In this document: piece by piece, positions 1-64,000 of the stretch
Position numbering within the stretch: position 1 is the first letter of the stretch
How the letters are laid out: every line of letters begins with the position of its first letter
Source: Planctomycetota bacterium
GTDB lineage: Bacteria; Planctomycetota; Planctomycetia; Gemmatales; Gemmataceae
NCBI GenBank assembly: GCA_021413735.1
Contig: JAIOPV010000254.1
Coordinates: 1-64,000 of the forward strand
Direction of reading: 5' to 3'
Length of the DNA: 64,000 nt
The notes under the pieces: model-generated
Databases searched by the model: none
What the model was told of the DNA's origin: nothing
What the model saw: the letters and a program-made list of their open reading frames with translations, nothing else
Position numbers and translations under genes: made by a program

Positions 1-2054
1 ATCGCCGACCGTGCCCACGCTGCCGAAGAACCCAGCTTTCCGAGAGTTTCCACTGCATTGCCGCGAACCTGTGCGTTGACGTGCTTCAGTGCGTGAACCA
101 GCGCCGAAACCACGCCCTCACCGACGCCGCCCATCTCGCCAAGAGCCTCAGCCGCCAGAGCGCTCACCCAACTGTCCTGATCGCGGAGCGCACGGACAAG
201 CCCCGGCACGGCAACATGAGCCGCCGACTCTCCGATTTTGCCGAGAGCCTCGACAGCCTTCGCTCGCACCACATCGTTCCCATCTTGAAGCGCCTCGACG
301 AGAGGTGGCGCTGCATGTTCCGCTGACGCTCCGACGTTCCCGAGTGCCTCGGCTGCCTGCGCACGAACAACGGTGTCGCTGCTCTCCAGTCCTTCGGCCA
401 GTTTGTTCGTGGAGTGACCATTCAGCGGACCGGCAGCCGCCACAGCCTCGGACGCCGCAACCCGCACGGACTCGTCGCGATCCTGAAGCAACTCGACCAA
501 CTTCGGTACCGCTACCTTCGCTCCGTGACCGAGAGACTTCAACCCGCGTGCCGCTGATGCACGAACGGCTGTGGCCGGATCGTCGAGCGCCGCGAGAAGC
601 GCGCTGGCGTTGCCACCGATTTGCCCCAGCGTTTCCGCAGCCTGACAGCGAACGGTTTCGTCCGCGTCTTGAAGCAGTTCAACGAGAATGTCGGCGGTGC
701 TCGCAGCAGCGGAACCCGCTCTTCCCAAGCCCGCCGCGGCCTGACACCGCACAGCGGCCATGCCATCGCGCAGCGCACGAGAAAGAGCGGCGATAGCGAC
801 GGGAGTTGGGTCGATGTCCGAAGCGGCTTCTCCCCGATGCCGAAAGATGCGCCAACGTCCCTTCTTGCGGCGCGGCATCCGCACCAGGCGAGAACGCTCG
901 GCCTTCACCCCCGCAGCAGCGATCAACCCGAGCGCCTCGACTGCACTCAGACGAACGTGGTCACTCGGATCGTCCACGAGTCCCGCGAGAGCCGCTGTCG
1001 CTTCTCGCGCGGCGAGTTGGCCCAGCGTTCCAGCAGCGACCGCCCGGACGTGCTCATGTGGGTCATCCAGGTGAATAATCAGAGTCGCAACTGTGGACGG
1101 CCCGATGGCAGCGAGCACTTGCGGCAACTGGTCGCGCTGTTCCTTGGTGAGCGACGTCATTTCGCGAAGCGATACGAGAAGCGGCCCGATGACCGCTGCT
1201 CCGAACTGCGGAAGGGCGTTGCGGGCGCGGTCGTGTATTGGCTCGTGCGGGCTCCAGAAGTCGGTGATCGTCTCGGCGAGAACTTGCCCTTGCCGCACGG
1301 ATGCGAAGATCTGTTGGAGCAGAACGAGCGTGAAGAACGATCTGAACACGGCAAGCAGGACGGCTGCGGGCCATGCTGCTTTCTGCACGAAGGTGGTGTG
1401 AACGAGGCGGTGAGAGTCAGCCAGATTGAGGATATCGACGAGACTCAGCAGATTGATGAGCGCGTATGTCAGGAAGTCGATGAACGCTGGGTGTCCGTCT
1501 TCTGCAATTCCGTACCAGCCTCGGCCGAAGCTCTCGTAGAGTCCCTGGTTCAGCAGTGCGAATCCGCCGATCACGGTGGCCGCCGCCACTCCCAGCAGCG
1601 GCAACCCGACCCTGTGACCGTAGCGAGCCACATTGGGGGCGAGATCCTGCCCCTTCATCGGGTTGTGGACAGCCTTTCGTCCGCGTTCGACCTCGTATCG
1701 TTCCAGGTCGAGGAACATATACGCCAAACACGTCACGAGTCCCATCACGAAGCTCACCCCCGCACAAGCGAGAGTGACTTCCGGGTGAGTCGCGATTGCG
1801 AATTCGCCCACGGTTACCAAGGCGATTGCGATGACGCCGTACACGGTCCAGTTCGCCCACGAAAGCCAGCGTTCCCAGACACGAAACCCGCGGTGAATCG
1901 TCCAGCGAGTCGCCTGACCGAGTCGGCTGAACACCCAACCAATCAATCCGGACTGGTAGAGGACGCCCACCGTCAGAGTAATGAGGATGAGCGTCGCCAG
2001 GACCGAGTAGGAAGAGAGTCTGTGATCGAGTCGAATCAGCCAATCGTGGGCCAT
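1..2054 (-). CDS. HEAT-repeat membrane protein, C-terminus beyond window
   Basis: Reading the minus strand from ATG at 2054 gives an open frame (begins MAHDWLIRLD) that runs off the left edge, about 684 codons. The first ~200 residues hold several hydrophobic segments (one at about residues 17-40, others near 65-80 and 95-115). A further hydrophobic stretch lies near residues 235-260. From about residue 300 the protein is a string of roughly 35-residue HEAT/PBS-lyase-like repeats, each with a pattern like VRxxAAEALGxxG, separated by phrases such as LVELLQDRDESV. Such repeats are helical scaffolds for protein-protein contacts. The likely topology is a membrane anchor with a cytoplasmic or periplasmic HEAT solenoid. 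No catalytic motif was seen, and the partner is unknown. The long plus-strand frames over this region are shadows. The start is the first ATG after an upstream stop-rich stretch; no strong ribosome binding site is visible. Confidence 0.85.
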   Translation of the reverse strand, partial: MAHDWLIRLDHRLSSYSVLATLILITLTVGVLYQSGLIGWVFSRLGQATRWTIHRGFRVWERWLSWANWTVYGVIAIALVTVGEFAIATHPEVTLACAGVSFVMGLVTCLAYMFLDLERYEVERGRKAVHNPMKGQDLAPNVARYGHRVGLPLLGVAAATVIGGFALLNQGLYESFGRGWYGIAEDGHPAFIDFLTYALINLLSLVDILNLADSHRLVHTTFVQKAAWPAAVLLAVFRSFFTLVLLQQIFASVRQGQVLAETITDFWSPHEPIHDRARNALPQFGAAVIGPLLVSLREMTSLTKEQRDQLPQVLAAIGPSTVATLIIHLDDPHEHVRAVAAGTLGQLAAREATAALAGLVDDPSDHVRLSAVEALGLIAAAGVKAERSRLVRMPRRKKGRWRIFRHRGEAASDIDPTPVAIAALSRALRDGMAAVRCQAAAGLGRAGSAAASTADILVELLQDADETVRCQAAETLGQIGGNASALLAALDDPATAVRASAARGLKSLGHGAKVAVPKLVELLQDRDESVRVAASEAVAAAGPLNGHSTNKLAEGLESSDTVVRAQAAEALGNVGASAEHAAPPLVEALQDGNDVVRAKAVEALGKIGESAAHVAVPGLVRALRDQDSWVSALAAEALGEMGGVGEGVVSALVHALKHVNAQVRGNAVETLGKLGSSAAWARSA

Positions 2055-2510
2055 CGAGGTTCACCACTTGAGTGGGCGGGAGGCGGGGCGGTGGAGTAAT
2101 CCCCCACAGGATGCCGGAATGCGCGGAAGCTGCAATCCGAGTGCCAAGTCGCGGTCTCGCAAAACCACAGCAACACCATCATCCCGATCTTTCAATCGGA
2201 ATTCCTGCACTAATCCGACCTTATGAGAAGTTCGGTGGCGGCGATTCGGTGCTTGCGGTGGGCCGTTGCTTGTGGTGGTGTTCGAGGCGCTCGATCCGCT
2301 AACCAATCCCAACAACCAGTGGTGCAAACCGGCGGCTTCTTGCTGACCGTCATCCACGGTGGCATCACCATCGACGGAATCTGATCCGCGAACGAACAGT
2401 GCCCGAATTGCTTGCCGGCCAGTGAGGGCCCAACAATGGGAGTTTCTTGACATTCGAGGTGGCTGAGGTAGAGAAGCAGTTCGCCCGCTCTTCATCCGGA
2501 GTCCAAAAGA
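2055..2510. other. intergenic region, no gene recognised
   Basis: About 456 bases between the divergent HEAT-repeat gene and the DUF1559 gene. Reading both strands gave no protein with recognisable features, no RNA gene and no clear hairpin. It presumably carries the promoters of both flanking genes, but I cannot point to convincing -35/-10 boxes. Confidence 0.5.
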
Positions 2511-3434
2511 ATGAGAACCGCGGATTCGCGTTCTCGGGGCTTCACCCTGATCGAACTCCTTGTTGTTATCGCTATCATCGCGATTTTGATTGGGCTTCTC
2601 CTCCCAGCGGTCCAGAAAGTTCGGGAAGCTGCCGCCCGCATGAAATGCAGCAACAATCTGAAACAAATCGGCCTCGCGCTCCACGGTCACCACGACGCCT
2701 ATGCGTATCTCCCGCCCGGCCAGTGGAACACCAACGGAGCCAACGTCCCCTACTACAACCGCGGCTGCTGGATGCCGCACACCTTGCCATTTATGGAGCA
2801 GAACAGCGCGTACGTTGACTACAAGACCTACATGGACGGCGGCGGCTCCGCAGACAGCTATCCGAATGCGAAGCGAGTGTTCACGAATTTCTGCTGTCCC
2901 TCGGACCCGGTCAGTCCGAAAACCGTCACGGCTGCGTCGTTCCCCAATCAGGGCTTTCACGGGAACTATGTCGCGTGTGCCGCCACGACGATCTTCAATC
3001 CCTCAACTGATACGACAGGCCTAAAACGCGACGGGATCATGTATGCCCAGTCGAAGACGAAATTCGGTGAGGTGACCGACGGACTCTCGAACACGCTACT
3101 CCTGAGCGAAATCATCCTCGTGGCGGATACGACGAGTCACGATATCCGTGGCCGGTATTTCAATTCGTATGACGGCAACTGTCTGTTCAGCACGATCGCC
3201 CCACCGAACACCAGCGTCGTCGATGTAGATGTGAACTGCATCAATGTTCCTGGCCGTGCGCCCTGCACAGTGTCGACTTCAAATTCGGTGCAGCACGCTC
3301 GCAGCAACCACACCGGAGGCGTCAACGCGACTCTGGGCGACGGCTCAGTCCGATTCATCCCCAACGGCATCGACCCAACGGTCTACCTGGGTCTTGGCTC
3401 ACGAGCCGGCGGCGAACCCTCCGGCAATTACTGA
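2511..3434 (+). CDS. DUF1559 prepilin-like protein
   Basis: 307 aa. The N-terminus carries a type IV prepilin cleavage/methylation motif (GFTLIELLVV, residues 10-19) followed by a hydrophobic helix to about residue 36, then the KVREAAARMKCSNNLKQIG stretch that marks the planctomycete DUF1559 family. The C-terminal part contains the usual LGDGSVRFI motif near residue 280. The family is hugely expanded in planctomycetes. Its members are expected to be processed by a prepilin peptidase and to sit in the inner membrane or a pseudopilus; no individual function is established. The ATG at 2511 places the prepilin motif at the correct distance from the start. It stands alone, with no secretion genes adjacent, and is convergent with the next gene at a 14-base gap. 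Confidence 0.93.
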   Translation: MRTADSRSRGFTLIELLVVIAIIAILIGLLLPAVQKVREAAARMKCSNNLKQIGLALHGHHDAYAYLPPGQWNTNGANVPYYNRGCWMPHTLPFMEQNSAYVDYKTYMDGGGSADSYPNAKRVFTNFCCPSDPVSPKTVTAASFPNQGFHGNYVACAATTIFNPSTDTTGLKRDGIMYAQSKTKFGEVTDGLSNTLLLSEIILVADTTSHDIRGRYFNSYDGNCLFSTIAPPNTSVVDVDVNCINVPGRAPCTVSTSNSVQHARSNHTGGVNATLGDGSVRFIPNGIDPTVYLGLGSRAGGEPSGNY

Positions 3435-3448
3435 CGCAGATTCAAGCT

Positions 3449-4081
3449 TCACTTCTTCTCTTCGACCGTCAGTTTGAAGGGGGCGCTGGTCACGGTCACG
3501 ATGCCATACCCATCGCCATTGTCCGCTGCCCCCTTCGGAATCGGCAGCATCCCCGTCTTCAGCTTCGCCACCAACTCGTATTCGCCAGCTTCCGTCCAGT
3601 ACGAAAGCTGACTCACTCCGCGAAAACCAGCCGACAGCGATTTCAGCGGAAAGGTAATTGATTTGCCCGCTTCGATGCCGACGCCATCCGGTAGGCGAAA
3701 CTCAAGCGTCATCGGAACTAGCGGAGCGATGCTCACGGCACCCTTGCCCTTCAATTCCAGCGTCAGCACGACGGGATCACCCTTCGCCCACGCCTGGATT
3801 GTTTTGTCCGAGGTGTTCTTGAGTTCAACCGTCAGATCGACAGCCGGCGTTGCAGGAGCGCGGCCCTTCCCTTTCGCGGCAGTCTCGATCGCCTTCTTGT
3901 AATCGGCGATCGACAAGCCACCGGTGTCGAGCGTGTATTTCGTCGTCTTGCCGGTGATGGTCAACTCCAGCGGCGCGGTCTTGGGATCGGCACCCGCCTT
4001 CGTTTCTTTTTTCTGGTCTTCACCGAATGAGACGCCCGCAAAACCGATAATCAGAGCGAACGATAGAATCCTGCAAGACAT
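3449..4081 (-). CDS. secreted hypothetical protein
   Basis: 210 aa if it starts at the ATG at 4081, where a GGAGA box lies about 8 bases upstream. A longer in-frame start at 4243 would put the signal peptide in the middle of the protein and is rejected. The N-terminus MSCRILSFALIIGFAGVSFG is a Sec signal peptide, followed by a charged KKETKAG linker. The mature part is rich in beta-strand-like segments (for example VDLTVELKNTSDKTI and VVLTLELKGKGAV), as in immunoglobulin-like or carbohydrate-binding-like folds. I do not recognise the family. Predicted periplasmic or surface protein. The next gene upstream (purF) is divergent, so this is probably monocistronic. Confidence 0.7.
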   Translation of the reverse strand: MSCRILSFALIIGFAGVSFGEDQKKETKAGADPKTAPLELTITGKTTKYTLDTGGLSIADYKKAIETAAKGKGRAPATPAVDLTVELKNTSDKTIQAWAKGDPVVLTLELKGKGAVSIAPLVPMTLEFRLPDGVGIEAGKSITFPLKSLSAGFRGVSQLSYWTEAGEYELVAKLKTGMLPIPKGAADNGDGYGIVTVTSAPFKLTVEEKK

Positions 4082-4287
4082 GAGAACTCTCCAAGGTATT
4101 AGGAATGTGCTGCAACGATCCGACGAAATGACCGGTCGCACGGATTGCCGCGAGTGTCGCGAGTCGGAGGCTGTCAGAAGTTCCCGTGAAGTTCGCGAGT
4201 GACTCTGGCGCTTGGACCGTGCCACTGGAAGTTCTATATTCACCCATGCCCTAGCCGGTCACTCTTCCCCACATGCCAGGCGGTGAC

Positions 4288-5904
4288 ATGGACGAGTTGC
4301 ACCACGAATGCGGTGTGGCCGCATTGTATTACTTGCCGAGCCGGGGAGACCGCTCACCCGTATGGACGGGTGATCCCGACCAACTCTCCCGCCTGATGCC
4401 TCGCATGCTGCTCGACTTGCAGAATCGCGGGCAACTTGCCGCGGGCATGGCGACCTACAACCCCGACCGCGAACAGCTTGTCGACACTTACAAGGAAGTC
4501 GGCACCGTCATTGAGGCGTTCCGGATCAACCATCCGCCGAAGTACGCCTCCATCATGGAGGAGTACGCCGGTCGCGGCGCGATTGGGCATACCCGATACG
4601 CGACCTGCGGAGCGACGAAACGCAGTTACGCTCAACCCTTCGAGCGCCGCCACGGCTGCAAATGGAAATGGTTCGCGTTCGCCTTCAACGGTCAGCTCAC
4701 GAACTTCGCCGAACTTCGCGCCGAACTCCTTGCCAATCACGACTACCACCTGACACGCGACAACGACACCGAAGTCATCATGCACTACCTCGCGCACGAA
4801 GTGCGCGGCGATGACCGGCCTGATCTGGTGGAAGTCTTTCGCAAACTCGCGACGAAGTTCGACGGGGCGTACAACCTCGTGTTTCTGAACGCGATGGGCG
4901 ACATGGTCGTGCTGCGTGACCCGATTGGGTTGCGTCCGCTGGTCTATGCACAGGATGGGCCGGTCTTCGGAGCGGCGAGCGAGAGTGTCGCGCTTCAGAA
5001 CCTCGGGTTCCGCAACATCAAGTCGCTCGAACCTGGCCACATGATTCTCATCCGCGACGGCGAACTCACGATTCATCAGTTCGCTCCGTCGCCGAAGAAA
5101 GCACACTGCTTCTTCGAGTGGATCTATTTCGCGAACGTGTCCAGTTCGTTCGACGATCGCAGTGTGTACCTGTCGCGTGCCCGGCTCGGCCAAGAATTGG
5201 CGAAGCAGGAAAAAGCACTCGGCCGAATCCCGCTCGACCCGGAAGATACGGTCGTCGTGCCGGTTCCGGATACGGGCAAAGCCGCAGCCGACGCGATGGC
5301 GTTCGCACTGGGCATTCCGTCGGTCGAGGGCTTGATCCGAAACCGCTACATCGGCCGCACATTTATCGAGGGTGCGAACCGAGCCGACAAGGTTCGGCTG
5401 AAGTTCACGCCGCTTCGTGAAGTGCTTTCCGGCAAGAAAGTGCTGCTCGTTGAGGACTCGATCGTTCGCAGCACGAGACTGAAGAGTTTGCTGCATCATT
5501 TGCGGGATCAGGGCGGGGCACGCGAGATTCACGTTCGCGTTGCGTGTCCGCCGATCATAGCCCCGTGCTTCTACGGCATCGACATGAGCACGGTGAAGGA
5601 ACTGTTCGCCCCGAAGTTCATGGCTGGCAAAGTGCCGACGGTTGCCGAGCAAGACGCGATGGCGAAGGAACTCGGGGCCGACTCGCTGTTCTACCTGCCG
5701 GTGGATGCGGTCGCACGCTGCATCGACTTGCCGGCCGAGAAACTGTGTCGTGCTTGCGTGACCGGCGACTATCCGACGCCGATGGGCGAACAGCTTTATC
5801 AACTCGCATTGCGGAATCACGCCACGGGCAACAGCGACGGCCGTACTTACGACCGCCCAACCGAACCGCTGGTGTGCTCGGTGACCGACGCGGGACAGAC
5901 TTGA
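4288..5904 (+). CDS. purF: amidophosphoribosyltransferase (glutamine PRPP amidotransferase)
   Basis: 538 aa. Catalyses the first committed step of purine synthesis, PRPP plus glutamine to phosphoribosylamine, in the cytoplasm. The N-terminal Ntn-hydrolase domain begins with HHECGV, whose Cys (residue 8) is the glutaminase nucleophile exposed after removal of a short propeptide. Other conserved blocks are GRGAIGHTRYAT and AFNGQLTN. The C-terminal phosphoribosyltransferase domain has the PRPP loop VLLVEDSIVRST at about residues 385-396. A late CRAC pair near residue 487, with Cys in KKAHCFFEW and VRVACPP, fits the four cysteines of the Fe-S type enzymes such as that of Bacillus. I chose the ATG at 4288 because an AGGCGGTG box lies just upstream; an ATG at 4273 is also possible. 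The 488-aa antisense frame is a shadow. Confidence 0.93.
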   Translation: MDELHHECGVAALYYLPSRGDRSPVWTGDPDQLSRLMPRMLLDLQNRGQLAAGMATYNPDREQLVDTYKEVGTVIEAFRINHPPKYASIMEEYAGRGAIGHTRYATCGATKRSYAQPFERRHGCKWKWFAFAFNGQLTNFAELRAELLANHDYHLTRDNDTEVIMHYLAHEVRGDDRPDLVEVFRKLATKFDGAYNLVFLNAMGDMVVLRDPIGLRPLVYAQDGPVFGAASESVALQNLGFRNIKSLEPGHMILIRDGELTIHQFAPSPKKAHCFFEWIYFANVSSSFDDRSVYLSRARLGQELAKQEKALGRIPLDPEDTVVVPVPDTGKAAADAMAFALGIPSVEGLIRNRYIGRTFIEGANRADKVRLKFTPLREVLSGKKVLLVEDSIVRSTRLKSLLHHLRDQGGAREIHVRVACPPIIAPCFYGIDMSTVKELFAPKFMAGKVPTVAEQDAMAKELGADSLFYLPVDAVARCIDLPAEKLCRACVTGDYPTPMGEQLYQLALRNHATGNSDGRTYDRPTEPLVCSVTDAGQT

Positions 5905-5907
5905 GAT

Positions 5908-6068
5908 GTGTTTGGTGTTTAGTGTTTAGTGTTTTTAGCGTGGTTGTTGGTGTCACCGTGTGGCTGTGGGAAGGCGGAACATGCGTGTTCCCCTTCGCCT
6001 CGCAGCCATGCGGTGTTTCTGTCACAATACCCATCAACACTCAACACCAAACACTGAACACTAAACAA
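5908..6068. repeat. imperfect inverted repeat of GTGTTTAGT units
   Basis: Bases 5908-5937 are a run of GTGTTTGGT/GTGTTTAGT units. Bases 6035-6068 are the same kind of unit in inverse orientation (ACACTCAACACCAAACACTG and onward). The two arms are about 100 bases apart and could pair as an imperfect long hairpin between purF and the DUF6065-like gene. A related, smaller arrangement recurs at 17700-17782. The arms are AT-rich compared with the flanking genes. Confidence 0.7.
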
Positions 6069-6088
6069 CCGTTTTCAGGACGAAACAC

Positions 6089-6859
6089 ATGCCCGAAGAA
6101 TCCAAACCAGCCGAACAACAACTCTTCGCATACGAACTATATCCGACCGTTGATACGGTGCTGGAGCCGGCTCCGATTAATCGCGATTGGATGGATAACG
6201 CGCACCAACGGCATCCGTATCGCTGCTTACCTCTCGTCATCGCGAACCAGTCGGGTTGGGTGTTGCGTTCGACAGCGGGATTTCGCGCCTACTGGTATGG
6301 CGGCGTGAACAAGGAAGATGTCGAGATTCAATTCGACGCACACGAAGACAACCGCATCGTGAGCCACTTCGGTAGCGCGGTCATCACGTTCACGGTGCCG
6401 TTCTTGTTTCGCACACCACCGGGCATCAACCTGTGGGTGAAGGGCCCGAGCAACATGGTGAAGGACGGCATTCAACCGCTTGAGGGGGTCGTGGAATCGG
6501 ACTGGCTCGCGTCCACGTTCACGATGAACTGGAAGATCACCCGGCAAAACGAGTGGGTCCGGTTCGAGAAGGGTGAACCGTACTGCATGTTGGTTCCGGT
6601 GCCGCGAGGACTGGCGGAAAGTCTCGTGCCACGACAAACGCAGCTTTCGACGAACCCGGAACTACAAGAACAGTATCGTTTGTGGGAGGAGGGTCGAAAG
6701 GGCTTCCTTCACGGGCTGCGAACGCGCGACCCCGAGGCAGTGAAACGCGGCTGGCAGAAGGATTACTTCCAGGGCCGCACGCCCGACGGAAAGGAAATCG
6801 ACGAACACCAAACGCGATTGAGCATCAAGGAATTCGAGAAGGACAAAAAAGCAGAGTAG
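6089..6859 (+). CDS. DUF6065-like protein of unknown function
   Basis: 256 aa, soluble, no signal peptide or membrane segment. The N-terminal third reads PAPINRDWMDN, then HPYRCLPLVIANQSGWVL, which I associate with the DUF6065 family; the assignment is from memory of that motif. The middle is beta-rich (FTVPFLFRTPPGINLWVKGP) and the C-terminus is charged (GRTPDGKEIDEHQTRLSIKE). No catalytic residues are known for the family. The gene lies between two palindromic repeats, so it is probably transcribed alone; the upstream inverted repeat would fall in or near its 5' leader. The start at 6089 has only a weak ribosome binding site. Confidence 0.7.
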   Translation: MPEESKPAEQQLFAYELYPTVDTVLEPAPINRDWMDNAHQRHPYRCLPLVIANQSGWVLRSTAGFRAYWYGGVNKEDVEIQFDAHEDNRIVSHFGSAVITFTVPFLFRTPPGINLWVKGPSNMVKDGIQPLEGVVESDWLASTFTMNWKITRQNEWVRFEKGEPYCMLVPVPRGLAESLVPRQTQLSTNPELQEQYRLWEEGRKGFLHGLRTRDPEAVKRGWQKDYFQGRTPDGKEIDEHQTRLSIKEFEKDKKAE

Positions 6860-6979
6860 CCACGGATGAACACAGATGAAACACGGATAAGACCAAACAC
6901 CGAGACAATTCAGGGTTTCAAAACAAAGTCTTCGTGGCGTTTGGTTTTATCCGTGTTTCATCTGTGTTCATCCGTGGCT
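6858..6979. repeat. 41-base inverted repeat (CCACGGATGAACACAGATG type)
   Basis: Bases 6858-6898 and 6939-6979 are reverse complements over 41 bases with one mismatch, with a 40-base loop between. The left arm overlaps the stop codon of the DUF6065-like gene. The element sits exactly between two convergent genes, so its transcript would form a very stable hairpin and could serve as a two-way terminator, although no U-run follows. Confidence 0.9.
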
Positions 6980-6993
6980 CGGTTTTTCGTTAT

Positions 6994-7680
6994 TCATTTC
7001 ACCGCATCCACATTTGCGGTCTGCGACGCTTCCCACTGCTCGATTGTGCCGATGGGCAGCCAGTAGTTCGCCTCGACCACGCGGAAACCTCCGCGTGCAG
7101 CGAGCTGTGCCACGGCGTCCGTGATCTCGTACTCGTTGCGTGGAGAGAGGGGAAGCGTCAGGTCGAACACGTCTTTCGGAAACACGTATCCGCCGATGTT
7201 CGCCAGTTGCGGTGACGGCAACCCCTTCGGCTTCTCCACGATCTGCTTCAACGACCCGTCGGCATTCGGGAAGATGATGCCATAGCTCTCCGGGGCATCG
7301 ACCGGATGAGCGAGAATCCCCATCGGCACAGCTGCGAGCGCCGCAAGATCGGCACGCCCAATGAGGTCGTCGCCGTTGAGAACCATCACGCGGTCAGCGG
7401 TGACGATTCCCTTGCAGCTCATAAGAGCGTCGCCGGTGCCGCGTGGCTCGGCTTGGCGAACGGTCTTCCAGTTGCGAACGTGCTTTTGCGTGCGGAGGTA
7501 ATCCTCGATCTGTTCCGCGAGGTAATTCACAACAACAACCAGCCGTTCGACCGGGGGCAACGCACCGATGATCCAATCGAGGATCGGGCGTCCCTGCACG
7601 GGCAGCAACGGTTTCGGAATGGTATCGGTGTGGGGTCTGAGACGGGTGCCTTTGCCGGCGGCGAGAATGATCGCGTCCAT
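6994..7680 (-). CDS. sugar-phosphate nucleotidyltransferase (NTP transferase family)
   Basis: 228 aa. The first residues MDAIILAAGKGTRLRP carry the nucleotide-binding signature of the NDP-sugar pyrophosphorylase family, followed by the IPKPLLPVQGRPIL block. Further conserved parts are VLNGDDLIG (metal/nucleotide site) and IVEKPKGLPSP, then INIGGYVF-like and NEYEITDAV motifs. These enzymes activate a sugar 1-phosphate with an NTP to make a nucleotide sugar for wall, LPS or exopolysaccharide synthesis. At 228 aa it is a single catalytic domain without the C-terminal left-handed helix of GlmU. The sugar cannot be read from sequence. It is convergent with the upstream gene across the 6858-6979 palindrome and has no linked glycan genes here. 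Confidence 0.88.
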   Translation of the reverse strand: MDAIILAAGKGTRLRPHTDTIPKPLLPVQGRPILDWIIGALPPVERLVVVVNYLAEQIEDYLRTQKHVRNWKTVRQAEPRGTGDALMSCKGIVTADRVMVLNGDDLIGRADLAALAAVPMGILAHPVDAPESYGIIFPNADGSLKQIVEKPKGLPSPQLANIGGYVFPKDVFDLTLPLSPRNEYEITDAVAQLAARGGFRVVEANYWLPIGTIEQWEASQTANVDAVK

Positions 7681-7821
7681 GCGGTTCTAGTGTATGCTTG
7701 GCGAAGCGAGGCGTCTGGTGTCTGCCGAATGAGCGACGCCATTTCATGCTGCGATTGCAGCGAGGATGTCTTGCACCAAACCGACTCGCGTTCGTCTTCC
7801 GCCGTGTGGTAGAATTCTTAC

Positions 7822-8184
7822 ATGTCAACCATCACCGTATTACCAGACGACCCGCGAAGTTCCACTCCAACTTTTCGTGCCATGGGTGGCGATAAACAGG
7901 CTGTCGGGCCCACAATAGGGCAGGCGATCGACGAACTGCGAACGGAACTCGGCAATCCTCAAGAAACGACCTTGGTGATTGTTCAGCCCGTGACTCCGGA
8001 TGCCCTCTTCACCGCTGTTCAGCGAGATCGCCTTGCGGCCCTCATGGGAAAGTGGCGACAAGCTCGCAATGACAGCACGACTCTTCCAGCAGCCGAGCAG
8101 AATGAACTCGACGCGCTTGTCGAAACTGAACTTCGTGCTGCGGCAGAACGCGCGGCCCAGTTGCTCCGCTCGCTACCGTCATGA
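7822..8184 (+). CDS. small hypothetical protein paired with HNH endonuclease
   Basis: 120 aa, soluble. No recognised family. The middle has a beta-strand stretch TTLVIVQPVTPDALF. The C-terminal half is predicted helical and charged (MGKWRQARNDSTTLPAAEQ and LVETELRAAAERAAQLLRS). Its stop codon overlaps the start of the HNH gene (ATGA at 8181-8184), so the two are translationally coupled and probably function together, for example as a partner or regulator of the nuclease. The start ATG at 7822 is about 140 bases from the divergent nucleotidyltransferase gene, which leaves room for a promoter. Confidence 0.75.
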   Translation: MSTITVLPDDPRSSTPTFRAMGGDKQAVGPTIGQAIDELRTELGNPQETTLVIVQPVTPDALFTAVQRDRLAALMGKWRQARNDSTTLPAAEQNELDALVETELRAAAERAAQLLRSLPS

Positions 8185-8582
8185 ATTCCAAATACCCAGT
8201 CGTCGCCCGTCGCGGCAACCATCGCTGCGAGTATTGTCGTGCACCGGAGGCGATCTTCAATTTCCCATTTGAAGTGGAGCACGTCTTTCCAACATCTCGG
8301 GGTGGCTCTGACGACGAATCAAACCTGGCACTCACTTGTCGGTCATGTAACCTTCACAAATCGGATGTTGTGACGGTTTGGGACAGCGTTGCGGAAGAAG
8401 AGGTTGCGTTGTTCAATCCTCGAACGGATCGGTGGTCCGAACATTTTGAACTGGAGTTGGAACGAGGTGAAATTCGGGGACTGACAGCGACGGGGCAAGC
8501 AACAGTTACTCAACTCCATTTGAACGACCCGATACAACTCATGGCTCGATTACTCTGGATTCAACTGCGACTGTTCCCGTGA
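8181..8582 (+). CDS. HNH endonuclease
   Basis: 133 aa. Compact HNH nuclease. Cys16 and Cys19 (HRCEYC) and Cys53 and Cys56 (TCRSC) form a likely structural zinc site. The catalytic core has His34 in FEVEHVFPTSRGG, Asn48 in DESNLAL and His59 in NLHK. The C-terminal half (FNPRTDRWSEHFE and onward) is typical of free-standing HNH proteins common in planctomycetes and cyanobacteria. HNH enzymes nick or cut DNA with a single metal; the biological target is unknown here. There is no adjacent methyltransferase, intron or phage gene. It overlaps the preceding small gene by four bases, which fixes the ATG at 8181. Confidence 0.92.
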   Translation: MNSKYPVVARRGNHRCEYCRAPEAIFNFPFEVEHVFPTSRGGSDDESNLALTCRSCNLHKSDVVTVWDSVAEEEVALFNPRTDRWSEHFELELERGEIRGLTATGQATVTQLHLNDPIQLMARLLWIQLRLFP

Positions 8583-8646
8583 TAAAGCTAGCAAACTCGG
8601 GTCGCGATCGTTGGCCGTGGTTCGCAGATGGTGCTAGAATCTGTGC

Positions 8647-8946
8647 GTGACACTCACCGAGTTACAAGCACGGATCCGCGATCTGTTCGGAGCGAAAGAC
8701 GCTCGCCGCGGGGTTGAAGGCACCTTCATGTGGTTCATGGAGGAGGTTGGGGAACTGTCGGCCGCACTCCGCGATCGCAACGACCCGAACAACCTCGCAC
8801 TCGAATTTGCCGATGTCTTGGCCTGGCTTGCGACCCTCGCGAACATCGCCGGCGTAGACCTTGAAGACGCGATGGCCCGGAAGTACGGCGATGGCTGCCC
8901 GAAGTGCCACGCCAACCCGTGCGTTTGCGGAAGCGCGAAACCGTAA
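8647..8946 (+). CDS. MazG-like nucleotide pyrophosphohydrolase
   Basis: 99 aa, GTG start. Contains the MazG metal-binding pattern: Glu33-x-x-Glu36 in FMEEVGE and Glu53-x-x-Asp56 in LEFADVLAW. These coordinate Mg2+ for hydrolysis of NTPs to NMP and pyrophosphate, usually to cleanse non-canonical or surplus nucleotides. The tail GCPKCHANPCVCG has four Cys that could bind a metal; this tail is common in short bacterial MazG-like proteins. A length of about 100 aa matches single-domain MazG members that act as tetramers. The gene is monocistronic or weakly linked to the next gene. Confidence 0.87.
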   Translation: MTLTELQARIRDLFGAKDARRGVEGTFMWFMEEVGELSAALRDRNDPNNLALEFADVLAWLATLANIAGVDLEDAMARKYGDGCPKCHANPCVCGSAKP

Positions 8947-8999
8947 TTGTGCCTGGCGACCCCAGGCGAAATCTCACCTCACCACACCCATAAACGCCG

Positions 9000-11408
9000 A
9001 TGACCAACCCGCGAACCTGGCTTACCCTCGCGGCGTTGCTCCTTCTCGCTGCACCAGCGTCGGCCGCTGCCCCCCCGGTGAAGATCACGTCTGCACGGGT
9101 TGGACTGCCGCCCGGAGGCAAGGCCACCGAGCGCGACGAAAACGGGCAGGGTGTACACATCGCGAAGTTCGCGTGCTGGGCTCCCGTGTACGTTGATCTC
9201 GATGTTGCCGTGACCATCACCGAGCAAGCGGAACTCGTCATCGAAGCCGCCGACCCGGACGAAATCGCCACCACGCTGACGGTTCCGTTGAATCTCGCCG
9301 GTGCCCCCATCGGGAAGCTCTCGGCTGTCGAGGTTGGATGCATCGGCTACGTCAGGCCGGCTGGCGTTGGCGAAGTGATGCTCACGATCCGCACGAAGGA
9401 TGGGAAGCCGTTGTCCGAGCCGTTCCGGGTGCGATCACTGCGGCCCCGCGACCCGCTGACGTATGTGGTGTTGTCGCTTGGCGGCGCAATTCCCGGATTC
9501 GATCTCCCCAAACCAGCCGGTGCGCCCGAACAATCGACGGAACTTCGCGGTGGTCGCGTGGAACTCGCGACTCTCACAGATGTGGCTCAACTTCCGGATC
9601 GCTGGGTCGGCTACGAATCGGCTGATCTCGTGATCCTGAACACGTCGATTGGCTCCGACGAGTTCCTTCGCAAACTCTTCGGTGAAAGCGGTGGCGCTGC
9701 CGAGAAAGCGAAGCGGGCGGCGTTGCTCGAATGGGTGCGCCGCGGCGGGCGATTGGTGGTTTCTGTCGGCGGCAACTCTGCTCTCGTGTCGCAACTGCCG
9801 GCGCTGCGTGATCTGCTTCCGTTCGAGATTAAGGGCACACGCACGCCGAATGCCGTGGGGCTGTCGTGGCCGACGCGGGCCACGGGTAAAACCAGTTCCA
9901 TGCGTGGCGACCTCGGGCACAAAGGGCTTCCGTTCCCCGTCGCGAATCTCGTGGCGAAGGCGGATCGACCCGCTCGCGTGCTGATCCCGATGCCGGACCC
10001 GACGACGCCAATCAAAGACATCATCGCGGGACAGGGGCCGTATGGGCTCGGCAAGGTTACCGCCATCGGCTTCGACCTCGACCGTGCCCCGTTCACCGAG
10101 TTCTCATCGCGGCCCGAATTCTGGGACTGGGTTCTCTACGAAGGGGGTGCGAATCGTGCCTCCGGAAGCGACAGCAAAACTCGCCCCAACTCTGGCTCGC
10201 TCACCGAAGAAGAAGACGAAGCAGCCATCGCACTTCGCACGCACACTGACACATTCGACGGAGTGCCGGTCGTGTCGTTCGGCTGGGTCGCGATGCTGAT
10301 TGTGCTGTACATCCTGCTCATCGGGCCGGTCGAATACTACTTCCTGAAACGCGTCCTCGGTCGCCTTGAACTGACGTGGATTACGTTCCCGGTGATCGTG
10401 CTGACGGTGAGCCTCGCGGCGTACTTCTCGGCGTATTCGCTGAAGGGACGCGATCTGAAGATCAACAAGATCGACGTCGTGGACATCGACCCGGCGACCG
10501 GCCGCGTTTACGGCACGACATGGTTCACGGTGTTCAGCCCGCGTATCGACACTTACACGATCGGCGTGACACCCGGTGAGGGTTGGGGCGACACCGAACC
10601 GGGAACCGCTATCAGTTGGGTTGGCGCACCGCGAGGCGGTCGTGCGAGCTTGTTGCGGCGAAAGTATTCCTACCACACCGACGCGGAAGCCGTGGCGGAC
10701 GGCTTGGAGAAGGTGCCGGTGCAGGTGTGGGGTACGAAGTCGTTCGGCGCGAACTGGAGCGGTCGCTTCGACCCCGCTGCACCCACGGCGATTGCGAAAT
10801 CAGACCTGTTTCACCCACCCGGCGACCCTGACAAGGCGATCGGATCTTTCGTGCTGAACCTGGCCGCTCCGGTGCTGTCGGATTGCGTGCTGTTCTACGC
10901 GGGGCAGGCGTATCCGGTGCCGGGTGGCACGATCCGTCCTGGCGAAACCGTGCGGCCGGTGTGGGACAAACTTCAGCCCGCGTCGCAGTGGCTCCAGAAA
11001 GAGGGCGGCCTCGAAGATCTTCTCCGCCGCGCTCCGAACTACTCGGAAGGCGTCGGTCGCGGCCGTGGCAACGTGCAACAGCCCACGGCGGCGTTCGGAA
11101 TGCTTCCTCCGTGGGGCGTTCTCTTCCACGAGGGGACGCTGACCTACGGCGACAACGTGATTCCGCGAAACGCCTCGCTTCGCCGTCTCGATCAGAGCTG
11201 GCGACTTAGCCCGGACCACCGCAGCGAAGTTATTCTCGTGGGGCGTGTGGTGACGCCGTCGGGAACGCCTGCCGAGGAATCGTTATCGGGTCCGGGAGCA
11301 GCGTCGCGGCTGTGGCTGCGTGAGCTGCCGGGTTCGGGTCCACGAACGCCGATCCCAGGAACCGGCCGTCAGGAAACGTGGGTGCGGGTGTATTTGCCAA
11401 TCAAGTGA
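9000..11408 (+). CDS. large exported/membrane protein linked to ABC ATPase
   Basis: 802 aa. A signal peptide (TWLTLAALLLLAAPASA) is followed by a beta-rich region (residues ~25-150). Next comes a glutamine-amidotransferase-like fold segment with LVILNTSIGS and ALLEWVRRGGRLVVSVGG (about residues 215-260). Two transmembrane segments follow near residues 420-480 (FGWVAMLIVLYILLIGPVEY and ITFPVIVLTVSLAAYF), then a C-terminal beta-rich region. This layout (exported beta domains, GATase-like fold, two central helices) resembles membrane proteins found beside ABC-2 transporter genes in planctomycetes. It has no known catalytic residues. The following ABC ATPase lies 90 bases downstream on the same strand, so the pair may act together in export or gliding-type machinery; that is inference. 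Confidence 0.75.
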   Translation: MTNPRTWLTLAALLLLAAPASAAAPPVKITSARVGLPPGGKATERDENGQGVHIAKFACWAPVYVDLDVAVTITEQAELVIEAADPDEIATTLTVPLNLAGAPIGKLSAVEVGCIGYVRPAGVGEVMLTIRTKDGKPLSEPFRVRSLRPRDPLTYVVLSLGGAIPGFDLPKPAGAPEQSTELRGGRVELATLTDVAQLPDRWVGYESADLVILNTSIGSDEFLRKLFGESGGAAEKAKRAALLEWVRRGGRLVVSVGGNSALVSQLPALRDLLPFEIKGTRTPNAVGLSWPTRATGKTSSMRGDLGHKGLPFPVANLVAKADRPARVLIPMPDPTTPIKDIIAGQGPYGLGKVTAIGFDLDRAPFTEFSSRPEFWDWVLYEGGANRASGSDSKTRPNSGSLTEEEDEAAIALRTHTDTFDGVPVVSFGWVAMLIVLYILLIGPVEYYFLKRVLGRLELTWITFPVIVLTVSLAAYFSAYSLKGRDLKINKIDVVDIDPATGRVYGTTWFTVFSPRIDTYTIGVTPGEGWGDTEPGTAISWVGAPRGGRASLLRRKYSYHTDAEAVADGLEKVPVQVWGTKSFGANWSGRFDPAAPTAIAKSDLFHPPGDPDKAIGSFVLNLAAPVLSDCVLFYAGQAYPVPGGTIRPGETVRPVWDKLQPASQWLQKEGGLEDLLRRAPNYSEGVGRGRGNVQQPTAAFGMLPPWGVLFHEGTLTYGDNVIPRNASLRRLDQSWRLSPDHRSEVILVGRVVTPSGTPAEESLSGPGAASRLWLRELPGSGPRTPIPGTGRQETWVRVYLPIK

Positions 11409-11410
11409 TG

Positions 11411-11473
11411 TTTAGCACCAGTCCCAACGGGGCTGGTGGTGCGATGCGTCGCCCCGTTGGGGCTGACGCTAAA
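11411..11473. repeat. imperfect inverted repeat (TTAGCRYCAGYCCCAACGGGG type)
   Basis: Bases 11411-11432 and 11452-11473 are inverse copies over 22 bases with a few mismatches, around a 19-base loop. It begins two bases after the stop of the 802-aa gene and ends 25 bases before the GTG start of the ABC ATPase. Any frame extending the ATPase upstream runs through this repeat, which argues for the later start. Confidence 0.8.
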
Positions 11474-11498
11474 CCAACCGTCGAATGCGGAGCGAACC

Positions 11499-12434
11499 GT
11501 GATCGAATGCCGCGATCTGACGAAGAAGTACAACGACCTGTTCGCTGTCGATCGGCTCACGCTGAAGCTGGATCGCGGCGACGTCTACGGCTTCATCGGG
11601 CCTAACGGCTCCGGTAAGACGACCACGATGCGAATGCTCGCCACGCTCCTGAATCCGAGCTGGGGCGAGGCCACCGTCTGCGGGTATTCGATCTACACCG
11701 GATCGAAAGACATCCGCCGGTCGATCGGGTACATGCCCGACTTCTTCGGCGTCTACGACGACATGAAGGTGACGGAGTACCTCGAATTCTTCGCGGCTGC
11801 GTATCGCATCACCGGTCCGGAACGTCGCAAGAAGGTCGATCAGGTTCTCGATCTCGTCGACCTGCAATACAAGCGAGATGCACTCGTCACGAGCTTGAGC
11901 CGCGGCATGACGCAGCGACTCGGGCTGGCTCGCGTGCTGCTCCACGAACCGCAAGTTCTGCTGCTCGACGAACCAGCCAGCGGTCTCGACCCGCGTGCCC
12001 GAATCGAGATGCGAGAACTCATCAAAGAACTGCGGAAGATGAACAAGACGATCATGGTTTCGTCGCACATCCTCCCGGAACTGGCAGACATCTGCAACAA
12101 GATCGGCATCATCGAACGCGGCAAGCTGATCTTCAACGGCACCGTCGAAGCCGCGATCAAGCAGGTTCGCGGCAACTTCGTATTCACGGTTGCGGTCGGG
12201 GGCGAGCGAACCGAAGAGGCTGCGACGAAGATTCGCGAGTTCGCAGAGGTGGAATCCGTGAAAGCTGATCCGAAGTCGGATTCGCTTGATGTGCGACTCA
12301 AGGACGGCTGCGAGGACGGGACGTTCCTGCCGGATCGGCTCGTTCACGCGGGCTTCCGGCTGCGTGCGTTCAAGGAAAAGGAAGTGAACCTCGAAAACGT
12401 GTTCATGGAAATCACGAAAGGCATCACGAGTTAA
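11499..12434 (+). CDS. ABC transporter ATP-binding protein
   Basis: 311 aa. Walker A is GPNGSGKTT, the signature is LSRGMTQRLGLARVLL, Walker B is VLLLDEPASGLDP, and the switch His lies in VSSHILPE. The C-terminal extension after the ATPase core (VFTVAVGGERTEEA to NVFMEITKG) is typical of ABC-2/CcmA/NatA-type exporters. I chose GTG at 11499 because a GCGGAG box sits 6 bases upstream and the protein then begins MIECRDLTKKY, as in the family; the longer frame starts inside a palindromic repeat. No ABC permease gene follows, so the membrane partner must be the preceding 802-aa protein or be encoded elsewhere. Confidence 0.93.
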   Translation: MIECRDLTKKYNDLFAVDRLTLKLDRGDVYGFIGPNGSGKTTTMRMLATLLNPSWGEATVCGYSIYTGSKDIRRSIGYMPDFFGVYDDMKVTEYLEFFAAAYRITGPERRKKVDQVLDLVDLQYKRDALVTSLSRGMTQRLGLARVLLHEPQVLLLDEPASGLDPRARIEMRELIKELRKMNKTIMVSSHILPELADICNKIGIIERGKLIFNGTVEAAIKQVRGNFVFTVAVGGERTEEAATKIREFAEVESVKADPKSDSLDVRLKDGCEDGTFLPDRLVHAGFRLRAFKEKEVNLENVFMEITKGITS

Positions 12435-12443
12435 GGAACGTGT

Positions 12444-12650
12444 CCGGAATAACTTCCCAACCCGAAGATCGGTCTTGGTATTGACCTCCCCCCTTGTGGG
12501 GGAGGTCGCTCCGAATCTTCGAGGAGCGGGTGGGGGGTATGCCTTTACAATTGTTGACGCCTTACCCCCACCCGTCTCGCAAAGCCTCGCCGACCTCCCC
12601 CACAAGGGGGGAGGTCAAAACCAAAAGCCAATACCGGGAAGTTATTCCGG
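12444..12650. repeat. nested inverted repeat with 28-base perfect core
   Basis: Bases 12481-12508 and 12591-12618 are perfect reverse complements (core CCTCCCCCACAAGGGGGGAGG). Outer arms 12444-12458 and 12636-12650 (CCGGAATAACTTCCC and its inverse) also pair. Together they make a ~207-base element between the ABC ATPase and the Tat-signal gene. It carries no gene. It could stop or attenuate transcription, or be a small non-autonomous mobile palindrome. Confidence 0.9.
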
Positions 12651-12806
12651 GCCTGTTCCTAAGCCGTTGGTCCGCGAACCCGCGAAGGTTTCGTGTGAAC
12701 GGTTCGCATTTGAAGTCGATTGGGTGACATCGCCCATGCCAAAAACGTCTGAAAACATAAGGTAGCGTCCGTCCTAGGATCAAATCACCACAAGAAGGTA
12801 TTAGAC

Positions 12807-14039
12807 ATGGCGGAACGCGATTCTTCCCCCGCGAGGCAAGAACACCTACACCGTGATGCTGAGGCTGTCACCCGTCGTCAGTTCTTCGCGACAAGTGGCA
12901 CACTGGCGGCTGGCACGGTGGCATTGTCCTTGCCTGTTCAGGCGTTGGCGGAGCACGTCGAGGGGCTTCCCGCTGAGGCCGCTGCGGATCAAGCCTTGCC
13001 AGCTTTCATGGAGATCGTCACATCGAAGGGCAAGCCGGCGAGCAAACGCGACGTGGCCGAGGCCGCTGTCATCAAGCTCGATTCTTCGATGAACGAGCTG
13101 TACGCGGCAACGCTGAAGTTCTCCCGGCGCAATTTCCGCGAGCAGTTCCCGATCATCATCGCCCTCTTCACCGGGCAAGGCGGGCAGATGATCCTCTACC
13201 CACCAGGCAAGGCGCCCATCGTCGCCGACCGCGTCCCGGTCGCTTACGAACTGGCCAAGTCGGTCTCGCACAGCCCGATGGCGCTGTACCAGGTCGTCTC
13301 GCCATTTCTGAAGGATCCCACGGCTGACAGTTCCTGGAAGGGACCGATGCGGACCTTCCGGACACAGAACGAGACGGCACTCGAAAACCTTGAAGCCCTC
13401 GATCTGTCCAAGGACGACAAGGAAGCCCTCGGCGGCATCCTCAAGCTGAACATCAGTTTCATGAACAACTGCCTGGATAAGGGCACCTACACCTTCGCCG
13501 AACTTGATAAGTTTGCGCACGCCCAGAAGCCGTTCCTCGAGAAAGCTACGTGGATCGCTGGCAACGCCCAGGTGTCGCACTGGATGAAGGTTCTGGACGA
13601 CTGGAAGAAGATGCTCGGTAACGACTGGGACAAACTCTACGCGGCCACCAACACGCTCTACGTCACGCGACAAAACAACATCCTGTTCACGGTCCTGGCC
13701 CAGTACATGGGCAAAGAAGCCATCAACGAGCGGTTGCTGCTGCTGGAGACCTCGGAGTTCACGACGACCCCAGAAAAGATGCTCGACGTTGTGACACGCA
13801 TCGTCGCCGACCGCTCCTTGGGCAAGGTCTTCTTCGACGACTACTACCTGATGGACGTGGAGTTGCTGAGTGACCCATCCCGTCGGGCGATCAAGGAACA
13901 GGTCGCCAAGCGGGGGATGAAGTTGCTGATGCCCACGCTGTCGCCGTTCCATTCCAATGCATGGCCGTGGCGGACTGACCCCAAGGACGGCGTCGGGCCG
14001 GCGTCGCTGTATGAAATTTGGAAAGTGGACACCAAGTAA
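12807..14039 (+). CDS. Tat-exported protein of unknown function
   Basis: 410 aa. The N-terminus has a twin-arginine signal, TRRQFFATSG at about residues 22-31, then a hydrophobic stretch (TLAAGTVALSLPVQALA) and a likely cleavage site. This indicates export in a folded state through Tat. The mature protein is mostly helical and charged, with repeated motifs such as LDLSKDDKEALGGILKLNISF and VTRQNNILFTVLAQYMGKEA. I recognise no catalytic motif or cofactor site. An AGAAGG box lies about 8 bases before the ATG at 12807. A strong hairpin followed by T residues lies just past the stop, so it is probably a single-gene transcript. The long antisense frame is a shadow. Confidence 0.78.
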   Translation: MAERDSSPARQEHLHRDAEAVTRRQFFATSGTLAAGTVALSLPVQALAEHVEGLPAEAAADQALPAFMEIVTSKGKPASKRDVAEAAVIKLDSSMNELYAATLKFSRRNFREQFPIIIALFTGQGGQMILYPPGKAPIVADRVPVAYELAKSVSHSPMALYQVVSPFLKDPTADSSWKGPMRTFRTQNETALENLEALDLSKDDKEALGGILKLNISFMNNCLDKGTYTFAELDKFAHAQKPFLEKATWIAGNAQVSHWMKVLDDWKKMLGNDWDKLYAATNTLYVTRQNNILFTVLAQYMGKEAINERLLLLETSEFTTTPEKMLDVVTRIVADRSLGKVFFDDYYLMDVELLSDPSRRAIKEQVAKRGMKLLMPTLSPFHSNAWPWRTDPKDGVGPASLYEIWKVDTK

Positions 14040-14061
14040 GGCCGGCGTTTCGACGGATCAA

Positions 14062-14116
14062 AAGCGAGACACGCGAGAAGCACATGGGTGCCACTCTCGC
14101 GTGTCTCGCTTGTTTT
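14062..14116 (+). terminator. rho-independent terminator
   Basis: Bases 14062-14078 (AAGCGAGACACGCGAGA) pair perfectly with 14095-14111 across a 16-base loop and are followed by GTTTTT. It sits 22 bases after the stop of the Tat-signal gene. The longest frame for the downstream porin starts inside this hairpin (GTG at 14088), which makes that start unlikely. Confidence 0.85.
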
Positions 14117-14165
14117 TCAGTCAGGATATTTCAAGTTCGGGGCGAACTACTGCCGATCATACATC

Positions 14166-15626
14166 TTGCCCAAACCTCACAACTGGTCCGAAGCTCCTTG
14201 GGGATTTCCCCTGCCGCAAATCACGCGATTCCTGGCTATCTCACTCGCGTTCTTCGCGTGTGTTGGTGCGGCGTTGGCACAAGCGCCAGATGCTCCGCCC
14301 ACGGTCGGGCCGTCAGGAGCGACTCCAACTGATTCCGGAACGGGTGGCGTCGTGGGAGGCGCCCCACAGGGGAGCGGGCTGGGAGGCACTCCGTCCGGGG
14401 CCATTAGTAGCAACCCGGGCGCAGTCAACATCTCGACCGGCACCGGGAAACTCGGCCAACTCCTCGGCCTGGAGAAAGATTCGGGCGTTCACTTTGGCGG
14501 ATTGTGGATCGGCGATGCGAGCGGGGTGCTGGCGGGTGGAGTGCAACCCGGTCAATGGGGTTTGAACAGCCTCACCATTCTGGATACGACGCTCGATACC
14601 GAGAAGTTGGGCGGTTGGGCGGGTGGTCTCTTTGGGGCCGAATTCCTCCAGTTCAGCGGCCAGCCGACGAATAATCTGGCGGGAAGTCAGCAGGGTTTCG
14701 ACTCGCTTCCGGCAGGCCCTCCGCTCGTCCGCCAGGAGCTATACCAACTGTGGTGGCGGCAAGAGTTTGGCGAGAAGTTCATCGTTCGTGCTGGCAAGAT
14801 GGTCCCGACCTACGACTTCAACAACGTCAGCAAGCCAGTCCCCGTCTCCGATGAGGCAGCGCAGATTCCCTCTGTCACGAGCGTGGGATTCACGCCGATC
14901 TTTGTGAATCCCACCATGCTGGGAGTTCTGCCAGGGTACTACAACTCGGCGTGCGGCGTGACGCTCACCTATTTGCCAACCAAGCAGATTTACGTCAACT
15001 ACGGGGCTTACGATGGTTCGGGGGCGATCGGCGATCAGACCGGGTTGATGGGGCCTCAGTTCAACGGGCACTACTTTCACATCGCCGAGACGGGGGTTGC
15101 GTATCGCCTCGGATCCGAGCAGAAGCCCGGGCGTGCTGCGATTGGCATCTGGCGGCAAACAGGCCCACTCACTGCTGCGAACACCGGGACAGTGCAAGGA
15201 GCAGGTGGGGTGTATGCGTTTGGCTCACAGCGATTGTGGTATCGCAACCCAGGGGTCGACCATAGCGGAGTGAGCTTTTACTACCAACTTGGAGCGAACA
15301 ACTCGAATGCCCTGGAGTTCCGACAGTATTTCGGCACAGGGCTCACAGCGTTCGGATTGGTCCCCGGACGAAAGGATGATTCGTTCGGCTTTGGTCTGGC
15401 CTGGGCATTCCTGAACGGCGACCCGAACGCCGGCACGTTCTTCTCACCGGGCCTGCCGGGGACGAAGCTCCGCACGAACGAAATGATGATGCAGTGGTAC
15501 TACCAGATGGCGCTCCGGCCCGGAGCCTACTTCCAACCTGCAATGACGTATATCCCAAACCCCGGTGCCAGACCGGGAGTGCCGGGGGCATTCGCTGTCA
15601 CCCTCCGGCTCACATTGCTCTTCTGA
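14166..15626 (+). CDS. OprB-family carbohydrate-selective porin
   Basis: About 486 aa. After a signal peptide (ITRFLAISLAFFACVGAALA) and a Gly/Pro/Thr-rich linker, the protein shows the OprB pattern: GIWIGDASGVLAGGV-like start of the barrel, LYQLWWRQEFGEKFIVRAGKM, FNNVSKPVPVSDEAAQIPSV, and amphipathic beta strands to a terminal aromatic residue (LRLTLLF). These porins form beta-barrels in the outer membrane for sugar uptake, so the cell has an outer membrane. The start is uncertain. The frame is open from 14088, but that GTG is inside a terminator; TTG at 14166 or CTG at 14211 would give a normal signal peptide. It has its own transcript and is convergent with accC. Confidence 0.85.
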   Translation: MPKPHNWSEAPWGFPLPQITRFLAISLAFFACVGAALAQAPDAPPTVGPSGATPTDSGTGGVVGGAPQGSGLGGTPSGAISSNPGAVNISTGTGKLGQLLGLEKDSGVHFGGLWIGDASGVLAGGVQPGQWGLNSLTILDTTLDTEKLGGWAGGLFGAEFLQFSGQPTNNLAGSQQGFDSLPAGPPLVRQELYQLWWRQEFGEKFIVRAGKMVPTYDFNNVSKPVPVSDEAAQIPSVTSVGFTPIFVNPTMLGVLPGYYNSACGVTLTYLPTKQIYVNYGAYDGSGAIGDQTGLMGPQFNGHYFHIAETGVAYRLGSEQKPGRAAIGIWRQTGPLTAANTGTVQGAGGVYAFGSQRLWYRNPGVDHSGVSFYYQLGANNSNALEFRQYFGTGLTAFGLVPGRKDDSFGFGLAWAFLNGDPNAGTFFSPGLPGTKLRTNEMMMQWYYQMALRPGAYFQPAMTYIPNPGARPGVPGAFAVTLRLTLLF

Positions 15627-15684
15627 CCACCATATCTCGCTCAGCTCGTGGTCGAATCTTCGAGGGTTCTGCTGATGCCCCTTG

Positions 15685-17040
15685 TCAGGACTTCTTCGGA
15701 GGCATCAGCACTCGCTCGATGAACGTGGTGTCAATCTTGCCCTCGATGAACTCCGGCGTGTCGAAGATCGTCTGGTGAATCGGGATTGTCGTCTTGATGC
15801 CTTCCACCTTGAACTCACGCAATGCTCGCCGCATCACCGCGAACGCTTCCGCTCGCGTCGGTTGATGCACCAGCAATTTCGCCACCATGCTGTCGTAATT
15901 CGGCGGCACCTTGTAGCCTGCCACGACGTGCGAATCGAGACGCACACCCGGACCACCCGGCGGTCGCCACGTCGTGATCGTGCCCGCACTCGGGCGGAAG
16001 TCGTGGGCAGGGTCTTCAGCGTTGATACGCACTTCGATCGCGTGGCCGCGCTGCACGATGTCCTTCTGCGTGAGTTTCAACTTCTCACCCGCAGCAATGC
16101 GGATTTGCTCGCGAATCAAGTCCACGCCAGTGACGAGTTCCGTGACGGGGTGTTCGACCTGAATGCGGGCGTTCACCTCGATGAAGTAGAAGTTGTTCTC
16201 CTGATCCACCAGGAACTCGCACGTTCCGGCCGAGTAGTAGCCAGCTTGCTTCGCCAGCCGCACTGCAGCCTCGCACATCTTCTCGCGAACCTTCGCCGGC
16301 AGGTTCGGCGACGGCGATTCCTCTACGAGCTTCTGGTGCCGGCGTTGCAGTGAGCAGTCACGCTCGTAGAGGTGAACCACGTTGCCGTGCTTGTCACCAA
16401 GCAGTTGCACTTCGACGTGCCGCGGCCGATCGAGGTACTTCTCCATGAAGACGCTGCCGTCTTTGAACGCACCCTCAGCCTCGGACTTCGCTGAGGAGAT
16501 CGCCGCGGACAGGCCGCTCTCTTCACGAACGACACGCATCCCACGACCGCCACCACCCGCAGCAGCCTTGATAAGAACCGGATACCCGACGGCCTTGGCG
16601 AATTTCATCGCCTCCGCATCAGATGTAATAAGCCCATCACTGCCGGGAACCGTCGGAACCTTCGCGGCCTTGGCGACAGCCTTCGCCTTGTCTTTGTTCC
16701 CAAGCTTGTCCATCGCTTCGACGGGCGGCCCAATGAACTCGATGCCCGACTCCCGGCACTGCTCCGCGAACTTGCTGTTCTCGGACAGAAAGCCGTAGCC
16801 TGGGTGAATGGCTTGAGCGCCTGCCACCTCAGCCGCAGCAATGATCCGCGTTACCTTCAGGTAACTCTCGGTTGCAATCGGCGGCCCAATGCAGATCGCC
16901 TGATCCGCGAGTTCGAGATAGGGCGCTCCGCGGTCCGCCTCGGAGTACACGACAGCGACTTCGATACCCAGATCACGACACGCGCGGATCACTCGGAGCG
17001 CGATCTCACCGCGATTCGCGACCAGTATCTTCCGAAACAT
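15685..17040 (-). CDS. accC: acetyl-CoA carboxylase, biotin carboxylase subunit
   Basis: 451 aa, normal length. Begins [20 protein letters not shown], the family hallmark. It has the ATP-grasp loop [10 protein letters not shown], the [10 protein letters not shown] block, [21 protein letters not shown] and the metal-site region [21 protein letters not shown]. It carboxylates biotin on the carrier protein using ATP and bicarbonate, the first half of malonyl-CoA synthesis, which feeds fatty acid synthesis and also the PUFA-synthase-like cluster downstream. It lies 77 bases after accB on the same strand, in the common order peptidase - accB - accC. The carboxyltransferase subunits are not in the window. 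Confidence 0.97.
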
Positions 17041-17117
17041 CAGTCAATTCCTGCGAGCGTGAAGTGCGAAACCCACCCCAAAATCGCGAGGTGGGCTTGA
17101 GGGATGCCGACCAACTC

Positions 17118-17621
17118 TCAACCGGGATCGACCCGGAAGAGGACAGCATTGAACTCGACGTAATCTTCGTTCTTGGCAACGACCTCGACGATCGTTCCCG
17201 AACAGCCGGCCTTGATCTCGTTATTCACCTTCATGGCGACAACCACGCACACCGTAGTGTCCGGGTTCACCTTCGAGCCAACCTTGACGTATTCTGGCTT
17301 GTCCGGTGAGGGGCGAGTGTAGAACGCCCCGACGAGTTCGCTCTTGATTTCGAGCAACTTCTTCGTGGGAACTGGCGGCTGAGTCGCCGGAGTGGGTGCT
17401 GTCACCGCGGGGGCGGGGTGGGCCGCAGTCGGGGGAGCCGCGTAGCTCACCGGTGCAGGGGGCAACCCGGCCTGGATCGCCGACCCTTTTCGGAGACGAA
17501 TTCGCTGATCTGCTTCTTTCAGATCGACCTCGGCCAGGTCGTGATCCGTCATGAGCTTCAGCAAGTACTCGACCGTCTTGACATCGAACGGCCGGGGCGT
17601 GTCCCGTTTCTCGTCGGCCAC
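17118..17621 (-). CDS. accB: acetyl-CoA carboxylase, biotin carboxyl carrier protein
   Basis: 167 aa. The N-terminal helical region (FDVKTVEYLLKLMTDHDLAE) leads into a Pro/Ala-rich swinging linker (about residues 50-85), then a biotinyl domain. The biotinylated Lys is residue 131 in VVAMKVNNEI. This differs slightly from the usual EAMKM but keeps Met-Lys. The domain ends KNEDYVEFNAVLFRVDPG as expected. It carries carboxybiotin between AccC and the carboxyltransferase. It is encoded directly upstream of accC and downstream of the M24 peptidase; spacing suggests co-transcription, although a small repeat lies between it and the peptidase gene. Confidence 0.95.
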   Translation of the reverse strand: MADEKRDTPRPFDVKTVEYLLKLMTDHDLAEVDLKEADQRIRLRKGSAIQAGLPPAPVSYAAPPTAAHPAPAVTAPTPATQPPVPTKKLLEIKSELVGAFYTRPSPDKPEYVKVGSKVNPDTTVCVVVAMKVNNEIKAGCSGTIVEVVAKNEDYVEFNAVLFRVDPG

Positions 17622-17699
17622 CGCGGAACCCTCAAGGCCTAAAAACCCGGCTCGCTGGCCGGGGAGAGAACTAGTCTACGCCGCAGGCCGAACATGGCC

Positions 17700-17782
17700 A
17701 ATTCGTGTTTTGTGTTTCGTTCATGCTGTTCTGGGAGCAAGGCGCTTCAGCACGGAACACAAACACCAAACACCAAACACTC
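17700..17782. repeat. short imperfect inverted repeat of GTGTTT/AAACAC units
   Basis: Bases ~17703-17722 (TTCGTGTTTTGTGTTTCGTT) and ~17754-17780 (ACAAACACCAAACACCAAAC and following) are inverse in composition and can pair imperfectly. The units match those of the element at 5908-6068. It lies in the gap between the M24 peptidase stop and accB. Confidence 0.6.
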
Positions 17783-17785
17783 CGA

Positions 17786-18931
17786 TCACCCTTCCAACGA
17801 CATGAGTTCTCGCGGCAGAGTCGTGAGCAGACTCGCGCCGTGAGCGGTCACCAACACGTCGTCCTCGATTCGCACTCCGCCCCAACCAGGGATGTAGACA
17901 CCAGGCTCGATCGTGATGACCATGCCGGCTTCCAGGGTGTCCTCGGAGTTGGACCGCACGCGAGGAGCTTCGTGAACCTCCAAACCGATGCCGTGGCCCA
18001 ATCCGTGCGTGAAGTAGTCCGCCAGCTTCAGATCCTTCGCGCTGGACAACTGGGCGGAAGCGAACACCTTCCGGGCCGCGGCGTCCACTTCCTTCGCCTT
18101 CACCCCTGGCTTGATCGCCGCCAGTGCCGCATTCTGTGCCTGAAGTACCACTTCGTAGACTTCCTCGAATTTGACGCCGACTCGCTCGAACTTGTTGCGT
18201 CGGGTCGGAGACGTGCCAAATGGACTGCGGAGCGTTCGCGTGATATCCGATTTGTAAAGCATATCCGCGCCCCAATCGACGAGGATTTTCGTGCCGTCGC
18301 CGAGTGGCTTGCTCGTGGGCGGTGCATGCGGCAGAGCGCCGCGTTCGCCAACAGCAACAATCGGCGGGAATGACGACGACCGACCGCCTGCACGACGGAT
18401 GTAGTATTCGAGCGAATCCACCATCTCCTTTTCGGTGTCCGTTTCGCGAATGGTCGCCACGAACATGCGGAAGGCCCGCTCGGCGACACGCACAGCCTCC
18501 TTGATCTGTTCGATTTCCGCCGGGTCTTTGAGAATTCGTTGTTTTTCGATCACCCCGCTGACGGGAACGAACGTGACCTTGGGTGCCAGCATCTTGAACT
18601 GTTCGAGAACCCCGAGCGTAATCTGGTCTTCCTCGATAGCCACGGTCTTCACGCCGGATTTGTTCAGAACCTCAGCAGCCGCCTCATAGGTCGTCTTGTT
18701 GTGATTGCGAATGTGAGCGTCCAGCTCTGCGCACTCCTCCTTGATTTGCTCCTCGAAGCGAGTGTCGCTAATAACGACGCTATTCTTCGCGCTTCCGAAG
18801 TAGAAGCTGTCCTCACCCGTGAAGCCGGTGAGGTACGTCACGTTGACGGGATTGGTGACGAGGAACGCATCGGTCGAGGCTTTCTTCAGGTTCTGGACGA
18901 CAGTTTGGCGGCGTTGGAGTAAATAATTCAT
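17786..18931 (-). CDS. M24 metallopeptidase (Xaa-Pro aminopeptidase/dipeptidase type)
   Basis: 381 aa. The N-terminal creatinase-like domain (residues ~1-135) is followed by a pita-bread catalytic domain. The five metal ligands are visible: two Asp in LVDWGADMLYKSDITR, His in THGLGHGIGLEVHE, Glu in VITIEPGVY and Glu in GGVRIEDDVLV. Such enzymes remove N-terminal residues ahead of proline or split X-Pro dipeptides in the cytoplasm. It is the first gene of the M24 - accB - accC module, an arrangement shared widely in bacteria (often with efp between, which is absent here). ATG at 18931 gives MNYLLQRRQTVVQNL, a normal start for the family. Confidence 0.92.
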   Translation of the reverse strand: MNYLLQRRQTVVQNLKKASTDAFLVTNPVNVTYLTGFTGEDSFYFGSAKNSVVISDTRFEEQIKEECAELDAHIRNHNKTTYEAAAEVLNKSGVKTVAIEEDQITLGVLEQFKMLAPKVTFVPVSGVIEKQRILKDPAEIEQIKEAVRVAERAFRMFVATIRETDTEKEMVDSLEYYIRRAGGRSSSFPPIVAVGERGALPHAPPTSKPLGDGTKILVDWGADMLYKSDITRTLRSPFGTSPTRRNKFERVGVKFEEVYEVVLQAQNAALAAIKPGVKAKEVDAAARKVFASAQLSSAKDLKLADYFTHGLGHGIGLEVHEAPRVRSNSEDTLEAGMVITIEPGVYIPGWGGVRIEDDVLVTAHGASLLTTLPRELMSLEG

Positions 18932-19211
18932 ACGAGTGTAAGCCTGATCAGATAGGGATGTGGGTTGGGGATGTTCCCACTAAAGTATGGATACCGCGTC
19001 TGGCAGCATGCGACGGAATGGACACTTTACGCTCACAAGAGGGCGACGAGAAGTGACAAGTCAGCTTTTCTTGACACGGCAGCGCCCGGGTGATAGCGAT
19101 TATCCATCATACACCGGTACGGTCGTGGCTCTTTTAGCCTATTTTCCACAATCGTGAAGAAATCAGTGAAGTGCAGATGATTCTGACAACAATTTCTTCC
19201 CCTTGGGTGCC

Positions 19212-19709
19212 ATGCCAACGATTGACACAGCGACCGATCCCGCGATGCCCGACCTCCTGTGGATTGGCTATCACCCGCGAGCGATGGCGCCGCTTGTCGC
19301 ACTCATCGCGATTGTATCGGTGGTCGTGTGGACCGGTCGTTGGTATCTGGACGATTTTTCGCAACTCGCCGACGTGCTGGGTGGCTGGGCGATGTTCGGC
19401 CTTGCGTGGGGCGTGTGGCCGGCTCTCGTTGTCCTGTTTCTCTACCGCACCGTGACCTTCACCTATCGCCTGACGAATCGTGCCGTGTATGTGGATTTTG
19501 GGCCGCTGTTTTTGCCGGTCGCGCCAGTTCTCCTGAGCGAGCTTGATCTGGTCGTCGTTGGTGGTTGGTGGTTGCCCCGGCAACTCGGAGTGGGGTATGT
19601 CGAATTGCGGGCAGGCGAACGCGTGCTCCGGCTGAAGGGTGTCCCGTCCCCGGATTCGTTCGCGGAACGAATCCGAGCGATGAAGAACGCTACAAAACCG
19701 ACGGCGTGA
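19212..19709 (+). CDS. small membrane protein with PH-like domain
   Basis: 165 aa from ATG 19212 (a TTG three codons earlier is in frame). Two hydrophobic segments (MAPLVALIAIVSVVVW and MFGLAWGVWPALVVLFLY) are followed by FTYRLTNRAVYVDFGPL and then a beta-rich tail with a C-terminal helix. The pattern of two helices followed by YRLTNRAVYV is that of bacterial PH-domain (bPH2-like) membrane proteins. Their role is unknown; they may scaffold at the inner membrane. It stands alone between a 280-base gap and an LRR remnant. Confidence 0.7.
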   Translation: MPTIDTATDPAMPDLLWIGYHPRAMAPLVALIAIVSVVVWTGRWYLDDFSQLADVLGGWAMFGLAWGVWPALVVLFLYRTVTFTYRLTNRAVYVDFGPLFLPVAPVLLSELDLVVVGGWWLPRQLGVGYVELRAGERVLRLKGVPSPDSFAERIRAMKNATKPTA

Positions 19710-19724
19710 CCCAACAGCCATCAC

Positions 19725-19847
19725 GGCATGAGGTCCGTCACGATGCCGATTTTGGGGATGGCTTCGATCACCCGCTTGACGCCTTCAGTTGTTACTTTCG
19801 TCCCTTCAATGCTCAAATTGACGATCTTTCGGTTGTGACGCAAATCT
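19725..19847 (-). pseudogene. C-terminal remnant of leucine-rich-repeat protein
   Basis: Reading the minus strand from about 19840 to a TGA at ~19725-19727 gives RKIVNLSIEGTKVTTEGVKRV, then IEAIPKIGIVTDLMP. The GTKVTxxGVKxxxxAIP pattern is that of the last repeat of planctomycete leucine-rich-repeat proteins. The frame is closed by a stop about seven codons upstream and has no start, so only about 35-40 codons survive. Likely the stump of a deleted gene. Confidence 0.6.
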
Positions 19848-20386
19848 CATCCCTTGTCCGTTACTTCCGAGAGCTTCGCTGCACACGAATTTGACGCAAC
19901 GCCGGTCAAAAAGTGACAATCACCCACACAGAACTGCCGCAATCACGACCCAAATACCCAATACTCGCTCCGTTCCTTCTTCCTGTGAGTTGCGTTCGTC
20001 TCAACTGCTGCGAATCCCTGTCCACCGTGACCGAATTCTCAGCGGGCTGATGGACCACCCGCAAGACCAAACCGATCGTAAATCGACGACAACGCAAGCT
20101 GTCGTCGTTGAGTCACGCTCGCTCGTGCTTCAGTCTCCGTCGACCGCACAGCAACTGCAAGCGAAGGATTCACCGGACTGGAACGTGGCAAACGGCTGAC
20201 GGAGCGGTTTTTGTTTTCGAGGGCATGCACTTGACGGCGAAAGTCTCGTCGTTTACTGCCGCGTCTATGCGGGCAGTTCTATGGGCATACCTGGATAGAA
20301 CGGCTTGGTGTTTCGTTGTCCCCGTCAGGCCGAGGTGGTATTCTGCCCGAAGTCAATTCCCCACAATCCCGCACGAGAATACTCTC
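19848..20386. other. intergenic region, no gene recognised
   Basis: About 540 bases ahead of the FGE-like/sialidase-like gene. An in-frame extension of that gene from 20108 exists but lacks coding character (Cys, His and Ser-rich) and precedes an obvious signal peptide, so I treat it as non-coding. No RNA gene or strong hairpin seen. The downstream gene's promoter should be here. Confidence 0.5.
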
Positions 20387-22315
20387 ATGCCCTGGCTCGC
20401 AACGGCCATCACGTTCCTGTGTGGGACAACTGTCCTCGCTGCGGCCGAATTGCCGACGGGCAAGGAACACACCAACTCGCTCGGTATGAAACTGGTGAGG
20501 GTCGAGGCTGGCGAGTTCGTCATGGGTTCGGGCGAAGTTCCGCCGAGAACTCGCGAAGAGTGGGATGCACGCGAGTGGGACGAAGCACCGGCTCACAAGG
20601 TGAAGATCTCGAAACCCTGCTTCATGGGTGCAACTGAAGTCACCAACGTCCAGTACGAGCAGTTCGACCCCGAACACAAGAAACTCCGCGGCAAACACGG
20701 CGTCAGCAAACTCGACGATGAACCTGTTGTGATGGTGACCTGGCAGCAAGCGGTCGATTTCTGCGCCTGGCTCGCCAAGAAGGAAGGGAAGCCCTACCGG
20801 TTGCCGACCGAGGCTGAGTGGGAATACGCTTGCCGAGCGGGGACGACCACCGCGTACCACACCGGCGACACACTCACCCCGGAGCAGGCGAACTTCGGCG
20901 TCGCGACTAACGAAAAGAAGCGGCTCACCACTGTTGCTGTTGGCGGATACAAGCCAAACGCCTGGGGTTTGCACGACATGCACGGGAACATCGCCGAGTG
21001 GTGCCTCGACTGGTACGGTCCCTACGAAGCCGGCGAACAGAGCGACCCCGTCGGTCGGGCAGACGGCTGGGCACGGGTGACACGCGGTTGGAGTTACTTG
21101 CCGGCTTCGCACAAGCTCGGGGCAGTTCGTTACTGCCGTTCGGCGAACCGCTCGGGACACTTACCAGACGACGCGAATCGCGTCACAGGGTTCCGCGTCG
21201 TTCTGGGCGAGATGCCGACGACGAAGCCTCTGCCGGTGGCCGAACCGCCTTTGAACCAGCGAGATGTGAAACAAGGCCCGGCTCCGAAGGATGGCCCCGA
21301 CGCGACGAAGCCATACTTCGCGGATTTGGCGAAGGGGCTGTCGGTGCCGAAGGATATGTGGGGGCCGATTTACGGTGCGTGGAACCACTTCTCGACGATC
21401 GCCGTTTGCCCCAATGGCGACCTGCTGGCGGTCTGGTACACCTGCACCCAGGAAGAGGGGCGTGAGTGCGCCCAAGCGGCGTGCCGACTCCGCGCCGGCT
21501 CAGATAAGTGGGACACGCCTTCGTTCTTCTTCGGCACACCAGACTGTAACACGCACGCCCCGGTTCTGCTCTCCGACGGCAAACGCCTTTACCACTTCTT
21601 CACGCAGTCGTTCGCGGGCTGGGACGACGCTGCCGACTGCATGCGGGTCTCGGAGGACAGCGGCGCAACGTGGTCGAAACCTCGCGTGATATTGAGCCGC
21701 GAAGATCCGTTGCGGATGAGCCAGCCGTGTTCGGCGTTCGTGGCCGCGAACGGAAAACTCGTCCTGGCTGTGGATGGCGACTTCGGCCATCGCGACGAAC
21801 GCATCATGACCAGCGCCGACGGCGGCAAGACGTGGACAGTCAGCAAGGGTGATCTCCGCAAGGCGGCCGGAAAGTACGCAATCCATCCTGCGAGCGTCCA
21901 GCGAGCCGATGGTGCGTTCCTGACCTTCCTCCGCGGACCCGACCCGATGCCAGCATTCGCATCGAAAGACGAGGGCGAAACGTGGGAGCCAGTGCCGACG
22001 CCGTTCCCCGGAATCTCCGTCGGTCAGAAGGCGGCGGCGCTAAAGCTCGCGGGCGGCGGATTGCTTCTGTGCAGTTTCGACAACAAGAAGCAACTATTCG
22101 GCGGCGGAACGTTTGCGGCGCTGTCGTTCGACGACGGAAAGACATGGCCGCACGTCCGCAAAGTGGAAGGCCCGACAGGTTACATGTCGCTGGCGCAAGG
22201 CCCGAACGGTGTGATCTACCTTCTCGGACCCAACGGGAGCAACATCCGCTGCGTGGCGTTCAACGAGGCGTGGCTCAGGGATGGGAAGCCGCTGAAGCCG
22301 AACGACAACAAGTAA
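20387..22315 (+). CDS. exported FGE-like/sulfatase-modifying domain fused to sialidase-like propeller
   Basis: 642 aa from ATG 20387, where MPWLATAITFLCGTTVLAAA is a signal peptide. Residues ~25-285 are a formylglycine-generating-enzyme-like (SUMF1) domain: NSLGMKLVRVEAGEFVMGS, ATEVTNVQYEQF, YRLPTEAEWEYACRAGT, MHGNIAEWCLDWYGPY and VTRGWSYLP. Residues ~320-640 resemble a sialidase/BNR propeller with four Asp-box motifs: SEDSGATW (~422), SADGGKTW (~476), SKDEGETW (~527) and SFDDGKTW (~580). FGE-like domains in planctomycetes are often non-enzymatic sugar- or ligand-binding modules; the Cys pair needed for oxidation is not obvious. Likely a periplasmic or surface glycan-degrading or binding protein. 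It is followed 78 bases later by an aldo/keto reductase. Confidence 0.85.
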   Translation: MPWLATAITFLCGTTVLAAAELPTGKEHTNSLGMKLVRVEAGEFVMGSGEVPPRTREEWDAREWDEAPAHKVKISKPCFMGATEVTNVQYEQFDPEHKKLRGKHGVSKLDDEPVVMVTWQQAVDFCAWLAKKEGKPYRLPTEAEWEYACRAGTTTAYHTGDTLTPEQANFGVATNEKKRLTTVAVGGYKPNAWGLHDMHGNIAEWCLDWYGPYEAGEQSDPVGRADGWARVTRGWSYLPASHKLGAVRYCRSANRSGHLPDDANRVTGFRVVLGEMPTTKPLPVAEPPLNQRDVKQGPAPKDGPDATKPYFADLAKGLSVPKDMWGPIYGAWNHFSTIAVCPNGDLLAVWYTCTQEEGRECAQAACRLRAGSDKWDTPSFFFGTPDCNTHAPVLLSDGKRLYHFFTQSFAGWDDAADCMRVSEDSGATWSKPRVILSREDPLRMSQPCSAFVAANGKLVLAVDGDFGHRDERIMTSADGGKTWTVSKGDLRKAAGKYAIHPASVQRADGAFLTFLRGPDPMPAFASKDEGETWEPVPTPFPGISVGQKAAALKLAGGGLLLCSFDNKKQLFGGGTFAALSFDDGKTWPHVRKVEGPTGYMSLAQGPNGVIYLLGPNGSNIRCVAFNEAWLRDGKPLKPNDNK

Positions 22316-22393
22316 GACGGGACTCGGGATCGACCGGGCGAGACGAACCCGATGAGTCCACCGGGAAGCAACCAACGCGGGAATGGAGGTAGA

Positions 22394-23209
22394 ATGAGCA
22401 TGACCTTCCCTCTTGGCGGCGATTTGCCTGTGAACCGAGTCGGTTACGGCGCAATGCGTCTGTGCGCTCAGCCAGGCAACTTCGGTCGCTTCCCCGACTG
22501 GGAGGCCGGTAAGCGGTTACTTCGCCGTGCCGTCGAACTGGGCGTCAATTTCATCGACACCGCCCACGCATATGGCCCGTCTTGCAACGAAGAACTGATC
22601 GGCGAAGCACTCACGCCGTACCCGGCTGGACTCGTGATCGCGACAAAGGGAGGCGTTGAAAAGACGGCACCAGACAAAGTCTTCCCGGACGGACGACCGG
22701 AAACCATCCGGCGTCGCTGCGAAGAAAGCCTGCGTCTGCTTCGTGTCCAACGCATCGACCTCTATCAACTTCACCGGCCTGACCCAAACGTACCGTTCGC
22801 CGACAGCGTGGGCGCGATCGCAGAACTACGCCTCGAAGGGAAGGTGCGGCACGTCGGCTTGTCGAACGTCACGGTTGCGCAGATCGAGGAAGCACGAGGA
22901 ATCGTGCCGATCGCGTCCGTGCAGAACCGCTACAACCTGCTCGAACGAGCTGACGATCCGGCAGTTGATTACTGCGCCGTGCACGGAATCGCGTATTTAC
23001 CCTGGGGACCGCTCGCGGCGAAGCCCTTCGCACCCGATGCTCCGCTTGCACGCACACATGGTGCGCTGGCCTGGCTGCTCCGGCGATCGCCGAACATCAT
23101 CGTTATCCCCGGTACGACTTCGCTTGCGCACTTGGAGGAGAACGTTCGTGCTGGAAGGCTGATGCTGTCCGACGAGGAGTTTGCTGCGATCTCGGCCAAC
23201 AACGCGTGA
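22394..23209 (+). CDS. aldo/keto reductase
   Basis: 271 aa. The catalytic tetrad is readable: Asp55 and Tyr60 in NFIDTAHAYGP, Lys85 in VIATKGG, His127 in DLYQLHRPDP. The late block IIVIPGTTSLAHLEENV binds NADP. It reduces an aldehyde or ketone with NAD(P)H in the cytoplasm; the substrate is not evident. The start is ATG 22394, with GGAGGT five bases upstream; the longer frame from 22352 is rejected. It may be co-transcribed with the upstream FGE-like/sialidase-like gene (78-base gap), which would fit carbohydrate processing. Confidence 0.93.
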   Translation: MSMTFPLGGDLPVNRVGYGAMRLCAQPGNFGRFPDWEAGKRLLRRAVELGVNFIDTAHAYGPSCNEELIGEALTPYPAGLVIATKGGVEKTAPDKVFPDGRPETIRRRCEESLRLLRVQRIDLYQLHRPDPNVPFADSVGAIAELRLEGKVRHVGLSNVTVAQIEEARGIVPIASVQNRYNLLERADDPAVDYCAVHGIAYLPWGPLAAKPFAPDAPLARTHGALAWLLRRSPNIIVIPGTTSLAHLEENVRAGRLMLSDEEFAAISANNA

Positions 23210-23354
23210 CCAGTTCGACGAGCCGATCGGTCAACTCTTCGGTTTCGCCTGGTGCTCGTTGACCCACTTCAGTTTCGGCGACGGAGAAATTCCGAACCAT
23301 GCTCGTTCCGTCATCCGGTTCGATCGCTGGCGATGGGTCCTCCGGTTGACCTAT

Positions 23355-24752
23355 TCATTCGACGAGGTAAACCACCTGAGCCTTGCCTGCCAGGGTTGGG
23401 ACAACGAGTCCCACACTTCCTGACGCACCTGTTGCTACAAATTTCCCGACCACAAATTGCGATTGAAATATGCCTGGACCAACCGCCGTTAGTTGTGCCC
23501 ACCGAGCATAGGCAGTGCCAGAGATCGTGTCGCCGCTCGCGTTACGCTTCAGCACGATCGGTTTCGTATTCCACCGGCGTTGATAGATGAGGTACCCAGC
23601 GAACGGGCTCTCCGATCCGGTAAGTGAAGTCAGATTCAAGTTACCCGCATCGATGTTGATGTCGCCAAAGGTTACACTCATGTCCGTTCCGAGTTGGTTA
23701 CCATCGCTTTTGTCCGGACCGCCGGTCGTCGCGGCGTAGTTGCTCCCGGTGTTGTAAAACATCACGCCAGTGCCCACGATCGTTCCCGTCGTGGAGAGGT
23801 TCAATGCGTGTCCAGCATGACCCCCACGAAGAACATAAATCCCAGCCTGAAATGTCACGGTCCCAGGTCCACCTGTGACCTCGATAGACCCATAGATGCC
23901 GGGCGACAGACTCACGCTTTCCCCGCTGGTGAGGAGGATTGAGACATCCTGCGGGGCGTCGTGGTTTTGGCCGTCGGCTCCTGGATAAACAGCTAACACG
24001 CCATTCGCGGTCGTCGGCGTTGCAAGATTCAGGAAGGGATCGCTCATGAGCAACTCACTTGCCTTCAGACACGCCGCACCAGCTGCGGTGCGGTAACTGG
24101 CTGGAGTGTCCACACCACCAACAACCCGGAGGCGGTCGGCTCGCACCGTTCCGCCGTTCAGGACTCGTGCGGCCGGACCAAGAACCCCCAGATTCACCGT
24201 CGCGCCCGCTTCATCGACTCCAGTCCCTTGTGAGTTCACCCAAACTCGACCTCCGACCGTCAGAGTGACTCCATCGACTGTGAGTCCCGGGCCCGCGCTC
24301 GGATCGAGTGCGGAAATGAGTTCCTTGGGAGCGCCAAGTTCGGAACCTGCAACAGCACGCGAGACAGCTTGTGGGTTCGTTGGCCCTGATAGTACCTGGA
24401 TGAACCAGGTGTTCACAGGGACCGTAACAATTACTTCCGAGTAGCGGGTATCTCCCACATTGACGCCAAGGCTCGGGGGTGAGTTGACAACGACCGTTGC
24501 GCCCGTGAGTCGATGCTGCGTTCGGACAATTTCTTCTGCTGCGGCAAGGGCTGTTGCGCTGGATTCGCCTGCGAGCAGTTTCATCGCGACCACTCTCGAA
24601 GCAGCGTCGGCGGCGTTCTGACCCTGTCGGCGTCCAGCGAACAACGCACCGGCGTCGAGGACCAACGCAATCATTCCGCACAACGCAGGGAGGAGGAGCG
24701 AGACGAGAACGAGGACTTTCCCCGAGCGCGGGTTGCTTTGAAGTCGATGCAT
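23355..24752 (-). CDS. TadG-like Flp pilus assembly protein
   Basis: 465 aa from ATG 24752; the frame is open from 24821 but the earlier residues lack coding character. The N-terminus (SGKVLVLVSLLLPALCGMIALVLDAGALFAGRRQGQ broken into KVLVLVSLLLPALCGMIAL then VLDAG) is the TadE/G-like anchor, with AADAASRVVAM following as in TadG-type pilus assembly proteins. The rest is beta-rich and Gly/Ser/Thr-rich, without a recognisable von Willebrand domain. It is the last gene of the Tad operon and its start is 12 bases past the stop of the preceding pseudopilin-like gene. Predicted inner-membrane anchored and periplasmic. Confidence 0.8.
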   Translation of the reverse strand: MHRLQSNPRSGKVLVLVSLLLPALCGMIALVLDAGALFAGRRQGQNAADAASRVVAMKLLAGESSATALAAAEEIVRTQHRLTGATVVVNSPPSLGVNVGDTRYSEVIVTVPVNTWFIQVLSGPTNPQAVSRAVAGSELGAPKELISALDPSAGPGLTVDGVTLTVGGRVWVNSQGTGVDEAGATVNLGVLGPAARVLNGGTVRADRLRVVGGVDTPASYRTAAGAACLKASELLMSDPFLNLATPTTANGVLAVYPGADGQNHDAPQDVSILLTSGESVSLSPGIYGSIEVTGGPGTVTFQAGIYVLRGGHAGHALNLSTTGTIVGTGVMFYNTGSNYAATTGGPDKSDGNQLGTDMSVTFGDINIDAGNLNLTSLTGSESPFAGYLIYQRRWNTKPIVLKRNASGDTISGTAYARWAQLTAVGPGIFQSQFVVGKFVATGASGSVGLVVPTLAGKAQVVYLVE

Positions 24753-24763
24753 GGCAGCTTCTG

Positions 24764-25210
24764 TTAGTGCGAAATAATGGCTGTGGAAATCGTGGTGAGG
24801 GTGACTGGACCACCTCCCCACAACTGAGGAAAAGTGGGTTGGTAAGGAGTCTGGACTGTCACCCGCACACGCGAGCCGGGTTCGTTGTCACCATCGGGCC
24901 ACTCGACTGTCACGGTCACACTCTCGGGAGCAAGACCACAGAGTTGTGCACGGATCTCAGATGGGAAGGCGCCAGAATCACTGGCGAGAGTCGGACCAGT
25001 GGTGTCTGGCCCCCAAGAGCCGAGTGTTGCCGCTTCGGATCCGTGAACTGATGCGACTCGTGTTCCGTGGCGGGCAACGTACGACAAGATGTGCTTTCGA
25101 TAAAGCGCCATGCTGAGATCGAGCATCGCCACGATGAAACTGAGCAACACCGCGAGGACGATGACACCCTCAACAGTCGTCGCACCGCGGCGATGATTAG
25201 CGCGTCTCAT
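24764..25210 (-). CDS. TadE-like pseudopilin (second copy)
   Basis: 148 aa. A short positive N-terminus (MRRANHRRGATTVEGVIVLA) leads into one membrane helix (VLAVLLSFIVAMLDLSMALY), then a periplasmic beta-rich part (ESVTVTVEWPDGD, SRVRVTVQTPYQP). This is the TadE-like layout; the Glu in TTVEG corresponds to the conserved Glu of Flp/TadE-type pseudopilins. It lies between another TadE-like gene and the TadG-like gene in the Tad operon. Two TadE-like copies may serve as minor pseudopilins TadE and TadF. Confidence 0.82.
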   Translation of the reverse strand: MRRANHRRGATTVEGVIVLAVLLSFIVAMLDLSMALYRKHILSYVARHGTRVASVHGSEAATLGSWGPDTTGPTLASDSGAFPSEIRAQLCGLAPESVTVTVEWPDGDNEPGSRVRVTVQTPYQPTFPQLWGGGPVTLTTISTAIISH

Positions 25211-25234
25211 GGTCCAATTCCGCGACGGAGTGAT

Positions 25235-25657
25235 TCAGGGTCGGCTCAGAGGCATCACGGTAACCCGTTGAACAGTCACTGATGTTGGGAGTCCTGGCCA
25301 GCGGGTCACCATCTCGAATGGATACGACACAGTCACTGCGACTCTGGCATCGGTCCCGGTCCCAGTTGTGATGATTACAACTGTCAATGAGGATGGATCG
25401 AAGGAGGTCATTCCCGCCATTTCGTTCACAGCTGCCTGACGGACTCGCTCTTCCCACCGTTCGCGTGTAGCTGTGGTGTAAGGGTGTGTGCTACCAAATT
25501 CACCTGCCGAACGAGCCGCACTTATCACCGTGAGATCGACATGGACAATGCGCCCAAAGTCCACGCCGCCGAGAATCATGAGCGCCAGAAATGGGAGAAC
25601 GAAGGCGAATTCCGTCGCTGCGAGTGCTTGGCGTTTGGTTCTCGGATACGCGATCAT
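25235..25657 (-). CDS. TadE-like pseudopilin (first copy)
   Basis: 140 aa. Positive N-terminus followed by ALAATEFAFVLPFLALMILGGVDF, with the conserved Glu after AAT, then a periplasmic domain (LTVVIITTGTGTDARVAVTVSYPFEMV). This is a classic TadE-like pseudopilin with one membrane helix. It overlaps the upstream tadC by four bases, so the two are translationally coupled. It is thought to be cleaved by the Tad prepilin peptidase, which is not encoded in the window. Confidence 0.88.
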   Translation of the reverse strand: MIAYPRTKRQALAATEFAFVLPFLALMILGGVDFGRIVHVDLTVISAARSAGEFGSTHPYTTATRERWEERVRQAAVNEMAGMTSFDPSSLTVVIITTGTGTDARVAVTVSYPFEMVTRWPGLPTSVTVQRVTVMPLSRP

Positions 25658-26577
25658 TTTGTGGTTTTGGAGAAGAGGCTTAGGGTCTGGATAATCATCG
25701 GACCAAGGATGATGGCGAGGACACCCGGGAAGATGAACAACAATGTCGGGAACAGGATTGCGGTTGCTGCCTTGTGTGCTGCTTCTTCAGCTTGGAGTAC
25801 CCGCTTCGCACGGAGTTGATCCGCGAGCGCAAGAAGCGCCGGGACCAGCTCAGTCCCCAGTCGTTCAGCTTGTCCAACCACCGAAGCGAGACTCACGAGT
25901 TCGTCCAGATCGGTCCGATCGGCGAAGTGACGCAGGGCATCACCTCCCGAGAGTCCAATTTCGACTTCACGCTCCACCAGTTTGAGATCGCGCCACAAAT
26001 TGGGGTGGGACTCTTCCAGATCCGCAGTGACGATTCGCCACGCAGCCAGGAGGGAGGTTCCTCCTTCAAGACACAGAATCAAGATGTCGAAGAAATCTGG
26101 GAGCCCCCGCCGGAGGTCGGACTGCCGAGTTTTCCTGCGGGCGCCAAGCCAGAATCCCGGCGTCACGAACCCGATCCCACTTGCGAAGGTCGCGCCGATC
26201 GCGGCATTGGTCATCGTCACTTTCCCAGTGAGACCCAAACCGATCGCCAGAGGCCACGGCAAAAGAGCCAGGGCGATTTGGACCGCCAGATACACGGCCG
26301 GAGCCTGCACTTGATAGAGTCCCGCATGTGCGAGTTTCTTCCGAAGAACCTCCGAGCGATAACTGTTGATTGGGAGCAAGGGCGTGGCGACACGAGCCGC
26401 CAGAGCTGCCAACCGAGCAAGAGTCCCGCGAGGCGGTGCTTCTTCGGGGTGCCCCGCGAGAACCGCCACTCTCGCCGCGACGCGGTCTTGTTCGTCTGAT
26501 CCTAACGAGGAAAGGGCGAAGACCATCCCAACCACTGCGAGGAATATCAACACACTTAGCGGATCGATTGACGGCAT
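25654..26577 (-). CDS. tadC: Tad pilus inner-membrane platform protein TadC
   Basis: 307 aa. Begins with a membrane helix (SVLIFLAVVGMVFALSSLG), has two further helices near residues 95-145, a type II secretion F-domain (DFFDILILCLEGGTSLLAAW, then LSGGDALRHFADRTDLDELVSL) and C-terminal helices (ATAILFPTLLFIFPGVLAII). It forms the inner-membrane platform with TadB for Flp pilus assembly driven by TadA. It lies 10 bases after tadB and overlaps the next gene by four bases. Motif GLSLE-like residues in TadB and LSGGD here are the F-domain hallmarks. Confidence 0.92.
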   Translation of the reverse strand: MPSIDPLSVLIFLAVVGMVFALSSLGSDEQDRVAARVAVLAGHPEEAPPRGTLARLAALAARVATPLLPINSYRSEVLRKKLAHAGLYQVQAPAVYLAVQIALALLPWPLAIGLGLTGKVTMTNAAIGATFASGIGFVTPGFWLGARRKTRQSDLRRGLPDFFDILILCLEGGTSLLAAWRIVTADLEESHPNLWRDLKLVEREVEIGLSGGDALRHFADRTDLDELVSLASVVGQAERLGTELVPALLALADQLRAKRVLQAEEAAHKAATAILFPTLLFIFPGVLAIILGPMIIQTLSLFSKTTK

Positions 26578-26587
26578 GGCTTCCCTG

Positions 26588-27541
26588 TCAAAAGTTCACC
26601 TTGAGAATGCGGCGAATCCACAGTATCCCAATAATTTGCGAACCAATCACGGCCGCCAACAGACGGGGATTCTCAAGCATTGAGATGGCATAAGCTCGCT
26701 TGACCACGAGCATCACGAGAAACACAGCCAGCGGCAGCACCATCAAGATTCTCGCCTGGAGTAGTCCCTCTGCAGTCAGGGTGCGAATCATTCCTTGGAC
26801 CCGGAAACGTTCGCGAATGACACCTCCAAGTCTTCCGCAAACGTTGGTCAGGTTCCCGCCGCTTCGGTAATGCGTGAGGATCGCTGTGATCGCAATCCGA
26901 TATTCGGGCAACCCCGCTCGTTCCACCAACTCACGCAGTCCAGACTCCAGCGACAAGCCCAGGTTCATTCGGCTCGTGAACCGGGTAAACAGCTCTCTGG
27001 CTGGGTCCCGGAACTCACTTGGGACAGCCGCGAGTGCCTGTGGGAGCGAGTGTCCAGCTCGGAGAAACCTCGCGATGAGATCAAGAATCTCGGGTAACTG
27101 TGTGAGCAGCATTTCGTTGCGTTTGCGGGCACGAGCACGAACATACATGAATGGTGTGACTGCTCCGACTACTCCCGCTATCAATCCCAGCTCGATACGC
27201 CATATCCAACCGACAGCGACTGCACTCACCACGCCACACCCGACAATAATTTTGAGCATGTCGGTGGCCCTGAGCCCCAACCTCGAATGCTCAACCATTG
27301 CCGCGAATCGGAAACCAATGGACCGGCGAGACCCGCGAGACTGAATCCCATCGCCGTGCTTGAGTTTCATGAGCAACAGCAGTGGGGTTTCAATGCTTTT
27401 CCCACCTCCAAACTCGCGCTCGACGCGAACCTGGATTTGACTCTCCGTGGACTCCATCGCTTTTAGCAAAATTGGGCCAAGGCTCGCCACCGTTGCGATC
27501 ACGGCAATGAATACGAGGACGGCGGCAAGGTAATTACTCAT
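26588..27541 (-). CDS. tadB: Tad pilus inner-membrane platform protein TadB
   Basis: 317 aa. N-terminal helix (YLAAVLVFIAVIATVASLG), paired helices near residues 95-135, then an F-domain (LPEILDLIARFLRAGHSLPQAL, FTSRMNLGLSLESGLRELV) and C-terminal helices. It is the partner of TadC in the platform that transmits force from the TadA ATPase. The start codon overlaps the stop of tadA by four bases (ATGA), fixing the ATG at 27541. Confidence 0.92.
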   Translation of the reverse strand: MSNYLAAVLVFIAVIATVASLGPILLKAMESTESQIQVRVEREFGGGKSIETPLLLLMKLKHGDGIQSRGSRRSIGFRFAAMVEHSRLGLRATDMLKIIVGCGVVSAVAVGWIWRIELGLIAGVVGAVTPFMYVRARARKRNEMLLTQLPEILDLIARFLRAGHSLPQALAAVPSEFRDPARELFTRFTSRMNLGLSLESGLRELVERAGLPEYRIAITAILTHYRSGGNLTNVCGRLGGVIRERFRVQGMIRTLTAEGLLQARILMVLPLAVFLVMLVVKRAYAISMLENPRLLAAVIGSQIIGILWIRRILKVNF

Positions 27542-28836
27542 CGGGTCTCCAACCGGAAGACCCGAGGGTCAAGTGTGACCTCGTGCGAAGCCATCCTCTC
27601 CAGGACGTGTGGGACGACACCCGTGGGATGGAGTCTGCCTTGAGCCTCCCCGTTCGATCCCGCTCCTCCATGTCGGAAAACAAAAATGTCCTGGATCGCG
27701 ATCTGGTCACCTGCCAGTCCAATTACCTCACTGATTCGTACAACCCGGCGAATGCCGGTCGGCAAACGGGCAACTTGAACGACAATGTGCACGGCAGACG
27801 CGATCTGGCGACGAATGCCCCACAACGGTATCTCCAACCCCGCTGACGCAACCATGATTTCGAGCCGTCCAAGAGCAGCTCCCGGATCGTTCGCGTGCAG
27901 CGTTGTGAGGCTTCCGTCGTGCCCTGTGTCCATCGCCTGGAGCATATCAAGTGCCTCGGCTCCTCGGCACTCACCAACGATGATGCGGTCCGGTCGCATT
28001 CGGAGGGCGTTTCGCACCAGATCTCGAGTCGTAACCTTACCGGCACCGTCGGCGTTTCCTGGACGAGTTTCCATCCTCGCGACATGCGATTTCTGGAGCC
28101 GTAACTCTGCCGCGTCTTCGATTGTGACGATCCGTTCTCGATCACTGATGAACGCGGACAGCGCGTTCAAGAAAGTGGTTTTTCCGCTGCCGGTACCCCC
28201 CGAGATCACCATGTTGAGTCGTCCGCGGACACAACCACGGAGGAACTCCGCTGCGTCTACAGTGAGCGCTCCACGTGTGACCAGATCTTCGAGCCGCAGT
28301 GCTCGAACTCCGAAACGGCGGATTGATACCAGGGTGCCATCGAGAGCCACGGGAGGGAATACCGCATTGATTCGACTTCCATCCGGGAGTCTCGCATCGA
28401 CAGTTGGTGAGGATTCATCAACCCGCCGTCCAACCCGTCCAACAATCCTTTGGACCACCTGTCGAAGATGCCGATCGTCCTCAAACGCGACATTGGCCGG
28501 TTCAAGCCGACCGTGACGTTCGACGTAGACGGAATTTGGACCGTTAATGAGGATGTCGGTGACATCGGGATCGCTCATGAGCGGTTCGAGTGGACCGAGG
28601 CCGAACGCCTCGTCGAGCACTTCACGAACGAGCCGTTCGCGTTCGAGTGCGTTGAACAGTTGTGGTCCACTGCGGATGAGTTCCTCGGCCGCTCGACGGA
28701 TTTCCTGTCGGAGTTGGTCTTCTCTCGCTGTCCCTGCCGATGTGGGATCGAGCGCTGTGACCAGACGCTCGTGGATCTCTCGCTTAAATCTCAGGAACTG
28801 TCGCTCCCGATCGGGCTTGGATACTGGAGGTTGCAT
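27538..28836 (-). CDS. tadA: Tad pilus ATPase TadA/CpaF
   Basis: 432 aa from ATG 28836, with GGAA upstream; a longer frame from 28974 overlaps tadZ and lacks coding character. Conserved blocks: LGPLEPLMSDPDVTDILING, DGSRINAVFPPVALDG, Walker A ISGGTGSGKTTFLNAL (about residue 215), RIVTIEDAAELRL, RPDRIIVGECRGAEALDMLQ (Walker B) and SLTTLHANDP (His box). It is a cytoplasmic hexameric ATPase that powers Flp pilus extension and perhaps retraction. It is encoded between tadZ and tadB. Confidence 0.95.
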   Translation of the reverse strand: MQPPVSKPDRERQFLRFKREIHERLVTALDPTSAGTAREDQLRQEIRRAAEELIRSGPQLFNALERERLVREVLDEAFGLGPLEPLMSDPDVTDILINGPNSVYVERHGRLEPANVAFEDDRHLRQVVQRIVGRVGRRVDESSPTVDARLPDGSRINAVFPPVALDGTLVSIRRFGVRALRLEDLVTRGALTVDAAEFLRGCVRGRLNMVISGGTGSGKTTFLNALSAFISDRERIVTIEDAAELRLQKSHVARMETRPGNADGAGKVTTRDLVRNALRMRPDRIIVGECRGAEALDMLQAMDTGHDGSLTTLHANDPGAALGRLEIMVASAGLEIPLWGIRRQIASAVHIVVQVARLPTGIRRVVRISEVIGLAGDQIAIQDIFVFRHGGAGSNGEAQGRLHPTGVVPHVLERMASHEVTLDPRVFRLETR

Positions 28837-28888
28837 CGTTGGTTCCGTGATGGTCCGCCGGCGCTGGAGTTTGACGACCGCGGACCTG

Positions 28889-30022
28889 TCATGTAGCCTT
28901 GATCGCTGTGCGGATGAGATCGGTGAGTTTGACGAGACTCCGAGCTGCAGAAGATGAGGGGCCATTCCGAACAATCGGATCGCCGACGTTGGTCGCCCGG
29001 TTCATCGCCTTTGAGTCGTCCGGAATGAGGTGAAAGAGTCGCCCACCCAGAGCCTGTTCCGCCTGGCTCTGCGTTAAGGCGTGAGGCAGTCCATCTCGAT
29101 TTGCGACTACCTTGATGCGATGTGCATCAACTCCAGCGGTGGCCAGATGCTCCAGAGTTCTGCGGGCGTTCCGCAAGCACGGAAAATCAAGCCGCACAAT
29201 CAGCAGCACAATATCCGAAACGCGCAACGCATGAATCTGCTCCTCACGAAACGTCGGGCTCACTTCAGCGACAGTGTAGGGAGCAAGCGTCCGAGCCAGG
29301 CTCAGCACATCGCGAAGATCCTCAGCAGTAATTCCGGGAGCGGAATCGCCAGGCGTGAGACGGCGAAGGGTACTCGCAGCTCGCCGCGGTGAAGCGAGCA
29401 ACCTCAGACCCGATCGGTGTGCGATCAGTGCCCTCTCGAACAGGTCTCGATCGAGCGAGACAGAACTCATGAACAGATCGGCAATCGTATATGTTGGATC
29501 AATGTCAAGGAGCGAAGCAAGGTCGCCAGTTTCGAGTTTGAGATCAATGAGGAGGCATCCCCCGTGACTCTGTGCCAGAACTGCCGCCAAGTTCGTGGCA
29601 ACAGTGCTCGCTCCAACTCCTCCGCTTGCACCAAGAACGGCGATCATCCGCCCCGTCGCCCGGGCGTTCCCGACATTTTGACGGATCAACACTTCGTCGA
29701 GGTCAGTGTTGATTTCCTCTTCCATCACGAACTGGTCGGCACCTCCCCGCAGAGCCCGGACAATCAGCTTGGGATCTGTCGCCGCACCGATCGCGATAAT
29801 CTGCCCTGTCGTCGCTGCTCGAATCTCGCCCAGAGCGAGAAGTGCTCTCGCGGGATCTGGGCTCATGCACACGACCACGAGTTCGGGATGCGACTCCCCC
29901 AGACTGGCTGCGCTGGTCAGCGGAAGAACCTGCGACTCTGAGCAGGAGTAACCGTGCCGAGTCAGGGTACGGCAGATAACTGTACTCAGTTGTGTGGAGT
30001 CGCTCAGAATATCGACTCGCAT
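28889..30022 (-). CDS. tadZ: Tad pilus localisation ATPase TadZ/CpaE
   Basis: 377 aa from ATG 30022, where a GAGGAG box is 6 bases upstream. Residues ~1-115 form an atypical receiver-like domain (VDILSD, LVVVCMSPDPARALLALGEI). Residues ~125-370 are a ParA/MinD-like ATPase with deviant P-loop GASGGVGAST (131-140), then CLLIDLKLETGDLASLLD. TadZ proteins mark the cell pole or site where the Tad machine assembles. It is the second gene of the operon after the pilin. Confidence 0.92.
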   Translation of the reverse strand: MRVDILSDSTQLSTVICRTLTRHGYSCSESQVLPLTSAASLGESHPELVVVCMSPDPARALLALGEIRAATTGQIIAIGAATDPKLIVRALRGGADQFVMEEEINTDLDEVLIRQNVGNARATGRMIAVLGASGGVGASTVATNLAAVLAQSHGGCLLIDLKLETGDLASLLDIDPTYTIADLFMSSVSLDRDLFERALIAHRSGLRLLASPRRAASTLRRLTPGDSAPGITAEDLRDVLSLARTLAPYTVAEVSPTFREEQIHALRVSDIVLLIVRLDFPCLRNARRTLEHLATAGVDAHRIKVVANRDGLPHALTQSQAEQALGGRLFHLIPDDSKAMNRATNVGDPIVRNGPSSSAARSLVKLTDLIRTAIKAT

Positions 30023-30152
30023 ACGCGAACTCCTCGGAGAAATGCCAAGAGGCACGTAGCGATCTGGTCAGAGGTCGAGAACACCCGTGGCGATGGGTGA
30101 TTTCCCGACCATGACCTTTGTCAGCCAACCGTCACTCTCGGAAGACGTGCTG

Positions 30153-30335
30153 TCACTCTTCAACAACTGAACCGGGAACTGATTTACTGAACGTGGCGTT
30201 GGCGTTGTCACTCAAAGAGACCACACCGATGACACACACTCCAACGATGAGAGCCAGGATGATCGCATATTCGACTGCGGTCGGACCTGCTTCACCCTTT
30301 AGGAATGACACAATTTTCTTCGCGACCTGCCTCAT
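30153..30335 (-). CDS. flp: Flp-type pilin
   Basis: 60 aa from ATG 30335, with GGAG 8 bases upstream; the longer frame to 30440 is rejected. Flp pilin layout: short basic leader (MRQVAKKIVSFLKGEAG), the cleavage site Gly followed by PTAVEYAIILALIVGVCVI, which holds the conserved Glu-Tyr pair of mature Flp pilins, and a small C-terminal tail (FSKSVPGS). It is the major structural subunit of the Tad pilus, likely strongly expressed; it is the first gene of the operon and is separated from tadZ by 130 bases, as is common for pilin genes. Confidence 0.95.
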   Translation of the reverse strand: MRQVAKKIVSFLKGEAGPTAVEYAIILALIVGVCVIGVVSLSDNANATFSKSVPGSVVEE

Positions 30336-30962
30336 CACAAAACTCCGTTCGCAACAGGAAAACTGACACTGTGGACAGTTGCCAGTGGCTCTCGGAGCCT
30401 TCGATGGGCATTTTCGTGAGCGTGATTGGTTAATCAGCAATGCATGTGCCGTTCAGATGACCCCGTCCGGCAGAGCAGGCCCCAGCCGCTGCGTGCGAGT
30501 TTCCCTAACCCCTGTGCACGTCGGGCCAGCCGAGCTGTATTCAACCGCCTAATGATGAGACAACCTAAATACGGAATGGTCTTCAATCTGAAGTTAGCAT
30601 CCCTTTCTTACGTGTCAGGATGTCACCCAACCGTCCACCCAGCGACAAACTGCGCAACTATCTCGGCGTGAGCCGCGGCGTTCCGGGTGTGCTCGTTGCC
30701 ATCATGCCCTACGACCTGACCGCGTCCTCAATGCTGTTCCCCTGCGAAAGTTGGAGCAAAGATGCCTCTTCAGGTCGAGGAACCAAGCAGCCTCAGTATC
30801 CAGGAATCGTCTGAAGCTCACGGTTGACGATGTCCCGGTCTTGGTCCCTCGCTTGGCGCTCGGGCTCGGACCAAGCAGCTCGGGCTCGGACCAAGCAGCT
30901 CACCCCCAGATTTTTGGGCGAGAAGCGCGAGGCTCTGCGAGCCGGTGAGGGGCGTTTTGCAG
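30336..30962. other. promoter-side intergenic region of the Tad operon
   Basis: About 630 bases between the flp start and the end of the catabolic operon. Both flanking genes are on the minus strand, so this region should hold the flp promoter. A 64-codon plus-strand frame at 30620-30814 (LRNYLGVSRGVPGVLVAIMP) has no recognised relatives and no strong ribosome binding site; I do not call it. The right part holds the repeat at 30841-30900. Confidence 0.5.
30841..30900. repeat. palindrome with 20-base tandem duplication
   Basis: A 20-base unit, CGGGCTCGGACCAAGCAGCT, occurs twice in tandem at 30861-30880 and 30881-30900 without mismatch. Its CGGACCAAG part is also inverse to TTGGTCCCTCG at 30840-30850, giving a small palindrome. 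The duplication looks recent. Confidence 0.88.
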
Positions 30963-32423
30963 TCAGTTTGAAGGAGACGTGGCCGTGAGTTGTTCGATCT
31001 CACGACCCACGGTTTCGATCAACGCTTCGAGGCAACCGGGGCTCACGGCTGCGATGATCTCCTGATAGATACCGTAGCCGTAACTCTCAGCGCTCGGGAT
31101 GTAGCCCGGTTGCCAGTCGTTCGTGAGGGTCGCGATTACCACCGCGAACTGCGTGAAACGCTTGCGAATCTCGATCTGAAATTCCTGGTACAACTCGCCC
31201 GGCACGAACACCCACAGCGCACTGCCAAGTCGTGACACCGACACTCTCAAGGGGTAGCCCTTCCCCGCTGGCAACGCCGCGAGCCGTGTCAGTTGACGCG
31301 TCATCTGCTCGGAACGTGCCCGACACTCGCTCACTTTCTTCGTGTCGTTCGCAGCACGAGCGTTTGCTTCCTCGGCTTCCCACTTTGCGAGAGCAGCCCG
31401 CGTCTCGGCTTCGGTCGGCAACTCCATCCGATACTGCAAGTTCACGGTGAAGTCGTGCGTCTGCCAGCGGCGTGAATCCTCTTCTTGCTTCGCGTCGAAC
31501 GGTTTGTGCTTCCACGTTCCGAGAATCGCACCCGACACCACTGGGCCCGCATACACGAAGGACGTTCCCGGTTCGGGCAATGCTTCCAACCCCGACAACG
31601 CCGCGAAGCCGAGCTGTCTGCCGTTACGATCCGCGACCGCCGTGTCGCCGACGTACCCTTCCCACGGTCCGAGTTGCCCCGACGCACCTTGCAGAAACAA
31701 GCACGGCGTATCCCCGGTGTTCGCCTCCACGACTTCCCGCATCGCACCGAGATAATCCGGGCTGATCTTCGTGTTCTCCCACGCCAGCGTCGTCGGGTGG
31801 CACGCATAATTCACGACGGTTCCAAGCGTTTTTCCGCTGTCGTCGGCAACCGCCTTCACCACAAGAACGGTGTCGTCGGAAGGGCCGTCGGGGTTGAAAC
31901 CGCACACGAATTGTTTCGACACGGCATCCCAGAAGTCGCGGTGTCTGGCAAGCGAACAGCGAGCGGTGCCGTACACGAGGGTCGCGAGTTCGGCACTGTC
32001 GGCAGCGCTCGCGGCAAGTTTCGCACAGGTCTCGCCCAGCATGTCGAGGTATGGCCCGATGAGGTCGCCGCCGGGCAAGTGCGACCGCGTTCGCGACATC
32101 CACGCCGAGCCGTGCGTGTGCGACATCGAGATGAACACGTTTTCGGGCGAACTGTTCACGGCCTTCGCCACGAGTGCCCGGATACGGTCGAATTCGTCGC
32201 GGTCGAGCAGGCAGTGATCGAGGCCGAGGATCACCTTCTGCTGCTTGCGATCAAATGATTCCAGCCACATGGCGGTTGCGGTGAGTGGTCGGTGAATGCC
32301 AGTGGCGCGATCATGCAACGCAGCACCCCACATGCGATGGTAGATGCCAACGGGCGGCGTGATGTCCGCACGGGCGAACCCAACCATGCACCAACTCTGG
32401 GGCGTTTCAACGCGGGTTGTCAT
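30963..32423 (-). CDS. neutral/alkaline non-lysosomal ceramidase-like protein
   Basis: 486 aa, no signal peptide. Begins with VGFARADITPPVGI and YHRMWGAALHDRATGIHRPL, the N-terminal signature of the neutral ceramidase superfamily, followed by FISMSHTHGSAW (metal-site His pair) and GTVVNYACHPTTLAWENTKISPDYLGAM. True ceramidases are about 650-700 aa and secreted; this shorter cytoplasmic form is common in planctomycetes and its substrate is unknown. It overlaps the MFS gene by four bases and ends a four-gene operon with sugar-acid-type enzymes, so it may hydrolyse an amide or ester in that pathway rather than ceramide; that is inference. Confidence 0.82.
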   Translation of the reverse strand: MTTRVETPQSWCMVGFARADITPPVGIYHRMWGAALHDRATGIHRPLTATAMWLESFDRKQQKVILGLDHCLLDRDEFDRIRALVAKAVNSSPENVFISMSHTHGSAWMSRTRSHLPGGDLIGPYLDMLGETCAKLAASAADSAELATLVYGTARCSLARHRDFWDAVSKQFVCGFNPDGPSDDTVLVVKAVADDSGKTLGTVVNYACHPTTLAWENTKISPDYLGAMREVVEANTGDTPCLFLQGASGQLGPWEGYVGDTAVADRNGRQLGFAALSGLEALPEPGTSFVYAGPVVSGAILGTWKHKPFDAKQEEDSRRWQTHDFTVNLQYRMELPTEAETRAALAKWEAEEANARAANDTKKVSECRARSEQMTRQLTRLAALPAGKGYPLRVSVSRLGSALWVFVPGELYQEFQIEIRKRFTQFAVVIATLTNDWQPGYIPSAESYGYGIYQEIIAAVSPGCLEALIETVGREIEQLTATSPSN

Positions 32424-33646
32424 TTCTGTTCCTCCACGTCACCGAACAGCGTGCCCTTGGGGTTCAGCATTGCCCAACAAATCGCAGCCAGAAGAATCAT
32501 CGCATCAAACAGCAACAAGGCTAGATCCCATCGCCCTCGACTACCGAGCCAGCCCACGGCAATCGGGAACAGAGTTGCTCCGAGATTCCCACTCATGTTC
32601 ATGGTCGCGAACACCGTGGCAACCTGTTTGCCGCCGTAAGACATTGCGAGGGCATACGCACTGACACCGCCAGCGATTCCGCAAAACGAACCGATGCTGA
32701 TGAGGACAACCGTGAGATCTGGATCGTCCACGAAATACGCGATCAATGTGACCGCGGCACAAATCACGAGCGCGGTGAAAGTCATGCCTTGGCGTGCGAG
32801 CCGCGAGTTACCGGTGCGCTTCAACACCCAGTCGGAGAGCAGCCCGCCAAGGAAGCCACCGAACGCACCTGCGAACGGCGGCCACGCCGCACGCGAACCA
32901 GCGTCTTGGAGGCTGAGCCCCTTCACTTCCTGGAGGAACCGCGCGAACCACGTGAAGAAAAACACCACCGCACCCGCACGCAGGAATTGCTGCGAGCACA
33001 GCAGAATCATCTGCCAGTCGGTCACGAGTTTCGACCACCGAATCGGATTGGTCACAGGCGGAGGCACAAATTCGTCAGCGGCTTGGGGTGAAGGAGAATC
33101 GGGTCGCGGAACGATCAACCCGAACGCGAGTGCCCACAGCAATCCAGGTGCGGCATACAGTGCGAAGATTTGTTGCCAGGTGAGTGGGCCAAGAAGTTGC
33201 GTTGTGATCTTCGGAGCGAGGACTGCGCCGAGGCTCATGCAGCACGCCAGCATTCCGGAGGCAATCGCTTGCTCTGTTCGCGGGAATGTCGCCCCGATGG
33301 CCTTCGTGCAACACGGGAACACGCCAGCCTGTGCCGCCCCCATCAATCCCCACAGAAGGGCGAGCGCCCAGAAGCCGCCCGCGAGCCCCGCCAGCCCGGT
33401 GCATGCCGACCACAAGACCGCGAAGATCACCAGTGCCGGCTTGCTTCCAAGGCGATCCGCGACCCAACCCGACGGCAACTGAAACAACGCATACGAGAAG
33501 TAAAACACACCGAACACGTAACCCATGTCGCCGGGCGTCAGGCTCAACTCGGCTTCAATTACCTTCGATGGGCCGTTCATCGCCGTGCGTTGCATATAAG
33601 CGACAACGGTGATGAAACACAGGAAGCCGAGCAGAGTGTATCGCAT
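32420..33646 (-). CDS. MFS transporter (anion:cation symporter-like)
   Basis: 408 aa, 12 predicted membrane helices. Starts RYTLLGFLCFITVVAYMQRTAMN and contains GWVADRLGSKPAL between helices 2 and 3, the MFS motif (GxxaDrxGrr). The layout of loops matches the ACS/sugar-acid branch that imports hexonates, glucarate or phthalate-like anions with protons. It sits between the DapA-like aldolase gene (11-base gap) and the ceramidase-like gene (4-base overlap), which supports uptake of the operon's substrate. Confidence 0.9.
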   Translation of the reverse strand: MRYTLLGFLCFITVVAYMQRTAMNGPSKVIEAELSLTPGDMGYVFGVFYFSYALFQLPSGWVADRLGSKPALVIFAVLWSACTGLAGLAGGFWALALLWGLMGAAQAGVFPCCTKAIGATFPRTEQAIASGMLACCMSLGAVLAPKITTQLLGPLTWQQIFALYAAPGLLWALAFGLIVPRPDSPSPQAADEFVPPPVTNPIRWSKLVTDWQMILLCSQQFLRAGAVVFFFTWFARFLQEVKGLSLQDAGSRAAWPPFAGAFGGFLGGLLSDWVLKRTGNSRLARQGMTFTALVICAAVTLIAYFVDDPDLTVVLISIGSFCGIAGGVSAYALAMSYGGKQVATVFATMNMSGNLGATLFPIAVGWLGSRGRWDLALLLFDAMILLAAICWAMLNPKGTLFGDVEEQK

Positions 33647-33657
33647 GGCGATTCCTG

Positions 33658-34578
33658 TTACGCCGACCGTTCGCCGAGGGCGTGTTGCATTTGCGCGAAG
33701 AGTCGGTCCACTTCGTCGGCGGTTTCAGCGTCGAGTTCCCAACCATACGGCCGACGCCGACGCACGCTCGGGAACAAGCCGCGTTTCACCATGAGATGCT
33801 TTTCGACCGCGAGGAAGCCATCGAGACCCGCTTGCAGTTCCAACGCGACAATCGCACACAACGGGAAGTACACGCGATAGGCTGCGTCTTCGTCGTCGCG
33901 TTGAAGGGCTTTCCACACAGCAACGACGCCATCCAAGAGATCCATTCCAGGCATGGTGCCGGTGATGCCGCGTCGATAACTGTCGATGAGGAAGATGCCG
34001 CCGGAACCCTCGAATATCTGGGCGTTGCCGCCGGTCGCGTCGCGAAGCGCCGAGAGTTGCGGACCGTTCGGCGCGGCTTCCGGCTTGAACAGAATCTTGT
34101 CGGGTCCGTATCGCTCGAACAGCTTCACGCACGCGGCAATCGGAATGCTCTGCCCGACATATCCGGATGCGTCCTGCACGATCACGGGAATGCCAATGCC
34201 GTCTGCGAGCGCCCGGAAGTGATCGACGAGGTGCGCCTCGCTCAGTCGCGACGTGAGCGGCGGCACAGCCATCACCGCATCGCAGCCAGCCTTCTCGGCC
34301 GCAACCGCGAACGCCAGCGATTGCTTGGTGCTTTCCGCTCCGACGGCTGCGAACACCGGTCCGCGCCCTGCTGCGAACTCGACGAGCATCTTCACGAGTG
34401 ACAATCGCTCGTCATGCGTGAGCTTGAACGTCTCGGACACCATACCGGTGCCCAGGCCGTCGGCACCAACGCTGAACGCCCAATCGACGGATCGCTTCAA
34501 CGCGGCCGTGTCGATCTCGTCATGTTCGGTGAACGGCGTGTGCGCAATCGCGAGAACGCCTTGAAGCTGTTTCGGCAT
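33658..34578 (-). CDS. dihydrodipicolinate synthase/KDG aldolase family protein
   Basis: 306 aa from ATG 34578 (a TTG three codons earlier is in frame). DapA-type TIM barrel: LQGVLAIAHTPFTEHDEID at the start, VGADGLGTGMVSETFKLTHDERLSLV, VFAAVGAESTKQS. The Schiff-base Lys is probably in ILFKPEAAPNGPQ. The usual YNxP tyrosine region is replaced by IVQDASGYVG, which argues against lysine biosynthesis and for a sugar-acid aldolase or dehydratase such as 2-keto-3-deoxy acid enzymes. It directly follows the enolase-superfamily gene (start two bases after its stop), which is a common catabolic pairing. Confidence 0.87.
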   Translation of the reverse strand: MPKQLQGVLAIAHTPFTEHDEIDTAALKRSVDWAFSVGADGLGTGMVSETFKLTHDERLSLVKMLVEFAAGRGPVFAAVGAESTKQSLAFAVAAEKAGCDAVMAVPPLTSRLSEAHLVDHFRALADGIGIPVIVQDASGYVGQSIPIAACVKLFERYGPDKILFKPEAAPNGPQLSALRDATGGNAQIFEGSGGIFLIDSYRRGITGTMPGMDLLDGVVAVWKALQRDDEDAAYRVYFPLCAIVALELQAGLDGFLAVEKHLMVKRGLFPSVRRRRPYGWELDAETADEVDRLFAQMQHALGERSA

Positions 34579-34580
34579 GT

Positions 34581-35759
34581 TTACCAATCTCCCACGCTGC
34601 CGTCGGTGTAGAACACACGCTGCGGCAACTCCTGCTGGAACGGATGTTTCTTCACCTCGGCTTCGTTAATGACGATGCCCAGTCCGGGTTTCGTGTTCGG
34701 TCGCACGATGCGGCCAACCTTTTCCACCGTGAAGCCTTCCTGCACCACATCCGACCGCCACGGCACATCCGCGTGAACCGTTTCGCAGATGATGTAACTC
34801 GGCTGCGAGAAGCCGAACTCCAGCGATGCCGCCGTGCTGACCGGTCCCTGCGGGTTGTGCGGGGCGAGCGAGATTCGATGTGCTTCTGCGAGTGCTGCGA
34901 TGCGTCGCGCTTCCGAGAGGCCACCACAGTGGGTGATGTCCACCTGGCAGACTTCGCACGCTCGCGCGTTGAACAGATCCTTGAAGGCCGCGAGATTCGT
35001 CACTCGCTCGCCGGTTGCTATCGGTGTACTCACGGCCTTGTTAATCATCGCAAGTCCATCGACGCTCTCGGGCCAGCACGGTTCCTCGAAGAAGTACAAC
35101 CCGAACTGTTCGAGAGCTTTCGCGAACTGCAAACCCATCGCCGGTGATGGCCTCGCGTGGCAATCAACCATGATGTCGATGCCATCGCCGACCGCTTCAC
35201 GCATGGCGGCCACGCACTTCACGGCAGTCTTGATCGGCTTCAACCCTTCCAGTGGAAGCGTCGGCGGCACAGCCATGCACTTGAACGCGGTGAATCCGTC
35301 AGCGACGGCTTGCTGTGCGAGTGCAGCGAACCGCTTCGCGTCTTCGGAGGCGGTTTCGTAGAAGTCTTCCATCTTGCCGCCGCCGAGATGGCAGTACGTG
35401 CGAACGTGATCGCGAACCGGACCGCCCCACAGCTTCGAGCACGGCATACCCGCGACTTTGCCGAGGATATCCCACAGTGCGATGTCGATGCCCGCGATGG
35501 CGGTGGCGCGAACGATGCCGTGACCGTGCCAGAAGTGCTGGCGATACATCATCTGCCAGAGATGTTCGATTCGCGTGGGATCTTCGCCGATGAGCAGTTC
35601 AGCGATGTCTTCGACAGCCCCGACCACGGCTCGCGTGTGCCATTCGAGCGTCGCTTCGCCCCAGCCGAAGAGGCCGTCTTGGTCCGTGACGACTTTAACG
35701 AATATCCAGTTTCGCATCCGTGCATTGCAGACGTGCGTTTCGATCCGGGTGATCTTCAT
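34581..35759 (-). CDS. mandelate racemase/muconate lactonizing enzyme family protein
   Basis: 392 aa. Enolase superfamily, most like galactonate-dehydratase/DgoD-type sugar acid dehydratases. N-terminal capping domain ([29 protein letters not shown]) and a barrel with metal ligands in MVDCHAR (Asp), FFEEP (Glu) and ATGERV (Glu); [13 protein letters not shown] carries the catalytic His. It removes water from an acid sugar to give a 2-keto-3-deoxy acid. It is the first gene of a minus-strand operon: dehydratase, DapA-type aldolase, MFS transporter, ceramidase-like. The exact sugar is not readable. Confidence 0.9.
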
Positions 35760-35854
35760 GGTGGCCCTCGCGGTGTGTGGGCATTGTCACCGCGATTGCC
35801 TGCAAATTCCAGTATGAGAATTGCGATATGCTGTGAACTGACTTCATCCGTGAA

Positions 35855-36595
35855 TCATGGGTTCGCTTGCGAAGCTGAATCGCCCTGCTCCAATCGACTG
35901 ATTGCGGCTTGCGCGATTGGTAGCGTCGGCTCCAGTTCGAGAGCCCGTCGATATGCCGCCAGAGCCTCGGCACGATTGCCTTGTGTCAGCAGCACGAAGC
36001 CGAGATTCGCCTGAGCTTCCGCCCGCGAAACGGCTTTCTCGAACGAAACCACAGCCTGCGTTGACTTGCCGAGTTGAGCCTGTGCCATCCCGAGATTCAC
36101 CCACGCCCGCTTGTTCGTCTTGTCGGCTGTCACCGAGCGAAGCAGATACGTTTCCGCCTCGGCCCACTGCCCGCGGTTGTAGTAGCTGTACCCCATGTCG
36201 TTGAGCAAACTCGAATCCTTCGGGTGCTTCTTCAGCAACTCCTGATACTCGTTCATCGCCTTGGCTTGCTGGTCGATTCGATCATACAGAACCGCGAGTC
36301 GCCGACCTACACGCTCGCTCACGGCGGGGTCGAGTTCCCGACCGCGTTCGTAGTACGCAACCGCATCGACTTCCTTGTCGGCGCGTTCCAGCGACTCCGC
36401 CATCACCAAGCAGAGGCTTGCGGACTGCTTCCCCGGAAGTTCGCTCGACGTGGTATCGGTCGGCGTACTCAGTCCGCCACCGGTGGGACCTGTCAGGGAA
36501 TCGCTGCCGAGCAGACTGCTCATCGTGCCGGCGCGGTTGTGCGTGCAGCCGGTGCCGGTTGCAGCAAACACCAGAAGTAGCGCCGTGAATCGCAT
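35855..36595 (-). CDS. TPR-repeat protein, possible TadD-like pilotin
   Basis: 246 aa from ATG 36595 (another ATG at 36610 is possible). An N-terminal signal sequence RFTALLLVFAATGTGCTHN ends in Cys, suggesting a lipoprotein, though the lipobox is not ideal. It has about five TPR units (for example AVAYYERGRELDPAVSERV, KDSSLLNDMGYSYYNRGQWA, KRAWVNLGMAQAQLGKSTQA, ANLGFVLLTQGNRAEALA). TadD in Tad systems is a TPR lipoprotein helping the secretin; the gene just upstream (in transcription order) is a secretin with a 55-base gap. So TadD is a reasonable guess, not proven. Confidence 0.82.
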   Translation of the reverse strand: MRFTALLLVFAATGTGCTHNRAGTMSSLLGSDSLTGPTGGGLSTPTDTTSSELPGKQSASLCLVMAESLERADKEVDAVAYYERGRELDPAVSERVGRRLAVLYDRIDQQAKAMNEYQELLKKHPKDSSLLNDMGYSYYNRGQWAEAETYLLRSVTADKTNKRAWVNLGMAQAQLGKSTQAVVSFEKAVSRAEAQANLGFVLLTQGNRAEALAAYRRALELEPTLPIAQAAISRLEQGDSASQANP

Positions 36596-36650
36596 GGACG
36601 ATGTTCCCATTTATGATCGAGTCGTGCAACGCCGCAAGCGGCAAGAACAA

Positions 36651-38732
36651 TCACGGCAGCGGCGTGTAGCCCGATGGGCCATACGTGTTCGCCCCTTCGG
36701 TTCGCGAGTACATCCGGATGCGGCTCAGGTCCGTGCGAATCGGGCTGCGATAATCGCGACAGTGCCCCTCGATCCGACCCATCAGATACAGTTCGACATC
36801 GTTCGGGTCGAGGATCTCACTGCCCGGCAGCGGCGGCACCTGTCCTGGGTCCATTGGGCGAGCCAACTCCGGCGTGATGAAGATGACCAGTTCACGCTCG
36901 GTCGCCTGCACTCGCTGCAAACCCGTCAGGACGTTCAGCCCTGGAATGTCGCCGATGAACGGGATGCTATTCCGATCACCGCTCAGACTCGTCTGAATCA
37001 ACCCGGCCACCGCCAGCGTTTCACCCTGACGCAGTTCGACCGTCGTGTTCACGTTTCGCGTGTTCATGCCGGGGACCGCTGAGCCGCCAATCGAAGTGCC
37101 GGTCGTCGTGTCGCGTTCGCTGACGTTCGCCGACAGCACGAGTCGAACTCGGTCGCGGTCCGTGAGGAACGGCGTGAAGCTGAGTTGCACGCCGAACGGG
37201 ATGTACGACACACCCTGAAGCCCCCCCGCGAGGCCATTGAATCCGCCAATCACCGGCACCGGGAACTGACCGCCCGCACGGAAATCGGCTGTCTGACCGT
37301 TCATTGTCACCAGCGTCGGCTCCGCGAGCGACTTCGCGTACTGCATCGTTTTCAAAGCCTTGATCGCAAACGGCACGCGGCCAGCATCGAAACGAGCGAA
37401 GACGTTCGCCGGGCCTGCTCCGAGGAAGTTCGTGCTTCCGCCCACGCCCGTGAAGCCCGCTGCGAGTCCCGTCGTGTTCGCGAAAACCGTGAGGCCGTCC
37501 TTGTTCTGCACGCTGAAGTTCATGCCGACGCTGCGAGCCGCCGCTCGATTCACTTCAGCCACGATCACTCGGAGCATCACCTGCTGCTCGCCAGCAACTT
37601 CCAGCAGATTGATGACGTTCGGACCGCCCGCACCCTGAAATGCTTCCTGCGTCAGCGGTGGCGTCGTCGCCACCTGATCGGGGAAGCCGCCCGCCGGGAT
37701 AATCGGAATCTTGCCGACCTCTTCACCGGTCGTGCCTGCTCCGGTCGCGTTCATGGTCGGATTCACGATCGGGTTCGCACGGATGATCTGAAGGATCTGG
37801 CCGCCCTGCACGAAGTCCCGCACACGGCCAGAAACCACGAGCTTGTCGCCGAGCACTTTCAGCTTCACCGACGAATCGCGAAAGTGCTTGTTGATGTCGT
37901 CTTCGAGCGTCTTGTACGACTTCTCCAGGCGTTCCTTCGCGTCGGGGTCCGGGAAAACTCGCACGAGATAGCTCAGAGTTTCCTGCTTAGTCGCGTCGTT
38001 GCGGTCGCCGAACCACAGCGTCAGCACGGTTGCCCCCACTGCCTTGCCTTGAAGGAGTAGTTCGCGTGGCGTCGCCGGGTTGAACGCCAGCACTTGCTCG
38101 TTGCCCGTCTGGATGCGGAACGGCGTGTCCTTGAACACGAGAACTCGCGTCTGCCCGACGACCAGATCGAGCGTCGTTTCAGGGTCGATCAGCTTCGAGA
38201 TATATTTCGCCATCTTCTCGCGAGTCGCGGCGTTCGCTTTCGGTGCGTTTCCTACTGGTTGCTGCGTCGGCGCATTCAAGGGCGTCGCGGTTGGTGTCGG
38301 CATCGGCAGCGGATTCGGTTGCGTCACGTTCGCGGATGGCACCGACAACTGCGGTTTCGGCTGTGGTGGAATCGGGACCGACGGAATCGGCAGCGGCAGC
38401 GGTGGCACTGGTGCTGGCGGCGTGATTGGTTGCGTCGCGGATGTTGGAACGACTGGAACGACTTGAGCAACTGGCGCATTGCGGTAGACCGACACACCGC
38501 CACTTCGTTCAATGATCGGTCGCGGTTTTGGCGGTGCGGGCAGCACACTCGGCAACGGTAGCGGAGCGGCGGGCACATCTGGCGTGAGCGGAGGCGCGAT
38601 TGGCATCGGCGGCGAGGCAAACAAGCCGCCGAGGAGCAGGCACAGGCCCGTCACGGCCGCGACGAATCGCCCTCGAAGCCAGAGCATTCGGCTTCGGTTC
38701 GCGAGTCTGCTTGCGGTGTTGACGGTTACCAT
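36651..38732 (-). CDS. secretin (CpaC/RcpA-like outer-membrane channel)
   Basis: 693 aa from ATG 38732, with GGAGGGGG 5 bases upstream; a longer frame to 38906 is rejected. Signal/anchor (FVAAVTGLCLLLGGLFA), a long Pro-rich stretch (residues ~45-160), then a BON/N-domain-like region (LVVGQTRVLVFKD, FGDRNDATKQETLSYLVRVFPDPD, KVLGDKLVVSGRV) and the secretin domain (EVAGEQQVMLRVIVAEVNR, LAEPTLVTMNGQTADFRAGGQFPVPV, VELRQGETLAVAGLI, ELVIFITPELARPM). It forms the outer-membrane pore of the Tad pilus. It is separated from the other tad genes by a catabolic operon. Confidence 0.93.
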   Translation of the reverse strand: MVTVNTASRLANRSRMLWLRGRFVAAVTGLCLLLGGLFASPPMPIAPPLTPDVPAAPLPLPSVLPAPPKPRPIIERSGGVSVYRNAPVAQVVPVVPTSATQPITPPAPVPPLPLPIPSVPIPPQPKPQLSVPSANVTQPNPLPMPTPTATPLNAPTQQPVGNAPKANAATREKMAKYISKLIDPETTLDLVVGQTRVLVFKDTPFRIQTGNEQVLAFNPATPRELLLQGKAVGATVLTLWFGDRNDATKQETLSYLVRVFPDPDAKERLEKSYKTLEDDINKHFRDSSVKLKVLGDKLVVSGRVRDFVQGGQILQIIRANPIVNPTMNATGAGTTGEEVGKIPIIPAGGFPDQVATTPPLTQEAFQGAGGPNVINLLEVAGEQQVMLRVIVAEVNRAAARSVGMNFSVQNKDGLTVFANTTGLAAGFTGVGGSTNFLGAGPANVFARFDAGRVPFAIKALKTMQYAKSLAEPTLVTMNGQTADFRAGGQFPVPVIGGFNGLAGGLQGVSYIPFGVQLSFTPFLTDRDRVRLVLSANVSERDTTTGTSIGGSAVPGMNTRNVNTTVELRQGETLAVAGLIQTSLSGDRNSIPFIGDIPGLNVLTGLQRVQATERELVIFITPELARPMDPGQVPPLPGSEILDPNDVELYLMGRIEGHCRDYRSPIRTDLSRIRMYSRTEGANTYGPSGYTPLP

Positions 38733-38992
38733 GTGTCCCCCTCCGACCCAAAGACATTGCCGGTTCGGCAGACGTTCCCCATCTGCTGAACTGCCCACGT
38801 CGCCAGCAGCGCCGACTCGTTCCCCCGACCGACGCTGCAACGACTGCGAGCGAGGACTGATACCGGCTTGAGAATTCGTGTCAAGCCGAGCCGAGAAAGC
38901 GACCATGATTTCGCTTGCGTTATTTCGCTCTGCTGCTATTCCCGTCGCTCGGCTGTCGCATTGACGGCTCGAATCTACGGAGGAATGCCCTC

Positions 38993-39268
38993 ATGTGTCT
39001 GCGCAAGGGACTGCTCGGGCTGGCTGCGATGTTCACGATCACGGGTTCTGTTCTGGCGGAACCGCCGGTGAATCCGCTGGTCGAAGGACGTGAGCCGAAC
39101 CCAGTGGTCCGCGAGTTTTACGAAACGGAACCAGCTCCGTTCGAGTACGCGGGCGGATCGGGAAGTGAAGTTGTGCTTGGGACAACCTGGTGGGTTTCCC
39201 GTGCGACGTGGGAGCTGTTACTGAACAAGCTGACGATGCCGCTCGGCGAGATGGAACTGTGGGATTGA
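38993..39268 (+). CDS. small exported hypothetical protein
   Basis: 91 aa from ATG 38993, with GGAGGA about 9 bases upstream; the frame is open from 38915 but that part has no coding character. A signal peptide (LRKGLLGLAAMFTITGSVLA) is followed by a short mature part with NPLVEGREPNPVVREFYETE and TTWWVSRATWELL. No family recognised. Predicted periplasmic. It is divergent from the secretin gene, so they may share a promoter region. Confidence 0.68.
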   Translation: MCLRKGLLGLAAMFTITGSVLAEPPVNPLVEGREPNPVVREFYETEPAPFEYAGGSGSEVVLGTTWWVSRATWELLLNKLTMPLGEMELWD

Positions 39269-39405
39269 ATTCGGACGTCGTATCAGGTGTCCGCGGGTTG
39301 AGACCGGAGGGGGACCCGCGACCGTCAGGCAGGATCACCTCGGGTCGTTTCCCAACTTGAATCGGCCGTCACGCGTTGGGGTTTGCTGCTACATTATTCC
39401 GGGCC

Positions 39406-40749
39406 ATGCAGCCTTCGCGATCTCAACAAACGCTCGGTCTCGCCGTCATCACCATCGGCGTTTGGGTGATCGTCGCCGCACCTCTCTCGATCGGAAGCGA
39501 CGCGAGCATCCGCTTCGACATGCTCACCCAACTCCTTCGTGATGTCACCATCCCCAAAGAGAAGTATTCGCTCTATGGCCCGATCGCGGCGACCCCATTC
39601 TGGTACGTCGGCGAAGCGATCGGCCGGAACCCAGACACCGTGTTCGTGTTCAACCGCGTGATTTTCCTCGCGGGACTGGCCGGGTTGTGGGCGGTGTTAC
39701 GCCCGCTGCTTTCCGAATGTGAACGACAGCGATTCGTCGTCTTGCTGCTGTTCGGCAGCATGTTTCCGTATCACGTGATGTCGTTCTTCGCGGAGGTGTT
39801 CCACGCGGTTTGCGTCGGTCTAGGTTTAGCGTTGATCGCAGTGCGCCCCGGCTGGTGGTCGCGACTTGGCTGTGTGCTGGTGGTGTGGGGCACTGCGAAT
39901 GTGCCGGCGTCTTCTGTGAGTTTGGCGTTCGCGGCTCTCGTGCTGACCGTGCAGCGCCGGAAGCTGCGTTATTTGTTGCTCCCAGCGATCACGGCTGCCC
40001 TCATTCTGCTGGAAAACTGGGTGCGACGCGGCGATCTGTTCAACGGCGGATACGAAGGCGAAGCGGGAAGCGTGACTGCACTTCCGTATTCGGGGCAGAT
40101 CGGATTCAGCTATCCGCTGTTCTTCGGTTTGCTCGCGGTGCTGTTCTAGTTCGGGAAGGGGTTGCTGTTCTTCACGCCAGGGCTTTTCGCACGGCTCCCG
40201 GAGGTCGATTCCGAAACGCAGCCTGATCGCGAAGCCGAGTTGCGGTTGGTGTATCGGGTGTGGCTCGCCGTGGTGGTGGGGTTGGTGTTGGTCTACGCTC
40301 GGTGGTGGGCGTGGTACGGCGGAGCTGTGTGGGGCCCGCGTTTCTTCCTGTTCGCGTGCCTTCCCGCATCGTTGGTGCTGGCGCGCTGGACCGCACGACC
40401 CGAACGGCATTCTCTCATTGCGAATCTTCTCGTGTTGCTGGCAGTGGCGTTATCGTGCTGGGTCGGAGCGAACGGGATCGTGTACCTCGATTACGACCAC
40501 GCGATGTTCCGCGATAACAACTTCGCGCTCGAATTCATGACGTGGTTCGTGCCCGAGTGTTCGGTGCTGTGGCGACCGTTCGTAGTTCACAAAGCACTCG
40601 ACAAAGCCGACTTCCTCCGGCTGGTCGCGTTCGGGGTGGGGTTTGCGTATCTCGCGTGGCCTGTCGGGGTGATTCTGAGCCAACAAGTTCGCAGGACGGC
40701 GGTCGAGTTGTGGCAGAGCGTTCGCGAGGGTGCTGCCTGGAAGTTTTGA
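39406..40749 (+). pseudogene. integral membrane glycosyltransferase-like protein interrupted by TAG
   Basis: Two in-frame parts, 39406-40149 and 40150-40749, are joined by a single TAG at 40147-40149. Read through, they give one continuous ~447-residue polytopic protein (LGLAVITIGVWVIVAAPLSI, FGLLAVLF then FGKGLLFFTPGLFARL, LVYRVWLAVVVGLVLVYARWWAWYGG). The FxFGKGLLFFTPGL join and the later WWAWYGGAVWGPRFFL motif match the membrane mannosyltransferase/dolichyl-type glycosyltransferase-like family, in which a Ser or similar residue would replace the stop. Either a recent nonsense mutation, a sequence error or readthrough. Start ATG 39406 chosen over the open frame from 39376. Confidence 0.75.
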
Positions 40750-40805
40750 TTTGATTCCGCGTGTGGATGGTGGTTGTCTGTGTTGAATTGCAGGGGGTAG
40801 CGTCG

Positions 40806-41027
40806 TTCTGATATGGTTTCTTCCGGACGATCGAGATGGTTCCGGACGTGGATTTGATTCTCGCGTCAGCAGAAATGGATGCAACCGCATCCAAGAACTA
40901 GCTTTAGCCACATTCTGATGTGGTTTCTTCCGGACGAATGGGATGATTCCGGGACTGAAACGATTGGTTCCGGCTCTGAAATGATTGGTTCCGGAGGTGG
41001 GGTGGGGAAGTGGGCCGGAATCAAATC
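40806..41027. repeat. two direct copies of the TTCTGATRTGGTTTCTTCCGG repeat family
   Basis: Copy A at 40806-40861 and copy B at 40913-41027 share TTCTGATRTGGTTTCTTCCG, a GATGRTTCCGG step and a final GGaATCAAAT-type end. Copy B contains extra 20-21-base direct iterations of CTGAAAYGATTGGTTCCGG (about 40954-40973 and 40974-40994). Between the copies lies the small palindrome GGATGCAACCGCATCC. An inverse copy of the same family lies at 61833-61930, on the other side of the lipid cluster. The repeat ends 229 bases before the first cluster gene. Confidence 0.88.
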
Positions 41028-41255
41028 GCAACACACAGCACGCTTGACTCCCAACAAACGTTAGGAAAAGGTCGCCTCGTTCGACTGCTGAGTTCGTGCG
41101 TTGCTCCCGTTTCCCGCCTTCGGTTTTGTCCGTGCCCGTACCCCTGCCCAATTCTGTCTTTCCCGTCTTCCCCGCTTCCTGGGTTCGTTGCCATTTCAGC
41201 ATATTTCGATACCCCATAACTTGTACCGATACGCCCCAAAGCAGCACAACTACCG

Positions 41256-42896
41256 ATGACCCACCCGGTCGGGAATACCGCCTCATCTGCCGCCCCGTTC
41301 GGGTACTGGACCCCTGCCGGACACGGGCCGCTACCAGATACTCCGGCCGAGTTTCGCGCTGCCCTTGGCGAACTCCGGCAACCGGTTGTCGTTGTTCGCA
41401 CAGATCGCGGCTACGCCCTCGCGCACGGCGGTTTCCTCGCCTTCACACCGCCGCACGCCTGGGCATTCCCGATCGTCGCGCACCTTCAACCACTTGGTCC
41501 CAACCAACTCGGCGACCCGGCGTTTCTGAAAGATCACGGTCTGCGTTACCCGTACATGACCGGCGCGATGGCCAACGGCATCGGATCAGCCGAGATTGCC
41601 GAAGCCATGAGCCTCGCGGGAATGCTTGGCAGTTTTGGTGCCGCCGGCTTGTCGTTGGAGCGAATCGGGCAAGCGGTCGATCGGTTGAAGTCGCACCTTG
41701 GCACATCGCCGTTCGCGGTGAACCTGATTCACAGCCCGAACGAGCCAGCCCATGAGATGGCGACGGCTGAGCTACTGCTCGCGAAGGGCGTGCGGCTCGT
41801 CGAGGCGTCGGCGTATCTCGATCTGACGCCGGCAATCGTGCGATACCGTGCGGTTGGCTTCAAGGAAACTGGCCCAGCGAACCGCGTCATCGCCAAGATT
41901 TCACGGGTGGAAGTCGCAACGAAGTTCCTGTCGCCGCCGCCCGAGAAAATGCTGCGAGAGTTGGTCGCTGCGGGGCACATCACGCAGCAAGAAGCGACGT
42001 TCGCGGCACGCTTCCCGATGGCCGACGACATCACTGCCGAAGCCGACAGCGGCGGCCACACCGACAACCGACCCGCGATCACGCTGCTTCCGACGATCAT
42101 CGCCCTGCGAGACCGGCTTCAACGGCAGTTCCAGTATGCGAAGCCGCCGCGTGTGGGGTTGGCCGGCGGCATCGCAACACCGTCATCCGTGGCTGCCGCG
42201 TTCGCGATGGGTGCGGCGTATGTCGTCACGGGAAGCGTCAATCAGGCGTGCGTGGAGTCCGGCAGTTCGGATGCCGTGCGTAAGATGCTTGCGGAGGCGG
42301 GTCAGGCCGATGTCACGATGGCACCGGCCGCGGATATGTTCGAGATGGGCGTGAAGGTGCAAGTGCTGAAACGCGGCACCATGTTCCCGATGCGAGCCAC
42401 GAAACTGTTCGAGTTGTATCGAGCATATCCAAGTTGGGAAGCGATCCCGGAGGCCGAGCGGGTCCAGGTTGAGAAGACGCTGTTGAAGACGACCTTCAAC
42501 GACATCTGGGAGCAGACACGAGCGTTCTTCCAGCGCCGTGATCCAACGCAGTTGCCGAAAGCCGAGTCGGATCCGAAGCATCGCATGGCCCTTGTGTTCC
42601 GCTGGTATCTGGGGCTTTCGAGTCGGTGGGCGAACGCCGGTGAAAGCGGTCGGCAGCTCGATTATCAAGTATGGTGCGGGCCTGCGATGGGAGCGTTCAA
42701 CGAGTGGGTGAAAGGCTCGTCGCTGGAGGCGTCGGCGAACCGCACGGTGGTTGCTGTCGCGAAGAATCTGCTGTTCGGAGCGTGCATCGTGTTGCGTCGG
42801 CAATCGCTGCGACAGTGTGGCGTTCACCTGCCGGATGAATACTTCCCGATGGGGCCGATGGAACCCGCGGCGTTACCGTGGGCAACGATGTCGTAA
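41256..42896 (+). CDS. pfaD: PfaD-family enoyl reductase of polyunsaturated lipid synthesis
   Basis: 546 aa, the usual length. FMN-dependent trans-acting enoyl reductase of the 2-nitropropane-dioxygenase fold. Conserved PfaD blocks: YPYMTGAMANGIGSAEIAEAM, GMLGSFGAAGLSLERI, PFAVNLIHSPNEPAHE, VRLVEASAYLDLTPAIVRYR, ADSGGHTDNRP, RVGLAGGIATPSSVAAAFAMGAAYVVTGSVNQA and QVLKRGTMFPMRATKLFELY. It reduces the enoyl chain on the ACPs of the following synthase. As in the myxobacterial pfa1-pfa2-pfa3 order, the reductase comes first; 141 bases with a palindrome separate it from the KS-AT-ACP gene. ATG 41256 chosen; no strong ribosome binding site seen. Confidence 0.95.
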   Translation: MTHPVGNTASSAAPFGYWTPAGHGPLPDTPAEFRAALGELRQPVVVVRTDRGYALAHGGFLAFTPPHAWAFPIVAHLQPLGPNQLGDPAFLKDHGLRYPYMTGAMANGIGSAEIAEAMSLAGMLGSFGAAGLSLERIGQAVDRLKSHLGTSPFAVNLIHSPNEPAHEMATAELLLAKGVRLVEASAYLDLTPAIVRYRAVGFKETGPANRVIAKISRVEVATKFLSPPPEKMLRELVAAGHITQQEATFAARFPMADDITAEADSGGHTDNRPAITLLPTIIALRDRLQRQFQYAKPPRVGLAGGIATPSSVAAAFAMGAAYVVTGSVNQACVESGSSDAVRKMLAEAGQADVTMAPAADMFEMGVKVQVLKRGTMFPMRATKLFELYRAYPSWEAIPEAERVQVEKTLLKTTFNDIWEQTRAFFQRRDPTQLPKAESDPKHRMALVFRWYLGLSSRWANAGESGRQLDYQVWCGPAMGAFNEWVKGSSLEASANRTVVAVAKNLLFGACIVLRRQSLRQCGVHLPDEYFPMGPMEPAALPWATMS

Positions 42897-42910
42897 CGAA
42901 AACAGGACGC

Positions 42911-42979
42911 GAGCCACGGGGTTTATCCCCGTGGTCTTCGAGACACGACCAAAGACCACGGGGATAAACCCCGTGGCTC
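42911..42979. repeat. perfect 28-base inverted repeat (GCCACGGGGTTTATCCCCGTGG type)
   Basis: Bases 42911-42938 and 42952-42979 are perfect reverse complements with a 13-base loop. Each arm holds the inner palindrome CCACGGGGTTTATCCCCGTGG, so cruciform or alternate hairpins are possible. It starts 14 bases after pfaD and is followed by a smaller palindrome (CCGAGGCAATGCCTCGG) and then the start of the next gene. Confidence 0.93.
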
Positions 42980-43037
42980 ACAAAACATCAAAACATTCCC
43001 GAGGCAATGCCTCGGATCGCAACGTCGGAGCAAAGCG

Positions 43038-46000
43038 TTGACTGCTGCTGCAAATCGAAATGAGCCGTTGGCAATCGTCGGCATCGGGTGCCTGTTCCCG
43101 AAAGCTGCCGGTCCAGGGTTCTATTGGGCGAACGTGAAGCAAGGCGTCGACTGCATCGACGAAGTGCCGGCAACGCACTGGAACCCCGCCGACTACTTCG
43201 ACGCCGACCCCAAAGCCCCCGACATGACCTACGCTCGTCGCGGCGGGTTCCTCGATGTCGTGGACTTCAACCCGCTCGAATTCGGCATCGCCCCCCGCGA
43301 CATCGAAGCCACCGACACAACGCAACTGCTCGGGTTGGTCGCGGCCAAGCAAGCGCTCACCGACGCCGGCATCCGTTTCGCCGACCGCAGAAAAGAAGAC
43401 CGCGGCCCGCCGAAAGCTGAAGACAGGCGGAGAAGAGCAGACGACGGATCGGGGTTCCTGGCGTCTGCCAACAGTCCTGCGAACTCGGTTGTGGACCGTT
43501 CGCGAGTCTCCGTCATCCTTGGCGTCACGGGCACGCTCGAACTCGTCATTCCGCTCGGGGCACGGCTCGGCCATCCCAAGTGGAAGCAGGCAATGCGTGA
43601 CGCCGGCATTCCGGCCGATCGCATCGAAGACGCCTCGGCTCGCATCGCCGAATCCTACGTCCCCTGGCAAGAGAACAGCTTCCCTGGTCTGCTCGGCAAC
43701 GTCGTCGCTGGTCGAATCGCGAACCGCCTCGACCTCGGCGGCACGAACTGCGTCGTCGATGCCGCGTGTGCCAGTTCGCTCAGCGCCGTTCACCTCGCGG
43801 CAATGGAACTGCAAACCGGTCGGGCCGATGTTGTCGTCACCGGTGGGTGTGACACGTTCAACGACATCTTCATGTACATGTGCTTCAGCAAGACGCCGGC
43901 GCTTTCCGCGACGGGCAACGCGAAGCCATTCGATGCCAACGGCGACGGCACCATCCTCGGCGAAGGGCTGGGGATGGTCGTGCTGAAGCGACTCTCCGAT
44001 GCCGAAGCCGCCGGCGATACCATCTACGCTGTGATTCGCGGCATCGGTTCAAGCAGCGACGGCAAAGGCAACGCGATCTATGCCCCGAGCGCCGAAGGCC
44101 AGCGGCGTTGCTTGAAGAACGCTTACGCCGAAGCGGGCATCACGCCTGACACCATCGAACTGGTCGAGGCGCACGGCACCGGCACCAAGGTCGGCGACGC
44201 CACCGAGGTCACGGCGCTGACCGAGATTTACGGTTCGGTAAACAACGGAAAGCGAAGCGGCACGGGTCGGCCGTGGGCTGCGATCGGTTCCGTGAAGTCA
44301 CAGATCGGGCACACGAAAGCTGCTGCCGGTGCCGCGTCGCTCATCAAGGTTGCCCTCGCGCTGCACTTCAAGGTGTTGCCGCCGACGATCAAGGTGACGC
44401 AACCGGTCGAACCGCTCGCATCCGCCGATTCGCCCTTCTATGTGAACCTCACAATGCGGCCGTGGTTGCCGCGCAAGGAACACCCACGACGAGCCGCGGT
44501 GTCGGCGTTCGGCTTCGGCGGCAGCAACTTCCACGCGGTGCTTGAGGAGTACGGTGCCGCGAAGACCGACCTCGACTGGGATGGCTCCGTCGAAATCGTC
44601 GCGATTGGTGCAGACACGCCGCAGCAACTCGTCGCCGAACTGGAGAAACTCGGAGCGAAGATCCACCCCTCACCGACGCCGCTGGAGGGAGTTGGAGCGG
44701 CGACTAACTGGGCCTCCTTTGCTCGCTTCGCGGAACGGTCGCGGTCGTCGTTTGATGTGCTGTCGCCGTGCAGGCTCACGTTCGCGGCGCACCGCACGCT
44801 CACCGATCTGCCGAAGCTCTTGAACAGCGCGAAGACCCGACTCATCGCCGAAACCGAGTCCACGGGCTGGCACACCCCCGACGGCGTTTTCTACGGGCGT
44901 GGCCCTGGCGAGGGCTTGCTCGGCGTGCTGTTCCCAGGGCAGGGATCGCAGTCCGTCGGAATGCTGCGTGATCTCGCGTGCCTGTTTCCCGAGGTGCTGG
45001 AAAGCCTTGCAGAAGCGAACCGTGCTGTCACCGCACAATCGCAGGACGAAACCGACAACCACCGACTTTCCGACCGCATCTACCCACCGACGAGTTTCGA
45101 TCCCGACGCCAAGAAGCGCCAGGATCTCGACCTGCGAGACACGGCGAACGCTCAACCCGCTCTCGGCGCCGTGAGCTTCGGTGCGTGGCAGGTTCTCTCG
45201 GATCGTTTCGGCGTGCTGGCCGGCGCATTCGCGGGGCACAGCTACGGCGAACTCGTCGCCCTCGCCGCTGCGGGACGATTCTCGCCAGCCGATCTGTTCA
45301 GTCTGTCGCGTTTGCGTGGTCGCCTCATGGGCGAACGCCGAAGCGGTGATGCTGGAGCCATGCTCGCGGTGCTGGCTTCGATCGGCGATATCGAAGCGGT
45401 TATCCGAGAGCACAAACTCGACCTGATAATCGCGAACCGCAACGGGCCGAAACAGTCGGTGCTTTCCGGTGCGACGGCGGAAATCGAACGTGCCCAGCAA
45501 GCACTCGGCAATGCGAAATTGAAGTCGTTGCGGCTCCCCGTCGCGGCAGCGTTTCACAGTCCGTTCGTGGCCGATGCTGCGATTCCATTCCGTGCTGCCC
45601 TCGATGGTGTCGAATTCGGTCGCGGTGCCGTGCCGGTGTTCGCGAACACGACCGCCGCCGAGTATCCCGCCGACGTCCACTCTGCCCAGACGTTGCTGGC
45701 CAACCAACTCGCGAACCCCGTGGCGTTCGTCGAGGAAATCAAGGCGATGGTCGCCGCCGGCGTGAAGACGTTCCTCGAAGTCGGGCCTGGCACCGTTCTC
45801 ACCAAGCTGGTTGAAGCGATCACCGAGTACGCCGGGATTACGGGGGTCGAAGCGTTCGCGCTGGATGCCTCTGGGGGCAAACAGCCCGGTGTGTTAGACT
45901 TGGGGCGTGTGCTCGCTCGGCTCGCGGCTCGTGGTCATCGCGTCGAACTGGCGGCATGGGAAGCCGGCAGTCGCTGCCGACCGATCCGATTGGCTACCGG

Positions 46001-49000
46001 TAAACCCGGAATGACGATGCCGCTCACTGGTGCAAACTACGTCACGCCTCGCACACCTCGCCCACCGACACCGCCCGATTCCGGGCTGACCGCATCAATT
46101 GCGACGCGGAATGCCACCGAATTCACCATTACCCCGAACAGCCCGGTTCGCCAGAACACAGTCCGAGTCACAGGTATGAACGACGCCGAACCGAACGCAC
46201 TCACTCAGGCGTTGCTGATGACTCAGCAAAGTCTCGCATCGCTCCAGAGAATGCAGGAGCAGACCGCATCGCTTCACAAGCAGTTTCTCGACTCGCAGGA
46301 AGCCGCTCAGCGAACGCTTCAATCGTTGATCGAACAGCAACAGACGCTGCTTCTCTCGGGTCTCGGTACTGGCGTGTCGCTGCCAATGCCTGCACCCCAG
46401 CGCATCACGGCAAGCCCGCCACCGCCGCAACGAGTCGCGCCACCGCCGCCGGTCGCTGTGTCGCCTCCGCCTTCGGCGCGAATTGGCGCACCCCAAGTCA
46501 AGCCAGCAGCACCGGCACCGGTCGTCCAGGCACCGGTCGCCGCGAAACCGAAAACGCCATCACCAGCGCCAGCCGAGGACAAAATCGCCGCCACGCTGCT
46601 GGCCGTGGTATCGGAGAAGACGGGTTATCCCGTGGAGAGTCTGGATTTGTCGCTGTCGCTGGACGGCGACTTGGGCGTGGATTCGATCAAGCGTGTTGAG
46701 ATTCTCTCGACATTGCAGGAGAAGCTACCGGACTCGCCGCAGGTGAAGCCCGAACATCTCGGGACGCTTCACACGCTCCGCGATGTCGCCAACTTCCTCA
46801 CGCCAAAGGAAACCGTGTCGGACTCGGTTTCGCTCGGCGATTTCCCTGCCGACGACGATCCTTCGGTTCGCACGCTGCTGATTAACAAGACGAAGCGTTC
46901 CGCAACAATCAAGGCGTCGTCCACATCGCGAATGGCTCCGCCGGCAACCCCACCCGTTCCCAGTGGTCCGGATGTCGCGCAGGTGTTGCTGGCAGTCGTG
47001 TCTGAGAAGACAGGCTACCCCGTGGACAGCCTGGATTTGTCGCTGTCGTTGGATGGCGATTTGGGCGTGGATTCGATCAAGCGCGTCGAAATCCTCTCCG
47101 CATTGCAGGAGAAGCTACCGGACTCGCCGCAGGTGAAACCCGAACATCTCGGAACGCTTCATACGCTTCGCGATGTCGCCAACTTCATCGGCGGCCCCAA
47201 AAACGGCAGCGCGCACCTCGTTGACTCGAAGGAAATGCCCGCGATGGCGCAGGCTCCGCCAGCGGCCAAATCGCAGCGGTCCGGTGGATCAGCAACCATT
47301 GCGGAAACGGATCAGGTATCCGACACAGGTTCAGGACGGAAGAAGCACACCGACGCGACCCGCCACCCCGCTTCACGGACGCTACCTCAACCCGTGAACA
47401 TGATCGGAACCGACCGGGTTGACCGCAGCATTCTGCAACCCGTTGACCTGGATTTGACCAGTTCCCGCCCTCGCGTTTCGTTCCCTCCACGCAGCGAGTT
47501 CTGGGTCGTCGGTGAATCCGATGCTCTGACCGCTGCCGTGGCTGCTCGCTTGACCGAGCAGGGACTCATTCCGAAGGTGTTCGATTGGTCCGGACCTGTG
47601 GAGTTGCCTGCGGCGAGCGCCGGGTTACTGCTGATCGCCCCTCAATCGTCCGGTCCTGAGTTCGCGTTGAACCGAAAAGCGTTCGAGTGGCTAAAACTGG
47701 TCGGCCCGCGACTTCGGCAAGCAGCTCGCTCGGGGTCTGCTGTGTTCGTGACCGTGGCTCGGCTCGATGGCGAATTCGGGCTTGGGGATCTCGCGGCAAC
47801 TGCCGACCCCTCATCTGGCGGGTTGGCAGGGTTGGCGAAAACCGCCAGGCACGAGTGGCCCGAGTTGCTGTGCAAAGCGCTCGACCTGTCGCCGGAACTT
47901 TCGATCGAACAGGCCGCCAACGCGATCGTCGACGAAACGCTGACCATTGGGCCGGGTGAAGTTGGCATTTCGTCTTCGCACCGATGCAGTTTGGAACTCG
48001 CGCACACAGGCCGGCGACCTGGAACGCAGCTCATCAAGCTCGGCCGAAAAGATGTCATCCTCATCACGGGCGGAGCACGCGGCGTGACCGCTGAGGTTGC
48101 CGTTTCGCTGGCCGAAACTTACGGAGCGACGGTTGTTCTCGTCGGGCGGACGGCATCGCCGGCAGTCGAGCCTCCGTGGATTGCGAATCTCACCGACGAA
48201 GCTGAGATGAAGAAAGCGATCTCTTCACATCTCGGCGCCGATGGCGGCCCGAAGCAGGTTGGCGAGCAATACTCGCGTTACATGGGTCAGCGTGAGATTC
48301 GGCAAACGCTCGACCGGCTCGCACAGACCGGGGCGAGGTCTGCGTATCTGCCAGTGGACATCACGGATGTGAAGGCCGTTTCCGATCTCTTCCATTTGGT
48401 GCGTGCGACGATTGGCCCGATCACGGCCGTCGTTCACGGGGCCGGCGTGCTGGCCGATAAACGCATCGAAGACCTGACGAGAGAACAGTTCGAGCGAGTG
48501 TACGCAACGAAGGTGGACGGCTTGCGGAACATGCTCGACCATCTCACGGGCGACGAACTCAAGGCGTTGGTGCTTTTCAGTTCCACGACTGCTCGCCTCG
48601 GTCGCACGGGACAGGCTGCGTATGCGTGCGCCAACGAAGTGCTGAACAAGATGGCTCAGGTTGAATCGCGCCGCCGGCCAGGGTGTCGGGTTGTTGCGAT
48701 CAACTGGGGACCGTGGGAAGGCGGCATGGTGACCCCCGGTTTGCGGAAAGTCTTCGAAGCTGAGGGCGTGGGGCTTATTCCGTTGCTTGAGGGTGCGGTG
48801 TTCCTGGTGCAAGAACTCAGTGCTGGGAAATCCGTCGAGGTGGTTGCGCTGGGCAAACAACGGCCGGGCAGTTCAGGGGTCATCTCGCTGGGGAACACGA
48901 ACGCCGCTGGCTCCGGTTCCGGTCCGTCCATTGCCACGGTCACGCCATCGCTCGGGCCACCGCTTCCGACCGTGCCGGCTTCCGGGTCGTCAACCGAGAT

Positions 49001-49850
49001 GGTGGCGACTTTCGAGCGCACGGTGGACCCGGTTACGCATCCGATCTTGAGGTCGCACGTACTCGATGGCAAAGCCGTGTTGCCGATGTCTCTGCATCTG
49101 GAGTGGCTCGCACACGCGGCACTGCACGGCAACCCCGGCATGACGTTCCACGGGTTCAATGATCTGCGTGTGACCAGCGGCGTGCAGATCGACTCATCGG
49201 GACCGGTGCAACTGCGTGCGTTCGCGGGCAAGGGCGTGAAGCAGGATAAGTCGCTGGTTGTGCCTGTTCAACTGCGGAGCAAGCGGAAGGATGGCCGTGA
49301 GGCGATTCATTCGCGAGCCGAGATTGTGCTGATGTCGTCGTTGCCGTCACCGCCGCCCGCCGACAAGCCACCGACTGTGAAGCCTGTATCATATCCCGTC
49401 GCCCAGGCATATCGTGACTTCCTGTTCCACGGGACTGCACTGCGTGGCATCGAGAAGATCGAAGGAAGTTCGGAGTCGGCGTTCATCGGAACGGCGTTAG
49501 CCGCACCGTCGCCGGCTGACTGGTTCTTGTCGCCGTTGCGGTCGTCGTGGATTGCGGAACCGTTGGTGCTGGATGCGAGCTTCCAGATGATGATTCTCTG
49601 GACGCAGAAGCAGCACGAGAGCGGTTCGTTGCCGTGCTTCGCGGGCCGGTATCGTCAGTTCCGCAAGGCGTTCCCGCCGGGGCCGACGACGGTGGTGATT
49701 CGTGTGCGACGCGATGACGGCACGTTCGCCCGTGCGGACATCGACTATCTCGACGCGGAAGGCCGTGTGATCGCGCAGATGCAGGATTACGAGTGCGTGA
49801 TGGAGAAGTCGCTGAACGAAGCGTTCCGGAAGAACCAACTGGCACGGTGA
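43038..49850 (+). CDS. pfaA: PfaA/Pfa2-like polyunsaturated fatty acid synthase: KS-AT-ACP-ACP-KR-DH
   Basis: 2270 aa, TTG start at 43038 with GGAG 7 bases upstream. KS (residues ~10-505): active-site Cys244 in DAACASS, His379 in VEAHGTGTK, His425 in SQIGHTKA. AT (~630-950): Ser735 in GHSYGE, FPGQGSQ before it. Two ACPs with pantetheine Ser1216 and Ser1346, each in LGVDSIKRVEIL, the form seen in PUFA synthases. KR (~1665-1950): VILITGGARGVTAEVAV, Tyr in GQAAYACANEV. C-terminal hotdog DH: His2007 in HVLDGKAVLPM (HxxxGxxxxP). It extends and reduces the growing chain. Only two ACPs are present, against five to nine in classical PfaA. Residues ~118-151 of the KS are an Arg/Asp/Glu-rich insert. 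No thioesterase is present. Confidence 0.93.
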   Translation: MTAAANRNEPLAIVGIGCLFPKAAGPGFYWANVKQGVDCIDEVPATHWNPADYFDADPKAPDMTYARRGGFLDVVDFNPLEFGIAPRDIEATDTTQLLGLVAAKQALTDAGIRFADRRKEDRGPPKAEDRRRRADDGSGFLASANSPANSVVDRSRVSVILGVTGTLELVIPLGARLGHPKWKQAMRDAGIPADRIEDASARIAESYVPWQENSFPGLLGNVVAGRIANRLDLGGTNCVVDAACASSLSAVHLAAMELQTGRADVVVTGGCDTFNDIFMYMCFSKTPALSATGNAKPFDANGDGTILGEGLGMVVLKRLSDAEAAGDTIYAVIRGIGSSSDGKGNAIYAPSAEGQRRCLKNAYAEAGITPDTIELVEAHGTGTKVGDATEVTALTEIYGSVNNGKRSGTGRPWAAIGSVKSQIGHTKAAAGAASLIKVALALHFKVLPPTIKVTQPVEPLASADSPFYVNLTMRPWLPRKEHPRRAAVSAFGFGGSNFHAVLEEYGAAKTDLDWDGSVEIVAIGADTPQQLVAELEKLGAKIHPSPTPLEGVGAATNWASFARFAERSRSSFDVLSPCRLTFAAHRTLTDLPKLLNSAKTRLIAETESTGWHTPDGVFYGRGPGEGLLGVLFPGQGSQSVGMLRDLACLFPEVLESLAEANRAVTAQSQDETDNHRLSDRIYPPTSFDPDAKKRQDLDLRDTANAQPALGAVSFGAWQVLSDRFGVLAGAFAGHSYGELVALAAAGRFSPADLFSLSRLRGRLMGERRSGDAGAMLAVLASIGDIEAVIREHKLDLIIANRNGPKQSVLSGATAEIERAQQALGNAKLKSLRLPVAAAFHSPFVADAAIPFRAALDGVEFGRGAVPVFANTTAAEYPADVHSAQTLLANQLANPVAFVEEIKAMVAAGVKTFLEVGPGTVLTKLVEAITEYAGITGVEAFALDASGGKQPGVLDLGRVLARLAARGHRVELAAWEAGSRCRPIRLATGKPGMTMPLTGANYVTPRTPRPPTPPDSGLTASIATRNATEFTITPNSPVRQNTVRVTGMNDAEPNALTQALLMTQQSLASLQRMQEQTASLHKQFLDSQEAAQRTLQSLIEQQQTLLLSGLGTGVSLPMPAPQRITASPPPPQRVAPPPPVAVSPPPSARIGAPQVKPAAPAPVVQAPVAAKPKTPSPAPAEDKIAATLLAVVSEKTGYPVESLDLSLSLDGDLGVDSIKRVEILSTLQEKLPDSPQVKPEHLGTLHTLRDVANFLTPKETVSDSVSLGDFPADDDPSVRTLLINKTKRSATIKASSTSRMAPPATPPVPSGPDVAQVLLAVVSEKTGYPVDSLDLSLSLDGDLGVDSIKRVEILSALQEKLPDSPQVKPEHLGTLHTLRDVANFIGGPKNGSAHLVDSKEMPAMAQAPPAAKSQRSGGSATIAETDQVSDTGSGRKKHTDATRHPASRTLPQPVNMIGTDRVDRSILQPVDLDLTSSRPRVSFPPRSEFWVVGESDALTAAVAARLTEQGLIPKVFDWSGPVELPAASAGLLLIAPQSSGPEFALNRKAFEWLKLVGPRLRQAARSGSAVFVTVARLDGEFGLGDLAATADPSSGGLAGLAKTARHEWPELLCKALDLSPELSIEQAANAIVDETLTIGPGEVGISSSHRCSLELAHTGRRPGTQLIKLGRKDVILITGGARGVTAEVAVSLAETYGATVVLVGRTASPAVEPPWIANLTDEAEMKKAISSHLGADGGPKQVGEQYSRYMGQREIRQTLDRLAQTGARSAYLPVDITDVKAVSDLFHLVRATIGPITAVVHGAGVLADKRIEDLTREQFERVYATKVDGLRNMLDHLTGDELKALVLFSSTTARLGRTGQAAYACANEVLNKMAQVESRRRPGCRVVAINWGPWEGGMVTPGLRKVFEAEGVGLIPLLEGAVFLVQELSAGKSVEVVALGKQRPGSSGVISLGNTNAAGSGSGPSIATVTPSLGPPLPTVPASGSSTEMVATFERTVDPVTHPILRSHVLDGKAVLPMSLHLEWLAHAALHGNPGMTFHGFNDLRVTSGVQIDSSGPVQLRAFAGKGVKQDKSLVVPVQLRSKRKDGREAIHSRAEIVLMSSLPSPPPADKPPTVKPVSYPVAQAYRDFLFHGTALRGIEKIEGSSESAFIGTALAAPSPADWFLSPLRSSWIAEPLVLDASFQMMILWTQKQHESGSLPCFAGRYRQFRKAFPPGPTTVVIRVRRDDGTFARADIDYLDAEGRVIAQMQDYECVMEKSLNEAFRKNQLAR
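46596..47186 (+). repeat. tandem ACP-coding repeats, 390-base period
   Basis: Bases 46596-46796 and 46986-47186 encode the two ACP domains of the PfaA-like protein and are nearly identical, including long runs without synonymous change around the pantetheine Ser codon (for example TTGGGCGTGGATTCGATCAA in both). The linkers differ. This points to recent duplication or ongoing gene conversion between the two copies. Confidence 0.9.
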
Positions 49851-49868
49851 TGTCCGGCCTTGGTTTTG

Positions 49869-50060
49869 AGCCCTGGAAGGGCGACGGATGGTAGCCAGGG
49901 GTGAAGCGAAGCGAAACCCCTGGAAACGTGAACCAAACACCGTAAACACTTACCCGGAACGCCCCGAAAACGCACGGCGTCGGGTTGTCTCGCATCGCCT
50001 CCGGACCAGGGGTTTCGCTTCGCTTCACCCCTGGCTACCATCCGTCGCCCTTCCAGGGCT
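49869..50060. repeat. perfect 55-base inverted repeat between the two synthase genes
   Basis: Bases 49869-49923 and 50006-50060 are perfect reverse complements over 55 bases with an 82-base loop. The arm starts AGCCCTGGAAGGGCGACGGA. It begins 18 bases after the stop of the KS-AT-ACP gene and ends 28 bases before the next ATG. A transcript reading through would form an exceptionally strong hairpin directly ahead of the next gene. Confidence 0.95.
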
Positions 50061-50088
50061 AATACAAAACGTTTAACACGAATCCCGA

Positions 50089-53000
50089 ATGACGACCGAT
50101 CGTATTGCCATCGTTTCCGTTGCGGGTCGGTTCCCAGGTTGCGGAGCCGATCTCGGTCGCTTTTGGGAGAACGTCGCTGCTGCCAAGGACTGCGCTCGCG
50201 AAGTGCCCGTCGAGCGCTGGATTCTTCCACCCGATCGCTGCACCGATCCACGCATCGCCAATCCTGACACCGTCTACTCCACCCGCGGCTACTACCTCGA
50301 TCAGTTCCTCCCCGACCTGACCGACCTCGACCTCGACCTCGCACTCGTCGCCCAACTCGACCCACTGTTCCATCTCGTTCTCGACACCGGCAACCGTGCG
50401 TGGCGCGAAGCACGCACCGACAAAATCGACCGCTCCCGCGTCGGCGTCGTCCTCGGTAACATCTGCCTGCCAACCGACGGTTCTTCCGATCTCTGCCGGG
50501 AAATCCTGGGTCAGAAGGTCGGGCTTCCTGCGGGCGTGGGCACGCATCCACTGAACCGCTACGTCGCTGGCTTGCCTGCCGGATTGCTGGCACGCGGGCT
50601 TCGCCTCGGCCTCGGGAGCTACACCCTCGACGCCGCGTGTGCCTCGTCGCTGTACGCGATCAAACTCGCCGCGGATGAGCTCATCGCTGGTCGTGCCGAC
50701 GCCATGCTCGCCGGCGGATGTTCACGCCCCGACTGCCAGTACACCCAGATGGGATTCGCACAACTTCGCGCGCTCTCCGTATCTGGGCGTTGCGGGCCGT
50801 TCGACACGGGAGCCGATGGCTTGATGGTCGGCGAAGGTGCGGGCATCTTCGTGCTGAAGCGACTCACCGACGCCATGCGACACGGCGACCGCGTTCTCGG
50901 TGTCATCGCGAGCGTGGGTCTGTCGAACGACATGCACGGCAACCTGCTCGCCCCAGCGAAGGAAGGGCAACTACGAGCAATGCGGCGAGCTTACGAACTC
51001 GCCGAGTGGGAACCGACCGACGTCGATATGATCGAGTGCCACGCGACCGGAACGCCCGTCGGCGACGCCATCGAATTCGAGAGCTTGCGCGAACTGTGGG
51101 GCGAGTCCGGATGGGTGCCGGGCAAGTGCCCCATCGGGTCGGTGAAGTCCACCGTCGGGCACCTTCTCACGGGTGCGGGGGCAGCGGCGCTCACGAAGGT
51201 TCTACTCGCGATTCGTGCCGAGATGTTCCCGCCGCAAGCGAACTTCGCCACGCCAGCCGAGGGGTTGCGATACGCCAACGGGCCGTTCCAAATTCTGACG
51301 AAGCCCGAGAAGTGGAACCGCCGCGTGGCTCACGAACCGCGTCGGGCTGCGGTCAGCGGCTTCGGTTTCGGTGGCGTGAACGCTCACTTGCTGCTTGAGG
51401 AATGGACGCGTATTCCGAGTCGCAAGGCGAACCGCACGACCACCGGAGCGCCGAAGCTGGTGATGACTCATCAGGTGAAGTGGAAGGCACCGTCGGATGA
51501 GGATGTTCCGGCGGTCGCTGGGGTGCCGGTCGCAATCGTCGGGCTCGCGGCACACTTCGGTTCGTCGGACAGTCTGCGAGCGTTTCAAGAGCGGACACTG
51601 TCGGGCGACCCCGGCGAGGCGTTGCCCAAGTCGAACGGTTGGGACCTGGCGAACGTGCCGTCACCGCCCGCGTTCGGCATCGAGGAATTACGTCTGCCGA
51701 CCGACCGCTTCAGGATTCCGCCGAAGGAACTGGAGGAGACGCTTCCGCAGCAGTTGTTGATACTGAAGGTCGCGACGGCGGCGCTCGACGATTACAAAGC
51801 GGGCGACAAACCCGGTGAAAGCGACGCAAGCACAACAGGCGTCTTCGTGGGCCTCGGCCTCGATCCGAACACGACGAACTATCACCTCCGATGGGCCGTG
51901 CGGGCCAACGAGAAAGCGTCTGGCGACAACGCTTCGCCGCCGTTGTCCGCGAACCGCACAATGGGTGCGCTCGGTAGCGTTGCCGCGAGCCGGATCGCAC
52001 GGACGTTCCATATCGGCGGACCAAGCCACACCGTTTGCAGTGAAGAAGCATCGGCGGCGCGAGCGTTCGAGCTTGGCGTGCGTGCCCTTCAGACGGGAGA
52101 GTTGGATCGCGTCATCGTGGGCGGAGTCGATCTGGCGTGCGATCCGCGAACGGTGCTGCCCGGCAAGGTGAAGACGCCCGGTGAAGGGGCTGCTGCGTTC
52201 ATCCTGAAGCGACTCGAAGACGCCGAGCGAGACGGCGATCGAATTTACGCGATCGTTCGCGGAGTTGGCGTCGCGACCGATGCGGCGCTTGCTCGCAAGA
52301 GAGCCGAACGCGATGCGGCCGATCCGTTCGAGACAGCCGCCGAGTTCGACGCGGCGAGCGATGTGGGTGCTGCTGGAGCTGCGTCTGCGGGTGCGTCGCT
52401 CGCCAAGGCGTGCGTTGCACTGTGGAATGAATTACTCACCGATCCGCCCCGATACTGGCTGCGTGACCGCGACGACAAGCCGCGTCGCGCCGTGGTGACG
52501 GCCAGCGGCGCCGATGGTTCGCACTTCGCGATTCTGCTCGAAGAACGCCGGAGGAAGACCGCCGATATCATCGGGAAACCGGAGTTCACGCAGCCGTTGG
52601 GGTCACGACCCGAGGCGGTGTTCCTCGTGGAAGGTGCCTCGCCAACCGACCTGATCGCGGGCCTCGATCGGCTCAAGGCGTTCGCGACCGGCGAGCGCTC
52701 ACGGCCCATCGAAGCGCTCGCTCGGGCGTGGTTCCACGCAGTGCCGCCGGTTCGGCTGAATAAGCTCGCCGTGTCGTTCGTCTCGCGGTCGATGGAGGAA
52801 CTCGCCGAGCAAATCGCGTTCGCGGCCGAGGCACTCCGCACGAATCCGAGCGATCCGTTCCCGCCGACCGCGAGGCCGAGTCTCCGCGACCGCGTGTTCT
52901 ACTCGCCGCACCCACTCGGGCCGAAGGGGAAGATCGCGTTCGTGTTCCCAGGCTCCGGCAACCAATTCGATGGCATGGGTCGCGACCTCTCCGCACATTG

Positions 53001-56000
53001 GCCCGACATCATTCGCAAGCAGCAGACCGAGAACGAACTCCTGCGAAGTCAGTTCTCACCGGAACACTTCTGGACGGGCCGAGCCGACGATGCACCCGCA
53101 CGCGAGATGATGTTCGGGCAGGTGACGGTCGGGGCGTTGGTCAGTGACATCCTGGTGTCACTCGGCATTCGCTGCGACGCGATGATCGGGTTGAGTCTCG
53201 GCGAATCGGCGGGTTTGTTCGGCATCCGGGCCTGGCGAACGCGCGACCGCATGTTCCAGCGGATGCAGAAATCGACGCTGTTCACCTCGGACCTCGCACC
53301 ACCATACGACGCCGCCCGAAATCACTGGCGAATCCCCGCTTCCGAGGATGTCGATTGGGTTATTGGGTTGGTTGCGGTTTCCGCTGACGATGTTCTCGCG
53401 GTGCTGCGGCCCGGGCTTCGTGCGTACTTGCTGATCGTGAACACGCCAAACGAGTGCGTCATTGGCGGCCTGCGTGCGGATGTGGAGAAACTCGCCGTCG
53501 TTCTCAACAGGTCGGTGACTGCGCTAACGGGCGTGACGATTGCCCATTGCGAGGTTGGTCGCGAAGTCGAGATGCCTTACCGCGAACTGCACACGCTGCC
53601 GGTCATGGCTCCGCAGGGCGTCCTCATCTACAGTGGTGCGTGGGGCAAGAATTACAAGCCCAGCGATAAGATGTGTGCCGAGTCCATCACCGCGGGGTTG
53701 ATGACGACAATAGACATGCCGGGCCTCATCGAAGTGGCTTACCGCGATGGCGTTCGTGCGTTCGTGGAAGTTGGGCCTGGGGGCTCGTGTGTTCGCATCA
53801 TCGACGCGATTCTGGGCGATCGACAGCACGTGGCTCGTGCCGCTCACGTCGCGAAGCAGGACGCACTTTCGCAGATTCTTCGGCTCGTCGCGCATCTCGC
53901 GGTTGAGCGGTGGCCCGTGAATTTCGCCGCGTTGTACGGGCATGAATCGCGTTGCGCTGGGCACCACGAGAAGCCGCATTCTTCGCGCAACGAGATGGTG
54001 ATTCCGGTCGGCGGCACAACGAAAGCAGCCTTCGCTCCGGTTCCCACTTCAATCGAAACGACCCCGGCGCCCGTGCTGACGCCGACGCCCGTTCCAGTGT
54101 TCGTTCCGACCCCCGCACCGGTTCCCATTTTCGATCCGACGTTGGTGGCAACGCCGCGGCCGAGGGCCGTTCCTGGCCCCATCGCGGTTCCAGTTCCACC
54201 ACGACCACCCGCACCCGCCGTACCTGTCGCACCCGTGCCCGCGAGTGACAACGCGGTGTCATCGGTTGAGCAGCCCTCGATGCTGACCCCTGCGGACACG
54301 GCCATAAACGTGCAAATTCTCGCCATGCAGGCGCAAGAAGCGTTCCTCCGCGTGAATCAGAGTTTCACCGAAACTGCTGCTGGCATCATGCGATTCCAGG
54401 GGCAGCTCATCGAAGCGTTGGCTGGTTCCGGGCGAGCGGGGGACGTGAGTCCCCTGTTTCCTCCCGATGACAACAGGGAGCTCCCCCTGCTTCCCACCCC
54501 CGCTCGCCAAGACGTTCCGCGTTCGCTCACATACGAGCAGTGTTGTGCTTTCGCCGCGGGGAAAGTTGCCGATGCCCTCGGGGCGAAGTTCGCGGAAGTC
54601 GATAGCTTCCCGACTCGTGTTCGCCTTCCAGATGGGCCGCTGCAACTCGTCGATTGTATCACGCTCATCGAGGGCGAACCGCTGTCGATGACACACGGCC
54701 GCGTCGTCACAGAACACGCCGTGCGTCCGGATCGGTGGTATCTCGAAAACGGTCGCATTCCGACAGCCATTTCCGTTGAAGCAGGGCAAGCCGACCTGTT
54801 CTTGTCGGGCTATCTCGGCATCGACTTCCAGACTCGCGGGCTGGCGGTTTATCGCCTGCTCGATGCGGTCGTGAGCTTTCAGCGTGGGCTGCCGGTGCTT
54901 GGCGAAAAGGTTGTCTACGACATCCACATTGACGAGTTTGTGAAGCAAGGCGACTCGTGGATCTTCCGCTTCTGGTTCGATGGCACTGTCAACGGCGAGC
55001 CATTCATCAAGATGCGAAAAGGCGTGGCAGGCTTCTTCACCGCAGCAGCGCTGGCAGCAGGAAAGGGCATCGTTCAGACGACGCTCGACAAGCGACAGAT
55101 GCCCGGTCAGCGACCAGGCGATTGGCGTGAACTTGTGCTGCAGCGGGAATGCTCGCTGACGCCCGAACAGGTGACCGCTCTCCGTGCGGGTGATCTCGCC
55201 ACGGCGTTCGGTCCCGAGTTTGCCGCGTTGCCGTTGAACAAGCCCGCGACGATTCCGGGCGGCATGCTCAGACTCGTGGATCGCGTTCCGAAGATCGACC
55301 CCACCGGCGGGCGTTTCGGCATGGGCTTCGTGCGAGCCGAGTTCGACATTCACCCCGACGATTGGTTCCTGACGTGTCACTTCGTCGATGACATGGTGAT
55401 GCCGGGCACGCTCATGTACGAGTGCTGCCTGCACACGCTGCGAATCTACCTGATGCGAATGGGTTGGGTTGGCGAAGCGGCCGAGGTTGTGTGCGAGCCA
55501 CTGCCCGACATCGACAGTCGCTTGAAATGTCGCGGGCAGGTCATCGCCAGCACGAAGACCGTGACCTACGAAGTGACGCTGAAGGAAGTCGGCTACGGAC
55601 CCGAACCGTTTTGCGTCGCCGATGCCTTGATGTACGCCGACGGCAAGCCGATCGTTGAAATCACGAACATGACGCTCCGCATGTCGGGGCTATCACGCGA
55701 GAAACTGGAACGGTGTTGGGCGAGCGATGCCACTCACGCCACCGGTGCCATGACTGGCACCGCTCGCCCGAAAGTGCTCTACGACAAGTCGAAGATCCTC
55801 GCGTACTCGAACGGCAAGCCATCCGAAGCGTTCGGCGAACCTTACGCGATCTTCGATACCGATTCGATCATCGCGAGACTGCCCGGCCCGCCATTCCAGT
55901 TCCTCGACTGCGTCACGGATGTCACCGGCGAGCCGTTCGTCATGAAGGCTGGCGCGGCGTGCGAGACGCAATACGAAGTGCCGCCCGATGCCTGGTATTT

Positions 56001-56841
56001 CAGCGAGAACCGTGGCGAGCGAATGCCGTTCGCTGTCCTGTTGGAGATAGCCCTTCAGCCGTGCGGTTGGCTCGCGGCGTATTGCGGCTCGGCACTCACC
56101 AGCCCCGAAGACCTGTCGTTCCGCAACCTCGGCGGCAAGGCGAACCAACTTCGCACTGTGACGCCCAAAACGGGACTGCTCACGGTCAACGTGAAGATGA
56201 CATCGGTGTCACGTTCCGCGGGCATGGTGATTCAGCATTACGACATGAAGGTTCGCGACAGCGTCGGCGTCGTGTACGAAGGCACAACGTACTTCGGTTT
56301 CTTCACGAAGAAGGCGCTCTCGAATCAGGTTGGTCTGAAGGATGCGAAGATCCCGTGGCCGAGCGACGCTGAACAAACACGAGCCGAGAAAGAGAAGTTG
56401 CCGGATCGAGTGCCGTTCCCGGCTCCGATGCTTCGGATGGTTGATCGCATCGACGCTTATCTGCCTGGCGGTGGCCCGGCGGGGTTGGGCCTCGTGATCG
56501 GTGGAGTCGCGGTCGATCCGACGTTCTGGTTCTTCAAGGCGCACTTCTACCAAGACCCCGTGTGGCCGGGGTCGCTCGGAGTAGAATCGTTCCTGCAACT
56601 GCTGAAGTATGCCGCGTGGAAGCGATGGCGCACGGTGCCAGCCGAGGGATACCAGACGGTCGCGATCAACAAGCCGCACTCGTGGGTTTATCGCGGGCAA
56701 GTTCTGCCGACCGACAAAGAAGTGACGGTGATACTTGAAGTGACCGCCGCCGATGACGATAATCAGCGACTCACCGCGAACGGATTTCTGATCGTGGATG
56801 GGCGTATCATCTACCAGATGACGGACTTTACGCTAGAGTAG
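50089..56841 (+). CDS. pfaC: PfaC/Pfa3-like polyunsaturated fatty acid synthase: KS-CLF-AT-DH-DH
   Basis: 2250 aa, ATG at 50089. KS (residues ~3-440): Cys184 in DAACASS, His in ECHATGTPV, His in STVGHLLTG. A second KS-like domain (~480-810) has SEEASA where the catalytic DAACASS should be (Glu653 by ungapped comparison), as in a chain-length factor. AT (~935-1290): Ser1036 in GLSLGES, FPGSGNQ before it. A Pro/Val-rich linker follows (~1305-1390), then four FabA-like hotdog modules making two DH pairs. The second and fourth keep the His motif (His1764 in CHFVDDMVMPG, His2152 in AHFYQDPVWPG); the first and third have ENGRIP or ENRGERMP there. It resembles myxobacterial Pfa3 but lacks the terminal AGPAT acyltransferase. 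Confidence 0.92.
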   Translation: MTTDRIAIVSVAGRFPGCGADLGRFWENVAAAKDCAREVPVERWILPPDRCTDPRIANPDTVYSTRGYYLDQFLPDLTDLDLDLALVAQLDPLFHLVLDTGNRAWREARTDKIDRSRVGVVLGNICLPTDGSSDLCREILGQKVGLPAGVGTHPLNRYVAGLPAGLLARGLRLGLGSYTLDAACASSLYAIKLAADELIAGRADAMLAGGCSRPDCQYTQMGFAQLRALSVSGRCGPFDTGADGLMVGEGAGIFVLKRLTDAMRHGDRVLGVIASVGLSNDMHGNLLAPAKEGQLRAMRRAYELAEWEPTDVDMIECHATGTPVGDAIEFESLRELWGESGWVPGKCPIGSVKSTVGHLLTGAGAAALTKVLLAIRAEMFPPQANFATPAEGLRYANGPFQILTKPEKWNRRVAHEPRRAAVSGFGFGGVNAHLLLEEWTRIPSRKANRTTTGAPKLVMTHQVKWKAPSDEDVPAVAGVPVAIVGLAAHFGSSDSLRAFQERTLSGDPGEALPKSNGWDLANVPSPPAFGIEELRLPTDRFRIPPKELEETLPQQLLILKVATAALDDYKAGDKPGESDASTTGVFVGLGLDPNTTNYHLRWAVRANEKASGDNASPPLSANRTMGALGSVAASRIARTFHIGGPSHTVCSEEASAARAFELGVRALQTGELDRVIVGGVDLACDPRTVLPGKVKTPGEGAAAFILKRLEDAERDGDRIYAIVRGVGVATDAALARKRAERDAADPFETAAEFDAASDVGAAGAASAGASLAKACVALWNELLTDPPRYWLRDRDDKPRRAVVTASGADGSHFAILLEERRRKTADIIGKPEFTQPLGSRPEAVFLVEGASPTDLIAGLDRLKAFATGERSRPIEALARAWFHAVPPVRLNKLAVSFVSRSMEELAEQIAFAAEALRTNPSDPFPPTARPSLRDRVFYSPHPLGPKGKIAFVFPGSGNQFDGMGRDLSAHWPDIIRKQQTENELLRSQFSPEHFWTGRADDAPAREMMFGQVTVGALVSDILVSLGIRCDAMIGLSLGESAGLFGIRAWRTRDRMFQRMQKSTLFTSDLAPPYDAARNHWRIPASEDVDWVIGLVAVSADDVLAVLRPGLRAYLLIVNTPNECVIGGLRADVEKLAVVLNRSVTALTGVTIAHCEVGREVEMPYRELHTLPVMAPQGVLIYSGAWGKNYKPSDKMCAESITAGLMTTIDMPGLIEVAYRDGVRAFVEVGPGGSCVRIIDAILGDRQHVARAAHVAKQDALSQILRLVAHLAVERWPVNFAALYGHESRCAGHHEKPHSSRNEMVIPVGGTTKAAFAPVPTSIETTPAPVLTPTPVPVFVPTPAPVPIFDPTLVATPRPRAVPGPIAVPVPPRPPAPAVPVAPVPASDNAVSSVEQPSMLTPADTAINVQILAMQAQEAFLRVNQSFTETAAGIMRFQGQLIEALAGSGRAGDVSPLFPPDDNRELPLLPTPARQDVPRSLTYEQCCAFAAGKVADALGAKFAEVDSFPTRVRLPDGPLQLVDCITLIEGEPLSMTHGRVVTEHAVRPDRWYLENGRIPTAISVEAGQADLFLSGYLGIDFQTRGLAVYRLLDAVVSFQRGLPVLGEKVVYDIHIDEFVKQGDSWIFRFWFDGTVNGEPFIKMRKGVAGFFTAAALAAGKGIVQTTLDKRQMPGQRPGDWRELVLQRECSLTPEQVTALRAGDLATAFGPEFAALPLNKPATIPGGMLRLVDRVPKIDPTGGRFGMGFVRAEFDIHPDDWFLTCHFVDDMVMPGTLMYECCLHTLRIYLMRMGWVGEAAEVVCEPLPDIDSRLKCRGQVIASTKTVTYEVTLKEVGYGPEPFCVADALMYADGKPIVEITNMTLRMSGLSREKLERCWASDATHATGAMTGTARPKVLYDKSKILAYSNGKPSEAFGEPYAIFDTDSIIARLPGPPFQFLDCVTDVTGEPFVMKAGAACETQYEVPPDAWYFSENRGERMPFAVLLEIALQPCGWLAAYCGSALTSPEDLSFRNLGGKANQLRTVTPKTGLLTVNVKMTSVSRSAGMVIQHYDMKVRDSVGVVYEGTTYFGFFTKKALSNQVGLKDAKIPWPSDAEQTRAEKEKLPDRVPFPAPMLRMVDRIDAYLPGGGPAGLGLVIGGVAVDPTFWFFKAHFYQDPVWPGSLGVESFLQLLKYAAWKRWRTVPAEGYQTVAINKPHSWVYRGQVLPTDKEVTVILEVTAADDDNQRLTANGFLIVDGRIIYQMTDFTLE

Positions 56842-56977
56842 TACCGCTAACCCGAATCTCTCCCTCCTGCGAATGGTTGAAGCCTTAACCGAACAGGTAT
56901 GTTTTCTGTAGACTCGCCCAACAAACCGGCCTCACAGAGGCCCGCTACACAAGACAACCGACCCCAAAGTATTCCGC

Positions 56978-58117
56978 ATGAGATACAACCAAGTTCATCT
57001 CGAAGCCATCGGGTACGAACTCGCACCGGTGGTCGTATCGACTTCCGAACTGGAATCGCGGATCGCGCCGGTATACCAGGCGCTCAACATGAGTCCGGGG
57101 CAACTCGAATTGCTCACGGGCATCAGCGAGCGGCGCTGGTGGGAGCCAGGATATCCGCTGTCGCGTGGCGCCGCCGCTGCCGCCAAGAAAGCACTGGCGA
57201 ACGCTGATATCTCTGCTTCGGACATCGACGTGCTGATCTACGCGGGCGTGGGGCGTGACAACTTTGAGCCAGCGACAGCGTGCGCCGTCGCTCACGAACT
57301 GCGGATCAATTCCGACGCCACGATCTACGACCTGAGCAACGCGTGCCTGGGCGTGTTGAATGGCATCGTCGATGTCGCCAACCGCATCGAGTTGGGGCAG
57401 GCTCGCGCCGGGTTGGTGGTGTCGGCCGAGACAGCTCGCGAGATCAACGAGAACGTCATCGATCAGATGATTCGCTCGAAGTCGGTCGAGTTCTTTCGCG
57501 AGTCGATTGCGACGCTGACAGGTGGCTCGGGTGCCGTGGCCGTGCTGGTCGTGGGCGAAGAACTCTCTCGCGAGAAGCGTCGCAAGTTGCTTGGCGGCGT
57601 GACGCAAAACGCTCCGCAGCATCATTCGCTGTGCCGGTGGGGAATCAAGTCGCTACTGCCCGCGGCGGTGCAGACTGCTGAGAAGGTATTGGGGCATCTG
57701 CCAGCCGGGCAGCAGGCGAAATCGCTTGTTCAGCGAGGCTTCGACCTTGGCCTTCGGCACGTCATGGTTCCGTTCATGGAAACGCACGCGGGCGAAGTGC
57801 TGAAATACGGCGTCGATCTTGGCTTCCGAACGTGGAAGAAGTTCATCAACAAGATTGGCTGGCAGCAGGACCAACTCGACAAAGTGATCTGTCATCAGGT
57901 GGGTGCCGGGCATCAAGACGCGATGTTGAAGGCGTTCGGCATCGCCCCGGAAAAGAACTTCAGCACGTTCGAGTTCCTGGGGAACATGGGCACGGTGTCG
58001 TTGCCGTTGACGGCGGCGCTCGCGGAGGAACGTGAGTTCCTGAAGCCCGGCGACAACGTCGGCTTCCTCGGGATCGGGAGCGGATTGAATTGCCTCATGC
58101 TCGGGATCGAATGGTGA
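56978..58117 (+). CDS. oleA: OleA-like thiolase, head-to-head acyl condensation
   Basis: 379 aa, longer than the ~340 aa of Xanthomonas OleA, with an extra segment between residues ~195 and 260. Thiolase/KAS III fold. Cys123 in SNACLGVLNG is the nucleophile; Glu97 in RDNFEPATAC matches the glutamate that activates the second chain; His306 in VICHQVG and Asn336 in FLGNMGTVSLP complete the site, with His-Asn spacing of 30 as in OleA. It joins two acyl-CoA chains by decarboxylation-free Claisen condensation to a 2-alkyl-3-ketoacid. It is 136 bases after the Pfa3-like gene, and its end overlaps oleB. A generic KAS III is the alternative, but the context of oleBCD makes OleA far likelier. Confidence 0.93.
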   Translation: MRYNQVHLEAIGYELAPVVVSTSELESRIAPVYQALNMSPGQLELLTGISERRWWEPGYPLSRGAAAAAKKALANADISASDIDVLIYAGVGRDNFEPATACAVAHELRINSDATIYDLSNACLGVLNGIVDVANRIELGQARAGLVVSAETAREINENVIDQMIRSKSVEFFRESIATLTGGSGAVAVLVVGEELSREKRRKLLGGVTQNAPQHHSLCRWGIKSLLPAAVQTAEKVLGHLPAGQQAKSLVQRGFDLGLRHVMVPFMETHAGEVLKYGVDLGFRTWKKFINKIGWQQDQLDKVICHQVGAGHQDAMLKAFGIAPEKNFSTFEFLGNMGTVSLPLTAALAEEREFLKPGDNVGFLGIGSGLNCLMLGIEW

Positions 58118-58998
58118 GTGCGCTTTACCCGTTTGTCGGCCATTTCCTCGACCGAAGCGCCGGAAAGCTCCACTACCTCGACGAAGGCAGCGGTGATCCT
58201 GTCGTGATGGTTCACGGCAACCCGACGTGGAGTTTCTACTTCCGCAATCTCGTGCTGACGCTGCGGGACAAGCACCGCTGCATCGTGCCGGATCACATCG
58301 GCTGCGGCCTCTCGGATAAACCGCCCACAACGAGCTACGACTACTCGCTGAAGTCGCGTGTCGATGACCTCGAAGCGTTGCTCGATCATCTCGGCGTACG
58401 GGAGAACATCACGCTTGTCGTGCAGGATTGGGGCGGCATGATCGGCATGGCATACGCCGCTCGGCATCCCGAGCGCATCAAGAGAATCGTGGCGACGAAC
58501 ACGGGGGCGTTTCCGCTGCCGAAGTCGAAGCCGTTTCCGTGGTCGCTGTGGCTCGGTCGTAACACACGGCTCGGTGCGTGGCTCATCCTGAAGAAGAACG
58601 CATTCTGCCGGGTCGCAGCGAAGTGGTGCGTCACACGGAAGAAATTGCCCGCCGACGTGCGAGAAATGTACCTGAAGCCATACGACAGCCCAGAGCATCG
58701 TGTCGCAGTGCTCAAGTTCGTGCAAACTATCCCGCTGAGCGAACGCGACCCGGGTTGGGATATCGTGAGTGACACCGCATTGTCACTGTCGAAGTTTGCA
58801 AACGTGCCGACGCTGCTGCTGTGGGGAATGCGAGACTTCGTGTTCGATCGCCACTTCCTTGCGGATTGGCAGCGATACTTCCCGCACGCCGAAACGCACA
58901 CCTGGCCCGACTGCGGGCACTACTTGCTCGAAGACGCCGGGGAAGAAGCGATTCCAATGATCCGGGAGTTCCTGGCGAAGCACCCAATCACCCCGTGA
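58111..58998 (+). CDS. oleB: OleB-like alpha/beta hydrolase, beta-lactone decarboxylase
   Basis: 295 aa from ATG 58111, which overlaps the last codons of oleA (ATGGTGA); an in-frame ATG at 58090 is less likely. Haloalkane-dehalogenase-like alpha/beta hydrolase: oxyanion region MVHGNPTWSF, nucleophile Asp106 in VVQDWGG, acid Asp in RDFVFDRHF and base His270 in CGHYLLED. In the Ole pathway OleB splits CO2 from the beta-lactone to give the olefin. It overlaps oleC by four bases (GTGA), so translation is coupled. Confidence 0.92.
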   Translation: MVSALYPFVGHFLDRSAGKLHYLDEGSGDPVVMVHGNPTWSFYFRNLVLTLRDKHRCIVPDHIGCGLSDKPPTTSYDYSLKSRVDDLEALLDHLGVRENITLVVQDWGGMIGMAYAARHPERIKRIVATNTGAFPLPKSKPFPWSLWLGRNTRLGAWLILKKNAFCRVAAKWCVTRKKLPADVREMYLKPYDSPEHRVAVLKFVQTIPLSERDPGWDIVSDTALSLSKFANVPTLLLWGMRDFVFDRHFLADWQRYFPHAETHTWPDCGHYLLEDAGEEAIPMIREFLAKHPITP

Positions 58999-60767
58999 AC
59001 CCTTCCCCTCTCAATGTTGCAACGCACCTGGCGCGGATGGCTGCCGACCACCCGACGCAAGTGGCCATTCACTTCCCGCGTCGCGGCGTGAAGCCCGAAG
59101 GCACTTCCGAACACATCGCCGTCACGTTCGCGGAACTGAACGCCGACGCCGACGCCATCGCTCACGGTCTCGTTGCTGCTGGCATCGTTCGCGGTACTCG
59201 CACAGCACTGATGGTGCCGCCGTCCCCGAACTTCTTCGCACTCACATTCGCGCTGTTCAAGATCGCTGCGGTGCCAGTGCTGATCGACCCCGGCATGGGC
59301 ATCCGCAACCTTGGCAAGTGCCTTGCAGACGCGGAGCCTGAAGCGTTCATCGGCATCGCGAAAGCCAACGCCGCACGTCGCGTGCTGGGCTGGGGTAAGA
59401 AGACGATTCGCACAACCGTGAACGCGGGTCGGTGGCGATTCTTTACCAAGCATTCACTGTCGAAGTTGCGGGCCATCGGCAAGTCACGCGCCGCGTATCC
59501 GATCCCAGACGTGGCCCCAGACGAACCGGCTGCGGTGCTATTCACGAGCGGAAGCACGGGCATCGCGAAGGGAGCCGAGTACACGCACGGCATCTTCGCG
59601 GCACAGGTCGATTCGCTAAAGGCGACCTACGCCATCGAACCCGGCGAGATTGACCTCTGCACGTTCCCGCTGTTCGCGCTGTTCGGGCCAGCGCTCGGCA
59701 TGACCTGCGTGATTCCCGACATGAACCCGACGCGGCCCGCACAGCTCGACCCACGAAAGGCGGTCGCACAGATCAAGCAGTTCAGTGTCACGAATATGTT
59801 CGGCTCGCCCGCGGTGGTTCGGCGCTTGGGCGATTTCGCTTGTGAGCGTCGAGGCGTGAGCCCGACGGTGGAACCCTCAAACAGCCCGATGGTAGAAGAG
59901 CCAAACCGTCGGGCTCACGCCTCGACGCTCACAACGCTGCGGCGTGTCATCTCGGCGGGGGCTCCTGCGTCGGCTGCGTCGCTTGAACGCTTCGTGAAGT
60001 TGCTTCCCGACACGGCTCAGGTGTTCACGCCATACGGTGCAACCGAAGCGTTGCCGGTTGCAAATATCGGCAGCCGCGAGATACTAGGCGAGACTCGCAA
60101 ACTGACCGAACAAGGCAAGGGCGTCTGCGTGGGCCGTCCGGTTGCCGGAATGGAAGTTTATGTGATTCCGATCTGTGATGAGCCGATACCGGAATGGTCC
60201 GACTCGCTGCAATTGCCAGCGGGGGAAATCGGCGAGTTCGTGGTTCGCGGTCCGGTCGTGACGAAGCAATACTTCAACCGTCCCGAAGCGACGAAGCTGG
60301 CGAAATTAGTTGATCTGAAGACCGGCGACATTCTGCATCGGATGGGCGACGTGGGCTACATCGACGAAACCGGCCGGCTTTGGTTCTGTGGGCGAAAGTC
60401 GCACCGCGTCGTGACCCCACACGGCACGCTCTTCACAGACATGGTGGAACCGATCTTCAACACCGTCCTGGGCGTATCCCGTACAGCACTTGTCGGCGTG
60501 AGGCGGAACGGTGTGACATACCCAGTGCTCTGCGTCGAGTGCCTCCCCCCAATGTGGAAAATGACGCCCTGGAGTCTCGGCCTTGTGGAACCCCACCTCC
60601 GTGAAGTTGGGGCGGGATTCGATCCCACCCGCTGCATCACCACCTTCCTCCAACACAGTGGGTTCCCTGTGGATGTGCGGCACAACTCGAAGATCTTCCG
60701 CGAGAAGCTCACCGCGTGGGCCGACAAGCAACTCGGTCCGAACTGGAAGCCGGAGGCCGCCACATGA
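58995..60767 (+). CDS. oleC: OleC-like beta-lactone synthetase (AMP-dependent ligase family)
   Basis: 590 aa, GTG start at 58995 overlapping the oleB stop; the frame is open from 58821 but that part is antisense-type filler. ANL superfamily: AVLFTSGSTGIAKGAEYTHG is the P-loop, TPYGATEALPVA the A5-type motif, GDVGYIDETGRLWFCGRKSHRV the hinge, NSKIFREKLTAWA the C-terminal Lys region. It activates a beta-hydroxy acid with ATP to form a beta-lactone. Residues ~283-313, between LGDFA and LRRVISAGAP, are encoded by a perfect palindrome (59842-59932) and look like an inserted stretch of about 30 residues that has kept the frame open. It overlaps oleD by four bases. Confidence 0.93.
   Translation: MNPSPLNVATHLARMAADHPTQVAIHFPRRGVKPEGTSEHIAVTFAELNADADAIAHGLVAAGIVRGTRTALMVPPSPNFFALTFALFKIAAVPVLIDPGMGIRNLGKCLADAEPEAFIGIAKANAARRVLGWGKKTIRTTVNAGRWRFFTKHSLSKLRAIGKSRAAYPIPDVAPDEPAAVLFTSGSTGIAKGAEYTHGIFAAQVDSLKATYAIEPGEIDLCTFPLFALFGPALGMTCVIPDMNPTRPAQLDPRKAVAQIKQFSVTNMFGSPAVVRRLGDFACERRGVSPTVEPSNSPMVEEPNRRAHASTLTTLRRVISAGAPASAASLERFVKLLPDTAQVFTPYGATEALPVANIGSREILGETRKLTEQGKGVCVGRPVAGMEVYVIPICDEPIPEWSDSLQLPAGEIGEFVVRGPVVTKQYFNRPEATKLAKLVDLKTGDILHRMGDVGYIDETGRLWFCGRKSHRVVTPHGTLFTDMVEPIFNTVLGVSRTALVGVRRNGVTYPVLCVECLPPMWKMTPWSLGLVEPHLREVGAGFDPTRCITTFLQHSGFPVDVRHNSKIFREKLTAWADKQLGPNWKPEAAT
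59842..59932. repeat. perfect 27-base palindrome inside oleC
   Basis: Bases 59842-59868 and 59906-59932 are perfect reverse complements (arm starts GTGAGCGTCGAGGCGTGAGC) with a 37-base loop. It lies wholly inside the oleC reading frame and is translated as CERRGVSPTVEPSNSPMVEE plus a short tail. It resembles in size and build the intergenic palindromes of the window. Confidence 0.95.
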
Positions 60768-61762
60768 AAGCCCTCGTGACCGGTGGCGGCGGGTTTCTCG
60801 GCGGCGAAATCGTCCGGCTCCTGCGACAACGCGGCGACGCCGTGCGGTCGTTCACTCGCTCCGCGTATCCGTGGCTCGATGAACTCGGCGTCGAACAAGT
60901 CCTCGGCGACCTCGCTGATCCCGAAGCCGTTGAACGGGCCGTCGTCGGTTGCGACATCGTGTTTCACGTTGCCGCGAAAGCTGGCGTTTGGGGACGCTAC
61001 GCGGACTTCTACGATACGAACGTCGTCGGCACTCAGAACGTGATCGCCGCATGCAAGAAGCACGGCGTTCGCAAGCTCGTGTACACCAGCACGCCAAGCG
61101 TGGTTCACAGCAGCAGCGACATCGAGAACGGAAACGAATCGCTGCCGTACCCCAAGTACTTCGAGGCACATTATCAGGCGACGAAAGCCGCTGCCGAGAA
61201 GGCTGCCATTGCCGCGAACGGGCCCGAACTCGCCACGGTCACGCTTCGCCCGCACCTCATCTTCGGCCCAAGCGACCCGCACCTCGTCCCGCGAATTCTG
61301 ACAGCCGCTCGCGCTGGCAAACTGCGTCGCATCGGTTCGCGGCCCGTGAAAGTCGATGTCACTTACATCGACAACGCAGCAGACGCGCACATCAACGCGG
61401 CCGACAAACTCGACATCGGTTCGCCCGTCGCCGGCAAAGCGTACTTCATCTCGAACGACGAACCCGTGGAACTGTGGGGCTTCATCGACCGCATCCTCGC
61501 GGAAGGCGGAGTGCCCCCCGTTTCGCGGCGTGTCAGCGCGTTGAAGGCTCGACTCGCGGGCCGCTTTCTCGAATGGGTGTACTGGATGCTGCGACTGTCC
61601 GGCGAGCCGCCGATGACGCGGTTCGTCGCCGTGCAGATGTCGACGTCGCACTGGTACGACATCTCGGCCGCGAAACGTGATCTGGGGTATTCGCCGAAGG
61701 TGTCGGTGGACGAAGGGTTGAAGCGTCTCGGCGAACGGCTGCGTGCCAATAGTGGAACCTGA
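60764..61762 (+). CDS. oleD: OleD-like NAD(P)-dependent 2-alkyl-3-oxoalkanoate reductase
   Basis: 332 aa from ATG 60764, overlapping the oleC stop by four bases. Short-chain dehydrogenase/epimerase fold: Rossmann loop TGGGGFLGG (residues 6-14), Asp49/Asp52-region LGDLADPEAV, Thr/Ser in VYTSTPSVV, and the catalytic Tyr137 and Lys141 in HYQATKAAAEK. It reduces the 3-keto group made by OleA to a 3-hydroxy acid for OleC. It is the last gene of the cluster and is followed by the inverted repeat copy at 61833. A generic sugar epimerase is the alternative, but the order oleA-B-C-D and the AKAGVWGRYADFYDTNVVGT block favour OleD. Confidence 0.94.
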   Translation: MKALVTGGGGFLGGEIVRLLRQRGDAVRSFTRSAYPWLDELGVEQVLGDLADPEAVERAVVGCDIVFHVAAKAGVWGRYADFYDTNVVGTQNVIAACKKHGVRKLVYTSTPSVVHSSSDIENGNESLPYPKYFEAHYQATKAAAEKAAIAANGPELATVTLRPHLIFGPSDPHLVPRILTAARAGKLRRIGSRPVKVDVTYIDNAADAHINAADKLDIGSPVAGKAYFISNDEPVELWGFIDRILAEGGVPPVSRRVSALKARLAGRFLEWVYWMLRLSGEPPMTRFVAVQMSTSHWYDISAAKRDLGYSPKVSVDEGLKRLGERLRANSGT

Positions 61763-61832
61763 GCCGACGAACCTCCTGGCGGGTTGTGCTGTCACTTGTA
61801 ACGACTGGGCGATTGTCAAGCGTTGCCGGGGC

Positions 61833-62056
61833 TTCAAATTGATTCCGGGCCAGATACCCACCCCACGTCCGGAACCAATCGTTTCAGACCCGGAACCATC
61901 TCACTCGTCCGGAAGAAACTATATCAGAACAATTGCCGCGATGCTCCGTTAAGGCGTAAATGCTCGCTGCCCAATTCATTACGCCAAGCCCATGCATTCG
62001 GCGAACGGTTGGCTTACTCTCACGAGTCTGAACACACCCCGGAACCAATCGCTTCG
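61833..62056. repeat. inverse copy of the repeat family seen at 40806-41027, plus a fragment
   Basis: Bases 61833-61930 read on the minus strand give TTCTGATATAGTTTCTTCCG, then GATGGTTCCGGG, CTGAAACGATTGGTTCCGG and a CGGAATCAATTTGAA end, matching copies A and B in the same order. A second short piece, CCCCGGAACCAATCGCTTCG at 62037-62056, ends two bases before the ATG of the next gene. The remaining bases between oleD and the RNA ligase hold no gene. Confidence 0.87.
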
Positions 62057-62058
62057 TC

Positions 62059-63333
62059 ATGAATCTTCGCCTCGATCATCTGCTTACTGAACTCCGCGAA
62101 CGCGGTCACGCCATCCTCGCCGCGATCGACGCCGACCCGCTACTCGTGCACCGGCAATCGGGATCGCTCGTCCTCACGAACGCAGGCGGCGCTCTGTTCA
62201 CGCCGCAGGAACCGCACCAACTCTTCGCCAAGGGACTCGTCTATCGTCGCGAGCCATTTCAGGTCGTGTCGCTGCCGCTCGTGAAGATTTACAACCTCGG
62301 CGAGAAGTCCGTGAGCGTCGCCGACATCGCCGGGCTTGCGTCTGAAGCCGACGCACGCCTGCACTTTCTCCACAAACTCGACGGCACCCTCATCCAGCGG
62401 TTCCAGCACGAAGGCCGCGTCTACTTCACCACTCGCGGCATGATCGAGGGCGGCCCCTGCTACGGCGTGCAGGACGAAGACGCTCCGGCGCATGTGCAGA
62501 ATTTCGACTTCCTCGGCACGGCCCGAAAGGTCGCCGAGCGGTTGTACCCTGCGTTGAGTGAAGCGCGACCAGAACTGGATGGCCTCACTCTGGTGTTCGA
62601 GTTCATCCACCCTGAAACGCGGGTCATCACAAATTATGGCGAACGGCAGGATCTCGTGCTGCTGGCGTGCTTCGATCGGCACGACTTCCGGTATCGCACC
62701 TACCGCGAAGTGCGTGAACTCGCGACCACGCACAGCCTCACGGCTGTTGACGAGTTCTCGCCGGTCGGCGGTTCGCTCGCGGAACAGATCGACTCGCTTC
62801 TCGCAACGATCGCGGGCACGGATCAAGAGGGCACGGTCATCACGATCGAGCACGGGCACCGCGTGGTGTATCGCGTGAAGGTGAAGTCCCCGGAGTATTT
62901 GCGGGTGCTGAAGCTGGTGGTCACCTGCACTTACGACCGCACAGCGGAGATTGTTGACGTTCACCCGGAATGGACAAACTGGCAGGATTTCGAGACGCAC
63001 ATGCGCGGGCTTGGCCGCGAGCAAGTTCCGGAGGAAGTGCTGGACTTCTATCGCGAACATTACGACGCTCACACAGCGTATCTCGCCGATTGCGAACGGC
63101 TCCGAGCGTGGGGTGCCGAAACAGCGGCGCGGGTTCTGGCTGAAGCGCGAGCCGAAGCTGGCAACCCGCCCGACCCGCGACTGTTGCGGAAGTGCTTCGC
63201 GGCTCGTGCGGTGAAGTTGCCGCTGCGACCACTGCTGTTCGCGGCATTCGATGGCGAGTTGACTATCGCGACCGTGCGAAAGATTGCCAGCAGCCCTGCC
63301 GAGGCACGCGAAGCCCTCGGAAAGATTGCCTAA
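62059..63333 (+). CDS. T4 Rnl1-like RNA ligase
   Basis: 424 aa. Covalent nucleotidyltransferase fold with the ligase motifs in order: KGLVYRREPFQVVSLPLVKIYN upstream region, motif I Lys106 in HKLDGT, motif III Glu181 in LTLVFEFIHP, motif IV Glu257 in DQEGTVITI, motif V Lys274 and Lys276 in YRVKVKSPEY. The LVFEFIHPETRVI block is like that of T4 RNA ligase 1. It adenylates itself with ATP and then seals 5'-phosphate and 3'-OH RNA ends. The C-terminal ~140 residues are helical. No kinase/phosphatase partner or phage gene is adjacent. A repeat fragment replaces a normal ribosome binding site upstream, so translation start is uncertain. Confidence 0.88.
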   Translation: MNLRLDHLLTELRERGHAILAAIDADPLLVHRQSGSLVLTNAGGALFTPQEPHQLFAKGLVYRREPFQVVSLPLVKIYNLGEKSVSVADIAGLASEADARLHFLHKLDGTLIQRFQHEGRVYFTTRGMIEGGPCYGVQDEDAPAHVQNFDFLGTARKVAERLYPALSEARPELDGLTLVFEFIHPETRVITNYGERQDLVLLACFDRHDFRYRTYREVRELATTHSLTAVDEFSPVGGSLAEQIDSLLATIAGTDQEGTVITIEHGHRVVYRVKVKSPEYLRVLKLVVTCTYDRTAEIVDVHPEWTNWQDFETHMRGLGREQVPEEVLDFYREHYDAHTAYLADCERLRAWGAETAARVLAEARAEAGNPPDPRLLRKCFAARAVKLPLRPLLFAAFDGELTIATVRKIASSPAEAREALGKIA

Positions 63334-63352
63334 TCACGCGGCGTTGTTACGG

Positions 63353-63419
63353 TTGAGCGAGCCGCGACCGCAAGGGAGGTGCCACGTTTCCCGCTCCCTT
63401 GCGGTCGCGGCTCGCTCAA
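63353..63419. repeat. perfect 26-base inverted repeat (GAGCGAGCCGCGACCGCAAGGGAG type)
   Basis: Bases 63353-63378 and 63394-63419 are perfect reverse complements around a 15-base loop. It starts 20 bases after the RNA ligase stop and ends exactly where the coding similarity of the following gene remnant begins. Confidence 0.94.
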
Positions 63420-63420
63420 A

Positions 63421-63706
63421 TCTTCAAAACCAGTCCGGCCTCGATCTCAACGATTTCATTGGGGCCGCTGTCGTCGCTGTGGACAACGGCAAGCTCACGT
63501 TGAAACTCGGGCCGAAGTTGCGGCCGTTTCTGCTCAGCCACTTCGACCGCGATACGTTCACTTACCAGCCCGAGGGCGAGATGGCGGCAGGGCTCAGCGC
63601 TGTGACCTTCCGCATTGGCCCGGATCGCATCGCGGACACCATCACCATCGAGAACCTGAACCTACACGGGTCGGGGACGCTCACACGCATCACCGTGAGG
63701 AAGTGA
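63421..63706 (+). pseudogene. 3' remnant of DUF3471/beta-lactamase-family gene
   Basis: About 94 codons ending at TGA 63704-63706. The residues DLNDFIGAAVVAVDNGKLTL, LGPKLRPFLLSHFDRDTFTY and AVTFRIGPDRIADTITIENL match the C-terminal DUF3471-like beta domain that follows serine hydrolases of the beta-lactamase/penicillin-binding class. The catalytic domain is absent; the frame enters the palindrome at 63353-63419 and no start with a ribosome binding site is seen. Likely the tail of a deleted gene. Confidence 0.72.
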
Positions 63707-63899
63707 ATCCGAGTTTCCCCTTGATTCCTTCTCCACCTTCTTGAGCAAGGCCACCTCGACTCGGCGTGGTTATCTCGTCGTCATAGCTTTCCTGGCTTCA
63801 CAAAGTATTTGCAGGCGGGTCCGGCAGATTGTTCATCGCGGCTTCCGAGTTGCATGTCTCAACTGTGGCGCTACTGCCACATGATCTGAAGGAGCTTTC
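63707..63899. promoter_or_regulatory. leader and ribosome binding site of the last gene
   Basis: An AAGGAG box at 63888-63893 lies 6 bases before the ATG at 63900, the clearest ribosome binding site in this part of the window. No convincing promoter boxes or hairpin were seen in the rest of the gap. Confidence 0.6.
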
Positions 63900-64000
63900 A
63901 TGCAACGCTATCTCTTGACCGGCTTCGCCATCGCGTTGATCGCCGCACCGGTATCCGCACTGCCTCCCACCAACGCCCAGACTTTGGAGCACTCGACGGA
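63900..64000 (+). CDS. exported protein, truncated by window end
   Basis: Only the first 33 codons are present: a signal peptide (QRYLLTGFAIALIAAPVSA) with likely cleavage after the Ala, then LPPTNAQTLEHST. Start fixed by the AAGGAG box 6 bases upstream. Family cannot be told from this stretch. Confidence 0.75.
   Translation, partial: MQRYLLTGFAIALIAAPVSALPPTNAQTLEHST

Follow-up and report, generated by a model that had tools for sequence, protein, structure and literature searches.

A REPIN-like doublet of transposase-associated repeats at a synthase gene junction in a Gemmata-like planctomycete

Introduction

Within the 64,000-nt stretch of contig JAIOPV010000254.1 analyzed here (the window), two large synthase genes follow each other on the forward strand. 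The upstream synthase S1 (43038..49850) has the domain order KS-AT-ACP-KR-DH, and the downstream synthase S2 (50089..56841) contains KS and FabA-like domains, as delineated from open reading frames and Pfam domains; we take them to be PfaA-like and PfaC-like, respectively. The short region between them is occupied by a long perfect inverted repeat, which raises the question of whether this structure serves the expression of the two synthases or is a mobile sequence that settled there. A first-pass annotation of the same DNA had considered a hairpin that cuts readthrough, a substrate of RNase III and a recent insertion. In our analysis the repeat is best described as a REPIN-like doublet, that is, two REP-like units in head-to-head orientation with an 82-nt spacer between them, inserted between the synthase genes, a reading to which we assign a probability of about 0.9.

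Structure of the inverted repeat at the synthase junction

The two arms of the repeat (49869-49923 and 50006-50060) are 55 nt each, 100% complementary and separated by 82 nt, in agreement with the perfect 55-base repeat described previously. The distances given for it, 18 nt after the S1 stop (ORF end 49850) and 28 nt before the S2 start (50089), also hold when computed from the ORF coordinates. It is the longest of the eight inverted repeats that were listed in the window for arm distances of at most 1 kb. Its predicted RNA fold reaches -150.1 kcal/mol compared to a shuffle mean of -70.8 (z of -16, equaled by none of 200 shuffles), whereas a 41-nt stretch of the arm matches the window twice, at the two arms, and has no match in 100 shuffles. 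The fold score and the absence of shuffle matches reject a chance origin. A chance or assembly-generated inverted duplication would suit the perfection of the arms and the two deviations from the family consensus that both of them carry, but many copies occur elsewhere and most other pairs are imperfect, which together with the shuffles leaves this explanation a vanishingly small probability. Since the two consensus changes are shared, they point to a probable common origin of the arms or to their homogenization.

The first-pass suggestion that the hairpin cuts readthrough did not survive a consensus scan, which gave no terminator-like site, i.e., no short GC hairpin followed by a T run, on either strand (shuffles average 0.8). 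An intrinsic terminator or attenuator setting the S1:S2 ratio would be consistent with a very stable and rightly placed hairpin, but the 82-nt loop and the dispersal of the copies also speak against it, and we regard this role as very improbable. A 55-bp perfect duplex would be a plausible RNase III substrate. The search of the whole window against Rfam gave no match at gathering scores, and microRNA-type matches (mir-H1 and others) were rejected as lying far below their gathering scores.

Each arm is a two-hairpin unit composed of a small covarying hairpin, a GTAG tetranucleotide and a larger hairpin. In the repeat family to which the arms belong, termed R1, the unit of approximately 55 nt starts with AG and continues with the small GC hairpin A, about 8 nt, GTAG and the larger hairpin B, which reads CCAGGGGT ... 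ACCCCTGG. The left arm (49869..49923, plus strand) is a complete unit that scores 86.7 bits with the R1 model. In this arm, hairpin A (GCCCT-gga-AGGGC; 49870..49882, plus strand) forms the outer tip of the element and covaries between copies, the GTAG at the foot of hairpin B (49891..49894, plus strand) is invariant in the family alignments A2 and A3, and hairpin B itself (49895..49923, plus strand; CCAGGGGT ... ACCCCTGG) is supported by core matches and covariation. The right arm (50006..50060, minus strand) is a complete unit identical to the left one, also at 86.7 bits, and comprises hairpin B (50006..50034, minus strand; core matches and covariation), its GTAG (50035..50038, minus strand; CTAC in the plus-strand sequence) and hairpin A (50047..50059, minus strand; sequence and covariation). 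By eye, the ends of the spacer between the arms (49924..50005, no strand assigned) resemble those of several other pairs, beginning with AAACGTGAACC... on the left and, from the right arm, with TCCGGAGGCGA....

Other inverted repeats are present in the window. A 30-nt perfect inverted repeat (59840-59934; arms 59840-59869 and 59905-59934) is located inside the gene of an AMP-binding enzyme (58995-60767), and in the alignment of this enzyme the same protein loop is flanked by two conserved motifs and contains insertions of varied sequence and length in some relatives (e.g., genomes G001 and G012; none in G014). This loop appears to be a candidate site at which palindromic repeats can land in frame. 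A further four long inverted repeats, all intergenic, have other sequences (6858-6979, 12475-12624, 42911-42979 and 63353-63419); three of them are found between co-directional genes, and that at 42911-42979 is located ahead of the first synthase gene.

A dispersed family of two-hairpin repeats

The 29-nt core of the arm has 28 matches with at most three mismatches in the 9.8-Mb genome, compared to none for the reversed control pattern. A covariance model of the R1 unit was built from 14 equally long unit rows; the other five of the 19 distinct variants, which have a longer hairpin A, were omitted from the model and kept in the counts. With this model, at least 75 matches were identified in the genome at E ≤ 0.01 (150 of 8700 candidates scored). 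The GTAG is invariant in both the 19-row alignment A2 and the 14-row alignment A3. Both hairpins covary, with six of the 13 base pairs altered on both sides, four of them in hairpin A, and 99.4% of cells are paired in R1 matches vs. at most 61.8% in slid controls; these values come from 65 aligned matches (49 distinct) of 34 sources, the own genome and its relatives, in an alignment that was fitted to the R1 model and is biased towards it.

The units occur predominantly as inverted pairs. Among the matches listed, R1 neighbors at most 250 nt apart comprise 23 head-to-head, two tail-to-tail and two tandem arrangements, and the head-to-head spacers span 39-122 nt. None of the 14 pairs checked lies within a called gene, whereas a 15th pair encloses a transposase gene on contig C244 and was set aside; the gene calls used for this check, as well as for the junction background and the orthologous-junction test described below, were based on codon scores. 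Over the 15 pairs, arms are more alike within a pair than between pairs (6.67 vs. 10.14 edits; permutation P = 0.0002), with zero edits in the window pair and in the pairs on C109 and C244 and imperfect arms in most other pairs. Beyond this genome, R1 was found at E ≤ 1e-9 in 14 of the 18 congeneric genomes and in two of 22 genomes outside the genus.

Association with Y1 transposase genes

The genome encodes 11 Y1_Tnp genes at E ≤ 0.001, and nine R1 matches lie within 350 nt of these genes vs. 0.083 expected from a uniform spread. Four of the genes adjoin R1 (on contigs C36, C228, C244 and C197), three have the Rfam motif RF01687 within 350 nt instead (C135, C282 and C88), and the remaining four have neither. 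In the R1 units at C36 and C244 and the RF01687 units at C282, which enclose the gene, the small hairpins are outermost, as in the window pair; the window element therefore resembles a transposase unit reduced to its two ends, without the gene. At C197 and C135, the units around the gene are oriented opposite to the window pair, and at C228 an R1 pair is located on one side of the transposase gene. The enzymes encoded at C36 and C228 share 71% identity over 143 residues. Around the C36 gene, six R1 units are spread across approximately 7 kb (C36:21500-30500), and the transposase frame at this locus opens inside a repeat unit and lacks an upstream ATG. Tandem 29-nt units occupy the start of contig C228 (locus L041, positions 1-145), approximately 1.3 kb from a transposase gene.

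We further compared 40 Y1 loci, including 29 from relatives (one locus per genome) and the 11 from the own genome. According to the motif that follows the HUH domain, 26 of them are Y...Q..HH, eight have Y[IV]..Q only (one own locus and seven high scorers that are IS200-like or unassigned), two have an NP motif and four are unassigned. Matching inverted arms on both sides (score of at least 16) were found in 21/26 Y...Q..HH loci, as compared to 1/8, 0/2 and 2/4 in the other three classes, respectively; 8% of 650 mismatched left/right flank combinations reach the same score, partly because the layout is common to the loci. Among 16 proteins chosen from the 26 of the Y...Q..HH class, Y115, Q119, H122 and H123 are invariant together with H55 and H57 of the HUH motif, and these proteins are 150 aa long with a conserved C-terminal stretch. 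The NCBIfam model for IS200/IS605 transposases recognized five of six Y...Q..HH proteins above its cut-off, with the protein of locus L034 below it. None of the seven proteins submitted passed the cut-off of 80 of NF047646, the model for REP-associated tyrosine transposases; only five gave any match to it, the IS200-type protein of locus L188 at 38.5 bits and four proteins of the Y...Q..HH class at 19.9-31.9 bits. By this model, the cognate enzymes are not members of class 2 TnpA_REP (RAYT); most of them have Y---Q--HH, the signature of TnpA_Y1 subclass 1.2, to which they would be assigned on this basis.

The co-occurrence of the repeat and the enzyme has gaps: genomes G001 and G002 have Y1 (E ≤ 1e-12) but no R1 (E ≤ 1e-9), and in G007 the situation is reversed. 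The element has three features of REPINs, namely inverted REP units able to form a hairpin, dispersed extragenic copies and association with a Y1 transposase gene of the genome, and it shares with GTAG REPs the GTAG at the foot of the palindrome. Because of its dispersed copies, head-to-head pairs and nearby HUH/Y1 transposase genes, it is probably a REPIN-like non-autonomous mobile element.

The Acido-Lenti-1 motif and transposase genes

RF01687, or Acido-Lenti-1, is among the 104 candidate RNAs reported in PMC2864571, and a 2026 study (PMC13298647) calls it a non-coding RNA of little known function. It resembles the window unit on the opposite strand, both consisting of a hairpin, CTA, a spacer and a small GC hairpin, but it is filed as a small RNA and both window arms match it weakly, at 22.4 bits against a gathering score of 37. 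In the own genome, we found at least 115 matches at E ≤ 1, including at least 11 above the gathering score (150 of 1823 candidates scored), and the two best of the matches scored flank the Y1 gene on contig C282.

The association with transposase genes extends to other genomes. Using cmscan, RF01687 at E ≤ 0.05 was found to adjoin 20 of the 40 Y1 loci, on both sides in 14 of them, and the matches at 11 of these 20 loci reach or exceed the gathering score; in control loci with synthase junctions it was found at the same threshold in none of 16. The motif is confined almost entirely to one class of enzymes, with 19/26 Y...Q..HH loci, 0/8 Y[IV]..Q loci, 0/2 NP loci and 1/4 unassigned loci, and three of the seven Y...Q..HH loci that lack it at this threshold (L029, L031 and L033) have R1 units. 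Of the 14 loci with RF01687 on both sides, nine demonstrate the simple arrangement with the small hairpins outermost. In the remaining five, the gene is either bordered by a pair on both sides (L195 and L204) or accompanied by units in the opposite orientation (L032 and L213) or in a mixed one (L210).

Among 79 genomes of the class, RF01687 (E ≤ 1e-7) is present in 25 and Y1_Tnp (E ≤ 1e-12) in 37, the latter being found in 22 of the 25 genomes with the motif (the exceptions are G082, G084 and G096) vs. 15 of the 54 genomes without it. In 17 genomes, which were reached via named loci and include one (G118) that has its matches at the positions seen in G077 and is seemingly the same assembly, RF01687 (E ≤ 1e-6) was found in six and Y1_Tnp (E ≤ 1e-10) in 15. 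One of these six genomes, Verrucomicrobia bacterium LW23, has two identical 54-bit matches (C25:144589-144634 and 145249-145294) that flank a Y1 gene (144746-145090), and in G118 one match adjoins a Y1 gene. In the other four, no match adjoins a Y1 gene among those listed at these thresholds, and G122, where the motif is present, has no Y1_Tnp at E ≤ 1e-10.

As RF01687 shares both the layout of R1 and its association with transposases, it is best read as the putative end of such mobile DNA elements rather than as an RNA. If this is correct, the covariation formerly taken as evidence of RNA structure would reflect a structure of single-stranded DNA. In the open-access literature, we found no paper linking RF01687 to transposases, an absence there that is not proof of novelty.

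The synthase junction in related genomes

The option of a recent insertion, one of the three raised at first, gained support as far as the insertion is concerned: the repeat is a copy of a dispersed, transposase-associated family, and an R1 unit was found at E ≤ 0.01 in none of the 29 orthologous junction loci of relatives. A 7-letter core match at the junction of G013 was checked and contains no unit of the R1 family. An exact empty site is absent among the relatives, because the near ones carry other repeats at this junction. The comparison with orthologous clusters, proposed in the first-pass annotation, showed an inverted repeat at the junction in most congeneric species, but of differing sequence, so that the structure may still have a role.

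Perfect inverted repeats of at least 12 nt are found between S1 and S2 in 12 of the 18 genomes of the genus (own genome included; the junction of G005 was unreadable), and among the rest, two have no repeat of at least 8 nt, three have repeats of 8-9 nt and one has a repeat of 11 nt. The repeat sequences differ, with one common, by eye, to G007, G009 and G012 and another, in G016, similar in style. When mismatches are tolerated, a stem score of at least 12 is reached at S1-S2 in 12/15 genomes of the genus vs. 12/47 cases at four other operon junctions (4/8, 1/13, 2/13 and 5/13) and 30/190 background tandem junctions, the latter sampled in 20 segments of 20 kb from four complete genomes of the genus. 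In the orthologous-junction test of 90 clusters, S1-S2 is the most occupied junction (8 of 9 genomes, or 7 of 8 relatives when the own genome is omitted). Taking the rate of each genome into account, the P-value for 7/8 is 1.3e-4, or 0.0015 for gaps of at least 50 nt. Counting one member of a close trio, the occupancy is 6/6 (P = 2.7e-4, or 0.0025 for gaps of at least 50). When all clusters are considered, no 8-mer is common to the two members of 44 of the 46 co-occurring repeat pairs, and the general excess without S1-S2 is modest, being matched in 139 of 2000 permutations (29 of 2000 for gaps of at least 50). The S1-S2 position thus appears to be hairpin-prone, and it may be read either as carrying a selected structure or as a permissive landing site.

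Selection would keep a hairpin here for mRNA processing, stabilization of the upstream message or insulation of translation, with its sequence being replaced by incoming palindromes. The high frequency of perfect repeats in the genus, the excess over other operon junctions and the tandem background, the leading position among the orthologous clusters and the scarcity of common 8-mers all argue for it. However, a second junction of the window chosen in the same way (5904/6089) has an inverted repeat in six of seven syntenic relatives, again of differing sequence, so that a permissive site may explain both junctions, and the case for selection on the synthase junction alone is weakened. The 5904/6089 comparison used homology-based gene calls, whose starts differ from the codon-score calls; for example, in G013 this junction has a gap of 238 and a stem of 23 by homology vs. 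a gap of 36 and a stem of 5 by codon score. Moreover, six of the 18 genomes of the genus have short repeats or none, a longer gap both permits insertion and results from it, gene starts are estimated and the tests are post hoc. In other genera of the family and in Desulfuromonadales, the gaps are mostly shorter and lack a repeat, which is present in L111 and L112, and the Desulfuromonadales orthologs read have a 14-nt gap with no repeat. Taken together, we consider maintenance by selection somewhat unlikely, and the more specific proposal that Gemmata-like planctomycetes select the S1-S2 hairpin as a structure, using mobile palindromes as raw material and replacing their families from lineage to lineage, is slightly less likely again. 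The junction nevertheless provides a natural setting in which to ask whether a hairpin is retained by position in bacteria while its sequence turns over.

In six junctions (L092, L093, L096, L098, L099 and L103), the 5' arm of the hairpin consists of imperfect short tandem repeats (AGTCTCA-like), which start at or near the stop codon and have different letters in several species. This style of hairpin may derive from a distinct process. For another gene of the window (12807-14039), the 18 congeneric genomes gave no match at E ≤ 1e-40.

Comparison with known systems

For the REPIN-like doublet, the following scenario can be proposed. A Y1 transposase would recognize the hairpin in single-stranded form, using the GTAG at the foot of hairpin B as a guide; such a guide was tested for TnpA_REP enzymes (PMC8266576). 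The doublet would move and spread as a short non-autonomous passenger of the transposase, a concept put forward for REPINs (PMC3116915). The window copy would have entered the junction after the split from the sampled species, and its folding into a 55-bp hairpin in the synthase mRNA would be a side effect, by which the message might be cut by RNase III or its upstream 3' end protected.

Similar to REPINs and BIMEs (PMC3116915), the element is an inverted doublet of REP units with a spacer, dispersed, extragenic and able to form a hairpin, with a Y1 transposase of the genome. In contrast to them, its unit has a second small covarying hairpin outside the GTAG hairpin, and the cognate enzyme of the family comes from another subclass of TnpA_Y1. 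The GTAG REPs outlined in PMC3733652 share with it the GTAG foot, head-to-head dimers, partly conserved spacers and a location near upstream stop codons. The same paper describes TIRtrons, in which tyrosine transposase genes are enclosed by long inverted repeats, some of them doubly palindromic, similar to the R1 arrangement; R. baltica, O. terrae and K. versatilis are among the species it names. As it covers both GTAG-tagged repeats of the PVC superphylum and transposase units bounded by long inverted ends, the kind of element is already known. A search of the open-access literature, judged by title, found no paper on repeats of bacterial Gemmata.

The cognate enzymes have in common with TnpA_Y1 subclass 1.2 the signature Y---Q--HH, a length of 150 aa and a conserved C-terminal stretch. 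In PMC6006769, this subclass is reported mostly from Cyanobacteria and Bacteroidetes and generally lacks typical terminal IS200 structures, whereas the loci described here belong to Planctomycetota and have two-hairpin inverted ends and dispersed copies. The verrucomicrobial gene of LW23 with such ends is known here as a Y1_Tnp match and not by the signature. Class 3 of the same source, found in Planctomycetes and Acidobacteria, has high-copy atypical structures with a CnGA foot and is alike in habit but not in signature. Cognate repeats of subclass 1.2 were not found in the open-access literature, where absence is not proof of novelty. With R1 and the RF01687-like ends, the little-studied Y---Q--HH branch of Y1 transposases would gain a set of cognate two-hairpin repeats.
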